Made by a program: the position numbers and the translations under genes. This document shows, one piece after another, positions 1 through 64,000 of a DNA stretch of 64,000 nt (positions are counted from its first letter, which is position 1; the number at the start of each line of letters is the position of its first letter). Origin of the DNA: Polychytrium aggregatum (Eukaryota > Chytridiomycota > Chytridiomycetes > Polychytriales); the NCBI RefSeq assembly GCF_025602895.1, contig NW_026516364.1:23195-87194 (forward strand), read 5' to 3'. A model generated the notes under the pieces. That model worked only from the letters and a program-made list of their open reading frames with translations. It had not been told where the DNA came from and searched no databases.

Positions 1-1
1 G

Positions 2-277
2 ATCTGGGAGGGCAACGCGATGGCGGGTCTCCTCTTGCTGATGCCCCCGCTGTCGGTCCCCGGCGAGTCGATCGGCGCCTTCCTGATTGCGCCCATCGCC
101 GGCATCTTCTTCTCGGTGCTGTCGGCCTACATCCGCCGAGGCATTCGCCGCCTCCGCGGACTCGAGGTCAACGTTGAGCTGACTGGCCGCCCCACTATCT
201 GGTACGGCTACAACGCCGAGGACAAGCCCAAGCCTGACGAAGACGCCCTCAAGGCCACGGTGACCCCCAGCGTCTGA
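2..277 (+). CDS. 3' end of an unknown membrane protein (5' end outside window)
   Basis: The frame is open from the first complete codon to a TGA at 275-277, giving about 91 residues that continue from outside the window. Residues from about 8 to 50 form two hydrophobic stretches separated by the turn PPLSVPGES. A basic patch (YIRRGIRRLRG) follows and then a polar tail rich in Asp, Lys and Pro. This looks like the end of a multi-pass membrane protein with a cytosolic tail. I do not recognise the family. The hydrophobicity pattern and sharp stop favour real coding sequence. Confidence 0.5.
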   Translation: MWEGNAMAGLLLLMPPLSVPGESIGAFLIAPIAGIFFSVLSAYIRRGIRRLRGLEVNVELTGRPTIWYGYNAEDKPKPDEDALKATVTPSV

Positions 278-1237
278 GGACGACCGGGGGGATGTGCGGA
301 TGTGTTCAAGACGTGGTGTCTTCCCGACCGGGAGGAGATCTGTCTGAAACGCCGCTAGTCTGTGTCTGCAGTCTTGTACAAACCTTTCTTTCTCTCCTCC
401 TCCTCTTGCTTCAATCTCACCTTTTCAACTCACGGTAACAAGTCAAGCAAGCACTGGATTGATACGCACAAGGCTGGCTGTGGTGTGTGTTGGTGGGTGC
501 TTGCATTTATGTGTCGTCGCCACTGACGTCTCTGTCTCTGTCTCTGTCTCTCCTTCTGTCTCTATCACTCTATCCAGATGCATCCGTCACCTGTTCTCAA
601 CTTCAGCTTGTATCAAATCGGTCATGTCCAACACTCTGATGGCACTAGGGGTGCTCAAACATTCATCGTTCATGGATGCTCCAAAAATACACTCCATTGG
701 ACCTTGATGCTTTGGGCTGAGATCATACCCTCATAACCTGACCAAGGCAATGCTTGCGAAGGGAAGCTGCCATCATCCTTGGGCCACCTGAACCACCGCC
801 ACCATCAAGCAGAGGACAAGCCAACACGCAAAGCCCGAAGCACACGGGGCAAAGCTGCCACCATCAGATGGCTGGCAGCAAGCCGCCATGGCACAAGATG
901 TTCCTGAAGCGTGCAAAATCCCCGAGCAAAATGGACAAAAGGAACAGGCAAGAACAGGCAAGGCGGAACTTCCGGGGATATGCGATACGCTCGAGCTGCT
1001 GCTTTGGTTGTTGCGCTTTGCCTGTTTTTCGCTGCTGTTGCTGTTGCTCTTGCTGTTGCTGCTGGCGGTGAGCCGAGGATCGGTCTGCGGGGGGATCCAA
1101 TCCCCCGTTATCTGTCTGGCTGTGGTCGCGGCTGCCCCGGGTCCGCGTGGTTGCGCTCCTCTGCAGGTTTGATGGTCTGCAGCGGGGGAGGAGGATGTTC
1201 GGACGGTGCCATATGCGGATGTGTGGAGCGCGAATAT

Positions 1238-1322
1238 GCAATGTGTCATGTGCGATGCGTGATATGTGATGTGTCATATGTGATGTGTCATGTGCGATGT
1301 GTGATATGTGATATGTGATGTG
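1238..1322. repeat. Imperfect TGTGATRTGTCAT tandem repeat
   Basis: Short blocks alternating TGTGATATGTGAT and GTGTCATGTGCGATG are tandemly arranged. No gene is associated with them. Confidence 0.7.
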
Positions 1323-2369
1323 GTGTGAGGTGTGCGATGCCATAACCAGTTCTCGTTGCAGCCCGGGTCCGGATGAAGTGTGATGAGGGTCGGAATGGAA
1401 GGGCCCCTCGATGTCACGGCACGCCGCCGCCACCAGCAGCGAATCGGCCGCTTGCAGCCGGTGTGCTTTGGCCACCCTTACAGCATTGGTCCGGGTGCGG
1501 TGATGATGCATGAGCAATGCTGATGATGCTGATGCAGAGGGCGGGATCCAGTCTGCAACTGAATACATTCTCGCGATACATTGTGATTCTGCTTTGACTC
1601 TCTCCTCTGCCGCTGCTGGCCCTGGTGGAATTGGATTCCGCTGTCAATCCCGCCGCCAATTCCGCCGTGAGCGATCAGGCCAAACCCCCACAAGCACGCG
1701 GCGCTGCTGATTCGCGACTGATTCGCGACTGGGCCCAATGTCCCAGATCACCCGCCGCTTCCGTTGTCATGGCGGCTGACTGTCCTTTGGTCGCCTTGCG
1801 TTTTCGACAGCCACCCAGGTAACGAATACAAAGCAGGTCAAGGCGGAAAGACCCCACTTGCGCGCTCTCTCTGCTCGACCTCGGCCTGGCGCGGCAGCGG
1901 GCGTGTTGCGCGGCGTTCGATGGGCTGCAAACGGCGGCCGCGGCCCTGGAGCGGGTCTGATGCAGCAACAGGAGAGTTTTGCTGCGAGGGCCGAGCGACA
2001 TGCACGGCTCGGCGGCAAGCCAAACACAGCCGAGGGCTGAGCCGCGCAGCACAGCCGGGTTTGTCAGTCGTGGTGGCCACGGACGAGACGGATGGAAAAT
2101 GGGCCTGCGACCGAAAGCGACCGGGGACAAGCTGCAAAGAAAGGAGGGCGTGGGGGCGTGGTGCGGCTCGGCGCGGCATGGTGCGGCATGGCAGCAGGGA
2201 AAGGCGAACGTGTCCAGCAGAGAGGTTTGCAGCGATGACCAGCGGCCAGCGAGAATGTCCAGTGGTGGATGGGTGGTGGTTGATGATGATGGACTGGGGC
2301 GGCAACAGCCAAAGGACATGCGCTTCCCACAGCAAACAAGTGCAGCCATGACGACAGCAGCAACAGGCG

Positions 2370-2456
2370 AACAACAAATGCAACAACCACAACAACAAAT
2401 GCAACAACAAATGCAACAACAACAGCAAATGCAACAAACGCAATAACAAATGCAAC
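2370..2456. repeat. CAA/ATGCAACAA microsatellite
   Basis: Runs of CAACAA interrupted by ATGCAACAA units. Both strands give open but low-complexity frames (poly-Gln, or Cys/Leu-rich), which should not be taken as genes. Confidence 0.8.
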
Positions 2457-2604
2457 AGCAAGCCCAGCGGACACAAACAACCCAGCAAAGGGCGGCCATC
2501 ACAAGCGAGCACGCCGGGGCACAAGGACATGGGCAGTCCAGCAGCCCTCGCCGTTTGGATCTCTTGGGTTCTTCGTTTGCGCTCTTTGCCGTCGGTGGTC
2601 GACC

Positions 2605-2727
2605 TGGTGTTGAACTCGGCACGCAACTCGGTATTCGACTTGGTGCTGAACTCGGTATTCGACTTGGTGTTGAACTCGGTATTCGACCTGGTGCTGAACT
2701 CGGTATTCGACTTGGCGTTGAACTTGC
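2605..2727. repeat. 24-bp minisatellite, about five units
   Basis: Alternating 12-mers of the type GTGCTGAACTCG and GTATTCGACTTG make a 24-bp unit repeated with few changes. The repeat is open in several frames because the unit length is a multiple of three. Confidence 0.8.
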
Positions 2728-2935
2728 CATTCGGACCTGTTCGCCAACTTGCTGTCCACTCCCCCCTCCATTCAACCAACAGCCATTCAACCAACGCCCA
2801 TTCAACCAACCCCGTTTAACGCCTGGCCATTGGCCCTTATTATGTCTGCTCCTCCTCCGTCTGTCCATCGCTGCCGTCTCCAACACTTCTCTCGCCGATC
2901 CCTTCGACAAAGCCTGGCAGATAGAGTTGACGACC

Positions 2936-5900
2936 ATGCCCGACCCATTCGCCAGCGCTGGTCCGCTCGCTGACACCAACATCGTCGCCCCATGGAGCGA
3001 CAGCCCCAGCTCCAGCGTCGTTCGTTCTTTTGTTGCCTGGGTACGCTCGCTTTCATCACCGCTCCCGGCTGCTTCTCGCTCGCCATCTGCTGTCGGTGCA
3101 TACGCTTCGTCGCCCCGGCGGTCTCTGCGAAAGCGCCTCCGCATGCGCAACCCCCGCTTCCCGTCAACCTCTGGCTCCGAGGTCAGTCTCGACTCGCCCA
3201 TGTCCATCGAGCAGCCTTCGCCCAGGGCCGAATCCGCTCGGCCCTGCTCGACCGACTCGTTCAGACCCGTCGTTCGCCGGCCCACCCGCACCGTCAAGTT
3301 CCGTCGGTTTTCGAGCCGGCACTCCTCCAAACCCACCTGCAGACCAAGGGGGTCGCCAACAGCCACATCCCAGCCAAGCCCGCCCGTCTCCGCTTCCATC
3401 CCCGCTGGCCCTCCTGCCCTGCCCAGGGCCGCCCAGTCGCTGCCGTTTCTGTCGCCCGAGCTGCTGGGGAGCTATCTGCCCAAGCAACCCCGCCCTGCTC
3501 GGGAATCGTCCTTGCGCAGAGCCCAGAGCCTCACTCCCACCCACGTTGCGGCTCCTCTCACCCGAACCAGCTCGCTCGGCGCCGGCCATCTTGCCCATCG
3601 CACCGCCAGCCTCGATCGGGCCGCCCGCTCATCCTCGAAGCGGCTGTATCGACTGCCCAGTCTCCAGCCGCCCTCTGGTCTTGGCCTTTCCTCTGACTCA
3701 CTGCAGTCGCCTCGTCTTGCCCATCCATCTGACTTGGCGGACCAGACCAGCCCTGGCCGTCCATCGAGCTTGGCAAGCACAACCGCTCTCGATCTCTCGC
3801 CTGGGTTCCTGCCGCCGCCTGGCCTCGATCAAGCAATGACTCCTGCTGCTGCAGATCCCGGGTTGGGCTACCTGAAGCCAGCAACAGATCCCGATGCAGG
3901 CTATCTCAGGCCAGCAGCCGGCCCCGAACTGCCTCGCACCCAGCTCGCTGGTCCCCACCCAGTCCCCGGCAACGACCTTGCTCGTTCCCACGCAGCCGCC
4001 AGCAGTAGTCTCCCCCAAGCGACCGGCTCCGGCCCTCCTTCGCAGGCCGCCAAGGACCCTCTCCCTCGCTCCCGTTCGACCCCAGTCCGCCCTGAGAAGC
4101 CCGCCCACCAGCTGATCCGGGAGCTGGAGGACCCCGCGCTCCATCCGCTGCAGACGCAAGATCTGCCGCGGCCTCCAGAGAGGCACTGGCCGCACGGCAT
4201 TCCTCTGCCGCTGACAAAAACCCGATCGCTGGAAAAGGCCCCGTCGTCGCCGGAAGCTCCTCGTTCCCACGAAAAAATCCCTCTCCAAGACCAGTCGCTC
4301 CTGCCCCAGCCTCAGCGCAACGAGCTCTTGCGCTTGCCTTCGTACGAGCACTATCCAACCCATCCGCTTTCACTCCCGCCGCAAGCACACGTCCCGCTGG
4401 ATCGCCCCGACGACAGCAGTCTTGTCCAAGCCTCCCTCTCCCAGATCCATCCTCCACAGAACGAGCCTCCAGAAACCCCTTTGCCTGATTCCTTGCAGAG
4501 CCATCGACCTCACAGCCAGTCCCGGCACCATCACCCAGCTCATTCCGACGATCCTGGTCGATCCCAGCACTCCCATTCCCACTCCCATTCCCACTCCCAT
4601 TCCCATTCCTACTCCCACCCACTCCTGAGCTCACATCAGCTCCAGCATCATCATTCGCACAAGCACCCTCGCTCCGATTCTCGGCCACACCTCCGCTCCC
4701 GGCACTCCCATCCGCACCTACGCCGGCCGTCTGTCGCCTCAGTCGATCTGCAGCACAGCCCCCCTATTCCCATGGATTCTGCCTCGAGCGGTGCATCAGG
4801 CAGTCCTTCACATGAGCGTCATCTTGTCCATTTCGACGATCGCGACTCGGAGTACGCGTCATCAGCCTCTGATGGTCTCGGTCGTCTCTCGACCCGATCC
4901 CTGCACCGCAAAACCTCTCACATGTGGGAGAAGATTCAAGCTTGGTCAAAGCGCCACGAGCGTAAGTAGCGGTCCTCGCCCGACACATGCGTCGGCGGTC
5001 TCATTGCTCTCCGCAGCCCGCTCGCCCTTGATCATTGTGCCGGTGCTATATCTTGCATCTGTGTGGAGGGGACGCATACCGCCCTGTCCCTCAGCTCACG
5101 CTCCTGCCCAATCTCCCTGCAGCTGAGCCCGTGCCTCGGGAGCACACCGTCCTGAAGAAAAAGTCGTCGTCCGACAAGATCCGCGTGTTTCTATCCAACA
5201 TCAAGTTGCATGTCAAACGCCAGCCCAGCGACAGTGCACCTGAAATCGTTGATAGCTCCGACGACTCGGACGATCCAGAGGTCATTTCATCGCTGCCTCC
5301 TCCCCTCAAGCCGCTGGCTCCCCTGTCCAAGGGCAAGGACGCGACTCTTGATCTGGAAAGGCTCTTCACCGATACCAAGGCGTCGCCAGACTCGTCGGCT
5401 CGCGGCCAGCTCTCGTTCCGACTCCGACTGCCCTGGAAGCGCGCATTTTACTCTCGCTCCGTGCCCGATCTCACCATGCCGACGCTGCTTGAGCAAGCCA
5501 GCTCGCTTCAGCCCCTCTCCGCGAGTCTGATGCCGCGCAGGCGCTCAACATCGTCCCTGTCCTCCATCTCGAGTGAAAGCAGCCAGCCTCGCTCGGACGT
5601 GACCACGGTGGGCCGCGACCTCATCCAGCCCCGCTCCCACTCGCTTGCTCATATGGAAGACACCGACAGGCTCGTCAGTAGCGCCGACGCGGGCTCTGGC
5701 GCCAGCCCAACAAAATTGGTCGCCGAATCCCGTCCGATCGCCCGTGAGGGCGCTGCATCGGCTCCTCGTTCTGCCGACGCGAGCTTGGTTGTGATTCCTA
5801 GTCATGTTGGTCAAGCATCTACTGATCCAGTCCGCGATCATCTGGACCCAGCTGCCCCACTGGCAGACCTCCAATCCGAGCCAGCGACTCTGAACGACGA

Positions 5901-7131
5901 CTTTGAGGAGACTGGCGTGGCTTCGGCTCACCACCACACGAGTGCCGATGATTCGCAGAGCCTCAGCGACACAGCAACCTTCCAGGATCAGCCCATCGCC
6001 GCATCGGCTCTCTCGATCACCATGTCGTCGGATACACTCTATCCTCCACCGGCGCGCCGCCCGTCTTCGACTTTTTCCGGGCCGCCCTCGCCAACATCCG
6101 CGGATGTGGCCCACTCCATCATGACCCGGAAGCGCAGCCATCATGGCGTTGCCTCGGCACCCCGGCGCTCGTCCTCCAAAAGCTTCATCAAAATCAACCG
6201 GCCATCGCCCCCGCAGCGGCGCTCTTCGCTCTTCAACTGGGGCAAGAGCGCTGACTCTCCGACGAGCACCGACGAGCCCTCGAGACTCAAGCCCAGCAAG
6301 AGTAATCCCCAGATTGTGTCTGCTCCAATTGTGGTGCCCATACGCCGATCGTCGACACAAGAATCAGTCACCCACACCACCATTGTCCAGTCCCCTACAG
6401 AGTCGCAGCAGCTGTTGACATCCCCTTCCATCATCAAAGTCTCCAACTACCCGGACATTTTGCCTGGATACGGGCCCACGACGCTCGAGCGCGCCCTGGA
6501 GGTGATTCGGATCCCCAGCTCGCCCATCCACTCGTACTCCCCGCTCATGATTCACGAGCTGCCGACCTCCTACCGGGACCCAAGCACCCACTGCGAGCGG
6601 TTGCGGATTGACTTTGAGTTTCAGGTGTACCTGATTTCATTCTTCAAGCTCTTCCTGGACCCAACCCTGCCAACGGTGGACCGTCTTCTGACCCACCAGC
6701 TCGTCGTCAATATGGTGCGCAACGACCCGTCGATCCGCCAGGCCATGTTGTGGAGAAAGCAAGGGCTGTCTGTGTGGCCGCACATTGTTCCGAACCTGCC
6801 CGAGGCTCTCGCACAGGATGTCGTGTTTCCCAAGGCAATGGCAACCGATGCGGCTGTCGAAGCGGCCCAAGCCCCAAGTGTGGTGCCACACAGACGAAGA
6901 CGGCAGCTGGCCATGGAGCGCGCCAAGATGGGCGACAAGCTCAAGGTCGTTGATGTGCGCAACCGCAAAATGAATCCGCTGAGGTCGCCGCTGTCGAGGG
7001 TGCTGGCGTCGATCCATGACTCTGAGCAGGCGATGCTGGAAGAGACCCTGCTGATGCGGTATGCCCAGCGGCGCCGCATGTCACAGATGGCGGCTGGTCT
7101 TGTGGCCAACGGCTCGTTGGCTGCTGCGTAG
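2936..7131 (+). CDS. Large Ser/Pro-rich low-complexity protein, function unknown
   Basis: Two long frames join across one intron. Exon 1 is 2936-4961 with donor GTAAGT, and exon 2 is 5123-7131 after the acceptor CTCCCTGCAG; the phases agree and give 1344 residues. The first two-thirds is disordered, rich in Ser, Pro, Arg and His. It includes a His-Ser alternation (HSHSHSHSHSHSYSH) near 4570-4615 and many RRxS-like motifs that suit kinase sites. The last ~230 residues (about 6440-7100) look folded, with the hydrophobic segment FEFQVYLISFFKLFLDP and basic helices after it. I do not recognise a family; a fungal scaffold or signalling protein would fit but is inference. The ATG at 2936 was chosen because upstream in-frame sequence is minisatellite; the start remains uncertain. 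Confidence 0.6.
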
Positions 7132-7826
7132 TGCCGAGGTGCGGTGTCTCGAGTCTTCCTGCTGTGGTTCACGTTTCCTCCTTTCCTTGGTTTTTTTGGG
7201 CTACATTCATACTCGCTCCTGTGTTCTTGAGCGCCGCAAGGCCAGCCGCTCCCCCTGGGCGGCTGTTGCTCCGTTGGCTGTTGCTACTGTTTCCGCATGC
7301 GGCCCCTCCCAGTGCGGTGGTGGTGGGGCTGCAGATGAATGATGATGGTGCTTGGAATACACATGTTTGGAGAACTCTGGGCCTGCCTCAACCGTGGGGT
7401 GCGGGGATGCAGCGACAAATCTCTGCCCTCGATCTCAGTGCACGCTGCATCAACCGCATCAATCGCATTCGGTCGCATTGGCTTCGGGGCCCTGCAGAAT
7501 CCGCCAAGATTTTGCTGCTGGTGGCGGCCAGGTTCCAGCCAGCCGCAGAACACTTTGGCGTCGGCTTTTCTCGCGCTCCTTCTCTCATCTGTTGTCGCCA
7601 CTTGGCCGTCGCCCTTTGGCTCCCCTTCCTCCCCTCCAGTCTGCGCCCAGCCGACCCGCCATCCCAATCCCGCCCTTTCCTCCGGCGAGCCCGAGCCCGT
7701 TGTCAAGCCGAACGACTCGCCGTCCATCGCTGTGCATATCTACGGCCTCGCACCCCCCCCTTGCACATCCGCCCATCCACCCGGCGGCCCATCCACCCAA
7801 CCCGCACCAGCAACCCACCGGCCACG
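7132..7826. other. Intergenic: 3' flank of the low-complexity gene, 5' flank of CSC1
   Basis: No supported gene. The stretch has pyrimidine-rich tracts before the CSC1 start. The apparent frames change composition abruptly and show no protein-like periodicity. Confidence 0.5.
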
Positions 7827-10800
7827 ATGCTCGAGTCCTTCGGCGACGAGCCAAAGTCGCAGCACAACATGGCAATCCTGGTGCCGATGACGCTGTTCGG
7901 CTCTATCGGCGTCTTTTGCATCTTTGTCTTTTGTCTGGTCCGCACCAGCTTCGTGGACATTTACTCGCCAAGAAGCTCGCTCAAGAGGTGCGGCGGCAGC
8001 GAGGGGCAACGCTTGGGGCGGGGAAGAGATGCGATGGAATGTGATGGAATGCGATGGAATGTGATGAGCGGGGAGAGAAGTAGCACCAGGGCTTGGGCTT
8101 CTGTCGCTCGGCCTGTCCAGCAAACCGTCCTGGAATGGTGCGCTTCAGCCTGAAATGGAGCATCGTATCTATATGCTCTTCTTCGTCCTTGTGCGTCGCG
8201 CTGACACTCTTCTTCCCGCCTTCCGCCCTAACTGGATCCTCAATCGCTGACCGGCTCTCTTCAATCGACATCCTTTGACGGCCTTCATTTGTGTTGCGGA
8301 CGACTCGACTCCTCCAGTGGGCGACCCCCCAAGATCCCAAAGGGTCTGCTATCGTGGATTCCTATCACGGTATCGGCCTCCCAGGACTTTATGATCTCGA
8401 CAGTCGGCCTCGACGGCGTCATGGTGGGTCTGGGAAAGAGAAGGGGCAAAGCAATGCTCTGTGATACACTGCTGGGAAGTAGAGATCGTCGTCTATGGCT
8501 CTTGAAACGGGCACGCCAGCCAGCGCCATTAACCATTGAACTTTGGCTCTGCCTGTTTGCCTCTGCTCATCTTCGTTGCGGCGCTTGCAATGCCCCTGGC
8601 GCTCCAATCCCAACTTGCAAAGCTTCTCCGCTTCTTTGGTGGCAGCGCAAAGTTCTTTGGGCTGCTGACCTTGCTGGGCCTTGCGTTTGTCGCCCCATCC
8701 AACTACTTTGCCCAGCCGTTTCCCAAGAACTCGCATGCCCTTGACGAGCAACGGCTGCTCAAGGCCCTCAGCATCGACAACGTCCCAAACAACTCGCCGT
8801 TTCTGCGGGCCAATCTGCTCTTCACCTGGGTCTTCTCCATCGTCGCATACGGGTTCCTGGTTGCGTACTACCGCGGCTATGTCGGCATCCGGCTCCGCTA
8901 CTACGAAAACGTCCTGAATCGGTCGCAGCTGAGCAAGATCGAGACCCGCACCATCATGGTTCACAGCATCCCGGCCGAGCTCCGCCACGAGGTCGACCTG
9001 GCGGCCTATTTTGAGGGCCTTGGCATCGGAACGGTCGAAAACGTGGTTATTTGCCGTACCTGGACCCGCTTGCGCCAGGCCGTGAGCATGCGTGCCTTCT
9101 GCCTGACCAAGCTCGAGAAGATCTACGCCGACATGTTGCGCCGGGCCCACAGTAACCACAAGGTCGACCGCTTCCGGTTCCTCTGGGCATGGCTGGGCCT
9201 CGACAACACCCCCAACGCTGACGCCCACCATGCCGCCCGTGCTCCGCACGAGACCAGAGCCATGTACAGCCACGGCGACGACGACGACAATGCCGATCTT
9301 GAAGATCCTGCTGCCGAGTCCTCCCGCCGGCCGCTGCTGGACCGCTCCTCGCGCTCCCGCCGGTTCTCCAACGCCGATCCTGCCGACACTGCGATTTTCG
9401 AGATCATGTCCCGGGTCAACGCCATGGACCCGGCCCTCCGGCCTGTGCACAAAACGGGTCTGTTTGGGCTCTTTGGCCAGACCATCGACTCGGCCGACTA
9501 CTACGCCGAGCAGTTCCGAGACTGGGACGAGAAGGTCAACCGCCTGCGCCGACACCATGACTCATCATCGACCACGGCCGTTGGCTTTGTGACCTTCCAG
9601 TCCCCCGAGAGCGCGGTAGGTGGTTGGGCCAAGCCTGTGTGAAATGATATGCTTGAGTGCGTCGAGTGCGTCGAGTGTGCCGAGTGGTGAGGATGGAATG
9701 GATCAGGTGCACCGCCCGATCAACCACTCGACGCTCGAGCCACCGCCACCTGTGCCCGGTTACATTTGTTGGCCCCATCGAGACTTGGGCTCATATCTTC
9801 CCGTGCTGTCCTGTTCTTCCAGATCGTTGCCTCTCAGGCCGTCATCCACCGTCGCCCGTTTGCATGCATGGTCAAGATGGCCCCCGAGCCGCGCGACATC
9901 TACTGGGCCAACCTTTCGTCCCGCGCCGCCTCGACCTACATCAAGCTCCTCAGAAGCATCTTTGTCTATGGAACCCTCTTTGCGATCATCTTCTTCTCCG
10001 TCACGGTCATCTCGACCGTGATTGTTCCCCTCGTCAGCTTGGACAAGCTGCCGGAGCTGTTCCCGTGGACCAAGGAGTGGATCGAGCATCTGACCCCCAT
10101 CCAGAGAGACATTGTCAACAGCGCCTTGCCCGCGATGATCCTTTCCGCCTGGCTGGGCCTGCTGCCGTCGCTGTTGATCTGTGAGTATCCCTTGTGCCGA
10201 GTGGTTATGCCGTGCCTACGACCTGGTACCATTCTAATCTGCTGTGGATTTGCCCTACGCCTTGATCCTCCTTCCATCCTATAGTCCTGTCGCAGATCCA
10301 AGGCATCGAAGCCGAGAGCTTGATCGAATCCTCCGTGCTGTCAAGGTACACATCGTTGTCTTGTGCGCTTGTTTGGTGGTTGCGATTGCGATTGCGACTG
10401 CGGTTGCGGTTGCTGGGTGCCGACAGAATTCCGCCTCGATATACGATCTGCTTGTACCCTAACACATTGTTGCTGGACGCTGTGAACGGTCGTTGCTATG
10501 CCCACACGCGTCGTCCAGGCTCTTTTTCTACCAAACCTGGAACGTCCTCATTGCTATCTCCGGAAGTAGTTTGTTCATTTCCGCGATCAACAAGGGAACG
10601 ATTTTGGAGACTCTCGGCAAGCTGTGGACTGAGGTATGCGACGGGTTTCTGTTGAAGTGGGCTGGCATTTCTCACCATGTACCTTGCCACATCCCGCTCG
10701 TCGCACTCACCACACACCTGCTCCTCCTGCTCCGACGCCGCCTCGCCGCTCGCGCCGATGATGGCCACAGGCATCCCCGCTCTTGATGAACTACGTTGTG

Positions 10801-12414
10801 CTGCAAGCCCTGGCCACGTACCCGGCGCAGCTGCTTCTGGTTGCGCCCGTCGTGTTGACCTGGATCAACCGAAGGGTACCGTGGGCCCAGAACTCGCCCC
10901 GCGACTATTCCACGGCATACTATCCCTCGATTCTGAACTCGATCAATTACGGCATCGTCTACCCAGTTCCGCTCCTGATTTTTGTTGCCGGTCTGATGTA
11001 CGGGCCCATGGTTCCGTTGATTCTGCCGTTCTGCACCCTGTTCTTTGCGGTCGCCTGGCTCATCTACAAGTACGTCCTCCTGTACGTGCACCTCCCGCGG
11101 TATGAAACCAACGGCACGCATGTCACGCTGATCGTCAACCGCTGCCTTGGAGGCGTGACGTTGATGCAGCTGGCGATGATGTCGGTGCTGGTCTTCAAGC
11201 ACGTCGACAACAAGGACAACCGCACGCTGGGACAAGCTGGATCGCTGATCGACGACCCGCAGGAGACTCTGCAGCTCACTCCGAGTTTGAAGGTCATCCT
11301 GGCGATCCTGCCGCTGCTGTTCCTGAACATCTTTGTGTACTGGTGGCTGAAGAACGGCTACGAGGCCATCGTCAGTCATCCTCCGCTGGAGGTGATTGGC
11401 AAGATTGTCAAGGCCCACTCTCGCTCGGTGCAAGAGCAAGCGTCTCGTCTGCAGGCACAGCCCCAGTCCCAGCAGCAGCAGCAGCCTCAGTCGCACGAAG
11501 ATGATGTTGTCGATGGATCAGTCCACCCCCAGATCCGGCCCGAGGCTTCCCCGATCCTCAACCGCGCCGCACGCTCAGGAAACCACGGCCAGATGCTCGG
11601 CCATGGCCGCAACAACCTGGCGCGCGCTCGTGGGGGGCCCAGCCACTCGATCAGCAAGGCTCATCTGCGCAACTCGATCGGCCAGGAGCTAGGCGCCACC
11701 AGCTCGCGCAGCCATACAGCCTTCCAGTCCGACCAGGACGACTCGGAGGCCAGTGCCAGCGTGGACGACGGCTTTGGGACTCCAAGCGAAGCCGGTAGCA
11801 GCGACGGCGCCATACCGTCGCCATCACTTTCGGGTGCAGACGGCATGGGCATCATCCATCCGCAAAACACTCTGGACATTGCCGAGCCCACGGCCACGGA
11901 GGAACAGGGCCTGGTCAGCGACGACTTTGCCGAGGGCCGGTACAACCGCAACCGCGTGCAGCATCTCGAGCCGCCGATGATCCGTGTCCCCGGCATTCTC
12001 GATGCGCCCGTGACCTTCAACTCGGCCTTGATTCCAGAGGGCGACGAGGCCGAGCTCATGCTGGACCCCAACAGCAACGAGGATATGCAGGTCCACACGT
12101 ACATCCACCCGGCCCTGATCGGCCGCCTCCCGGTGGCCTGGATCCCCGGCCCATCTCAGCCACATCGACTGGTGGAAGCCCGGCAAGACCAGGCCCGCAT
12201 CCAGCGCGAAACATATCGACGCATCGTGGCCAAGCAGCGTGCCGAGATCCAGGTGATCGACCAGCGCACGGACGACGAAGTCGAGCCCGCAGGTCGCCCG
12301 CACGCCCGCGATCGCCACAGACCCGCAACCGACGAGCCCCAGGAAGGAGTCATAGGCCGAGTCAAGAGCTTCGTGGACGGCCTCACCAGCTGGGCGCATA
12401 TGCAAATGTCGTGA
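7827..12414 (+). CDS. CSC1: CSC1/TMEM63-type osmosensitive calcium-permeable channel
   Basis: Members of this family (OSCA/TMEM63/CSC1, RSN1_7TM domain) are mechanosensitive or osmosensitive cation channels in the plasma membrane or endomembranes. I resolve seven exons with matching phases: 7827-7987, 8318-8423, 8623-9615, 9823-10180, 10285-10345, 10519-10633 and 10771-12414, giving 1145 residues. The N-terminal helix is followed by SPR, then PPKIPKGLLSW and the family signature VGLDGVM. A long cytosolic loop has VGFVTFQS, then AP.PRDIYWANL, which is the typical CSC1 entry to the pore region. Several membrane helices follow (exons 4-7). The C-terminal ~300 residues are hydrophilic, with a Gln/Ser-rich part (SQQQQQPQS) and a conserved-looking tail with YIHPALIGRLPVAWIP. 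An AATAAA lies at 12580. The gene appears intact. Confidence 0.92.
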
Positions 12415-12579
12415 GCGCGTGGGTCGAAGGGAAGCACTTTCAAGACGTTGGCTACCACTGTTGTCATGCCACCGCACCCCCCTGGTCGGTCGGTCCCATG
12501 CTCGTTTATTATCGTTTGTCGTGCACGGCGGTCGTGTCTGTACTGTCATTGTCTATTCTACAGTAGCCCGTTCCAATGC

Positions 12580-12585
12580 AATAAA
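12580..12585 (+). terminator. Likely polyadenylation signal of CSC1
   Basis: AATAAA occurs 166 bases after the CSC1 stop in AT-richer sequence, on the coding strand. Confidence 0.5.
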
Positions 12586-12824
12586 GACCGGGCGAGTCTT
12601 TTATTTGCTCGTTCATGGCCTGGATGGTGTGCTGGGATGGAAGGTCTGGGTCTCGGAGCACAGCAGGCGCTGTCAGCACTGCAGCGCCGTTTCCTCATCG
12701 TAGAAGCAGGCCAAGGAACATGTGGCCAGTCTCTGTCGCCTGCGACTCCTCGAGTATTTCAAGCAACCCCATAACCACCCAAGGGAAGATGCCAGCATAT
12801 GCCCGCATCCCAGCGAGCACGGCT

Positions 12825-12867
12825 GGTGAACATAGTTGGTGAACATAGTTGGTGAACATAGTTGGTG
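12825..12867. repeat. 13-bp tandem repeat GGTGAACATAGTT, three copies
   Basis: Three perfect adjacent copies followed by a partial one (GGTGAGT). Confidence 0.9.
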
Positions 12868-13106
12868 AGTATTCATGGAGATTAGCCACATGTATTCAAG
12901 ACGATGCATCTCTCCCAACCTGAATGTGCTGTCGACGACTGGCGGCAACAGCGGTGGTACGATGATTCAATGAGACGTCCATTGATGAACGATACTCGCT
13001 AATTACAGCTCCTTCTCTCTCCCTCTTTCTCTCTCTCGCAGATGATTGCTGGGTCCGGTTTTTGTCCCTTGTGGTTGAGACACCAGCAGCACGCGGCAGC
13101 CGGCGA

Positions 13107-14069
13107 TCAGTCCGAGAAGACGCGGCCGAGACGGACACTGATGGAGTGGGTCAGGGTGACGAGCTCGCCCTTGCCATTCGGACCCTTGCCTTCGGAGGCA
13201 CCGGGCCAGTGCTTGACCAGGTCGTCATAGATCAGGGTGAGGGGGTCGATCTGGTGCAGCTCCTCGTAGCGCCTGGCGCCACTCCAGGTGGTCAAGTGGC
13301 CGACGAACATGGCCAGGTCGACATGGCGCTCGCAGACAAAGTGGCCGCGGAGCACGCCGTTGCTGCCGTATCCCTCGGTGTACTTTCCCTCCAGGGGAAT
13401 GTGCTCAAAGGGCCACGGGATGGTGGCGTATTCCTGGTCGACGAGGGCGCGGGAAGCATCCCAGACAGGGCCCACGATGTTGTGGTAATAGTTCAGCAGG
13501 ATCTCCTGCAGCGGCTCGCAGCCCTTGGGGAAGGTAGGCAGGATGTAGGTCCAGGCGGCAATGACAGTCCCGCCCTCGGATCGAGGCTTGGCGATCTGGG
13601 CGACCCGCTCGTAGAATCGAGGCAGGTCGAACCAGTGCAGCGCGACGGCAATGGTGACAATGTCGACGCTGCCGGGGGTCAAGCCAAGCACCGCAACGGG
13701 GTCGTCCTCGGCACGGGCAACCTCAAAGCGGACGTTGGGGTGGAGTCGAGGAGCATTCTCGATCTGGGCAGAGGAAGGGTCCGAGGCAACGACCTGCTTG
13801 TAGTATGCAGAGAGCCCGTTGGCGGCCTGGCCAGAGCCACAGCCAACATCCCACACGAGATTATGCTCCTTGGTGAGGGACGAAAGGAACTCGTACAGCT
13901 CCGGAGGATAGGTGGGGCGGAACTTTGCATACGCCTTGGAGCTGGCCGAGAAGTAGTCCTTGAAGGCAGCGAGCGTTGACATGGCGTGGGCGGACTGCGA
14001 ACGGAAGAAACGCGCAGATGGGGCGAGAGGAGCGAGGCGGCTGGTGAAGCGAGTGGGTCGCAGAAGCAT
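13107..14069 (-). CDS. Class I SAM-dependent methyltransferase (trans-aconitate/CRG1-like)
   Basis: An uninterrupted 320-residue frame starts at the ATG at 14069. Motif I of the Rossmann methyltransferase fold is clear at residues 71-84 (LVWDVGCGSGQAAN). The next strand ends in ASDPSSAQIENA, where the acidic residue should hold the SAM ribose. A later VALHWFDLPRF is typical of methyltransferase_11-type enzymes related to trans-aconitate methyltransferase and yeast CRG1/TMT1. The first 30 residues are Arg/Ser-rich with no acidic residues, like a mitochondrial presequence, and a second Met at residue 30 could give a cytosolic form. The substrate cannot be read from sequence. The protein has the usual length and no breaks. 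Confidence 0.82.
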   Translation of the reverse strand: MLLRPTRFTSRLAPLAPSARFFRSQSAHAMSTLAAFKDYFSASSKAYAKFRPTYPPELYEFLSSLTKEHNLVWDVGCGSGQAANGLSAYYKQVVASDPSSAQIENAPRLHPNVRFEVARAEDDPVAVLGLTPGSVDIVTIAVALHWFDLPRFYERVAQIAKPRSEGGTVIAAWTYILPTFPKGCEPLQEILLNYYHNIVGPVWDASRALVDQEYATIPWPFEHIPLEGKYTEGYGSNGVLRGHFVCERHVDLAMFVGHLTTWSGARRYEELHQIDPLTLIYDDLVKHWPGASEGKGPNGKGELVTLTHSISVRLGRVFSD

Positions 14070-14517
14070 GCTGATGGAGATGGGCGAGGAATGGCGGCGG
14101 ATGCGGGCTATTTATGGGCAGATCGGACGAGAGGTGGCGTATTGTCGAGGAGGAAACAATGGGGCCGAGGACGAACCGCAAGGGCAGGGATTGGGTGGCG
14201 GGCCGGGGCTGCTGCGGTGGCTATGGCTGTGGCCGATGCTTGGCGGATGCTTGGCCGGTGCTTGGCCAATGCGACCGCCGTACTCGATATCCAACTGCCA
14301 ACGGCCGTATTCTGCGTTCCGTCGCTGCCGTGGCCGCCGTCGACACCAGGTCCGCGGTGTTGTCCGTGGTCGGCTCATGGACCCAGCAACATGTATCTGT
14401 GCGCAGCGACTGCGGTCAGCCGACGCGTGTCCAAGCCACCGCGCAGCAGGCGCTCGGCTCCGCAGACCCACACCGCGCGGCCTGTGCGTTCTTGGCTTTC
14501 CATCGCATCCGCAGCCC
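14070..14517. promoter_or_regulatory. Divergent promoter region, methyltransferase / bZIP
   Basis: About 450 bases separate the minus-strand methyltransferase start from the plus-strand bZIP start, so the two probably share a promoter. The bZIP frame is open through much of it, with another in-frame ATG near 14379, so part may be coding. I cannot assign specific sites. Confidence 0.4.
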
Positions 14518-15318
14518 ATGGACCATCCGCGGGCTCTCCGGCCAGCACCCGCAGCCACGTCGCCAGCCGGCTCACAGGGCCCGACTGCACCAGCCCGATC
14601 GGCCTCAGCCGTCGCCGAGCGCCGAGCACAGCAGAACCGCCAGGCGCAGAAGGTCTTCCGCGAGCGCCAGAAGAAGCATATCCAGGAACTCACCCGCCAG
14701 GCAAGCCAGCTCGACTCTATCGAATCGACTCTCCGCGAGACCGAGGATGGCGTCTTGCAGACCCATGCCCGCATTGAGCTCGGATTCAAGAGCTGCCAGC
14801 AATGGACCCAGGTCGATCGCCCACGCCTTGCGTCTCAGTGCCGGGGGCCAGAAGCCCTTGGTCGTATCGCCGATCTTGTCCGAGCATCGGGCGAGATGGA
14901 GGCTGAGTACAGGCGCTTGGTCCGGCTGATCTCCTTTCTCGAACGATCCTGCGCCAAAGCACTCACCGAATCGCATAACCCTCCAAACGAGCCGGACCCG
15001 AGCACGCCTTTGGCCAGTGGCCTCGGCCTCAGCCCCAGCCCCAGTCCTCTCAACACCGCAATGTCTCGAATCGACAATCTGGTGGCTCGGCTCCTGGAGC
15101 AGCCTCTGCATCCGCTGATGCAGTTGCAGCTGCAGGGTGAGGGAGAGACGATGATGCAGCTCTCTGCGGCCATTCATCAAGAGGTCATCCGCATGAAGGA
15201 GCGCGAAAACGAGCGAGAAATGGAAGAGCAAAGGCTGCAAGGGACTCTGTTGTGCGCAAGTGCCGTGCCCGATATGAGCGCCGAATTGGCAAGGTTCGAT
15301 GCAGACGGGCCCTGTTGA
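14518..15318 (+). CDS. bZIP transcription factor, fungal Yap/AP-1-like
   Basis: The reading gives 266 residues from the ATG at 14518. A basic region at residues 34-54 contains NRQAQKVFRERQKKHI. This fits the fungal Yap/Pap1 pattern N-x2-A-Q-x2-F-R-x-R, where Gln replaces the Ala-rich bZIP consensus, and it should contact DNA directly. A short coiled coil follows (heptad-like L, L, I around 57-75). The rest is helical and charged, with a late Lys/Glu-rich helix (KERENEREMEEQR). No Cys-rich redox domain like that of Yap1 is visible, so an oxidative-stress role cannot be assumed. The first 30 residues are Pro/Ala/Ser-rich. The gene is convergent with MSH4, whose stop is 180 bases away. Confidence 0.8.
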   Translation: MDHPRALRPAPAATSPAGSQGPTAPARSASAVAERRAQQNRQAQKVFRERQKKHIQELTRQASQLDSIESTLRETEDGVLQTHARIELGFKSCQQWTQVDRPRLASQCRGPEALGRIADLVRASGEMEAEYRRLVRLISFLERSCAKALTESHNPPNEPDPSTPLASGLGLSPSPSPLNTAMSRIDNLVARLLEQPLHPLMQLQLQGEGETMMQLSAAIHQEVIRMKERENEREMEEQRLQGTLLCASAVPDMSAELARFDADGPC

Positions 15319-15497
15319 ACGCGCTGGGCTCTGCGATCCGGCCTGGCCGTGCCTTCAGAACGGCCCAGAGATACAGCCCGTCGCCTTGTGCTCGGCGTGG
15401 AATGTGCAAGCTTGATCGTCCTCAGCCCGTGTGGCTTCGCAATCTTTCGGCACTCGATTCTCAGCTGCCCTGCCCGAGTCAAGTCGGATCCGGTTGC

Positions 15498-18400
15498 TTA
15501 CTCAGTAGAGATTGGGGCATCCACTGCAGCGCCAGAGTCTTCGATCAGCCCGCTCATCTCCTCCACAAAGGACAGCCGGATAGCCTTCAGAAGGCTCCGG
15601 AGCTCCGTCTCAGGCAGTTTGGCATGTCTCTTGATCTGCTGAAGGCGTCGAAAGCACTGCCGGGACGCATGCGTGAGCCACATACGACTCAAAGCATTCC
15701 ATCACAGCCACACAGGGCCTATGCCCCAGAGGCGAATGCTACTACCCCACCCGGCCTGATGGGCACCCTGGCTTGCCAGGTAGTGCTGTTCCCAGTACTC
15801 TCGCCCGCGCATCCATCAGATCTACTGCCACCTGCCCGTACAAGACAGCCCAGCCACAGAACAGCATCCCGCTGGCGAACGCTTACCGCCTCTTCGAGTC
15901 GACGGATGCGGTGCTCAAGAGCCCCTGGATGCCGTTGCTGCCGAAGCTTCAGGTCCTGCTCGAGCTGCACCGAGCTGTCAGCAGCCGCCTGAGATGCCGT
16001 ATGCGCCGTTGTCCGTGCTGCCGCTGCGTCTGGAACACTCGCCTGCTCTGAGATCTCGAGGCTGGATTTGATGACGTCGTGCGGAAGCCCCGCCACGGCT
16101 GCGAGCTGGATTCCGTAGTGTGGCTGATCGGCTACGCCGCTTTCGACCGAGTAGAGATACCGAATGCTGCGGCTCTGAGACCCACAGACACCCTGGTCGC
16201 CCTGCTATGCAGATCGTAAGCGCTCAGAGCCATGCGGCATGAATCGTGCGGCAGTGCATCCGATTCCCACCTTGTCGTCAACTGAAACTCGCATTCGGAG
16301 ATTCACAACGTTTGGATACAGCTTCAGGACATTCGCCAAGTCCCAGAAGTGCGTCGAAAAGAACACAAACGCCTGAAGAGGCAGGCCCAACAGAAGCACA
16401 GTCAGCGGCGCGTTGAGCCTGTTCCGCATCAAGTGCTGCATCAAATGCGCTTGGAGGCCATCATCGAAAGCTCTCGGCGCCCAAGCATGCCTGCCATCCC
16501 GACTTGCCTTGGTCGAGCGGATCAGCTCCTCACATATTGCAAACGACAGCGCCAGTCCGTCTGTCGTCGACGTCCCTGGATGTTGTTGTCGTCGAAACCC
16601 TTGTCAGAGCGACGATCGCAGAAACGGCGCACACAATCGATCCCATTCCGAGCAATATATCTCCGAGTGTCTCGACCGGGCTCTCGCCAGCGGTTATCGG
16701 ATGTGTTCGTTGTCACAACCCCCAACTCACCTCGTCCAAGCTCATCGATAAACACCATGCTCTCGATGGTCAGATGTTCCAATATGAAGGCGCATTCGCG
16801 CATTTCCATCATGAACGACGAGGCGTTGGCCTTGGGGGGGGGCAGCATGCGAGCACAATCCAGATCCATGTTTGAGCTCGATCGACGGCTCAAGCACACG
16901 GCCACACAATATCATTCAGCGAGGCAGGGTTCGTTTGACAACTCACTGTCACGCTTTGGTCGCTGCCGAGGCGAGAGAACATGCGGTCTGTCAAGCGCAC
17001 AGACGCAAATGTGGCCGGGACATGCATCCCAACGTGCGCCATGATGGTGATGAGGGCAATTTGGCGCATGTACGTTGACTTTCCGGACTGGATCGAGGAT
17101 GGAACGATAGGCAGCACGTATCAATTATGTTGCAGGTATCGGGCAATCTCGTGAGCCCACACGTGTCCGGCACCAGCACATAGTCAGAGCTGTCCTCAGA
17201 TACAACGGCTTGCTTTCGGACTTGTGCTTTCCACAGGCTTGGCTCGACTGAGTGCAGCCTATACCATGTTGGGACCAGTAATGATCTGGACACTACAGCT
17301 CGGGCTTGCGTAAGCGTCGTTTGCCACAAACGGCCTCCGGGGCTCCATCTCTCGGACGGGATGTCGCGCGCTCTGAAGAGCAAGTGTGTCGCTGAACTCG
17401 GGGCGGCCTGTGACGAAAGTTTGATCTCTTAGAGGCCTCCTGCTGCCTCAGTCTCAGCAACCCGTCGGCACCAAGGCACATACAGCATCGGCGTGCGGTG
17501 CGATAGTGCGCAAACGAAAGCAGCATGTCCAGCATCGCCAGCGCCTCGGAGAGTTGATACAGCCATCCGACAGACTGCCGGGCGGCCTCCATTAGACTCT
17601 CGATGATGCTGGATGGGAGTTGGTCGACACGGAGATGGTGAGCCGCCTGCGCCACACTCTCTCCAGCCAGGAACCCCTTGGCTGTCACAAAGCCGTTTGC
17701 AAGTAGTACCTCGCAAGGACACACCTGTCGGACATCAAATAGACCTCCGCCAAGGCTTCGCGGATGCGTTCGTTGAGACTCTTGAGGCTGAGCGTGGTGA
17801 ATGTGATGGTATTGCGCTTGGTGCTTGTGCCGATGAACTCGGCCGGCCACTCGGCGCCGGCAGCCAGTTTCTTCTTGGAGATTGCCAATGCAAAGCCAAG
17901 CTTCGGGGTGAAGGTCTCGGAAATGTTCATTCGATAGGTGTCTATGGAGCCAGACTCCTTAGTTGTGCAAACCCAATGGTCGATTCCTGCCGACGATAGC
18001 AGTCCCATCAGCCATGGGTAACCCGACGGACCCACCTCGATAGCCGTTGACAAGTGCGTACACGTCGTCAATGGCCTCCTTGTACGTCTGTCTGGCTGTG
18101 AGAGTGGCAGCCGGTGAGTCACAGCGTATCTGGCCCTGAGACCCGCCGCCGGACCTGGCCGTACCAACATCAAGCAGCCCGCTGAATCCAGGCTTGACAG
18201 CATAGCAGCGCTGTTGTTGGAGCGTCAGAGGAGATCTTTGATAGGTAACATCGTCGTCGATGGTCTGACCTAGTCGGCTTTGCATGGCCTCGAGAGCCGG
18301 ATCCGCAAAGATCTGGCAGGCCGATCGGCGAGTAAGTCTCGCTGTCGATCCACGCCCTGCTTGATATGCCGCACCTCAAATAATGTGTCCAGCAACATGT

Positions 18401-20409
18401 TTTTGCCCCTGAGAGGGGGTTCAGTAGATATAGGCCCTCGAAGCCCAGAAACGATATCAAGAACATGCTTGAGTTTCAGCAGAGTGTTGATGGACTGCTC
18501 GCAGCGATGGGCTGCCGCTCGCTTGGGAATCCTGATGAGCTGAAAGCACGCTCCAACAGCGGCAGTTAGTAGAGTTTATCGACCGAATATGCTGAAGACT
18601 CCATACGCACCGAGGACACCACCGAGTCCAAGTCGACGATTTGTTTTAGATCTGAAGCGGGTTGCATTGTTACTCAGCCGCAGAAACTCGACAACGACAC
18701 ACCAGGACCGGCTGCATCACAATCCACCACGACTCTCTGCCGCATCTGAGCTCTTACGCTTCCTCAGGGCAACGCATCGACTCTAGTGAGCCAGACGCGA
18801 TCGTGGTGGGTGAAATAGGGGCCTTAGTATCAAGGCGCCGAGACTGCCACTGATCAAAATCGACCGGCTAACCTCGGACTGGACGAGTGCTGTCGAATGC
18901 AACGCAACAGTGAGACCGAGTTGCGGCATCGGTTGGACATGCAGGGTAGTATTGGTGCATGGACCGGGTGCGCTCCATGCACTACAGACCTTCAACAGCA
19001 TCGAGTCGCATATTCAGAGTGCTTGGATCTGATGGATGGAGTGTGAGTGGTCGCAACGAGGCCTCGAACGCAGCTACCAAGACAGAGACCTGCATTACCT
19101 TTCAAAGGCTGCAGAAGATTCAGACGCAGAAGTCGAGCTGTCGGAGCAGGGACCCAGAGTCAGCTCAGTCCAGATCGAACGACTTGGTCATGCAATCCCC
19201 CACCTCCCATCGGCGTCTGTGTCTTGTCGAGGACGCCAAGCAGCGTCATGTTGTTGTGTCGGGGACCAAGGAGACTGCGGCACAGCTCTAGGTTTTTGGC
19301 AGTGACGTGGTCTTTTCGAGTAACCTGGGTCAGAATCAATGCTACTGATGTCGCCGATGCTGCCAAGCCCTGGCGTGCACAGTACCGATCATCATCATGC
19401 CGTCTGCGATTGCCGGGGCAGCAAACAGGAGAATGTGTCAGCGGGGACATTGTATCCGCTTGGAGTGGGATTGATGTGAGCAGCTTCAGGCTCACCAACG
19501 AGCTGGTACTGAAACTTGAGGCATCCGTTGGCAAACGAGACGGAGTGGACTGACTCGAGATAGTGGAACAGGGCGCTAACAGCGGCCAGACAAAAGTACC
19601 TATTCGACAGCGAGGGCCCAGTAAGTGAGTCAGCTGCGTGGAGACAGGGGACAGCAGACAGCAGACAGCAGACAGCAGACAGCAGACAGCAGACAGCAGA
19701 CAGCAGACAGCAGGAAACTCACTTGGATTCCAGCCCCAGCATGATCTTGGAGAGATCGTCTTGATAAGTGTGCCGCTTGATGCAGCTGAGTCCTGTGGTT
19801 TCAAACAGTGAGTCGCCGAGCAAGCAGTGTGGGTCGCCAAGCAGGCAGCCAGCCGCACCGTTGGAATCGGAAAACTCTCTGCGACCGACAGTGACAACCG
19901 AGATGCTGGGCCAGGTTTCCGATATCTTGTCATGTAGCACGGTCTTGGTCGAGGTTGGCGAGTATGCTGCGACAACCACCTGCAAACCAAAGCGATACCA
20001 GCGGCATGCAGACGTGACTCAGTGAGCAGCACTCATGCATGCTAGCTGTGCGCATGGACACAGCGAGTGAGTGTGAACATACCTCGCACGGGTCCATCAG
20101 ATGCACCTGATGAAGCATCCGCCCGTATGACTGTGTATCTGAGAGCTAGACAGCGATGGGGTCAGAGCCTGATGCGGATTGAGGGACGGTGCCGGAGCCT
20201 TACTCGTGCTGGCAACAGGGATGGCTGCTTGCCTGCGAAAGAGTGACTGTCGATGAGAGCTGGTCAAAGAATGCCCAGCCAACATCGGACTGGCAGCCAC
20301 GGCCCTCAGCGATGGCCATGACGGCGCTGCCATCGGAGCGATGAGAGGCGAGCGTGGGCTCAGGCTCCTGCCCGCGGTCGGAATGTCCAGAGGCCCCCTG
20401 GGAATCCAT
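15498..20409 (-). CDS. MSH4: MutS homologue MSH4 (meiotic crossover factor)
   Basis: MSH4 pairs with MSH5 in meiosis, forming a clamp on recombination intermediates that favours crossovers; it lacks the mismatch-binding N domain. The gene is cut into many small exons. The N-terminal exon has MAIAEGRG, matching the MSH4 'EGRG' block. Later exons carry the clamp and lever regions, then SARHPVREMEP. The ATPase is complete: ITGPNM ends one exon at 17265 and SGKSTYMRQIAL starts the next at 17087. SSFMMEMRE and the Walker B sequence FIDELGRG follow (16731-16830), then GTSTTDG from 16575, STHFWDL near 16330, YGIQLAAVAGLP near 16100, and a C-terminal exon ending at 15498. I chose the Met at 20409 by similarity; an earlier start is possible. 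Not every exon boundary was resolved. Confidence 0.88.
19651..19713. repeat. 7-bp tandem repeat ACAGCAG, nine copies
   Basis: Nine perfect copies lie in an MSH4 intron. The unit is not a multiple of three, so it would break the frame if retained. Confidence 0.95.
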
Positions 20410-20827
20410 GTCGGCGATGATCTTTGGTGCAGCAACGGCGAGGAATGGGGGTGCAGAGCGCCTTGTTTGGCTGCTGCATCGCCACATATTGCCGCACATC
20501 GCCACGCACCGCCACGTGCTTGCAGCCCTTGCCCTCGTGCCCTGGCTGGCTTGCTTCTCGCTCCGGACCACCATCGACCGCAGGACAATCACCGGCGCTG
20601 TCGCCATCACCACCATCACCATCGTCGCCACTGGCCCTGCCCGCTGGCCCTGTCCACGGCACCATCTGCACGCCTCTCCGTCCTGCCGACGTCGCCTCGG
20701 ATAGAGCGCATAGAATTAGACGCTTGTCCAGCTTCCGCACTCTTCCCGGCTTGCCGCATTCTCTTGCCCCTGCTCGGATTCTGCCTCCCCTCGCCCGTTG
20801 GTTTGGCCCGGCCCCGCTCAGCGCAGA
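20410..20827. promoter_or_regulatory. Divergent promoter region, MSH4 / LRR gene
   Basis: About 420 bases lie between two divergent starts. Open frames cross it in both directions but are His/Ser/Pro-rich without recognisable domains. It may include 5' leaders. Confidence 0.4.
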
Positions 20828-23800
20828 ATGGCATCGACACCCAAGAAAGCTGCCTCCAGCTTGATCAACGAGGACCAGTTTATCCATAACCTGGCCTCGT
20901 ACATACGCACGAACCACAAGGACTTCCTGGGCGACGAGTCTGCCTCGCCTCAGCCTGCTCCCGCATCTCCCACCAGCACCAGCACCAAGCCAGGCCTCAG
21001 CCGCCACAAGTCCAATGCCTCGGCATCATCGGCGGCTTTGATGCGCCAGAACTCACTCAAGACCCTCGGCACCTCGCTTGCGGTGACGTCGGTCAACATC
21101 CTGACTTCGTACGGCGTGCCCACCATCTTTGGCTCCAAACCGAAAGATCACAGCCATCCACCCGCAACCTCAGCCGCTCTGCCAGAGGGCTATTCTCCCG
21201 ATCCCTTCCCTCCCATCGGCACCGGCATTTCCTCTGCAATTACGCCACTTGCGTTCGCCCTCGATCCGTACCATCTGTCTACCATCGTCCGTCGCTTCGG
21301 TGCTTCCAAGCGGGTCCTTGACTACACCGCATCCAAAAGTGCCGCCGATTCTGGACCGACCGGCAGCGTCGACGCCGCCAGCAGTACCAACAACAGCAGC
21401 CAGCAGCCAGCCGACCGTGCCGAGGCTGGTGCTCTTCCAACAACCCTGATCGATGCATCCAAATCAGTCCAGGATCAGCCTTCCACAGCCCCCAAGAAGG
21501 ATGGTCTGGCAGGTAGGTGCCATTCGCCGCTGCTGGAGATCGAGGCCTCTGAAGACAATCTGCGGTCGCTCCGCAGATTGTCTTGGGCTAACCGATATCG
21601 ACTGTTGGGTCTTGCGCCTCTCGGGGCGAGGATTGCGTCCGTTGGACTGCAAACGTTTACCAGCACTCCGGCTTCATCGACTCTGCCCGTCGTCCGCGCC
21701 ATCAGCTTGCCCTCGCATCCGGCTGCGCTGACCAGTCTGTCCGCTGTTGCTCATGTCCAGGTCCGACAATGTCCCGGTCGGCATCCAACGGGTCACGCGA
21801 GACGTCCAGAAAGAAGACCCCTCTGACGCCCGGGCAGGTCGAGGACGATTTGCTGTTCCTGTTCTGCTTCTTTGAGAAGCTTCGGACCCTGAAGCTCGCC
21901 AACGTTGCCCAGAAGCGCATCGCCGGGGTTGACTATGGGCAGCCTCCGGCCCTGGGCCTGGGGGCTTTCTCGAACCTCACGGGAGTCGAGCTCTACAAAG
22001 TCTCGCCGGCTCTGATTGTCGAGTGGGGCTGTCTTAGACCCAAGCTGCAGCACCTTGTGTGCGAGGGCAGCATCGAGGTGAGTCCTGCAGGCAGCCGCTG
22101 CTGGCTCTTCCAGTCGCGCTGTGGTCGCTGCTCGCTCTGGCGTTGTGATGGGGCCATTCGACCATCCTGGATCGCAGCCGGCCGACTGCCAATCGCGTGG
22201 CATCGGGCAACAATAAGCAGCACTTGGAAATTGCTTTGAAGTGATTGTGATCCTCCGGGCACCGAACTTTTGGACAGCCCCGCACTGGCTTTTTGAGCGG
22301 TTCAGCACGGCTGGCTCGCTGTCGCATTGTCACTCACGCTGTCACTCACATTGCCACTCACATTGTCACTCACCACCGCCCCGACCAACTTTCCTTCGTC
22401 TCCCCAGAGCACCGATAGCCTCGTGGTCGCCTTGCAGGAAGCTGCGACGACGCTAACGGCCCCGATTCCCGACGAGTCACTCAAGACGGAGCATGTCGAT
22501 CCCGCACTCTTGCCCGCCTTGACGCATCTCAGCCTTGCAAAATGCTCGCTGCCATCTTTCTCGCCCGTCCTGGCCGACCACATCCCTGCTGCGAGCCACA
22601 TCGACCTTAGCGAAAACTACCTTGAGGCTCTGCCACTTGCCTTGGCGCCGCTCACGCATCTCCAGGCGCTTTCCCTGAACTCCAACATCATCGCCTCGTT
22701 TCCCGACAGCTTCGCCTCCAAGCTCACCGCACAGGGCGCATTCAGGAACTTGCAAATCCTCCTGCTCCGATCGAACTGCCTGGAAAGGCTTTCGGGGTTG
22801 GAGGCCTTCCAGGACAACCTGCGTGTCTTGGACTTGCGAGACAATCGCATCTGGGATGTGTACGAGCTGACCCGCGTTGGCAAGATGCGAAGGCTGGTTG
22901 ACCTGCGGGTCGACGGCAACCCGCTGACAAAGACGGTATGTGTAGCCCAGGATTGCTCTGCACGATTCACTGCGACGGATAGACCCGGATCCGCAAAGTG
23001 TATCCTGTCCGGAGCCTGGCTGTGCACTGGATTATAGCCAGCAACAATGCTTGGCTGAGGCGGCCAGCAGCACTGCAGCTGCTTTAAAACCCACTGCCGC
23101 GGGAAATCGGGGTGCAGCGCCCGACCGAGTGCCTTCTGCGGCGATAGACTCTGGGCTTACCTGCTCGACCCTGCGTATCCAGGACCGGTACCGCGTGAAC
23201 ATCTTCACGTACTTTGACAGCCGTGCGCTCAACGTTGTGCTTGACGGAACGCTGCCCACCTCTGCCGAGCGCAAGCTGATCCAATCCAATCAAGCCGTCG
23301 TCGTTCGGGAATCTGTTGCCGTGGATGAAATCAACAGCAACCACAGCGATGCTGCGTCGGCGGCCCAGACCGCCAATACCAATGTCACAGATGGCGAGTC
23401 CCAGCCCCAGTCCCAGCCCCGGTTCACAGATGTTGCCAGCGCTACCCTGCTTGCCAAGCGCAAACTCAAGGGCCGGCTCAAGAACAAGGCGACAGCATCT
23501 GCGACCGCATCTGCGACTGGCTCGGCTGGACATCTTGAATCGGGTGCAGTTGACGGTCCCGAGACATCTGAAAAGCCTTCGAGAGGCACGTTTTCAGATG
23601 CCTCGTCGGACGCTCCCACAGAGGGCGGAAAGACCACCGACGAGACTTCCGAGCCCCGCTCTGTCGGGAACACCGAGCCTCACGACTTATTGGTCAGTCA
23701 TCGGAAACGGGCCGCCGGCCGCAAGCCCACCCGAGCCGACTCGCTGCCGCTCCCGCGCCGCCAGAGTGTCGACAGCACTGCTACCTCGCCAACCGGCCTG

Positions 23801-26800
23801 CTTCCGACTATCTCTTTGTTTGCTCATCCTGGGCAGTTTGAGCCACTTCCGCCTGTCATCGAGCCCTCTGTCAGCCAGGGTGCGACTCACGATGCCCTCT
23901 CGATCACCCAAGTCACGCCGGCAACTTCTCTCAGGGCAACTCCTGTTTCGAGCTTCGACGACAAGCACGTCTGGAAGCAGACCCTCGAGAAACTGGCCCT
24001 TCCAGCCAAGGATCTGCTCGATCCGGTTCCTTCTGAAGCGTCAAACCTATCGACGTCTCCACAGAGTCATTTCGACTCGCTTGTTGGAAGCCCACAGTCC
24101 CACCATTCCTTAGTGCAAGGTGCACGTCATACCCGACAACCGAGCGCCGCCTCCCACACCAGCGACGCAGCAGCCGCCTCGGTTGACAAGTCGGCACCGG
24201 ACACGGCAGTCTCGCAGTCTCCACCGCTCATTACCCCTCGAACATCGCAGGGGCTCAAGGCCGTTGGTCACTATCGTCGGCTCTACAGTTTGAATGAATC
24301 CACGGACTCTGAGCATATCGTCATTGGCCAGAACGTTGCCAATGCCGCCGGTGCCGATAACCATTCGAGATCTCCACAGCGACAGGGGTCCGCGTTCCAC
24401 CATGCAACGGCAGCGCCTGATCCAGAGGTCGAGACTGGCAAGTCGCTGAGCGAACTCAAGATCACAATCAAGCCGCCGGCCTTCAAATCCTTCACCGTCA
24501 GCCTGCGCAACCCTGTGCTCCCCAGACGCAGCGATCTGACGGCGTTGTTGTCAGCGCAGCGACAAGAGAGTCTCCCCTCCGACACCGCTCGACCTCAGGC
24601 GGAATATCCGGCAGCAGATGCACACGAAACCCGCAGCACCTCGACACCCACAATCGTGCTGGCTCGGCCACTGAGCAATCGACTGGTGTACACACCCTCG
24701 GGGACCGTTAAAGGCAGCAGTGCCGGCTCGCGCATGTACTCAGTCTTTGGCGACCGCGTCCGCTCGACCACGTCTGTGGCCGGCCGCCTGTCGTCGCATC
24801 TCGGGACGGTCAAGAGCGCCGACCGCAACAGCAGCGACTCTGCAGCACTGCGCTCCTCGTCGGCATCCATTTACCAGCAGAGCTGGTCGCACGCATCCAC
24901 AATTCCCTTCCTCAAGATGACCAACGCCTTGCATCTGTACCTCAAGATGCACGTTTTCAGTGCGCCCGGTGAGCGCCATCTGGCCTGGATTCCGCTCTCG
25001 TACATCCCCCAGCTGCCGCCCTTCATCAGCTCGAATCCTGCGCTGCTTGGCGGTGGTGCGGGAGGCGACAGCTCGGTTGCGGGCCAGAGCAACGCCTCAG
25101 GACAGGCATCTCCCAATCTCAGTGCCGCTGCGCCCTCGGCTTCGGCCAACACCAAGCCAAGAACCGGCGGCTGGCTTTCGTTCATGACGACCTCGGGCGC
25201 TGGCGGAGCGCCCAGCAACCGCAGCGCCACCGATATCAGCCCCAAGGTAATGAATGCCCTCATGACCATCAAGCCTTCAGAACGCCCGTGCTATCTCCTG
25301 TTGTCGGATGCGCATCTGTACATCTTTTCGCCGCTCGCCGCGTTCCCCTATCAGCCCGAGGATGCCAGCGATCCGTACGCTCAGCATCTCAAGAGGCAGA
25401 GCGAGCAGACCAATTACGACGATCCTTCCAAGTATCTCAATTTGATCTACAAGATCCCCTTTTCGTCGCTTGGCCGCCTCGATGTCGGACCTAACCGCCA
25501 GTACATAACGGTGCACTTTCTCTACGCCGACTCCAAGGTGGGAACGGCCCTGCCTGCAAGTGGCTCGACTGCGATCAGCGCCAATCCTACAGGCGCTGTT
25601 GCCAGCACCCCGTCGACAGCCATCGCGGCAGCTGCTGCATCGACTGCAGCCATAGGCGTTGCCGGCGTTGCAGGTGTCGCAGGCGTCGCCGGTGCCACTC
25701 TTGGGCTCTCAGCGAACCTTGTGTCGACCTCAGGCCCAAGCGTCCCGCAGCCCCAGCACCATGGACAGACTCCATTCACATCGCTTGTCCTCGTCACGCG
25801 CGACAAGGCCCTCACCAGCCAGATCCTGGACAACCTCATGCCGATCCTCTATGAAAGCGAGGGCACGGTCGCGGACCGAGTCAAGGGCCCGGACGGGCGA
25901 ATCCGTATCCTGAACCAGGATATCGAGTGGGCCGTCAAAGGCTACCTCGAGCGAGTGTTTTTCCGGCGAGGCGAGAAGGAGATGGATCTCGATCGAATCG
26001 GCGCAATGCAGTATGCCGAGGACACCGAGTCTGGAGAGAATCCTTCGAGCGGCAGCACGGGCACGCCCAACGCAAGTCTGCCCAAGCCCACCGATGACTC
26101 GCCCAGAGCCAAGACCCCGGACGGCCTGCCACGATCCAAGACTCCGAGCGAATCGCCCGCATATCAAGCTCCGGCTACCGATATCGCCAAGAAGCCTACG
26201 AGCTGGACACAGACCAAACTCATTCTCGACGACGAGCTCGATGCCGTTGTCAACGAAGCAGTCGAGTCCCTCAGCAAGGTCAGCTTTGATTTTGTCCGTC
26301 TCTATCAGCTTGTGGGCTATGCCGAGCTCAAGTTCCGGGATCCAGCAGTTGCATCTGCCGGAGCCAAGGCCACGACGCCTCGGCTTGAGTCGCTGTCGCT
26401 GCTGGGTACACAGGAGTACATCTACCTGGTCCGAGAGCGACTGGACGCCTGGCCTCCCCTCGTGTTCCCTCCTGAGATCACCTCGGCGCCCGGCGGAGCC
26501 GTGAATGCCGCCATCGAGGACCTCAGCCCCGAGCTCAAGCACTCCAAGGGATGGGTTGTCGACATTGTCGGACACATCCACTCGGTCTACACGGCAGCTC
26601 GGGTCAGCAACATTGTCAAGGTCGAGCGATGGAGAAGCTGGCGCTGGACCGGTCGCGAGACCGTCCAGCAAGTCGGGGCAACGGGCAGCGACGCCGGCAT
26701 GGTTCTAATGAACGGCGGCATCGGGTCGCTCGAATGGAACACGATCACCGCCAAGGCGGCCGAGACCCAAGTGAAGAGATTGCCTCTGGGGCGCAGCAAA

Positions 26801-27226
26801 CTCCAGGGCACACAGAACTATCTCTTGATCGAAGGCAACGCTGCCGGCTGGGGCTGGTGGGTGCGCATTACTTTTGCGCTGCCTCTGGCGGGCTCGAACT
26901 CGGGCGGCAGCAAGCGGTTTTGGTGGGATCTGTTCTTCTCGACGCTCAATTCGGCAAACGAGTTCCTGGCGTTTGTGGCCAACCTGCGGGGATCCAAGCC
27001 GGACTGCGAGCCCGAAACCCTGCCGGTGCTTGATGCTGAGACCACAGCCCAAGCCGCGGACGACCGCGACCACGATGATACCTCTTTCCCCGCCAACACA
27101 GATGCCGAGACCGACGGCGCTGCATCAGGAAGCCCCGAGAGCCAGCCTCGATTCGATCCGCGGCCATCGTGGGAACTGGATCTGCGCCCCGACGGCGTTG
27201 CTTTTGTTATTGGCGATGACGCCTGA
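20828..27226 (+). CDS. Leucine-rich repeat protein resembling STK11IP, with PH-like C-terminal half
   Basis: Four exons fit in phase: 20828-21512, 21761-22077, 22408-22935 and 23183-27226, giving 1857 residues. Residues about 240-510 form leucine-rich repeats (LRTLKLANV, LTHLSLAKC, HIDLSENYLEALP, LRVLDLRDNRIWDV, LVDLRVDGNPL). The repeats are followed at once by YRVNIFTYF and LNVVLDGTLPT. That order is found in animal STK11IP (LKB1-interacting protein) and related LRR/PH-like proteins. A ~480-residue disordered region comes next, then LHLYLKMHVFS, CYLLLSDAHLYIFSP and IPFSSLGRLDVG, which look like PH-like strands. The tail ends with WWVRITFALPLAG and a final acidic segment. STK11IP acts at lysosomes and on kinase signalling in animals; whether that holds here is inference. 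Confidence 0.65.
22322..22374. repeat. Intronic CACTCACATTGT-type tandem repeat
   Basis: About four 12-bp units of the form CACTCACATTGY lie in the second intron of the LRR gene. Confidence 0.75.
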
Positions 27227-27600
27227 GTTTTGGCAGTCGATATTGCGCGCAGTGCTGTGTCCCGGGGCTACCGCCGAGTGTCAGTTTCAGTTTCCCGTTT
27301 CCGCCACCGTTTCCGTTGCACTCTTTGTCTGTATCGCATATCCCTCTGCGCTTCCGATTCCATGTCTCTCCGCGGTCGATCGCTTTACTCAGTATCTGCT
27401 TGTTTCTTGTTTCTTTCTTCTTTCTCTCTTTGTTCTACCCGCGCGCATCACAACGTCAAGAAATGGACCGGGACACCCGGACAGAGTTTCCACAGTGGCC
27501 TTCTTTGGATCCCGAACGCGCATGTGTGCATGTATTCAGGACGCAAACAGCGTGAACACTGGCCCGAGCCGCCAGACGCCATCCTTTCGCTTGGTGGATG
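27227..27600. other. Convergent intergenic region, LRR gene / MINDY4
   Basis: No gene is supported. It contains long pyrimidine-rich tracts (near 27400-27440) typical of a 3' flank. Confidence 0.5.
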
Positions 27601-30600
27601 CTACAAGATCGGATCGTATCCGTTCCAGGAGATGGTGCTTCCAGGCCACTTTGTTCGGATGCAGTGCTCAAGCGGCGGCACGAGATCGCCTTCCAGGGAG
27701 CGCCGCGGAGCCGTCGCCGTCGGCGGACTGTTTAGCGAGACGGTAAGCACAATCTCCTGGTCCTGGTTGGCCAAGCCGTCGTAGTAAGTCAGATCAAAGA
27801 CCTTCAGCGCCGGCGGCCCACCCGTGCTTGACGGCGATGTCTTGATGAGGAGCCCGCGATCTGTTGAGAACAGCACGGTGAAGTGCGACTCGGAGGAGAC
27901 TACAAAGATAGGGTAGATGGGGTGCTTGAGATACTCGCCGACCTGTGGCCGCAACGGAAATCAGGGTCAGTCGAGCTGCGCCCACATGCATTCGCCGGGC
28001 AGTCGCTTGGATCTGGACCCATGAGGGACGCACATCATGAATGCGATGCCACCGACCTTGATGGAGCCGTAGTGTTCAAACAGAGTGAGGAAGCCGAACT
28101 GGCACGGTCGCTTGATGCCCTTGAGGATCTTGTATTCGTCGAGGTTGTAGTCGCCGTCGAATACGTTCGAGGTCGCTTGTCCAAGCAGGATCAAGTTGAC
28201 CATTTCCTGGTGGCAGCAGGTCATGTCAGCCAATGCCCGCACAGCCTCGCAGCCAACCAGGCAGGGCAGGGCAGAGACTCGGACTCAGGGCAGAAGATAC
28301 TCACCTGCGTGCAGTATCCGTGCTTGCCAATGAGACGGGACTCTCGCTCATCCATGTCTTCGTCTCGGATGGTCTCAACACCGCGGCTGAGAATCACAGA
28401 ATAGAGGAGCTGGATGATGCCGTGCTGGCCAGGATCGTTGACTGTGAACTGGAAAGTGCCGCCATATCGGTAAGCAAGCAGATCCATTTCCAGCCTCGAG
28501 CCCTGAGTCGCTCGAATGAGTCGCCTGAGAAGCCCTCCGCCCTGCTGGCCAGTCACACTCACGCTGCCAATGCTTTCGGTGATGAATTCACGCAGAGTGT
28601 TGAGGTCGGAGAACTCGTGGAGCTCGAGGTTCTCGGTGATGCCGTCGGGCAGATATCGATCAGAGCCGATGGCGGTGTTGGTTGCAGCAAGCCCCAGCCG
28701 TGCGTTTGGTTTGTAGAGAGCGACAACCGCTCTCCGGTGGCGAAGACCTCCGGCCTGCCACAGGATCTCAGTGATGCCCTCGATCAAGGCCGTCCGGCAG
28801 TTGACAAATGTGGGGCGAAGTCGCCCGGACCTGCGAATAAATAGTCAGAGAGTTGGGATTCTGGTACCTCTGCGAATGCACGTTCAGGAGGAAGGCCGCT
28901 GAATGTGACCCTGTGGGAACAGGCGTTCCAGAGGCGACAGGATGTGTCGGCATTGTACCTACCGGGTCGCCGAGCCGTGCTCCGAGAACATGAGGTGCTT
29001 GAGCACCAGTGCCTGGACTGCGGCGAGCAGCCCGCATGGACCGCCCTGAGAAGCGAGTATTAGCGACTGCCGGCCCGCTCCAGACAGGCAGACCGATATG
29101 CCGCCGACGCCCGTCGATTGGTTGGCTCCTTCTCATGGGCGACTCACCTTGGACTGAACTAATCCATACGCCAGATCCGCCACCGACGTGTTGAAGACAA
29201 AGCCTTTGCCCTTCCACTCCTCTGTGAAGGTTGCGCGGCCTTTCTCTCCTGGAAAGACCAGGCACCGCAGAGCGAGGGCCCGCTGCGTCGTGATGAGCTT
29301 GCCGCGAGCGCCGACGCTGGTAGAGAAGCCGGCCAGGAAGCTGCCGGCGTTTCCGTCTTCTTCCGCCGTGAGATCCAGCTCGACGAGGTCGTCCAGAACC
29401 CGCACGTCCCCTTTGCTTTGGACACCCTTCGTGCTGCGATCCGAAAACGCCCTGGGACCTTCTGACTTTGGCGTGTCGGAGGAGTCTTCGTTTGACGACA
29501 GCCTGACGTGCGAGCGGCCCTGCTTTGACGGCAGAGGCGGGGTGCCCAAGCTGCTGCCGATGGTCTGTGCTTTGGCGCTGGCGGCGACCTTGGCCCTTGG
29601 GCCGGCTTCTCGAGTATTGGACTCCTTTTTGGGGGCGACCATGCGTGGATTCTGGTTGTCGAAGGTGCCGAGCAAGTCGATGTTCTTGATAGTGCGAGAA
29701 TCGATGCGGTCGCGTTCGTCGGTAGTGGTGGTGGCGGTGCCTTGGAGAGACTTTAGCAGAGTCTCACTCGCCGTGGGGGGCCTGCGACTGGCTACGCTCT
29801 GCTTCTCGATGGGCGAATTGGAGGGCTCCGATATCGTAAAGGCCACGGACGGCTTCCGCTGGGCGTACTTTTCGTCGGCCTCGGTCTCGGAGGCAAACTC
29901 GTGCTTGGAGAGGCGGGTGCGTAAATAATTGACGATGATGTCGATGAAGGATTTGAAGGGAGATTCTGAAGGAGATGCCGATGGCGCACCACCCGAGCGG
30001 GTTTGACACGGAGCAGGCCGATGAGCCCAACGAAAGCATGGATATGCAGAAAGAGAGCGTGAGCATTATGCCATTTGATAGACTGCCATACTACCAGCGC
30101 GAGACATCCTCTCTGGCTTCCAGGGGCCTGGGAATCGGTGGGTGCGGCTGCACTCGGCTTGCTCACCAGACTGAATGTTCTGCTTGACGAGCTTGACGAT
30201 GCCGAGATTCTTCACAAGCTCAGAGCGACTGGACACGAGATGTTCCTTCTGCACAGCACCGTTCGTTCCCGCGAGCACGTCCGCAGCACCCATCGGGATC
30301 GGGAGAAGTGAGAAGGAGCGAATGATGGACGGAGCACCGAAACAAATTCACGGAACTGGATTGCTCTAATCCTCACCTGTCCTTCGTCCACGACGAGTAC
30401 ATCCAAAGTGCGCTTGTATCCTTTTGAAGCCAGATATTCCCGAACCAGTGCCGAGCCCAAGACCTCGGTCCATTCGTATGAGCTCAAGTCCCTCTTGGGG
30501 CCGCTTCCAGTTTGCCGTGGCGGAGCCGTTTCAGGACGGGCTAAGGTCGACGTTCGAGATGGAGCAAAAGCCGAGCTGGCGCTCTTGGCCCGCGACGCCG

Positions 30601-30691
30601 GGGGTGCGGTTGCTGGTCGATGGGCGTCGTTCGACATTGCGGAGCGGGTCTTGCGAGATTGACGTCGAGTCGAGGACGGAGAGCGCATCAT
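27601..30691 (-). CDS. MINDY4: MINDY4-type deubiquitinase (FAM188B) with LisH-like N terminus
   Basis: MINDY enzymes are cysteine proteases that trim Lys48-linked polyubiquitin; MINDY3/4 form the DUF4205 branch. Exon 1 (30377-30691) has [20 protein letters not shown], matching the LisH-like start of animal MINDY4. A short exon follows ([16 protein letters not shown]), then a long disordered exon ending in LAYGLVQSK. The next exon begins [18 protein letters not shown], which carries the catalytic Cys. Further exons have [36 protein letters not shown] and [16 protein letters not shown]. The last exon has [17 protein letters not shown], with the catalytic His in SESHF. Both catalytic residues are present and I see no break. 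The start could be 30691, 30688 or a later Met (MSNDAHRP). Confidence 0.87.
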
Positions 30692-31292
30692 TGTGCATCA
30701 AAAGAGACGGGCTCGAAGCGCCGGATCGGGTACAGATGATAGGGCAGCGTATTGTGCGGGAGGGTGGAAAGCCCAGGGATTCGCCGGCCTCGGAGCTCCC
30801 AACAAAATGGCGGTCAGTGCAGAGCCCCAAAGGAAGCGGGCCCACTCTTCGCCCTGCCGTCATATGGGCCCAGCCAACGGCACAAGCTCTCTACAAGCGC
30901 CCCGAGGGTCTGCTTGGGATCTCGGTGATGTCATCGCCGAGGTATGTGATAGGCATCGGCAGCGAGGAGGGCAAGACAGCAATAGATCGGGGGCATGGTG
31001 CAGCGGGATTGGCCTCGCCAGAGCATTGAAAATCCAATGGGACGCATCGTCTCTCTCAAGCAAAGCACGCCGTAGCTGGAACCATATCATGCACTTGGCC
31101 GAATGGGTTGGATCATGTTCTCAGATATCTGGCTCACATCGTCCCATCGGCCATGTCCATCGCAACAGCGCCAGGGTCACGCGTTCAGCAAGCCAAGGGT
31201 CGCAGTGCCAGCTCCTGTTCTTCAACCCAATCCAATCCGCCCAACCTGTCCAGCCCGTTCAGCCCGTCCAGCACACCGCCCACGCCCGTCCC
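30692..31292. promoter_or_regulatory. Divergent promoter region, MINDY4 / dihydroxyacetone kinase
   Basis: About 600 bases separate the two divergent starts. The open frames crossing it lack domain-like composition. The 3' part is rich in CCAATCC and CCCGTTCAGC-like words near the DAK start. Confidence 0.4.
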
Positions 31293-34200
31293 ATGAGTTC
31301 TGGAAAGAAGCTGATCAATCTCCCTGCAAAGGTATGCGGCGGGCTGATCGCGGGAGAGCTGTTATTCCGGCTGGTCATGCTGCTTCCGCGCTCGCACAGG
31401 TCGTCGATGAGTCCCTGGCTGGGCTGGTCGCAGGAAACCCTGGTCTTGTTCTGGATGCAGAGAACAGAGGTATGTTGCCGTGTATGCAGCGATGCCTCTT
31501 GCGAGCACTCGGGCAGCGTCGGGCCCGTCAAATGGACATCTAACATGGCATGCGGCGTTGTCTGCACTCGCTCCGATGCAGTCGTTCGCCTCAAGAAGAA
31601 GCGGAACCAAGTGGCCCTCATCTCTGGTGGCGGGAGCGGACACGAGCCTGCTCATGCTGGATTCGTCGGCGACGGAGTGCTTTCGGCAGCCGTCTGTGGC
31701 GACGTCTTTGCCTCGCCGAGCGCCAAGCAAGTCCTGGCCGCAATCGAGGGCAGCAACAACGGCAGTGGGGCCCTTTTGATCGTGAAGAATTACACAGGTG
31801 AGGGCATGCAATCCCTGGGCACCTTAATGTGCTTTCCGCTGTCTTGCGCATGCCGCATGGGTCTATCCTAACAAGAGCTGCCTGGTCTGCACCGTCTCCA
31901 TCGGCGAACGCCTTCACCCCGATATACCAGGCGACCGCCTCCAGTTTGGCAAAGCCGGCGAACGGGCCAAGCAAAGGGGTATCGATGTCGAGCTTGTCGT
32001 TGTTGCAGACGACTGCGCGATCCCAAGAAGCATGCTTGGTGCAGGCCGGCGAGGTCTCAGCGGCACTCTCTTTGGTGAGCAACCGATGTTTTGATAGCCG
32101 GATGCTGTGGCATGCGATTTGGGCAGGCGAGAGTGCTCGTCCTGCGACTGACTTGCCACCGTTGCCGGGCCAGTGCACAAGATTGCTGGGGCTGCGGCCT
32201 ACACCGGGTAAGCTGATGCATGCACTCAAGCGCCCCTGACGAGAGCGACAGCGCTCCCGTGCTGCATCAGATAACGGCCGAATGAATAGCCGTTTGACTC
32301 GTTTGACTCGTTTGACTCGATATCCTCATTGACTCGTTTGATCCACCATTGGCCCCATTTGTCATCAGTCTCTCTCTCAAAGAAGTCGGGTCCGTCGCCC
32401 GAGCTGTTTCGGCCAACGTCGGCACTGTGGGCGTGGCCCTGACGCCCTGCAGCATTCCGGGCAAAAGCCCCACCTTTTCGATCCTGCCCGACAATATGGA
32501 GCTTGGACTTGGTCAGTACACCATACAGGACATGCTACTGCATCCAAGGCAGCTGCATATCATCAGCCCTGCTTTACTGGACCTTGAAGAGCTGGAGAGC
32601 GATTGGCTGAATGATCGTGAAGCGCTTCCCTCACACTTTCGGCCGCTCGAACATCACCAGGAATCCACGGCGAATCGGGCTTGCAGAGCGTGCCTCTGGC
32701 ATCGGCCAAAGAAGTTGCCCGAGCTTGTCTTGACATGGTCCTATCCCAGGACAGCAATCGACAGTATCTCCACGTTCCCGAGCAAGGACAAGTTGCCCTG
32801 CTGGTCAACAATCTCGGAGGGACAACGAACCTGGAGGTATGCAGGAATGGAACAGGCCGAGCACAGGACCTCCGCCAGCACTGCAGACCGCTCATTCTTC
32901 CTCAAATGGCTTCAGCTTGGCATCTTGGTCAACGAGGCTCTCCAATATCTGGGTAAGCCGGAATGACAGACGATATGGAATCGCTGTGGAGCACGGATCT
33001 ATCTTGTCACTGACGATGCGCGGGGCAATTCCCACAGCCTCCAAGTCCATCCGCGTTGCCAGGGTTTACAGCGGCGCTATGATGACAAGTCTGGAGATGT
33101 GCGGTGTATCGTTTTCGATCCTCAACATCCCACCAGAGCATGTAAAAACGTGGATGGAGTACCTGGACTTGCCTGTGAGCTGTTCGGGCTGGCCACGGAT
33201 CGTGTGCGATGAGCATGGTCGATTCGATCTCCAAAATCCTGTGTTGGCGAGCCATTTGGCTGTCCACGCAGCCAAGGGCGTCCCCACCAAGCCCTTCGAC
33301 CCGGTTCAGAGCATCGAAGGTATGGCTTGGCATGCACTCCAGCGTCAGTTCTTGGCGCTGTGCTCCTCCGGCAAGGCATTGGCTGCCGAGTCGCCTGACT
33401 GGTTGCGAATCATTGAACAGAATCGTTCCCACACTCTTTGCCCACAGGTGTGCTCTTTGCAAAGGCTGTAGCTGCCGCATGTCATGTCCTCATCGAAGCT
33501 GAGCCCAAGCTCACGAGCTATGACCAGATCGCAGGTGACGGAGACTGCGGCCTGAGCTTCCGCAAAGGCGCCGAAGCCATACTGGCGCAACTGCACCATT
33601 CGCAGGAGCCGCCTCAGGTTAGCTCCTCCATTCCCTTTGACCGCCCTGGTGATGCTCTGGCTCAGCTGAGCTATGTGATCGAAGACCAAATGGGTGGCAG
33701 CTCTGGCGCCCTGCTCTGGTGAGTATCGGGCAGGAATGTGCTGTCCACACGAACGCCCATCCATACAGCAGTCGATATTTCCATCGCCATGCCAATTCCT
33801 ACGTCAATTCCTACGTCAATTCGCCCACGACCGACTAACGGTTGCGTATTACTCCGTCTGCAGTATTTTCCTTGATACAGCCTCAAACTGGTTCCTCAAC
33901 TCAGCGAGCGACAACGACAGCAGCCGCCTTCTCTGGCCACGCGCAGTCAAGGTAACCAGTCGCCTCAGCACACTGGATGCTCAGATCTTCCCCGGCTCCT
34001 CCGTAACTGCCCCGCTTATTCCCTCTGCCCGATTCGGCTGTACAGGAGGGTGTCGACGCAATCCGACTCTATGGAGGTGCCTCGGTTGGTGATCGCACTT
34101 TGGTCGATGCCCTCGTTCCCCTCTCGCAGAGTTTGCTTGATACAGTCGCACACGCAAGCATTCGTGAAAGCCTCGACGAGGCCGAGGCAGCAACTGTCCG

Positions 34201-34357
34201 CGGTGCCGATAGCACTGCCGCGATGGGGGCCCGCAAAGGCCGAAGCAGCTACATCAACACCGAGCGACTCAAGGGCACGCCCGATCCTGGCGCCGAAGCC
34301 ATCAAGTTGATGGTCCAAGCCATCGTCCGCTCCTTGAAGGACAACCTCGACGACTGA
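31293..34357 (+). CDS. DAK: Dihydroxyacetone kinase (ATP-dependent, DhaK-DhaL fusion)
   Basis: The enzyme phosphorylates dihydroxyacetone with ATP, in glycerol use and in detoxifying dihydroxyacetone. At least nine exons are seen; the first three are 31293-31331, 31400-31469 and 31582-31797. The DhaK half has [56 protein letters not shown], and GIHGESG, where His should bind the substrate covalently. [15 protein letters not shown] follows. The DhaL half has the Mg-ATP-binding Asp cluster AGDGDCG, then [20 protein letters not shown] and GRSSYI. The tail is GTPDPGAEA. All key motifs are present and the stop at 34357 is clean. A Fanzor-bearing element starts only 54 bases downstream, so the gene's own 3' processing may use sequence inside that element. 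Confidence 0.94.
32298..32346. repeat. GTTTGACTC intronic tandem repeat
   Basis: Three adjacent GTTTGACTC units and a fourth nearby lie in a DAK intron. Confidence 0.7.
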
Positions 34358-34411
34358 GCGGACGGCCGATCACTCAGTGGAGCTACCACAGCAGAGGACA
34401 TGTACACTTTA

Positions 34412-34430
34412 TTCAGAAAAAAACGGGACA
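34412..34430 (+). repeat. Left terminal inverted repeat of the Fanzor element
   Basis: TTCAGAAAAAAACGGGACA, flanked outside by TA. The outer bases plus flank make TGAATAAA on the minus strand, a potential polyadenylation signal for transcripts leaving the Fanzor. Confidence 0.8.
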
Positions 34431-34504
34431 ATATAGCCGTTTCCATGAACATGTAGTATGTGCTGTGCTTGCGTCAAGCAAAGCCACAAGAAATAAACAG
34501 ATCA
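34412..34504 (-). ncRNA. Predicted Fanzor guide-RNA scaffold (fRNA/omega-RNA region)
   Basis: In TnpB and Fanzor loci the guide RNA comes from the 3' end of the nuclease gene and the bases up to the element end, and the guide is the flanking DNA just beyond. Here that region runs from the Fanzor stop (34502-34504) to the left inverted repeat. It has a 6-bp hairpin, TGCTTG-ACG-CAAGCA, at 34480-34466, and the block CTACATGTTC at 34456-34447. Both the block and the end repeat recur at the right window edge with nearly the same spacing. The scaffold may extend into the Fanzor coding end. Transcription is inferred from family knowledge, not seen. Confidence 0.55.
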
Positions 34505-36874
34505 CTTTGGCAGCCTCCGAGTGAAGACCTCACGTCGCTCTCCGGTCTCCACAATCGACCTGCATACTGTGATCATGTTGCGCGCCGCATTGACGTCGCG
34601 ATTCCACACTGTCCGGCAGCTGGGATTCTTGCAGCTCCTGACAAAGTGGGAATTCGCAACACTGGGCGCATCGAGTCCTTCCAACCGAACTGGCTCCAGG
34701 CACTTGGAGCACACTTGCGAGGTGTTGAACTCGTTCGTCGAGACTACCTTGACGCTTCCATGATGGTGATTGGGACGGCGTCGGTGGTGCTCGAACTGCT
34801 CAAAGTACTGAGCAAACCGCTGCCTCCGAGGGCTGGATGCATAGCCCTTGCCTTGACGCCATGACGCATTGCCAAAGGCGATCACCACATCGGTCCGTAT
34901 CGGGGCGTGCTTCAGGACAGCCTTGCACATCCTGTCGACGGCCACTTGGCGCCTCTTGTGGCCCGTGAAGCGATGGTGACGGGCCTTCTTGCCAAGGTGG
35001 AAGTCGAGCTGCACTCGAAGTTCCGGTCGCAGGACATGGGTGAGATGGACCTTGAAGGCCTCCGAGGACGACACCTTGGGCGAGGGAGTGGTCGACATCC
35101 AGGTCTCGATGCTGAGTCGATACTTCATGGTGTTGTGCCACTTGGTGTTGGACGTATGGCCACACATGTGCTGGTAGTGGCCATTCGAGAATGAGACCAC
35201 CTCGTCTTGGTGGCCCGGTGCTTGGATGACCGCCGTGAAGATGGAGCCGACTCCAGGATCGATGCCAATCCAAGTGGTGCGGTTGGGGTCTGGGTCGCCG
35301 ATGTGGGCCTGGATGCGCTGCTCGGCAGTCGGAGGAGGCTCGGAGGTCTCGGTGCGATCGGTTCGACGCACAAACTTGACGAGACCGATGGTGCATCCAA
35401 TACCATCGGTGCTGATCTCGTAGTTGAACAGCTTCTTGTCCCTGACCCGCTCTTGGAAGAGGGAACTACGCAGCTTGAAGCAACTGCGCCAGAGACGATC
35501 CTGGTTGTTGATGCCGTCATCACCTTCTTCCTTGAGCTTGTCCCGGGTGAGTCCAAGGCGCTTCTTTGGACCCAGGAGATTCCAAAGAGTGACCGTGTCA
35601 ATCTTGACATACTTGGCCTTGGCTGTGCACAGAGGAACTATCGTGCACACGGCCGGAGGAGTGTCGACGGCGAGCTGCTTGAGTGCCCAGTTGATCCTGG
35701 ATGCCAGCTTGTTGATCTTGGCCTTGGTGGTGCCGAGCTCCGACTTGGCCTTGGTGAACCTCTTGTCGTCGGAGGGAATGCCTTGGGCAGTGAGCTTATC
35801 CAGCTTGGCCTGGCGCTGCAGCTCGGTGACTCGGAGGGCGGGCATGTCACAGTCGATCCACTTGTGGACATTGTCGACCATCTTGTCCCGGGCAAGGATC
35901 CCCACATGGTGTGAGAGGCGATGGAGGGCCCGGAAGCGGTCCTGGTCGCTGCTGTACCGAAACTCGTCCAGGACGTGGCCAAACTCGGGATAGAGGAACT
36001 CGAGATCGGCCTTGGGTGGTGTCTGCCCTGGTTTCTCGAAGAGCTCAAGACAGGCCTCGATGGCTTCGTGCTTGTGCTTGTTGGCTGGGAAGACGGCAGC
36101 GCAGAAGCGGCGAAGGAGTCGCCAGTAGGCCAGGTCGAGGTGGGTGGTGCAGTTGGTGGCATAGGCATTGACAGTCAGTGTGAGAAGCTGACTGTGAGCA
36201 CCATCAGGCAGACGAGGGGCCGGAGGCAGGTCTGCGTGCCGAGTGGTCTGGTAGTCGCGAAAGGAAGCGACCAGATGCTCGTTGTATTTCTCATTGTCCC
36301 CGGTCGGCGAGAGGGCACCGTCCTGGACGATCTTGAAGCATTGACGGATGAAAGCAGGGGTGGACTTGGAGATGACGGGGACGGGAAGATCCTGCTCGAT
36401 GCACCGGAGGATGTGCAGGTTGAGCAGCCTGGATGCCTCGAACTGGATCTGGGTCATGGCCTCGACGGTGGCCTGGATCTTGTCGCGGAGAGCGGGATTG
36501 AGACAACAGCCATCCATCGTCTGCTTGAAGCAGCTGAACTGAGGGGCGGATGACCTTCCATCCACGAGTGGGACGACAGAACTCTTGAGGGGCCGGTATT
36601 TGGGACATTTGCTGGTGTTGCAACGTTCGTGATCGGTGCCATCGCACTGGCGACATCGCTTGCCAGTACTCGAGGAAGTAGATGGACCAGGCTCGGTGGG
36701 ATCGACATCCATTGGATCTGCAGAAGCAGTGGTGGTGAGCGACGGAGCAACAGACGACCAAGCATGCGTGGGATCAGAATACGAACCAGAGACAGGCTCC
36801 GACTGTGACTTGGCTTTCTTGGGCCTGGGTGGCCGAGGCTGGCCATCACCGGCACCCTTACGCTTCGGAGGCAT
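34502..36874 (-). CDS. Fanzor: eukaryotic TnpB-like RNA-guided DNA endonuclease
   Basis: Fanzors are eukaryotic relatives of TnpB that use an element-encoded RNA to cut DNA. This intronless frame gives 790 residues from the ATG at 36874. Residues 2-23 are a nuclear-localisation-like segment (PPKRK, RPKKAK). Residues 74-90 hold a Cys/His cluster (CRQCDGTDHERCNTSKC). The middle is helical. RuvC-I is WIGIDPGVGS with Asp539. At the usual RuvC-II position (DVVIAFGNAS, 662-671) the Glu is absent. A Glu instead lies at 715 in STNEFNTSQVCSKC, the rearranged site known for Fanzors and IS607-type TnpBs. The zinc finger is C722-x2-C725 and C748-x4-C753, and RuvC-III is RDVNAARN with Asp760. The size is like Fanzor1. 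All expected catalytic residues are present and the frame is unbroken, so activity is plausible. Neighbour: a dead transposase upstream in the same element. Confidence 0.93.
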   Translation of the reverse strand: MPPKRKGAGDGQPRPPRPKKAKSQSEPVSGSYSDPTHAWSSVAPSLTTTASADPMDVDPTEPGPSTSSSTGKRCRQCDGTDHERCNTSKCPKYRPLKSSVVPLVDGRSSAPQFSCFKQTMDGCCLNPALRDKIQATVEAMTQIQFEASRLLNLHILRCIEQDLPVPVISKSTPAFIRQCFKIVQDGALSPTGDNEKYNEHLVASFRDYQTTRHADLPPAPRLPDGAHSQLLTLTVNAYATNCTTHLDLAYWRLLRRFCAAVFPANKHKHEAIEACLELFEKPGQTPPKADLEFLYPEFGHVLDEFRYSSDQDRFRALHRLSHHVGILARDKMVDNVHKWIDCDMPALRVTELQRQAKLDKLTAQGIPSDDKRFTKAKSELGTTKAKINKLASRINWALKQLAVDTPPAVCTIVPLCTAKAKYVKIDTVTLWNLLGPKKRLGLTRDKLKEEGDDGINNQDRLWRSCFKLRSSLFQERVRDKKLFNYEISTDGIGCTIGLVKFVRRTDRTETSEPPPTAEQRIQAHIGDPDPNRTTWIGIDPGVGSIFTAVIQAPGHQDEVVSFSNGHYQHMCGHTSNTKWHNTMKYRLSIETWMSTTPSPKVSSSEAFKVHLTHVLRPELRVQLDFHLGKKARHHRFTGHKRRQVAVDRMCKAVLKHAPIRTDVVIAFGNASWRQGKGYASSPRRQRFAQYFEQFEHHRRRPNHHHGSVKVVSTNEFNTSQVCSKCLEPVRLEGLDAPSVANSHFVRSCKNPSCRTVWNRDVNAARNMITVCRSIVETGERREVFTRRLPK

Positions 36875-37167
36875 GGGGACAGAGGATGCTGGATGCCTGC
36901 CAGTGGTACTGGTCAGAGCAGAGACTTTTTTTATCGTACAATGGCGCGAATGATCAGATCAAGGCGAGATGAGGGACGAAAGCAGCAGGACGAAGGTGTG
37001 GCATTTATACCCGAGAGCAGGAGCCCGTCTGCGCGGGCTGGTTGGGGAAGTGACCCTGTTCAAAAATCGCCGAGAGGTTCAAGCCAGGGATGTGAACGTG
37101 AAAATGGCGGCGTGATTGGGGAGCTCAACCCCAAATTGGAGGAACTCAACCCCAAATCGGTGGGGAC
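36875..37167 (-). promoter_or_regulatory. Fanzor 5' region with three CTCAACCCCAAA repeats
   Basis: This is the likely promoter/leader of the Fanzor gene. CTCAACCCCAAA occurs at 37124, 37145 and 37167, at 21-22 bp spacing. The third copy overlaps the last codons of the transposase remnant (FFGVES), and the first two look like duplications of it. In the transposase frame the repeats soon lead to a stop. Confidence 0.5.
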
Positions 37168-37178
37168 TCAACCCCAAA
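37124..37178. repeat. 21-22 bp tandem repeat containing CTCAACCCCAAA
   Basis: Three copies of CTCAACCCCAAA, with similar GG-rich linkers between them. Confidence 0.85.
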
Positions 37179-37818
37179 GAAGTTCTCGATGGGATTGAAG
37201 TCGGGTGAAGCAGGTGGGGTGAAGATCACTGACCATCCTCGGCGCTCGATGCAGCACACCAGAGTGGTTGATGGCAAATGCAGCCGAGACAGACTTGTGT
37301 TTCATGTGATTGCGCTGACGGAGTGGGACGCCCTTCGGTGAGTATCCGTAGAGAGGAAAAATGGATCTCCTGATCCCTGTCTCATCGACAAAAACGAATC
37401 GTCGTGGGTCGATGGAGCGGGCCTGGTCCCTGAACTGTGCCACTCGCTCATCCAGTCGCTTGGACTTGTAGAGGTGTGTTGCCCTCTTGTGTGAGAGACC
37501 TGCTCGGTGGATGGCAGTGTGGCAGAGTGAGAGTGATACTTTCCTCTGGAGGATGGACTCGAGCTTGCACCGCAACACAGGACCAGTCTGGAACGGGTCC
37601 TGTTCAATCAGGGTGCGAATGACTGGACATGCCTGCTCGAAGAAAGTGGATCTGCGAGCTGGGACCCGGGATGGGTCATCCAGCTTGCATCCTCGGTGCC
37701 ATCGATGGATGGTGCTCTTGGATACACTGAATATGGAGGCGACCTTACGCAGGCTATGGATGAGATCGTAGCATCGCAATGCGGCGGTGCGAAAGTCGGA
37801 TGTGTGGCGAATGGTCAT
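37165..37818 (-). pseudogene. Decayed IS630/Tc1-mariner DDE transposase
   Basis: The 5' part is open from the ATG at 37818. Residues 22-43 form a helix-turn-helix (LRKVASIFSVSKSTIHRWHRG), and FVFVDETGIRRS has the first catalytic Asp (D145), followed by the family motif YGYSPKG. The C-terminal catalytic motif SPDFNPIEN is present but in another frame, with its Glu at 37185-37187. Only ~66 codons separate the first Asp from this Glu, where ~115-125 would be normal. The second Asp and its surroundings are therefore deleted and the frame is shifted. The product also ends soon after FFGVES. It cannot encode an active transposase, so this copy must rely on another copy to move. Confidence 0.85.
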
Positions 37819-37876
37819 GGGCAGCGCGCGATAACATTGGGTAACAAAATATTCGATGAATGGTCAAAAACCCGGG

Positions 37877-37895
37877 TGTCCCGTTTTTTATTGGA
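37877..37895 (-). repeat. Right terminal inverted repeat of the Fanzor element
   Basis: Read inward on the minus strand it is TCCAATAAAAAACGGGACA. It differs from the left end at three of 19 positions and shares the last 13 bases exactly. Confidence 0.75.
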
Positions 37896-38129
37896 TCGCC
37901 TGTAAACAGTCGGTTACCAGTGCGCTGTCGGCAGTGGCTTGAGTCCCAATGCCAGGTACTAGATCAGCCCCAGTACCCACCTAGTTCCTTGCCCATGTCA
38001 ACTGCGACTGAACAACTGCGACGCAGAATCGCATCTACAGTTCCAAAAAGCTTCATTTCATAGAAGTGCGAGGGTCGACAGGCGTGAGAGTCGCGGCACC
38101 GGCCGCGAGACGCCTCTTTGGTCGGCCGC

Positions 38130-39360
38130 CTAGAATGGCGAGGGATCGCCAGCGGGGAACCAGCGAGTATCGCAGCTGATCCGCCAGCGGTCTGTGGTGT
38201 TGGTGGAGGTCATATGCAGCACATCCAGACCGATGATGCAGACATCGCCTGGCTGGTAGTCCGCACCCAGCCACTGGACCGTGTCCTGCGGCAGTCCAGT
38301 CTTGCCCTCGATTTCGTTTGGATCGGATGCTATCCATCCCGATGCCGTTCCATCCTTTCCGACCGAGGATGCGCCGTAGTTGGTCCTGAGCGGGTGGAAC
38401 TGTGGCGACGAGTTGGAGCCGGGAACGACCATGAGTGAGCCCATCTCGATCGCGATGGCACCCAATGGGATCCAGGCGGTCAGAAGCCGCGGGGAGCGGG
38501 AGGATAGATACACTCGATCCAGATGTGGGCCGGTGAAGAGATCGGGTCCGACAGCCCGGAGCCACTTGAACGGAAGCGTTTTGATGCCCCAGCGAGGCTC
38601 GGTGGAGATATCTGCACTCGGTCCGCAAGGTGCTCGGCAACTACCGTTGTCTTCGCCATCACCGTCGGCATCGTCATCGTCGTCACGCTCTCCACCACCG
38701 TTATCATCATCATCGTCGTCACACTCCTCATCGGCATCGTCATCGCTATCGCTATCGTTGACATTGTCACTGCCTGGACTTGCGTCCCGTTGTGCTGCTC
38801 GATTGTCTTCAAAGGGCTCTTGCTCCGACACCAGGTCCAGTCGCCTCCTGAAGCGCATCCCAGTTCGTAAAAGTTAGCTCCACGATAGATCGGGCAGCCC
38901 AGAGACCAGAGACCAGCGCCAAAGCAGTGCGACTGACTCACCTCTTTGGATCGGGGTAGATCTGCTCCGGCCCTTCCCTTTCCGACCGAGCGACACTATC
39001 CCATGCCAAATACAGCCCCTGGAAGAGCCAGTAGAGCCTAGGGTCCTCAAATAAATCGAGCAGGGGCTCTTGGTGAGCAAGCTCCTGTCGCTCCAAGAGC
39101 CCCGGCCGCAGCATGTCAGAGCGATAGCGATCCATGTCGATGGCGGCCTCGTCCTTTGGCGCTCCAGGCTTCAAGAATCCGCTCTGGTCGAGGTGGTCAG
39201 TGATCCGGGCTCTGGCTGCTGCGACCTTGGTGGGTGAGAGGAGCCCCCGTAGGAGCAGATATCCCTGGTCGCTCAGGATGTCGAAGAGCCGATGGAAGCC
39301 CGCTGACTGCTGGGCGGTGTCGCTGTGCCGATCAGGGAGCCACATGCTCGAGTCTTGCAT
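38130..39360 (-). CDS. Phytanoyl-CoA dioxygenase (PhyH)-family Fe(II)/2-oxoglutarate oxygenase
   Basis: PhyH-family enzymes hydroxylate small molecules or lipids with Fe(II) and 2-oxoglutarate. Exon 1 ends at 38942 with donor GTGAGT and contains FDILSDQGYLLLRGLLSP and MDRYRSDMLRPGLLERQEL. The second exon carries LPFKWLRAVG, then GPHLDRVY, which gives the iron-binding His-x-Asp. LLTAWIPLGAI and GSLMVVPGS follow. Near the end, LHMTSTN gives the distal His and RWRISCDTRW the Arg for 2-oxoglutarate. All metal ligands are present. An Asp-rich stretch of about 35 residues near 38640-38775 interrupts the domain; it may be an expanded insert or a missed intron. The start is 39360 or an earlier in-frame Met near 39442. 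The substrate is unknown. Confidence 0.83.
38640..38775. repeat. GAC/GAT trinucleotide-rich tract
   Basis: A run of TCATCG/TCGTCA words on the plus strand encodes poly-Asp/Glu in the PhyH gene frame. Confidence 0.75.
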
Positions 39361-39681
39361 CGGCCCGACGACGACATGGCCGGTCCCGGCTTTGATGCTG
39401 CGGGGAAACAGCCCCGGGGTGAGAGCCGGCCCAGTTGGCATGGGTCGCAGAGGGGTACTGGGATCGCAGATGGGGCCAAGTGCCGGGCAGATGCCAGATG
39501 GGTTCCAGATGGGTTCCAGATGGATGCCAGACGGCCGATCGCCCAAGATTGCGGGCGCAAAAAACCGCAAATGCGGCCGCGCCCTTCTGGTTCTTTTGCG
39601 CCTCATCAACCCGCCATCGATCGGCTCCTCCCCTCGAACGGCCGCAGAGCAACTCCAAGCACAAGCACACATTGTCCGAAC

Positions 39682-40423
39682 ATGGCCGACCAGAACCCAC
39701 GCCCGAACAGGCTGATCCCGGAGCGAGAGGAGATCCGCCAGGAGCTGGCCCTGGCCACCCATGTGTCCACGTTCTATGCGACCATGGCCGGTGCTGCAAG
39801 TAAGTCCATATCTGCCTCGCCCTGTGTCTGCACCACCCTGCAAAGACATCAGTCCCTGCTGCAACGATGCCACCGTTGCCAATATCGATATCGCTGTCGC
39901 TGCCGTTGTCGCTGCATCGGGTCGTCAGAAGAGGAGGCGAGGCACATCCGGACGGCCGGCTGCAGAGTTGTGTCTGCTGCGAGACCCTGACTTGGTTGCT
40001 TGCTCCCACCCTCCCAGCACTGGCGCTCTGCTTCTCGGTCTACAAGGCGTATCCGCAGCTTCATCGCTTCCCGTCATGGCTCTTCGTTTCCGGTAAGCGG
40101 CCGGCATGGCTCTGTCGAGGCTCTCGCACTGCGACCGCCAGCATGTCCGTGGCCGCCCCTTGTTGTTGGGGGGGAGCCAGTCGCAAATTCTTCTCACCCG
40201 CTCCTCCCGGCATCTCGCTCCTCAAACCATGTTCCCACAACCACCACCACCCTCCTCCTTCGCATCTGCGACTGGAACATTCTACACTCCTGGATTCGGC
40301 GGGCACTTTCCAGCACCCGCTGTTTTTGTTGCCGGACAGGTCTACGTCATCAACAACACAAAGTTGCGAGAGGAGATCATGGAACCTATTCGCTACAAAG
40401 CCCAGTTCGGATCGCGATCGTGA
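39682..40423 (+). CDS. Small two-pass membrane protein, OCIA-domain-like
   Basis: Three short exons join in phase: 39682-39799 (donor GTAAGT), 40018-40092 (donor GTAAGC) and 40314-40423, giving 100 residues. The N terminus is polar (EREEIRQELALATHV). Two hydrophobic segments follow (FYATMAGATLALCFSV and WLFVSAPAVFVAGQVYVI) around a short loop KAYPQLHRFP, and the end is charged. The order of helix, 'P-x-hr-fP' loop, second helix with Gly and charged tail is like OCIA-domain proteins of mitochondria and endosomes. The match is to shape and spacing, not a strong signature. It is divergent from the PhyH gene. Confidence 0.5.
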
Positions 40424-41076
40424 AGCGAGCCTGCCTGGCTCCCAAGCCGTGGGATCGGCGGGTGCCTCTCGGCATCAGCATCGGCGGCGGAGCTATCGAC
40501 TCGGGCTGCGCTATCTCTGGCCAGAGCTGTCTTGCGTGCACACGAGCGCCTCGCGCAGGTGTTTGGCAATATACAGCCTTCCTGAATACACACCCGCCCA
40601 TCACCCGTAATGACAGAGCGGCGTGCTCAGAGTGCCTGGAAGCCAAGCGACTCGAGAAGGCCGAGTATCTTGATGTCGAGAAACCATGGGGCTGTTCAAA
40701 GGGTCGAATGCATGGACCACGCTCCCACATCGAGACACCAACACCAGTCGATCGTCGCCACAGGAGATCAACCGAGAGTTCACGACGATTGCCAATAAAG
40801 ACTGGGGTACAATCCCGTTGCCCACCAGGGCCTAAAGATGACTGAAGGATGGCCAGGGTTGCACTATCCTGTTTCGTTTTGAACAAGCTGTAGATTGCGC
40901 TGGAACGACCACGCCCCCGCGGACATTCCTGCATCCAGCCTACGTTGTTTTTTGACATCGTACAGTTATTCTTGTTTGGGATGGGGGGGGTGCAAGTGCG
41001 AGGGTGCATTGGGCCTCTGCCTCAAACCGTCGCTGTGTTTTTGGGGCCAGCATCCGCCCCTCCCCTCAACCATCTT
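40424..41076. other. Convergent intergenic region, OCIA-like gene / Sec2-like gene
   Basis: No gene is supported. It holds G-runs (GGGGGGG near 40985) and a T-rich 3' flank. Confidence 0.5.
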
Positions 41077-43733
41077 CTAGTTTAGGATCTGGATCATCTT
41101 CTCCCAATCCGGGTTCGTTGCCGGGTCGACCTCAAACATGGCGCCGCTGCCGATGCGGGTGCTGGCCATGCGTCGCCGCAGATAGAGTACATGGCGATAG
41201 ATTCCGAGCAACGATGCACCCTGTTTGCCCGGACCGATGGCGCCTTGCCGCAGGTGGTTGATGTAGGTGAAAAAGTCGGTGACGGCAATGACTCGCTCGC
41301 GGCAAAACCGGCACAGCGACATCCACTCGATTGTGGCTGCTGAGGAAGAAGGTCCTCCGGTCGGACTGGCCCCGACCTCGCTCGAGAACCTCATGCGGTA
41401 CTCGCAGTCGCGCACCACGGTGCAGATCGTGCATCGGATCTTGGGGGGCGGGCCGGCTGCAAAGACGGTCGAGATGCGCCGGTCTTGGTCGAGCCTTTCG
41501 ATCGGATCGGCGGCTGGCAGGCTCTCGGTGGAGGAATAGAAGGGCGTGAACAGCAGCGACCCTCGCATGGTGCCGTCGAGCAGCTTGCGCTTGAAGGCGC
41601 TGCTCATACCCGCCCCGGGCTTGAAGAAGAGCGTCAAGTTCATGCCAGCAAACTGAGGGTGCTGGTAGTTGTAGAAGAGACAGGGCTCGATGTCCTCGAC
41701 CATGCATCGGCGCATAAACAGAGTACTCTGGGTGGTTGCCTGGGCCTGCGACGGAGGCAGGCTCGAGGCCAAGGCGGTCTGCTTGATGTGGTCCTGGAAC
41801 TCTATAAAGATATAGCCGTCGACGGGGAGCTGTCCGTATGCCATGCGATAGATTTTGCTTCCAGAAAGCTGGTCGAGATTGGCGACGGACGTCCCTGGCG
41901 ACAGCGCCGTGATGCTCGCCGAGCGAGCCTTGGCTGCTTGCAGCGCTCGCAGCGACCGCTGGAGGTCCTTGAGTTCCTCGCCGCGGGTCTCGAAGCGACG
42001 GATCCAGTCCTTGAGCTCGCACCGAAGCTCCTTGTTGGCATTCTCGAGATTGTCTCGCATGCGGGCCTCGTCGATGACCATTTTGTTGGCTTGGTCAAAG
42101 AGCTGGGCCGTGAGCTCCTCGAGTTCCTGGTCCAGGATGTCCTTGGAGAGCTGGATCCGCTCGCGCATCAGCCGCTCTTCTTCGATCTGGTTGGCAAGTG
42201 TGGTGATGTCCCGCTTGAGGTACTCGACAGTGTCGACATAGTGCTCGTTTTGCAGCCGCAGCTCGCGGCAGTGCGGACAACCGATAGCGGTCCGCGAGGG
42301 GCTGGTGGTCGCCCGGGCCGCGTTGCTGTTCTGGCCGCTCGAGAGGTCGCTGTCGTCTTCCTCGGGAAGGACGGTGGCAGCCTTCAAGAGGAATGGATTC
42401 AGCGAAGCAGCACTTTTCGGTCGGGCCATGCTCCGGTTGGCAGCGCCGGTGGTGGTGGTGGTGGTGGTGGCTCGTTCTGGGATTGGCGATGGGTGCAGCG
42501 ACTTTTTCCCGTCTTCGGCGTCGATCACCAGACTTCCCTTTGACGGACTGGTGCTCATGCCTGGATGCTGTGTCGTGGTGATGCTCGCAGTGTCGCTACC
42601 TTTTCCGGGCCCGGACGACATCCCAAAGCCAGGAGTTGTAGTCGGCATCGGGGCTGGTGCATTGGTGGGGATGCTGCCGCTGATCGAGACAAGCGAGCCG
42701 GCTGCGTCTGTGGCAGCAGCGGCACTGCTTGCATTCGCTATCGGCTTTGATGGATCGGAGTTGAGAGCCTGGTAGATGTGGAAGAGAGGGACGTCGTCGC
42801 TCGGGCTGGGCGTAGCCGGTGATTTGGTTGGCGACAGGCGGGGCAGGACAACATCAGCGCCATCCTTCTGCCCCTCTCGAATCGCCATGACCGACTGCTG
42901 GGCCAGCTTGAGATAGTTCAGTGCCAGTCGCAGGGACTCGAGCCCGCGAATCTCGATTGCTCCCGCAGCAGATTGTGGTGACTTGTTTGCAGCGGCAGCC
43001 GCAGTGGTCGTGGCAGTGGAAGCTGCAGCCAGAGTCTTGTCCTTGCCAAAGAAGGCGGTGTCCAGGAGCTGCGAGATGCTGCCGGACTTGCTCTTGGACA
43101 TCTCCAAGGTGTCTTGCCGAGCAGGAGCAAATCCCAACAGCCCGGCTTGGCTGCCGCTTGCGAGCCACTGATCGTACGCCTCCGCGGGCTTGGACAGAAA
43201 CAGAATGGCCTCCTTGATGGCAAACTCGTATCGGTTGAGCTGGACGCGCATGATGTCGATTTGCGAGTTTTTCTTGACAATGATCTCGGACGACTCCTTC
43301 GCGAGCTCCTCATACTTGTCGCCGATGTTCTGATATCCCCGGTTGTGTGGCAGACACGGACGTTAAGCGTGGGAAAGTATAGCGACAAGGGAGCGAAGGG
43401 GGCGGACGGGCGAGTTAGTGCTTCCGAGGTGGATGTCAAAGAGCTTGGTCTGATTAGGTGCCCATTGCTTGAGTTGGACCAGATCGAGCGAGCGTAGCCT
43501 ACCTTGAGCTTGCTCTCGGCCGAGGCCGTTGTCGAGGTGAGCTGGATATTGAGAGTCTCGAGCTCCACGATCCTTGCGGACAACCGAGCGATTTGCTCTG
43601 CCGTCTCGGACGCCGTATCGCAGGTTATGATGCTTGGTGGTCGTGCGGGGCTATCGTCTCTGCCTGCCACCGTTTCTGCAACAGGCGCGGTCGTCGGGGG
43701 GAAAGTACCCTTGGAAGGCGATTGAGTCGTCAT
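41077..43733 (-). CDS. SEC2: Sec2/Rabin8-type Rab guanine-nucleotide exchange factor
   Basis: Sec2 and Rabin8 activate Sec4/Rab8 on secretory vesicles; Rabin8 also acts in ciliogenesis. Exons 43503-43733 and 41077-43329 join in phase to 827 residues. A short coiled coil lies at the start (QIARLSARIVELETLNIQL). From about residue 418 comes CPHCRELRLQ, then a long coiled coil with EELTAQLFDQANKMVIDEAR, the signature of the Sec2p exchange domain. The C-terminal third has CTICTVVRDCEYRMRF and LCRFCRERVIAVTDFFTYI, matching the cysteine-bearing C-terminal region of Rabin8-type proteins, and then HVLYLRRRMASTRIGSG. A disordered Ser/Thr-rich segment with TTTTTTTG separates the parts. The protein is longer than yeast Sec2. 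Membership is clear; the Rab partner is inferred. Confidence 0.86.
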
Positions 43734-45056
43734 TGCAGAGTAGCCGTCGCTTAAAATCTCGGCGAAGCCACAGAGCCAGCGTGAGCGGAGGAGTGGGAAG
43801 TGAGTGGCCCCCCACCGTCTTGGTGTATGCTGCAGGGAACGCTTGGGACTCTGGGCGGGATGCGACAGAGGCTCGTGCTGAAGCAAGCGGGTGCTCCTCA
43901 GCCGAGAACGCTCGCAGTGTCCTGGGTACTTGTGAATGGAAGGACTTGACACAAAATGCCGCGTGCGGTCTAAGAGTCGACAGGGTGCGGTGGATTGAGT
44001 GGCGAGTCGAGCGATGGAGCGGGAATGGAGCTCACACACGTTTGGATATTAAGGCTGACGTTGCCGGTTGCGGGACAGCAGCACGATACCAAACCTGGTG
44101 GATCCGACGGCGTGGTATATCGAGCTTGGGCCGGCGAGCGTGGTTGCGGCAATATCCCGCTGGCTGTCAGCGGGTTGGTCAGCGGCAGAGACGGCCCTCC
44201 CGAAACGACAAATTACGGGTGGTGATGACGAATCCCGACGACAGAGAGTAACGCTGGCGGTGGCGATCGATGGAGGAAAGGCACGAGTACCAACGCCGAT
44301 GCACGAAATGGAAAGGGTGCGTGCGGGGGTTCGGTTTCAAGTCTGAGCAATGGCTGTGAGCTGGCCAGGCCGATGCAGACGGACTCGATGGAGGAGCAAG
44401 ATGGATGATAGTGGCCACATTGGAACGGGACACCTCAACGCACAGATGGTTTGTGTGGATTGCACGACGCTGATCGGCCGCCTGGCTGAATGACGTCGAT
44501 CGGCGTTCGCACTGTGATGGCTTCTGCTGATGAGGCACAGCGATTCCGCTCTTTGCTTCCGCCTTCATCCCAGGCATGTCCTCTTGCCCTCAGTCGGGGC
44601 GACTGCATCTGCAGCGACTCGCTCATCCTCGCCGTGCGCTGTGATCCGACTACGGCGTGTTCTGTCCGAGAGGAGTTATGTGCCCCATGGTCTTATCAAC
44701 ACACTGTAGGACGTTTGCACGTATATATTAACGATATGGGATGAATGCAAATGGGGGGGTCGGATTCTTGGGCGTGGGAACGGGGGCATATTCAGTTGCC
44801 CCGAGGGCTGGGATGAGGGTCGTGATCGCCAGGGTGCTGGGCTGTTGCCCAAAATCCACCCCCCCTGTGAGATGATATGCTCGGCTCATTGAGCACGGGC
44901 GAACGAGCCGGCGCAAGCTGGCAGTGGCGGGCGGGGTGGACGAGAACATGGTGAGAGAAGTGGCAGATGGCCAAAACGGTTCGATGGTTTGTGCTGAGTT
45001 GATGTCGTTGGCAAAGGCAATGGTCCCACGGCGATTCCATGGCATGGTCACGGCGT
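43734..45056. other. Intergenic region without a supported gene
   Basis: About 1.3 kb upstream of the Sec2-like gene and downstream of the PY-motif protein gene. Frames are short on both strands. I see no domains, tRNA boxes or repeats of note. Confidence 0.45.
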
Positions 45057-45899
45057 CTACTGAGACCCGCTTGGTCCCAGCGAATCATAGGACGGAGGAA
45101 GGGACTTTGGCGTGCCCGGAGTTGATGGCTCTCTGGGCTCGGCTGTTGTTGGCTGGCGGCCCAGGGACGATCGTCCTGTCGGGGACCGCTGGGCCAAGCT
45201 CGGGAAGAGCGATCTGACAGAGGGCTGCCTCATGACGTTGCCCATGGGGGGTGAGTATGCTGGCAGCGGCTCTTCTAGGGTCGAAATGTTGTCCAGGCCG
45301 TCCTCCGATACCCGCTCGGCAGTGCCGAGGGAGAGCGACGACGTCGATCCCCACATGAATCGGTAGAGCGGGTGATGGCGATCGACGACCACGGACCGAA
45401 CGACAAACACCGTCGTGGTCACAACGACCGCGAATCCAGCAACACCAAGGACCATGACCATCAGGACGCGGAAGGGGTTCCACAAGTCATTCGGGCCCGA
45501 GCCTGATGAGTCCTGGTTGATGACCTTGGGCTTGACGATGGCCGGCGGGGCGGTCTCGACTGTCGCCGGCGTGGCGCTTGTGGGAGGCGGGCTGGGCGAC
45601 GGGCTTGAGGCATGGCGGCCGGATATGGCAGCCGACGGTGACGGCGATGGTTGTGCCGATGATGCCTGTGATGGTGCTGCTGATGGCGATGACGATGCAA
45701 CAAAGGACTCGGTAGCCAGGATCTCGGGGGAGACGTCTGTTGGCAGCACAGAGTCGTCAAAGTTGGTCTGGGCTCGCCTGTGCTTGGGCCGGGCGGAGGC
45801 GAATGCACGGGCGGCCGGCATGCCCTCGAGGGGGATGCTCCAGGCCAGGACCAGCAACAGCAGCAGCCAGAGCCGACGGTGGTGGCGGGGCAGTGACAT
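45057..45899 (-). CDS. Single-pass secretory-pathway membrane protein with PY motifs
   Basis: Uninterrupted 280-residue frame from the ATG at 45899. A signal peptide is clear (LWLLLLLVLAW, residues 10-20, after a basic start). A Ser/Pro/Ala-rich lumenal or extracellular part runs to about 140, likely O-glycosylated. One membrane helix spans 144-168. The cytosolic tail has LPAY at 212-215 and LPPSY at 267-271, the L/PPxY type of site bound by WW domains of Rsp5/Nedd4 ubiquitin ligases. Type I topology with tail PY motifs is typical of Rsp5 adaptors that drive ubiquitination and vacuolar sorting. No family is recognised, so the adaptor role is inference. Confidence 0.72.
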   Translation of the reverse strand: MSLPRHHRRLWLLLLLVLAWSIPLEGMPAARAFASARPKHRRAQTNFDDSVLPTDVSPEILATESFVASSSPSAAPSQASSAQPSPSPSAAISGRHASSPSPSPPPTSATPATVETAPPAIVKPKVINQDSSGSGPNDLWNPFRVLMVMVLGVAGFAVVVTTTVFVVRSVVVDRHHPLYRFMWGSTSSLSLGTAERVSEDGLDNISTLEEPLPAYSPPMGNVMRQPSVRSLFPSLAQRSPTGRSSLGRQPTTAEPREPSTPGTPKSLPPSYDSLGPSGSQ

Positions 45900-47450
45900 G
45901 AAGCGGCAGCAGTGCGTGGGAGATGTGTGGTGGTCCTCGAAGGACGCAGACGCCGAAGGAGCCTCGACGAAGAGTCAGATCCCGGAGAGGGGGGAATGGG
46001 TTTTTGGAAAAGGAATATGAACGAAAGCTGCGACGACGAGGCCGGGGGCCGTGGCCAGGTGGAGAACACCCAGTGCAGTGGTGCCCCCAGCGGAGGATGA
46101 GCCGCAGACGGACACTGTCTGGACGGCGCTGGGCTTGTCCCGCCTTCTCCGCCCAAGGCGCTCAGGCGCTGGTGCAAGCGGATCGGCGCCGGAGGCCTTG
46201 GTAGAGCACATCGCCAGCACAAATGCCATGCTCGGCGAGCATTCAGCCGAGGGACCACGATCAGGTTCGGGACAAACAAACCAGGGACAGGAGGGACTGG
46301 CGTGGCATCTGCTGGTCGGGGGGGGGAGGAAGTGTCTGTTCGGCCGTGGGCAGATCTGCGTTTGCGAGATACATTGCGGGCTGGAATGGAATCAAAGGGA
46401 ATGGCATGCCGCGGCAAACCAAAGCGCCGGGCAAACATGGCAGCGGCCCGATGGCAGCTTGGGCGCGGGCTCGGAAGCGACGGCCTGCCTGCCCGACTGC
46501 CTGGCTGTGTTGGATGTTGTTCGATATCTGCTGTTGAATGTCTGCCACTGAATGTCTGCCATTCCGATGTTGAATCTCGGACTGCCCGGCACCGCAAGAC
46601 CGGTCGGTCAATCGGTGAGTCACCCGCTCGATCGTTCGTTCATCGATCGTCCCTGTCCTGCCAGGACCACATCCATCGGTCGTCATCCACCGGGGGGGGG
46701 TTCGCCGATACCGTCGCGCATGACTCATGTTCGCTCGCCATGTCTGTTGGTCCGTCCTGTCTGTAGAGGCGATTGGCGCTGGGAACATTCATTGGGCAAT
46801 CAGCTGGCTCAGGGATTTCCTCCCAACCATCGATCCGACGGGTCCAACAACCCAGCCCCAACGGGCGATGAGCCACCATCCATCCAAACCAAGTCGACGA
46901 TCTCGCCGGCGCTGCTCCTCGGTTCGGCTAAAGTTGCTGTCCCAAAGTCCGCCACGCGGCATCGACCAAGCTCGGACCCCAATATGCCGTGGATGGTCTC
47001 CCGTGTGAGAGGAGCTGCTGCCGCTCGGGTCAGAGCGCCGGTCGGCACTCTTACTGCAGCTTCTTCAGGCCCACTGCGTGAGAAGCAACAAAAACGCATC
47101 AGTCAGCAGAGATCCCTCCGAGGCGAGACGCATCGCAGGGGCCCTTTTGTTCGGGCGACCATGCACTGCTCGTCGCTGCTCCTTCCGAGCACAACAAACC
47201 CCGCTGCATTCATTCGGAGCCGTGCTTCTCGCATGCCGGCTTCCGGCTTGCCATCAACCCCCTCACGCATATCCAGCGGTGAGATCATGCACAATCATCC
47301 CAATACGCCATCGGCGGCATCGGCGTCGGCATCTGACTCCGAAATAACGCTACCGCACAACACCGCCTCCACGCTGTACATGGCCTTCGCCGTAGCGGGT
47401 GGCCATGTTCGTTCGCCTCCACACCGCTTGGATCCTCAGCAGCCACTTAC
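45900..47450. other. Intergenic region without a supported gene
   Basis: About 1.5 kb between the PY-motif gene start and the THI20 3' end. The longest open frame (plus strand from about 46552) is a Ser/Pro/Arg-rich reading that runs antisense into THI20 exons and has no domains. The final small exon of THI20 may lie at about 47295-47430. Confidence 0.45.
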
Positions 47451-49957
47451 TCTCCCAAAAGTTTGCCTCGAGGATGGTGGCTTGCTTGTAGTTCTCGCAG
47501 AGCTGAATAAGGCGGTTGGTGTTGTGGGACGGAACCATTTCGTAGGCCAGGCGCTCGAGTTTTTCTGCAAGGCAGCCGCATGTCAACGGGGGGGACCATC
47601 GCACCGCACAGACGGGTCATGGAATCAGTATCCTCGGAGTAAAGATTGGCTTGCATGGCGTCGGTGCGGGTGACAACGGAATGCAGCGCAATACAACGAA
47701 ACACAATGCGCCGAAATACAGTGCAGTGCGATGCAGTACCTTTCATGTCGACAGCGATCTTTTGGAACTCGGGGCAGCCGTAGTTGACGATCCACTTCCA
47801 GTAGGGGTTACCCTCTGCACACCAGGAAACCATTTGCATACACCAGTGAGTCAGCCCGCTTCGCACAACCAATTGAGTCAACGACGACATCCAGCAGGCG
47901 GCTGCATCCACGCCGTGCGAGAAACACACCATTCCCGCTCGGCGAACCAGCCACTCACCTTGCTTGGTCTTGGGGTCAGTCATAAGACGATAGCCGATCT
48001 CGGCATAGCCCAGGCAGCACGGCGCAACGGCCACAAGCAGATCGAGGCGGTCGCCACTAGTGCCTAAGTGATCACGAAACGTCCGGAAGGGTCCAGGTCA
48101 GACCGTGGCAAATCCATAGTCCACCATGGCGTATCCAGTGTTGGCCAGCCGACGCTGTCTGTTCGTGCAGCTGATCATGTCTGGACCCAGTCCGCTCGTG
48201 CAGCATCGCTGCACTCACCCTTGTCGAGCACATAGCGGGTATAGGCAAGATTGGCAGAAGCCTCCTTCGTCTTGATAAGCTGATCGCGAGTAATGCCGTA
48301 CTGCTCTCCATACTGAATGTTGGAGTGTCAAGTCGATCAGTGACACTGGCCAGTCGCTGCTCTGTTGGCCGCCAGCTGCAGCCCCTCTGCGTCATCTGCA
48401 CAAGCATTACCTCGATATGGAGCTTCTTGGTCTCGTGTCCGATGCCAATGACAAACTCGGCAGCCTCCATGATCGAATCCATGTCGTTCTCCTTGAATGC
48501 CGCCAGTGCGTTCACACGCGCATAGTGGAGCAAGAAGATATAGTCCTGGCAGATGTAGTGGGTGAAGGAGTCCATGGGCAGGGTACCGTCGCCCATCTGC
48601 TGCACAAACGGGTGGTTGACGTAGAGATCCCATTTCGGAGCGCAGTAGTTCATGAGCTTGTGCACGAAGCCGCCGATTCTGCAATGAAACCATAAAAAAA
48701 GGTCGATCCGCGACTGTGGTTAGACCAACTGAAGCACTTGGCGAGGACTGGTGCGGACTCGAGAATCTGTTGGGGGGGGGACCGTCGGACTTACTTGGCT
48801 GGCGATGGCAGCGCATGGACATGGTTGAGTGGACCATGGCCCTTGCCGACCGAGATGGAGCAGACCAGCGCGCCCTGGACGTACCGGAGGGCATCCTGCA
48901 CGGCCTGCTTCACTGTGCGGCGGGAGGGAGGAAGTTAACGAAGCAAAATGAGCCCATGCAGAGGCGATCGATCGGGGGTGAGGTGTTGCATCGAGTGGGT
49001 GCATCGAGTGTGTGTATCGAGTGTGTGCATCGAGTGGGTGCATCGGGCTATATAGTCGAGAATGCCCTCCCCCGCTTCTGGAGAGCCCATACCCACCATC
49101 TTGCCCGATTGCCAGGCCGGCGGTGATCGCAGCAGAGAGGGTGCAGCCAGTGCCGTGGGTGTTCTTGGTATTGACAAAGGGATGCTTGAAATACTCAAAG
49201 CTGCTACCGTCGTAGAGGAGATCGAGGACCATGGCCGAGTCGAGCGACTGGGCGGTTTTGTACTGTCCGTCGAGAGGCAGGTGGCCACCCTTGACGAGGA
49301 CGTGCTTGGCGCCGAGCTGGTGGATCTTGACGGCAGCGGTCTTCATGTCCTCGAGGCTGGTGATGGAGATGCCTGCCAGGATCTCTGCCTCGGGAACGTT
49401 CGGGGTGACGACAAAGGCGAGCGGGAGAAGCACCGACTGGATCGATTCGATGGCATCCTCGGCGAGCAGGCGGTCGCCGCTGGTGGCGACCATGACGGGG
49501 TCGACGACGACCTTGGTGAGGCCGTACTCTGAAACCAGCTTGGCGACGCACTTGACGACAGAGGAGTCAAAGAGCATACCTGAAAGAACACGAGGTCCAT
49601 CGGGGTCAGGAGAGAGAAGCCACGCGAGAGACGGTTTGGTCTGCGGCGGCGATATCCCAGCGATGGAGAGCAGATCCACCACCGTCGTCGGTGCGGTAAC
49701 TTGCCGGTTTTGAGGGCATCGGCGCCAATGTCATCGAGGACAGCGCGGGCTTGCTTCTCGACAAAGTCGGGCTGGATCGGATGAATGCCCGAGACACCGA
49801 GGGTGTTTTGGGCAGTCAGGGCGGTGAGGACCGAGGTGCCGTAGACCTTGAAGGCCGTGAAGGTCTTGAGATCGGCCTGGATGCCGGCGCCGCCGCCCGA
49901 ATCGGATCCAGCGATGGTCAGAGCGCGGCCGAGGAGCTTATCGTTGAGGAGACTCAT
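47451..49957 (-). CDS. THI20: THI20-type fusion: HMP/HMP-P kinase plus TENA/THI-4 domain
   Basis: The kinase half phosphorylates hydroxymethylpyrimidine and its phosphate for thiamine synthesis; the TENA half hydrolyses aminopyrimidines in thiamine salvage. Exon 1 (49705-49957) has [20 protein letters not shown] and [10 protein letters not shown]. Exon 2 starts at 49579 (MLFDSSVVK) and has [27 protein letters not shown] and [20 protein letters not shown], where GTGC holds the catalytic Cys. A linking exon carries [17 protein letters not shown] exons follow: [69 protein letters not shown] and ILEANFWE. The first intron uses a GC donor (GCAAGT). A GTAAGT just after FWE at 47450 suggests one more short 3' exon, which I could not place with confidence. 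Confidence 0.92.
48984..49047. repeat. Intronic GCATCGAGTGKGT tandem repeat
   Basis: About five 10-14 bp units of GCATCGAGTGKGT lie in the intron after the kinase exon of THI20. Confidence 0.75.
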
Positions 49958-51800
49958 GGAGGGTGGCGGGAAGGGGACGGTCACTGTGGGGCGGGAGACA
50001 GCAGACTGTCGATCGGGCGGATCTGATCTTGTCGGGGGCGATCAAAGACAGAGGGGAAGCGGGTCCGGGCGGAGCGCGGACTTTTTTGAGGCAAGAGCGC
50101 CATGATGCTGGGGCTGGGATGATTGTGGATGTGGGCGCGGATGGGCCGAAGGACGACGGAGAGCACCCCTCTGGCCCCGGAGCGCTTGGCTCTGCATCTG
50201 CGGCCTGCGCTGGGCAAGGCTGGACCTGGTGCTCATGCCGCTGGTGTTGTCATGGTGCACATGCTGGAGTCGACTGGGCTGGACGAGCCACCGGAAGCTG
50301 GGTCGGTGCGCAGCCCGATCGTCTTTCCCTTCGCCTCTCTTTCCCCGCGATCGTCTTTCTGCCCGCGCTCCTTTCCCCTCGTGCGACCGGGACCCTGCGC
50401 GGTTCCGGCGGTGGTGCAGCTGCGCGTGGGGTCTCCGGAAATACCCGACGCCGCCACGTGCTGGCGCGCAGCACGCCTTGCTGGTTCCGCCGCCTGTGTC
50501 TCAGCCGAGCGCCACGCGTCAGGGCAGCGCGGAACCCGGAGGACGGTCCTTGGCAGGGCGGCCTTGTGAGATGCCCTTGCTGCGTCCACTGTGTCTGCTG
50601 TGTCTGACGCTTGCTGACGCTGCTGTTGCCGCAGCGCCTTGTCCGCCGAGCCTGCACAAGCTTGTGCATCGCTCTGTTCCGGCAGGTGTTTTTGCCTGCG
50701 ATGGCCGCATCGGAACGGAAGCGGTCGCAGAGCGAGTCCAGCACCGCTCCGGGGACCTGCAGCCACCAGAGCCCGCTCGTCCGCCATCGTGCTGTTGGCC
50801 GAGGGAGACCGGGCATGTCTGTCCCTCCCCCCCCCCGCCGGCAGCGATTGCGTCGCTGGCCACGCAGAGATGGGGGGAAAGCATCGTGCCTCGGCGCGAG
50901 GACGGACAACGACCGGAACGGTCACGGGCCGCCTGCTTATCGGGTGCGTTATCTGCCAATCCGAGCGCGGCGCCGGGCTCACACGGCCTCAGCGATCCGA
51001 CGAGGATATCTCTCGCGGCTCCCATTGGATGCACAAACGCGCTGTGTGCGAGCGGATTTGCGCAGCGCGTTGCGGACTTGGCCGAGTGCTGCCGCCCCGC
51101 AGTCCGTGTCGACTGTGAGTGCGTGTCTTGCTCTCCAGGCCAATCGGCGACGAGACGCTGCCCCCGCTCTCGCTCGCCATGCTCTCGCCGCCGTCTCGCT
51201 GCCGCCTCGCCTGGTGTCACCCGGCCCTTCGCTGTTTCTCGCGCCGTGCTTGCTCGGTTGTACATTTCGCCCGGCAATTTGCTATCGCTGTCGCCGCCTC
51301 CATAAAATCTTCTGTCGCCCCTCGGACCCGCAAGTCTGTCTGCAGACCAAGCTCGCAGACGCTCTCCCTGGCTGGCCCTGACTCGCTGGACGCACCTCGC
51401 TGGTCTCGATCGAGTGAGTCTCCGATGCCTCCTCGCTGTGTGCCCTGCGCCTGCTCTCCCGCCGCTTGTTTGGATGTCTTGTCGACAGCGCCGGGACCGG
51501 ACCAAGCAGCGCCATTGCGGTTCCAGCGGCGCCCACTCGGTCCCCAGGACTTGTCTTTTCTCTCCGGCCTGGGTTGTGTGGTGTCCTGCGAGTTGCCGCC
51601 CAACCTTTTCCTCTGGTCACCGCCTCCAGCGGGGCCGAGTCCCAGCCCTGTCCGACCCCTCGGGTTTCCCGCAATCGCCCTTTCCCTCGGCTTCTCACGC
51701 CTATCTCTGCCGTTCTCCCCCACCACATTTAACTCCATCAGAAGTGGCCCGATCCGCTCGTGCTCTTCCTGCATCCGCATCCTTCCCTTCGTCCTCTGCA
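49958..51800. other. Long divergent intergenic region, THI20 / protein kinase
   Basis: About 1.8 kb between two divergent starts. Open frames on both strands are Arg/Ala/Pro/Ser-rich and overlap, as expected of GC-rich non-coding DNA. Long pyrimidine tracts (51600-51800) precede the kinase start and may be its leader. No thiamine (TPP) riboswitch core was noticed near THI20, but I could not fold it. Confidence 0.45.
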
Positions 51801-53422
51801 ATGATGCTCCACGTCAAGTCGCCCTCGTCAAGTCTGTCGCTCTCTGCCCACCACTCGTGTCTCTATCCTTCCGTCGGCTCCTCGGCTTCGTCGGCCTCCT
51901 CCTCTGCTGGCGCCTCTAGTACGGCCATGTACTTTGCGGGCTCCCAGGACCTCCGTGAGGCCTCAAAACCATCGGCCCATTTTGCCTCGGCCGACAGTGC
52001 CGCCACACTGGTCTGCACATCCGACTCGAGCCGATACACCCTGCTGCCTGGCTCCTCCAGGATCGAGGTAAGCCCCCAGCAGGATCTGAATCTGAATCTG
52101 AATGCGGATTTGAATCTGGATCTGGATCAACTTTGTCTGCTGGCACTGTGCTCCATTTGGCACTGGCCCTCCCAGTCCTCTCGGCCGCACCGTCAACCCT
52201 GCCTGTTCACTGTCGACCGACAGCCATCCAGCCGGCTGACTCCAGCCCGCATGATCGATCACTGGACTGGACTCCCGCTGTCTCGGATGATTGTGTCTGG
52301 GTGCACTCTGGGTGCACTCCCGCTAATCCGGCGTCTTGGCTCTCACCGTTTGTCCCTCACTCCAACCACGCCACCTCTCTCCACCGTCCACGCCCCCTCC
52401 AGACCGCCCTGTCGTCGATCGAGTTCGCCATCGACAGCACCACCTCGCAACACGTGGTTCTGAAACGCTCCCTCGATGATCTGGCCTCCATGGACCACGA
52501 GCTCGAGATGCTCCGGTTGATCAAGGACCATGGCGTCCCCAACGTCACGACCGTCATCGACACCTTCGTGGACGGCGACTCGTGCTCCGTCGTCGTCTTT
52601 CCCAAGCTGAAAAAGCTCGACTGCCCTTCGTCCGTCTCGCTCCTGCTGGTCAGAAACGTGCTCAAATCACTGCTCCAGGTACGCTGAGCTCCCTGCCCAC
52701 CAATCTTCCCTGCCCACCAATCTTCCCGGTCGGCCCATGCTACACCGACACCGCTATGGAACCGACTGGACCCATACAGACAGACCTGCTGACACACCTC
52801 CATCGTTGCTGCCGACCCACAGACGCTCCTGGCGCTTCACGCCCTCGACGTTGCCCACCTGGACCTGTGTCTTGCCAACGTAATGCAGGACCCCATCACC
52901 AACCAGCCGGTACTCATTGACTTTGGCCTGTCCAGACGCTCAAGTCCCACCGATCCGCATCCCCGTGGCTGCGGCACCCCTGGCTACATCGCCCCTGAGG
53001 TCCAGCACGGCACCTCCTTCGGCACCGAGTGCGACATCTTCTCGCTTGGCGTCATCTTTGGCCAGTGGCTCCACGTGTATCTCCCGCGTTTCCCGGACTC
53101 GGCGCTCCGCTGCCTCGGATCGGGCCTCCTGTTCCCCGGCCAGATTGCCTCGCTCGTGCCCGTCATCCAGCAGTACATCCGCGACGAGCGCTCCCATCTT
53201 GACGCCATCCTCATCTCGGCTGCCGAGCTCTTGGCCCTGATGCTGAAAGAAGACCCCCGGGATCGCATCACGGCCTCCAAGTGCCTGTCGCATCCCTTCT
53301 TGGTGGCCAGCGACCGCGCTTTCTCCGAGTTCTCGCTGGCCAAGGCCAAGACCAAGGCCCAGAACCTGTTCTACTACCCTCCGAGTCCCAGACGCTCTGA
53401 ACAGGTCGTTTACTGGCGCTGA
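51801..53422 (+). CDS. Divergent eukaryotic protein kinase
   Basis: Three exons fit in phase: 51801-52067, 52403-52678 and 52823-53422, giving 380 residues. The first ~85 residues are Ser-rich. The ATP loop is degenerate, with no GxGxxG before HVVLKR, whose Lys110 should be the VAIK lysine. The catalytic loop reads HLDLCLANVM: Asp195 and Asn200 are kept, but HRD-Arg is Leu194 and the loop Lys is Cys197. IDFGLSRR holds the Mg-binding Asp214. GTPGYIAPEV follows, then DIFSLGVIFG and DPRDRITASKCLSHPFL at the end of the C lobe. The lobe arrangement is normal, so it may be a weak or unusual kinase rather than a dead one. The subfamily is not recognised; a Ser/Thr kinase is likely. Confidence 0.8.
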
Positions 53423-54639
53423 GCGGCATTCTTGTCCACTTGTGGCCCCGCCTGCATTCTCAAGTCTCCTCGATGCCAGGGCCCTTCCCGACAGCCAAGA
53501 ACGGTCCTATCCAACTATCCCAACCGCAAGCACGAAATCTGCATCGTTTCCATACAGCGAGCAAAGAGCCTTCGCAAGGGATCCCCCCCCCACTCCACTG
53601 CACAGGAACGGTCACCTCTCGTTCGAAGCAGTGCATTCGTTTTGGGTGAATTCTGGCTGGTTATTGAATCGGTTTGTCACAGATGATTCATGCAATTGTC
53701 TCCCCTCCGTTCCCCCCCCCTTTTTTTTTGCCGCTGTGTCGCGCCCTTACATCTCTATCCGACCCTGCTGTTGAACGGGTCAACGGGTCAAGCACACTTG
53801 CTTGGTGGGTCACCCCATCCTTGCCATGTGTTGTGCCCTCTTCTTTTTGGATTCATTCTATATTTTTTTTCCCCGTTCCCAAACACTCTCTTCCGCCTCC
53901 TGGGGCTCGCTCTCCCTCATCCCATGATTTGGATATCTTCGCGCCCTTTCTCGTTTCTCCTTTTCATCGGGACATGGCTCCTGTCGCTGTCTCAACCGTC
54001 GAACTCTGTCGAAGCTTTTCATCTCCACTTCTGCAGAGACGCCACGGCAGCAGCAATCTTTTGTTTTCCGGCTCAGTTTGGAGCCAACTCTCTTGATACT
54101 AATATTCCCAGCGCGACCCTCCCTCCACTTGCACGAACCGCCACCCATGCTGCTCGTATTGTTGCTGCTCGTATTGTTGCTGCTCATTTTGCTGCTCATT
54201 TTGCTGCTCATTTTGCTGCTCAGGCAACTCCCATCTCTTTTTGGATTATCGATTTTTTTTCTTGTTTTTCGATTTTTTACGTTATTTGTCAACGATTCAC
54301 CACCCCCTCCGGCGGCTCAGCCCTCCCGAGCGACGCTCTCGACTCGCCTCAAGTTACCAATACAACTGCCTGAGCACATTGAGCACAAATCCGCATTGGT
54401 TTACAGTGGCGCTTTTGTGTCGGAAGAGCGACCGAAGCAGAAATGAAAGAAGCAGAGGGCGGCGGATGTGACTGGTGCGATGCAGCATTCGCACGAGTTG
54501 GTCTGCTGTGCATGTCCGAGTGCAAATCCCCTGCATGCTTTGATCAGGAAACAAAAATCCAGAGCCTGTGCTGCTGCATTCCCGGCACCCCGATCACCAT
54601 TCCCGGCCACTTGCGCGACTCCATGGCACGGCAAAATGC
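53423..54639. other. Convergent intergenic region, kinase / SAP18
   Basis: About 1.2 kb, AT-richer than its surroundings, with T-runs (near 53720, 53870 and 54250) and a GCTCATTTT repeat near 54180-54220. No gene is supported. Confidence 0.5.
54178..54222. repeat. GCTGCTCATTTT short tandem repeat
   Basis: Three to four 12-bp units TGCTGCTCATTT occur next to two longer GCTCGTATTGTT units. Confidence 0.75.
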
Positions 54640-56518
54640 CTACAGGCGACGGTCTCGATGGGGCCGATCGTCGTCCCGCCGGCCGTCGCGGTCCTGGGGA
54701 CCGTCTCGCTTCCAGGATCGGCGGTCGCGGTCGTCATGGGCGGAGGGTGCCGAGTCGCTCGCACGGCGGCCGTCGCTGCGATCGGGCCGTCGTCCAAGAC
54801 CTCCCCGGTCTTCTCGATCCAGATCCCGTTCGCGGTTCCGTTCTCGATCTCTGTCTCGGCCCTGGTTTCGTTCGCGGTTGCCTTCACGATCACGGTCTCG
54901 ATCACGGTCGCCGTTACGATCACGATCACGGTCTCGATCACGGTCTCGATCACGGTCGCCGTTACGATCTTGGTCGCCGATACGGTTGCCGTCGCGGCTG
55001 GGCCAGTCGCCGCGCTGTCGCTCTCGATCCCACGGCCGCTCGGGTCTCCCGCCAGCCCGGCTCAGCCGAGGCTCGTTGTGCGGGACCAGATCGAGGGCCG
55101 ATCGAAGCGATCGTGCCTTTTCGTTGTCGGTCTCGCGGGGTCCCTTGGCAAGCGAATAGGGCACATAGCGACGGTCACGGAAGCCTCGGTTGCTGCTTGC
55201 GATCCCGCCGTTGAGACCGTCGTCGCCTGCTGCTGCTGCTGCTGCTCGGCCCGTAATCCGGAACGAGCCAAGCGCTCCGGCCGCCCCAGCCGCTCCAAAC
55301 GGGGCCGTGGTGGGGGCGGGCGCACATGCCACATCGATAAAGTCGCCAACGACGAAGCGGAGGTCGTCCAGGGTCTTGCCGTGGTCGTCGCGGTGGAAGC
55401 CCGGCCGACTCGAGTTCAGAACCACGCCGGCGTCCTTGAAGGTGTATCGGCCGTCGCGCACCAGGTTGGGATAGACGACCTTGAAGGAGATCCGGTGGTT
55501 CGAGGCCAGGCAGTCGGGGTGCTTCTCGGATATGAGCGACGTCAGTTCGCGCAGGGTGGCGTCCTTCCTGTTGAGAGAGAGAGGTGAGGTGTGCCGTGCA
55601 AACCAGAAACGGCATAGAAGCCATGCCGTTAGATCGCAGTGCCAAGCAGAAAGGCATTAAAACGTCGCTGCCATCCGCCGATCCAAGAGCGGCAAACGAA
55701 GGAACACGCACCAGGTCCAGATGTGCATCTCCGCCTCCTTGAGTAGATCGAGCCTGTCATAGTCGTCCGGCCGGCGATGTCTCAAGCCGAAAAAGACCCG
55801 GATCAGGAACGGCGCCGTCTGGACAAGCCGCCGCCGACGTCGAGGAGGAGGAAGACGACAGAGGGAAGCGCCATCAGTTTCATGGATCAGTGCTCTTGCG
55901 CTCCGAGCCAAGACAGGCCTGCCTGTGGCGAATCTTACGGGCTCGGCGAGGAAGGACCGGCAATCTCGCATCGATCGAGCCACATACCTTTTCCCGATCA
56001 ACCACTACGGCTCTCGATCGGGCCGCGCCTGCACCCGGTGGTCGGCCTTTGGGGCGGGTGCCATCGGCAGACGACTGCTGGTGCTGGTTCTGGTGCTGGT
56101 GCTGGGGGTGATCGCCAGAAGCTTGGGCGTCTCTCGATCGGTGCTTTGCATCCACATCTGGGTTGCTGTACTCGGACATGTTGTCGTCCAAGGCCAGATC
56201 GTGCCCGCCATCGACATTGGCATCGACACCCTTGCTGTCCATGTGGGTGTCGGGATCGCCGAGTTTCCCGGCATCATCAGTGCCCTCAGGGTTGCCTGGC
56301 GCAGCAATGGAGGTGGAGGTCGAAGGCTGATCTAGATCCATGTTCTCGACAGAGGAAACGGGCTGGTCGGCTTCCCCTTGGCGATCAGCCATTGGCTTGT
56401 CGCCCGTCTCATCGATGTTCTCCGGGCCTCCGGTGAGAGATTCAGCAGCAGGATCGATCTTTGTCGGCTGAGCAACAGCCGATTCGATCGACTCTTGCTC
56501 GGTAGCGGATGCCATCAT
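54590..56518. other. Low-complexity RD/RE-encoding tract inside SAP18 (about 54880-54990)
   Basis: On the plus strand the core is a run of CGATCACGGT-type words that read as Arg-Asp dipeptides on the minus strand. It is an obvious site for repeat-length changes that keep the frame, because its period is six bases. Confidence 0.6.
54640..56518 (-). CDS. SAP18: SAP18 (Sin3-associated / ASAP-complex protein) with long Arg-Asp tail
   Basis: SAP18 is a ubiquitin-fold protein of the Sin3-HDAC corepressor and of the ASAP/PSAP complexes on spliced mRNA. Exons 55988-56518, 55712-55818 and 54640-55567 join in phase to 521 residues. The first ~170 residues are disordered, with a His/Gln run. The SAP18 domain starts at the exon 1/2 join: VVVDREK, TAPFLIRVFFG, then IWTWKDATLRELTSLI across the next join. 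ISFKVVYPN, GKTLDDLRFVVGDFIDVACAP and an Ala-rich linker follow. The last ~200 residues are Arg/Asp/Glu dipeptides (RDRDRDRDR), like tails of splicing factors. Animal SAP18 is only about 150-170 residues, so both extensions are unusual. Confidence 0.88.
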
Positions 56519-57856
56519 TTGCAAGATCCTGTTTTGATCGGGGTTTCCTGCTTGGTTCCGTGTGGATTTTGTCTTGAGCGAAATACGGGGGGGAGAGTGT
56601 TTGGCGAGTGCTTGGCGATCCCTGTGAGGAGATCGATCTGGGTGATCCGGGCCTGGGGGGGGGCCTTGGGGCAAGTGATTCGAAGGGTGGGCGGCAGGCA
56701 GCAGGCGCCGAGATCGAGGATCGAGGATGGCTCGCAGGGCAGGAGACAGCGGGAGGACGAAAGGGCGCGCGGCCGAAGCGAGGAGCGGACCTTGTGGGTG
56801 CTCTGGATCCACTTGGTCGCCTGGGTGGTGTCTTTCGCTTGCGGGGAGCCGTCTGGCGAGAAAGCGTCCTTGATTCAGATCCAGAGTTCCATCGCTGAAT
56901 GGTCATGGCCATCGCGATGGTCTTGGACGATAACATTCGCCAATGCTCAAAATCCAGGGTGCCCTGCATGTGTTGGATCGACTCTCCCATAGTCCAACAG
57001 TCCAACAGTCCAACACAACAATGCCGCACACGTGATGCGCCGATGGCCCGCCCGGCGTCGTCGCACCACGCACCGGCGCACCCGCGTCGCAGCGACGTCA
57101 CACAGGCTGCTTACGCAAGCGCTTCGCCACACGCGCCACACACGTGTCTTTTTTCTTCTGCCTCCCCAAGCAAATGTGTTCTTGTTTCTCGGCACCAGCT
57201 CTTTCCCTCTCTCTTCTCTCTCCCATCACACAATTGTCCCAATTATAAGGTAACGATTGGACGGCTGCCTGAGCCGACGGTGGAGCCTGCGGTGGAGCCC
57301 TGGACGGTCGCATCGCTGGACAGATCGGGAGGACACCCGGTGGAATCAACGAGCCCTCGCCGCCGCGCGAGACCGGTCCGTTCGACGACCACCCGCCCAG
57401 AATCCTCGACCAAGCGCGCGGCTCCTCGGTGTGGTTGATCGAGCGACGAGGAACGTCAAGCAACTCGGAGAGCCGGAGCGACACTCAAGGCGGCAGTTGG
57501 ACCGGCAAGAGCGACGCACCAGCGACAGACCGACATCTTGGACGTCCGACGTTCCTCGGCTGTATCCGTTGCGGATCCGACGACCGAGGCGGCTTTTCAC
57601 AGACCGGATCCCAAAGCGCTGCGCTGCGACTGGTCTCTGGGTGCGAGTCTGTCGTTCAACTATCTGCAGGCCCCGATGTGTCTGCAAAGACACGACGGGT
57701 CTGCGGCGACATGGACCGACAGAAATCTGTTCTCGATCCCTCCTCGGCCAGAACGGGGCTCGTCCCAGCCGCGGGCGTGGTGCGGCTGGCTCACCACCAA
57801 GGTTGCTTGTGCGGCATACTCATCGCTCCGTCGCCTGTCTCTTCTCGGTTCCAGCC
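56519..57856. promoter_or_regulatory. Divergent region, SAP18 / uL2
   Basis: About 1.3 kb. The final part, before 57857, should hold the uL2 promoter and leader; pyrimidine-rich sequence occurs near 57195-57235 and CTGTCTCTTCTCGG just before the start. Frames here have no domain content. Confidence 0.4.
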
Positions 57857-58736
57857 ATGGGTCGTGTCATTCGTGCTCAGCGTAAGGGTGCTGGAGGCAT
57901 CTTCAAGGCCGTCACCAAGCGCCGTCAGGGTGCCGCCAAGCACCGCTCGCTCGACTTTGCCGAGCGCCACGGCTACGTCCGTGGTCTCGTCAAGGAGATC
58001 GTCCACGACCCCGGACGTGGTGCTCCTCTCGCCAAGGTCGTCTTCCGTGACCCCTACCGCTACAAGCAGCACACCGAGACCTTCATTGCCACTGAGGGTG
58101 TCTTCACCGGCCAGTTCCTCTACGCCGGCAAGAAGGGTGAGTACGACTGCGGCTCTGCTTTTCTCGCTGACGGGGCTGTGTGTACAGCGTTCAAATTCTG
58201 TGTCCCTGGATATCGAGACTAATCAAATCCCCCCCGATCGTGCTTGTGCAGCTGCTCTCAACATCGGCAACATCCTGCCCGTCGGCTCCATGCCCGAAGG
58301 TACCGTCATCTCCAACGTCGAGGAGCGCATCGGTGACCGTGGTGCCATTGCCCGCGCCTCTGGCAACTACGCCATCATCATCGGCCACGATGCCGAGACC
58401 GGCAAGACCCGCATCAAGCTGCCCTCCGGCACCAAGAAGCTCGTCGAGTCCACCTGCCGTGCCTCTGTCGGCATTGTCGCTGGTGGTGGCCGTATTGACA
58501 AGCCCCTCCTGAAGGCCGGTCGTGCCCACCACAAGTACCGCGTCAAGCGCAACTGCTGGCCCAAGACCCGTGGTGTTGCCATGAACCCCGTTGATCACCC
58601 CCACGGTGGTGGTAACCACCAGCACATTGGTCACGCCTCCACCGTCTCTCGCTTTGCCCCCCCTGGCCAGAAGGTCGGTCTCATTGCTGCCCGCCGCACT
58701 GGTCTCCTCCGTGGTGCCAAGCAGGTCAAGGAGTAA
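57857..58736 (+). CDS. RPL2: 60S ribosomal protein uL2 (RPL2/RPL8)
   Basis: uL2 binds 23S-like rRNA near the peptidyl-transferase centre. Exons 57857-58136 and 58252-58736 join in phase to 254 residues, the usual length. The start [13 protein letters not shown] and [15 protein letters not shown] are diagnostic. Later come [25 protein letters not shown] and the conserved loop [15 protein letters not shown], whose final His lies near the catalytic centre. The end is [11 protein letters not shown]. The 115-bp intron is GT-AG with acceptor GTGCTTGTGCAG. Codon choice is strongly biased to C-ending codons (CGT/CGC, AAG, GTC), as in highly expressed fungal genes. Confidence 0.98.
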
Positions 58737-59042
58737 GCGGATCGTGCTCCGGCATGTTCAGTTGGGAAGCCCATGGCCATGGTTTTGTGTGCATAAAAAT
58801 ACAGTATATTTCAAAAACCCGCGGTGCGATTCTCTACACTGGCTCAGCGGCGTCCTCTCGGCAGCGATATCTCTTGTGTCTGTTCTCTGCGGGGCTGTCG
58901 GCATTCCTGGCTTCGTTGTCGCACTTGCACACATCGGGCTGCTCAGCACGTGCGTCTGTCCGCTCTTGCTTGCTTGCCTTCTGGCCGCTGTCCTCGCTTG
59001 CTTGGTCTTGCATCTGCCCGCACATCTGCCCGCCCATCCAAC
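58737..59042. other. Short intergenic spacer, uL2 3' flank / next gene leader
   Basis: ATAAAAATACAG near 58795 may serve uL2 polyadenylation. No gene is supported. Confidence 0.5.
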
Positions 59043-61153
59043 ATGGACAATGTGGCTGCTGCCGAGCAGCTCCTCTCGCCCCTGGAGCTGCTTGCCCCGC
59101 TTCCTCTGCCGTCGTTTGTGATGTTCACCGTGCTGGCGACGGCTCCGGTGACGCTGGCGCATGTCCTGCTCCCTTCGGCCCTGTGGCTCTACCTCGCCAT
59201 GGTGGGCACGACCGCCGTTTTCCTGCGCAAATACTCCCGCAAGTCGGTCTCTCGTGTGGGCTGGTGGCTCTTCGTCTCGATTGTCTTTATCGCTGCTTTC
59301 TGGGCCCAGCGTATGTATTCGAGTCCGCGGCCCCCCCCCCTCTGTATGCGGCTGCCTCGACGATGCTTCTCCCTATCTCTCTCTCGCTGACATCCGTCTC
59401 ATCCTTCCCTCATACGAACGGTTCCCAGCCAACCTCAAGGTCAAGCTCTATTCTCGTCAAACCCCCGGGCAGTTCCGGGTCAGTCCTCGAATCCCAACCA
59501 ACTGTCAGGCTCCGGTCTTGCGCATCGAAACCCATCCCGACGTCAACATCACGGCGCTGCTCAATCTCCCCTCGACAGCCTTCGCCGATGACGCTCTCCC
59601 AACCCCTGCGCTGAGCAGCAGTCTCGACGACGACGCCCAGTCCATCGACCCCCACGAGGTCCCTATCAGCTTGTCAGTCATCCCAGCGACTGGCTCGCGA
59701 GCGTCTCCCCCGGAGCCGATGCACAAGTTCATCTTGACCAAGGGCGAGCGCATCCAGCGCCATTTTCTGCATGAATTTGAGTTCTTGCCTCTGAACTCAA
59801 GTCTCGAGCGCATCGATATTCGCTTCTCGCTCGAATGCAAGCGCATTCCGGTCAACATCAAGACCCCGTGGTTTTCGGTCCGGAATGAGGGCCAAGGTAA
59901 GACCGGGGCTGCCACTGTATCGAATCGATGACCGACACTGTTTGGAGGAGAGCGATCCTGCGTCGGTGTCGGCGTTGTCCAGCGATAGTGCCATGCGGCC
60001 GTTCGTCTTTGTGTAGTCCGCTCATCGGTCCGTTTGCTGTCTGCACCAGCCCTCGGTATCCAGCGTTCCAGGACCACCGGCAACGTGTATGCACCATTGA
60101 CCATCTCAAGCCTCAAGCGACGGGTCCAGAAGCTCGGGATGCTTGGTATGTGCCCAGCGCCGGTGCTGAGCGGCTACATCGGCGTATCTTGAGGGCATCG
60201 GCGCCGGATGGCATCCAGCCTGTGGCCGTGCTGGTGCCTAGCACTCCTTTCGAAGTACTGCATCTGGGGCTCCGATATCTCGCGCCGATGTGCTCCATTC
60301 TCGCAATTGCTTGTCATAGATCGTCTCCAACGTCCATTGACTTGTCCTGTCTGCTCCTTCGCTTTCAGTGCACCTCGCCCTGTTCTGGCCCCTGTGCACC
60401 TTCACCATCTCCGTCGGGCTCGTTTCGCTCAAAAAGAAGTACGGCACAACCCCCATGCAGGCCCTCCCGCTGATGCTGACGATCTGGAACCCGTCTCAGG
60501 AGTCGCTGGAGCACCAGAAGCACCTCGAGTCCATGGAGCTGGCTGCCGAGGAGGAGGAGCGCCTCTACAAACGGCTTGAGTTCCAGCAATGGAAGCTCAA
60601 CCAACAGGCTTGGCAAAACCGGCAACTGGAGCGGCGCCTACTTGACCTTGAAAAGGAGCTGGACGAATTACAGGCCCACTCCAAGACTGGTTACGAAGAG
60701 GACAACGAAGCCGAGGACAGCGAGCGGCACCGGCCCCTCTCTGGCGTGGGCGTCTCTGCGGCGGCCAAGAAGCAGCGCCGCATCTCTTCTCGACCAACAA
60801 GCATCTCAACCGACTTTTCGGCGGCTGGAGTGGGCTCAACGGCGTATTCGATTATCCCGGGTCTCGACCGCCTGAGCATCCAGTGGCCGCGCGGCTATCC
60901 CTCGTTCTTGAAGATGCCACGCCGGTGGGGCGGAAGCCGCCGGAGGGCCAAGAGTCCAATCCAAACCGAAATCGAGATCGACGAGTTTTACCGCCGACAT
61001 GTCGGGCCGTCGTCCGAGGACCAGCCGCCCGTGGACCGATCCGAGTCGCGAGCCTCTATATTCTCTGACCAAGACGGGCCCCTGCGGCGTGAGTTCAGTT
61101 TTGACGAAGGAGACGATGCCCGCGGGCGACTGCGATTCCGTGGCGAACGTTAG
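59043..61153 (+). CDS. Multi-pass membrane protein with lumenal domain and coiled coil (seipin-like topology)
   Basis: Four exons fit in phase: 59043-59310, 59429-59896, 60017-60145 and 60369-61153, giving 549 residues. Residues about 24-60 and 73-88 are hydrophobic (VTLAHVLLPSALWLYLAMV; GWWLFVSIVFIAAFW). A ~200-residue polar domain follows (NLKVKLYSRQ, VNITALLNLPST, RFSLECKRIPVNIKTPWFSV). A last membrane helix lies at about 290-310 (LALFWPLCTFTISVGLVSL). The next segment is a charged coiled coil (MELAAEEEERLYKRLEFQQ) and a disordered tail. The arrangement of membrane helices, lumenal domain, helix and cytosolic tail resembles the lipid-droplet protein seipin, but I do not see clear seipin motifs, so no name is given. 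Confidence 0.7.
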
Positions 61154-61637
61154 ACGCCGAGTCTTTGGTTGCTTGTCATGCAGCCGAGCGATTTCTCGGC
61201 ACTTGCCCGTGCTTCTGCCAACCCTCACCTTCCATGTGTCCCGCCGTACTTTCCTGCTTGCCATCGTTTGCTGTATTTCCTTTGGAAGATTGCTCTGTCT
61301 CTGCTGCATGTCTTTCTCTGAACCTCTGGCCTTCGTATCTGTGTTATTCTCCCCTTGTCGCCGCTGTCAGCGCTCACAATGAAACGGGGGGCGCCATAAA
61401 TACATTCATGACCCTTCGTCAGCATATCGGTGCCTTGAGTCGACTGTCGGAGACATTGTGCACTCCAAACGTCTCCAGGTCGATGGCGACTACCAGCAAT
61501 GCAATCGATATCGCGCTGTCTTATTTTCAGCGAACTGTATTGTTCCTTTGGGTCAAGTACGGTGCAAAAATCCCGCTCCGTCCACAACGAAAGCCATCGG
61601 TGGATGTGACTTGGCACGGCGTGCTGTCCCCAGCAGT
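61154..61637. other. Convergent intergenic region before RSP3
   Basis: No gene is supported; 3' flanks of two convergent genes. Confidence 0.5.
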
Positions 61638-63307
61638 CTATTTTGCACCTCGCTGAGCTTTGATGCTCGAGTAAATGATATCTGAGCAGCCCAAGCACAC
61701 CAGAATCGATGTCAGCATGCGATCGAATAGGCTCAAGCCGCCGTGCACGAGCCGCGCCGTGCTTACCGTCCAGCAGTATTCTGGCCGTCCTCTGGCTCTC
61801 GATGGACTTTTCAACCTCGCCCGTGAGCCAGGGCAGGAACAGGCTTTCGACCTCCTTCTCGACAACGTCGTAAAAGTATCCGTTCGTCGCCAGCGAATCA
61901 AACACGGACGGCACCAGGTTCTGCAGGTACGACTGGGCAAATGCTCGAGCTGCGATTTTCTCGGCGGCCTCCTGCTTCTCCTTCAGGATACGCAGCTGCT
62001 CGACCATGCGTCGTTCCTTCTCCTCCGTGCGGCGACGCTCGGCATCCTCCAGCCGCTGTACTTCTGCATTCTCGGCATTTCGTCGCTCCTCAAACTCGAG
62101 CTGAGGGCGAGTGAGTTGAAGAGGGAAGTTGGAGCGGCGTAAATGCGGTCAGTGCTGCCTTGGCTGATCGCTGATTCCAATGCTGCTGCTGGTACACTTT
62201 CCCTTTGGGGGCTATCTCACGCAGACACAAGCTCCGGAGTGCCCCCGCCCCTTCCTTTCCAGATCTGAGCCTCGGATTGTGTGAAGATGCGCTCCCAGCG
62301 AGCCACAGCGCCTCCTTCTCATCTCCTTCTCATCTCCTTCTCGCCGACGACTTACTTGGTGCTTTCGGAGGATAGCAAGCTCGTTTTCTTCCATGACCTC
62401 CATCATGGACTGCTCGAGGATTTTGCCAACGAGCACCTCCAGGATCGGCTGCACCTCATAGTCAAAGTCAAACAGCTCGCCGTCATAGACCTGCGTCGCG
62501 ACATCGACGCCTGATTTTTGTGGGATGTAAAGCGGCGAGGGCGCACGGTCGAGAAAGGCATCGGTCTGGGTGGCGGCATAGGCCTCGGGAACCTTGTCGG
62601 TCAGCTCCTCGAGATAGAGGTCGGTTTGGACATCGATGTGCTTGCGGCCCTCGACGGGCTCGGGTGTTCGCAGACGTCGCTGGGCCTCTGCGCGTCGCTT
62701 TGCTCGGAGCCGACGCTTGAGATCGGCAGCTCGTTGCAGTTCGACAGGATCCGGCTGGGCATTCTGGTGCGTTGAATTGCGTGGATGGCAGCGTTAGTCG
62801 TCGGTGTCGTGTCGGCTGATTCTTGCGAACATGGTACCGGCCCAGGGCGTGCTCGTCAGGCAGATATAGGCACTTACGGCTGGGAGAATTGGCGATGCAT
62901 AAGTGTTTCCGCGGTGGATGCGGCGGTCATACATGATGTTGACGGGTCTAAATCGAGGGATCAACGATTTAGCGCCGGTATTCAGTGCCAGTATTCAGCG
63001 CCAGTATTCAGTGCCAGTATTCAGTGCCAGTATTCAGTGCCAGTATTCAGCACTAGACACCTCGCAGCAGCCCTCAAAACGGAATGCGTTCTGCTCCGTG
63101 GCTCTCAAGCGACGAGTCCTACATGCGCTTCTGCGTGTCGGTTGGATCCCGGTACTTCTTCCGGGGCACTTGGATGGGCTTCGGCTCGCTCGCAAAGCTG
63201 TAGGTCTCGGGGCCCTGTTGTTTTGTCGAGTGCGGGTCGTACTCGCCCTCGAGCATCGTTTGGGCTCCGTGTCGGGGGAGCGGCGGATTTGTGGCCATGG
63301 TCGCCAT
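61638..63307 (-). CDS. RSPH3: Radial spoke protein 3 (RSP3/RSPH3), flagellar axoneme
   Basis: RSP3 is the dimeric core of axonemal radial spokes and an A-kinase-anchoring protein. Five exons fit in phase: 63123-63307, 62878-62947, 62356-62763, 61767-62100 and 61638-61681, giving 346 residues. The diagnostic NIMYDRRIHRGNTYASPI is in exon 2. Exon 3 has VDVATQVYDGELFDFDYEV and VEVLVGKILEQSMMEV-like helices (LEVLVGKILEQSMMEVMEE), the segment that binds RIIa/Dpy-30 partners. Exon 4 is a long charged helix (RRRTEEKERRMVEQL), then FAQSYLQNLVPSVFDSL and VEKEVESLFLPWL. The last exon ends DDIIYSSIKAQRGAK. A conserved spoke gene implies a motile flagellum, hence a zoosporic fungus. Confidence 0.93.
62978..63050. 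repeat. 13-bp minisatellite GTATTCAGTGCCA, about six copies
   Basis: GTATTCAG recurs at exact 13-bp steps (62978, 62991, 63004, 63017, 63030, 63043) inside the first RSP3 intron. It contributes no coding sequence. Confidence 0.95.
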
Positions 63308-63902
63308 GATGCTCGCTGCGTTTGGACAGGCAAAGGCGAAAGACGGATTGCGCGCAAAAGATTATTTGCAAAGGCAGTGCCGAGTCGGCTCAAGGAGGCG
63401 TGATACCGAATGGTGCGAGGCCCGGCGACGTTCTGGGCAGAGTGCTGCAATCGCTCGGAAAGCCTAGTTGGATGAGCGAGTAGATAGATGAGGAGAGCGT
63501 GAGACGCGAGGGAATGGTGGGGGGCGGTTTGATTGAGCCGGCAGCGGACGCTGGCTTCCGAGTCGATGCAAGAGAGGTGGCTGTCGTCGGCCGTTTTGCA
63601 ATCGAATTTCAGCTCGGTAGGTTGAGGCGCTCAGAAAATGAGCCTTGCGATGAGCAACGCTCGATTGTCGATCCTCTGAAACAAAGCCGGCCAGCGCCAA
63701 CAATACCCTCCCCTCCCCTCCCCTTCTCCGACACTCCCACGAGCACCTTGGACTCAATAAACGAGTCAGAGTTGATATTGTTGCGACGAGAGCAATCCGA
63801 CGTCAGCCCAATCACAGCAACCCGCTGCCGAGTCGGGATGGGAATGCACCTGGGCGAATAGGGCCGCGTGATTGACCGGGAGATGCTCCTCGAGCGACTG
63901 TG
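63308..63902. promoter_or_regulatory. 5' flank of RSP3
   Basis: Upstream region of RSP3 up to the start of the second element end. No gene is supported. A CCCTCCCCTCCCCTTC tract lies near 63708. Confidence 0.4.
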
Positions 63903-64000
63903 TATTCAGGGAAAACGGGACACATCATTGTTGTCGAACATGTAGCTTCGAAAGTCTGCATTCATGGAGGTCGTTTGCAGTAAACTTGATCACCTTCCCA
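63903..64000 (-). mobile_element. Left end of a second Fanzor-type element (continues past window)
   Basis: TA then TTCAGGGAAAACGGGACA (63905-63922) matches the inverted repeat at 34412. GAACATGTAG follows at 63936-63945, after 13 bases (16 in the first copy). TAAACTTGATCAC at 63981-63993 parallels TAAACAGATCAC beside the first Fanzor stop, 44 versus 45 bases farther in. Read on the minus strand this would place a TGA stop at 63992-63990. It therefore looks like the guide-RNA end of a related element whose Fanzor lies outside the window. Only ~98 bases are visible. Confidence 0.65.

Follow-up and report, generated by a model that had tools for sequence, protein, structure and literature searches.

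Whether an RNA-guided nuclease carried by a cut-and-paste transposon helps that transposon to keep its place is the question raised by one locus in the 64,000-nucleotide stretch of Polychytrium aggregatum DNA analysed here (the window), in which a predicted Fanzor gene lies beside a predicted transposase gene. In the bacterial IS200/IS605 and IS607 systems, TnpB restores the donor site. The locus resembles those systems in pairing an RNA-guided nuclease with a transposase, and the nucleases have the motif and the TNB domain in common, whereas the transposase chemistry is different.

The original prediction of a 790-aa Fanzor with its RuvC residues in place was borne out. The open reading frame (34502-36874, minus strand) encodes D539, E715 and D760, and its product matched the Pfam profile PF07282 (Cas12f1-like_TNB) with 38.1 bits over a cut-off of 26.3. 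The Fanzor motif D-X(125,275)-[TS][TS]XX-C4-X(5,50)-RD, as given in PMC3627910, was found as D539, T718 S719, C722 C725 C748 C753 and R759 D760, with E715 preceding the zinc finger. Alternatively, the 790-aa protein might be something other than a Fanzor and its carrier an ordinary mariner-type transposon, since the profiles recognised only its C-terminal TNB domain and its PDB matches were weak, that to the solved Fanzor 8gkh having an E value of 0.42. The match to NCBIfam guided_TnpB was also weak (27.4 bits, below its 100-bit cut-off), and an AlphaFold2 model had a mean pLDDT of 33.9, unusable for the RuvC fold. However, the motif occurs at the published spacings, TnpB profiles do match, and the transposon context agrees with that described in PMC3627910, so that we regard this alternative as very improbable. 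Its context, a eukaryotic element of DDE type, fits Fanzor1, to which the protein is provisionally assigned. A spacer upstream of its ATG (36875-37148, minus strand) contains a TATAAA-like box that is probably the promoter.

Alignment of copies from elsewhere in the genome set the ends of the element at 34405 and 37902, with TA on both sides. The left boundary reads TA|CACTTTATTCAG and the right boundary GCCTG|TA, and outside them the sequences of the copies are unrelated. TA was present at the left end of 29 of the 30 aligned copies (the exception, L010, has CA) and at the right end of all 30; in the window these unstranded target-site duplications occupy 34403-34404 on what would be the guide side and 37903-37904 on the side of the putative TAM. 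The terminal inverted repeats (34405-34430, plus strand; 37877-37902, minus strand) are imperfect, 26 bp long and shared between copies, with 19 of 26 positions matching by eye and the inner 13 bp identical. The 19-bp repeats matching at 16 positions that had first been taken as the termini do exist, again by eye, but they are just positions 8-26 of the true repeats. Neither outcome that would have spoken against the original reading, a missing Fanzor profile hit or copies with other ends, came about, apart from an outward displacement of the ends by 7 bp. TA duplication and shared inverted repeats are both as found in IS630/Tc1-mariner elements. Two nested insertions also fit a single TA when compared with related uninterrupted sequence of 73-78% identity (L002 against L055 and L026, and L004 against L055). 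With one TA retained, the alignments showed no gap in the 5 bp or so next to the junction and had A at the +1 base, and the uninterrupted sequences have no TA of their own at the site. A direct repeat at L015 was considered as a long duplication and rejected, as it sits in a tandem array.

The locus had been described as intact, which holds for the Fanzor but not for the transposase. Relative to most copies, the window copy lacks 134 bp between 8-bp direct repeats, a loss that removes the second catalytic Asp and shifts the frame, leaving the Fanzor as the one intact gene of the two in this copy. What is left (37149-37818, minus strand, containing a 216-aa ORF at 37168-37818) was recognised as an IS630-family remnant from the ORF, the profile and undeleted relatives. 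The DDE transposase that had been proposed is found in other copies, whereas the window ORF is nonworking and, because of the missing 134 bp, scored below threshold for DDE_3 (18.9 bits; cut-off 28.6). The same deletion is common to 6 of the 30 copies. The undeleted copy L014 scored 118.1 bits with the IS630 NCBIfam profile (cut-off 100) and 75 with DDE_3 (cut-off 28.6), and the family encodes a DD34E IS630-type transposase, with the spacing counted by eye. Genome-wide, there were at least 107 IS630 matches above the cut-off, from the 107 scored of 359 candidates. We infer that the window copy would depend on transposase from other copies in order to move.

The left end gave 246 matches in the genome at up to three mismatches and its reversed pattern gave none in the same genome, indicating that the family is not a product of chance. 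Since dispersed copies have both ends in common with the window element, the Fanzor and the IS630/Tc1-mariner-type transposase do belong to one element, as originally suggested. Both genes passed a combined motif and ORF test in 10 of the 30 fetched copies. The family also includes several deletion classes, among them copies of about 310 bp in which nothing remains but the ends and the region presumed to encode the omega-RNA. Many Fanzor copies have open frames and are under codon-level constraint, with a diversity of 0.068 at third positions against 0.031 and 0.025 at first and second positions. The corresponding transposase values were 0.056, 0.023 and 0.018, computed in the frame of the deleted window copy, which puts the final ~85 bases out of register. 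A search for viral relatives with six peptide patterns gave no match.

The insertion sites were asymmetric. On the right, Fanzor-5' side, TA was followed by A at 210 of the 220 exact ends genome-wide (10 had another base) and at 28 of 28 unique sites, whereas A follows TA at 77 of 655 positions in the flank background; in the window this near-fixed A is base 37905. The left, guide side is unconstrained, with T at the -1 position in 5 of 54 cases. This combination leads us to predict a Fanzor TAM of 5'-TTA. The A might simply be part of the element, a possibility that was rejected on account of the 10 exceptions in 220, even though their rate is close to the divergence of the family itself; related ends with T or G, and the presence of A in related uninterrupted sequence, also oppose it. 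Another end pattern was tried as a TAM-side control and was rejected in turn, as it marks the end of a related family on the guide side, judged from a Fanzor piece in L055 that is read in its direction; A occurred there at 2 of 34 positions.

The omega-RNA is presumed to be encoded at 34405-34680 (minus strand), comprising the 3' end of the Fanzor ORF and the non-coding left end. Low diversity points to this region, at 0.021 in the non-coding left end against 0.052 in the spacer, and third-position diversity is low over the final ~180 nt of the Fanzor frame; a second such stretch at 35705-35880 means that this last signal is not specific to the ORF end. The predicted fold was no better than that of shuffled sequences (z -0.66). 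The flank to the left of the element would presumably serve as guide.

These features suggested an explanation that we hold with about as much confidence as doubt, resting as it does on sequence comparison: the family would be a high-copy Fanzor carrier of IS630/Tc1-mariner type in which the Fanzor cuts the empty site and repair restores the element, with ectopic conversion as a separate process. The Fanzor would pair with an omega-RNA built from its own 3' end and the left terminal repeat, with the left flank as guide, and read 5'-TTA on the opposite side, so that it would cut its own site only where that site is empty. Repair off the occupied chromatid or homologue would then reinstate the element, and insertions at sites lacking TTA would tend to be lost, from which the near-fixed A would follow. 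Apart from retention, ectopic gene conversion would swap sequence between copies. Alternatively, the Fanzor could ride along as a passenger that does not influence spread, with the TA-A pattern due to the transposase (one treating the two ends asymmetrically could produce it) or to target capture, and the burst of insertion being older than the two haplotypes. We consider this a real possibility, though we lean against it. It gains from elements with similar right ends, which favour A without fixing it (of 17 distinct non-tandem ends, 10 have A, 5 have T and 2 have G, the Fanzor-5' side being assigned by similarity only), and from the lack of close pairs, the minimum difference being 2.9% among the 588 pairs other than L019/L023, which gives no sign of recent jumps. 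However, the Fanzor retains its codon constraint, the bias falls on the expected TAM side and leaves the guide side free, and no TA-targeting transposase is known to fix its orientation relative to the target.

Sites present twice in the assembly also bear on retention. The element was found in both copies of all 24 such sites, with no empty version of the locus among the 24 second copies. Together with the TA-A asymmetry, this is consistent with a Fanzor that puts the element back at its site or copies it there; double occupancy would also be expected without any Fanzor role if transposition ended before the haplotypes split. Homing off the homologue predicts that the elements at the two copies of a site should be alike, and against the retention explanation they are mostly unlike. 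Their flanks were 99.3-100% identical, whereas seven of eight same-site pairs differed by 3.1-4.6% in aligned sequence, five of the eight were separated by a structural change of at least 100 bp, even to the extent of different structural classes (e.g., 309 bp and 3633 bp), and four of the seven full pairs resembled random pairs. Beyond about 40 bp, linkage between variants was nearly at baseline (n=28 and n=49). In the stretch 37905-57000 of the window, used as a haplotype control, short repeats dominated, and 38 of 736 candidates were scored.

The unlinked variants and same-site differences are best fitted by ectopic gene conversion between copies, which would leave an element only loosely tied to the flanks of its site. 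Artefacts of assembly or polishing in a repeat-rich, partly uncollapsed assembly could give a similar picture, given elements of 3.6 kb that are ~96% identical and the unusually short range over which linkage is lost. This seems to us unlikely, since L019 and L023 are 99.56% identical with clustered differences, L014 and L063 share an identical run of 578 bp (at most 499 in random pairs), and same-site pairs differ in structural class; moreover, linkage falls off gradually, where a k-mer graph should produce a sharp step, and the smooth spread of minor-allele counts is unlike what a majority-vote consensus would leave. RIP-like mutation was rejected as the source of variation, with 59 transversions and 46 CpG contexts among 192 intermediate-frequency sites. 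A broader and distinctly speculative version of the conversion reading, which we think rather improbable, is that the Fanzor sets where copies persist (TA-A only) and drives each into both haplotypes, while breaks made by Fanzor and transposase feed ectopic repair, turning the couple of hundred dispersed copies into one freely recombining pool of variants in which elements are continually overwritten and flanks stay fixed.

The element is a further case of Fanzor1 in a mariner element, a kind already published (Bao and Jurka, 2013; PMC3627910). According to that report, PGv-1, PUl-1 and PUl-4 are Tc/mariner elements that carry Fanzor1 with a mariner-type transposase, or Fanzor alone with matching terminal repeats, flanked by TA, as here. 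Compared with what is described there, the present family differs in its more than 200 ends in one genome, its several deletion classes, the near-fixed A on one side, the exchange between copies, and the broken transposase of the window copy. No report of this family turned up in the portions of the literature that were searched, nor any of a TA-A rule or of Fanzor copies in linkage equilibrium. The traces left by the family may bear on the role of Fanzors for their transposons: one element joins transposase and Fanzor, its ends exceed 200, some derivatives keep only ends and presumed omega-RNA region, many sites are assembled twice, and the TAM is predicted from insertion sites alone, which together make the retention hypothesis directly testable. 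SPu-1 of Spizellomyces punctatus, which encodes SpuFz1, is likewise a single-ORF Fanzor in a terminal-repeat element with putative TA duplications (PMC3627910). As described by Saito et al. (2023; PMC10432273), the SpuFz1 TAM, 5'-CATA, ends in TA as does the 5'-TTA predicted here, and the SPu-1 ghost loci, which consist of omega-RNA only, are comparable to our copies of ~310 bp; Saito et al. found no transposase within the SPu-1 repeats, whereas here it lies in the same element, and 17 full-length copies are reported, compared with the more than 200 ends of the window family.

The ends of the element were determined by aligning the 30 best-scoring copies (numbered L001 onwards) from its own genome (64.7 Mb, 418 contigs), in which a nucleotide search with the element gave at least 84 matching pieces (best 40 of 1243 candidates). 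Similarity between these copies begins at TA|CACTTTATTCAG and ends at GCCTG|TA, or close variants of each, although in L010 the left dinucleotide is CA, and the flanks outside mostly differ between copies. Because the similarity stops at TA on both sides, we place the element at 34405-37902, with the TA dinucleotides at 34403-34404 and 37903-37904. The original prediction had put it at 34412..37895, bounded by 19-bp inverted repeats. These repeats exist, but they lie inside the true ends and correspond to positions 8-26 of a 26-bp terminal inverted repeat (19/26 positions matching, counted by eye); the expectation that copies elsewhere would have both ends in common was borne out, as the 30 copies end at the same two boundaries or close variants. 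When flank pairs were compared for direct repeats, most pairs had no stretch in common longer than expected by chance. L009 and L011 had 8-bp direct repeats close to their ends at irregular offsets, which were rare in shuffled pairings (0.04 per 30; none at 25 bp in a second test). L010 and L015 occupy different sites, yet both have ATACAAGACAC directly after the right TA.

The element begins 45 bp past the stop codon of an apparent dihydroxyacetone kinase gene (33438-34357, with a DAK2 domain in 33438-33722) and precedes a gene on the opposite strand to it (38130-38858) with a PhyH domain match. At 40620-40779 and 56787-57000 lie two fragments of a short dispersed repeat that is found in dozens of places, often as inverted neighbours in the manner of foldback elements.

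The 790-aa Fanzor ORF (34502-36874, minus strand) was upheld by a profile search of the window, in which it matched PF07282 over the Pfam cut-off, and by the presence of the Fanzor motif as defined by Bao and Jurka (PMC3627910), namely D539, T718-S719, four cysteines and R759-D760, together with E715. The residues that Saito et al. (PMC10432273) name in SpuFz1, E541, D383, N385 and D606, agree with the ORF in comprising an Asp, a Glu late in the protein and a final Asp. The solved SpuFz1 chain gave only a weak sequence match (E 0.42), and modelling with AlphaFold2 on 15 near-identical copies did not yield a usable structure (mean pLDDT 33.9).

The transposase did not fare as well: it shares the element with the Fanzor, as proposed, but in the window copy it is broken. 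Its 216-aa ORF falls below the Pfam DDE_3 cut-off (18.9 against 28.6 bits), and an alignment with L007 shows that 134 bp flanked by 8-bp direct repeats are missing, a loss that removes the second catalytic Asp and shifts the frame. The same segment is absent from L001-L006 (6/30 copies). The undeleted transposase of L014 (268 aa) belongs to the IS630 family (118.1 bits, cut-off 100) and is by eye DD34E. A longer class also occurs, with 310 aa in L063 beside a 790-aa Fanzor ORF, and open frames of 325 codons hold many of the 107 best IS630 matches genome-wide (of 359 candidates). Since Bao and Jurka (2013, PMC3627910) had already described Fanzor1 together with a mariner transposase and TA duplications, this kind of element is known and ours is one more member; Yoon et al. 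(2023) discuss Fanzors and their transposases, and Xu et al. (2024) give TAMs for three Fanzor1s. The points worth pursuing are the asymmetric target and exchange between copies.

The family is large: the left end occurs 246 times in the genome at up to 3 mismatches (reversed control, 0) and the exact right end 220 times. Of the 30 copies, 22 keep the 790-aa ORF starting MPPKRKG, 14 have a transposase ORF in which the three motifs are all present, and 10 have both; D, E and D stand at the three motif positions in 21 of the 22 full Fanzor ORFs, the other having E for D760. In a protein search the whole Fanzor is essentially covered at 56 places, window copy counted, at 94-100% identity (best 57 of 1264 candidates), with one stop codon in 8 of them, although these are the best-scoring places and so overstate intactness. 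Deletion copies retain both ends (L066 is 309 bp), and several copies of about 310 bp with both ends are among the genome matches listed. L031 and L060 retain the first 215 bp, including the presumed omega-RNA region, and both stop at base 215, which would fit the spread of a single deletion form. Short copies of this kind resemble the ghost loci described by Saito et al. (PMC10432273).

Both genes vary mainly at third codon positions (35 copies): 0.068 against 0.031 and 0.025 for the Fanzor, and 0.056 against 0.023 and 0.018 for the transposase, read in the frame of the deleted window copy, so that the register is wrong for its last ~85 bases. Diversity at the non-coding left end is 0.021 against 0.052 in the spacer. 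The final 180 nt of the Fanzor ORF also show little third-position variation (0.017-0.032, 49 copies), but two features weaken the case that this makes for an overlapping RNA: second positions in the last 60 nt are not low (0.070), and 35705-35880 is equally low at third positions (0.010-0.025). The predicted omega-RNA fold was no better than those of shuffled sequences (z -0.66).

The left flank of the window copy recurs on contig C190, where the element (L007) is also present. When 10 further sites were tested by joined flanks, a second copy turned up for 6, each of them occupied; testing of 24 sites by left flank gave 16 (best 40 of 644 candidates), 8 occupied according to fetched DNA and 8 according to the coordinates of element matches; the L019/L023 pair was recognized by common flanks. 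For 12 tested sites (4 by joined flanks; 8 by left flank, best 40 of 644 candidates) a second copy was not found. Every site found twice (24/24) was occupied in both copies, and as the flanks are 99.3-100% identical we infer that the two are haplotypes.

In 7 of 8 same-site pairs, one of them a 309-bp deletion copy and a full copy, aligned element sequence diverges by 3.1-4.6%, against 0-0.7% for the flanks; pairs from different sites differ by 4.1% on average (minimum 2.9%, 588 pairs). Four of the seven full-copy pairs fall well within the random-pair range (21st to 86th percentile). Some kinship nevertheless remains, as L001/L007 (mutual nearest neighbours) and L008/L061 lie at its lower edge and L019/L023, with a clustered 0.44% difference, far below it. 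Linkage equilibrium is nearly reached beyond about 40 bp (28 full copies; 49 left parts, among them copies of the 28-copy set), with all four gametes in 79-91% of site pairs more than 40 bp apart and, rarer variants admitted, in 66-84% between 41 and 120 bp. Ectopic gene conversion between copies would be the simplest biological explanation. An assembly cause for both the same-site differences and the absent linkage is a serious rival, favoured by the very short and unusual scale of linkage; structural changes of at least 100 bp between the copies in 5/8 pairs, extended stretches of identity in certain pairs and the smooth decay of linkage speak against it, though not decisively. A search of 175 kb (flanks and window) for a control repeat family found none of at least 150 bp common to four or more stretches.

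In Fanzor systems the guide lies at the 3' side of the omega-RNA and the TAM at the opposite side, so that here the TAM is expected at the right end. The base after the right TA was A in 28/28 unique sites, compared with 77/655 for TA in the flanks generally, and exact right ends genome-wide gave 210 TAA to 10 TA-other, a count in which deletion copies and sites present twice are included. For the base preceding the left TA no such rule was found (T in 5/54). L002 and L004 are inserted towards the 3' end of relatives of another Fanzor element; in three comparisons their joined flanks aligned with uninterrupted relatives (73-78% identity), with no gap in the 5 bp or so around the junction, and the relatives have A at the corresponding base, but no TA before it. 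Because of this A, the base seems to belong to the target rather than to the element. We therefore predict a TAM of 5'-TTA; the TAMs given by Saito et al. (PMC10432273) are CATA for SpuFz1 and TTAAN for GtFz1. A rival source of the asymmetry would be a transposase with unequal ends. Similar right ends lean to A without fixation (10 A, 5 T, 2 G; 17 distinct non-tandem ends from 28 matches). In L024, L026 and L046 the left end directly adjoins the terminus of a related element, with one TA in common, so that the guide would be the neighbour's end, and in L053 and L058 what seem to be truncated right ends, from this family or a relative of it, lie against the left end.
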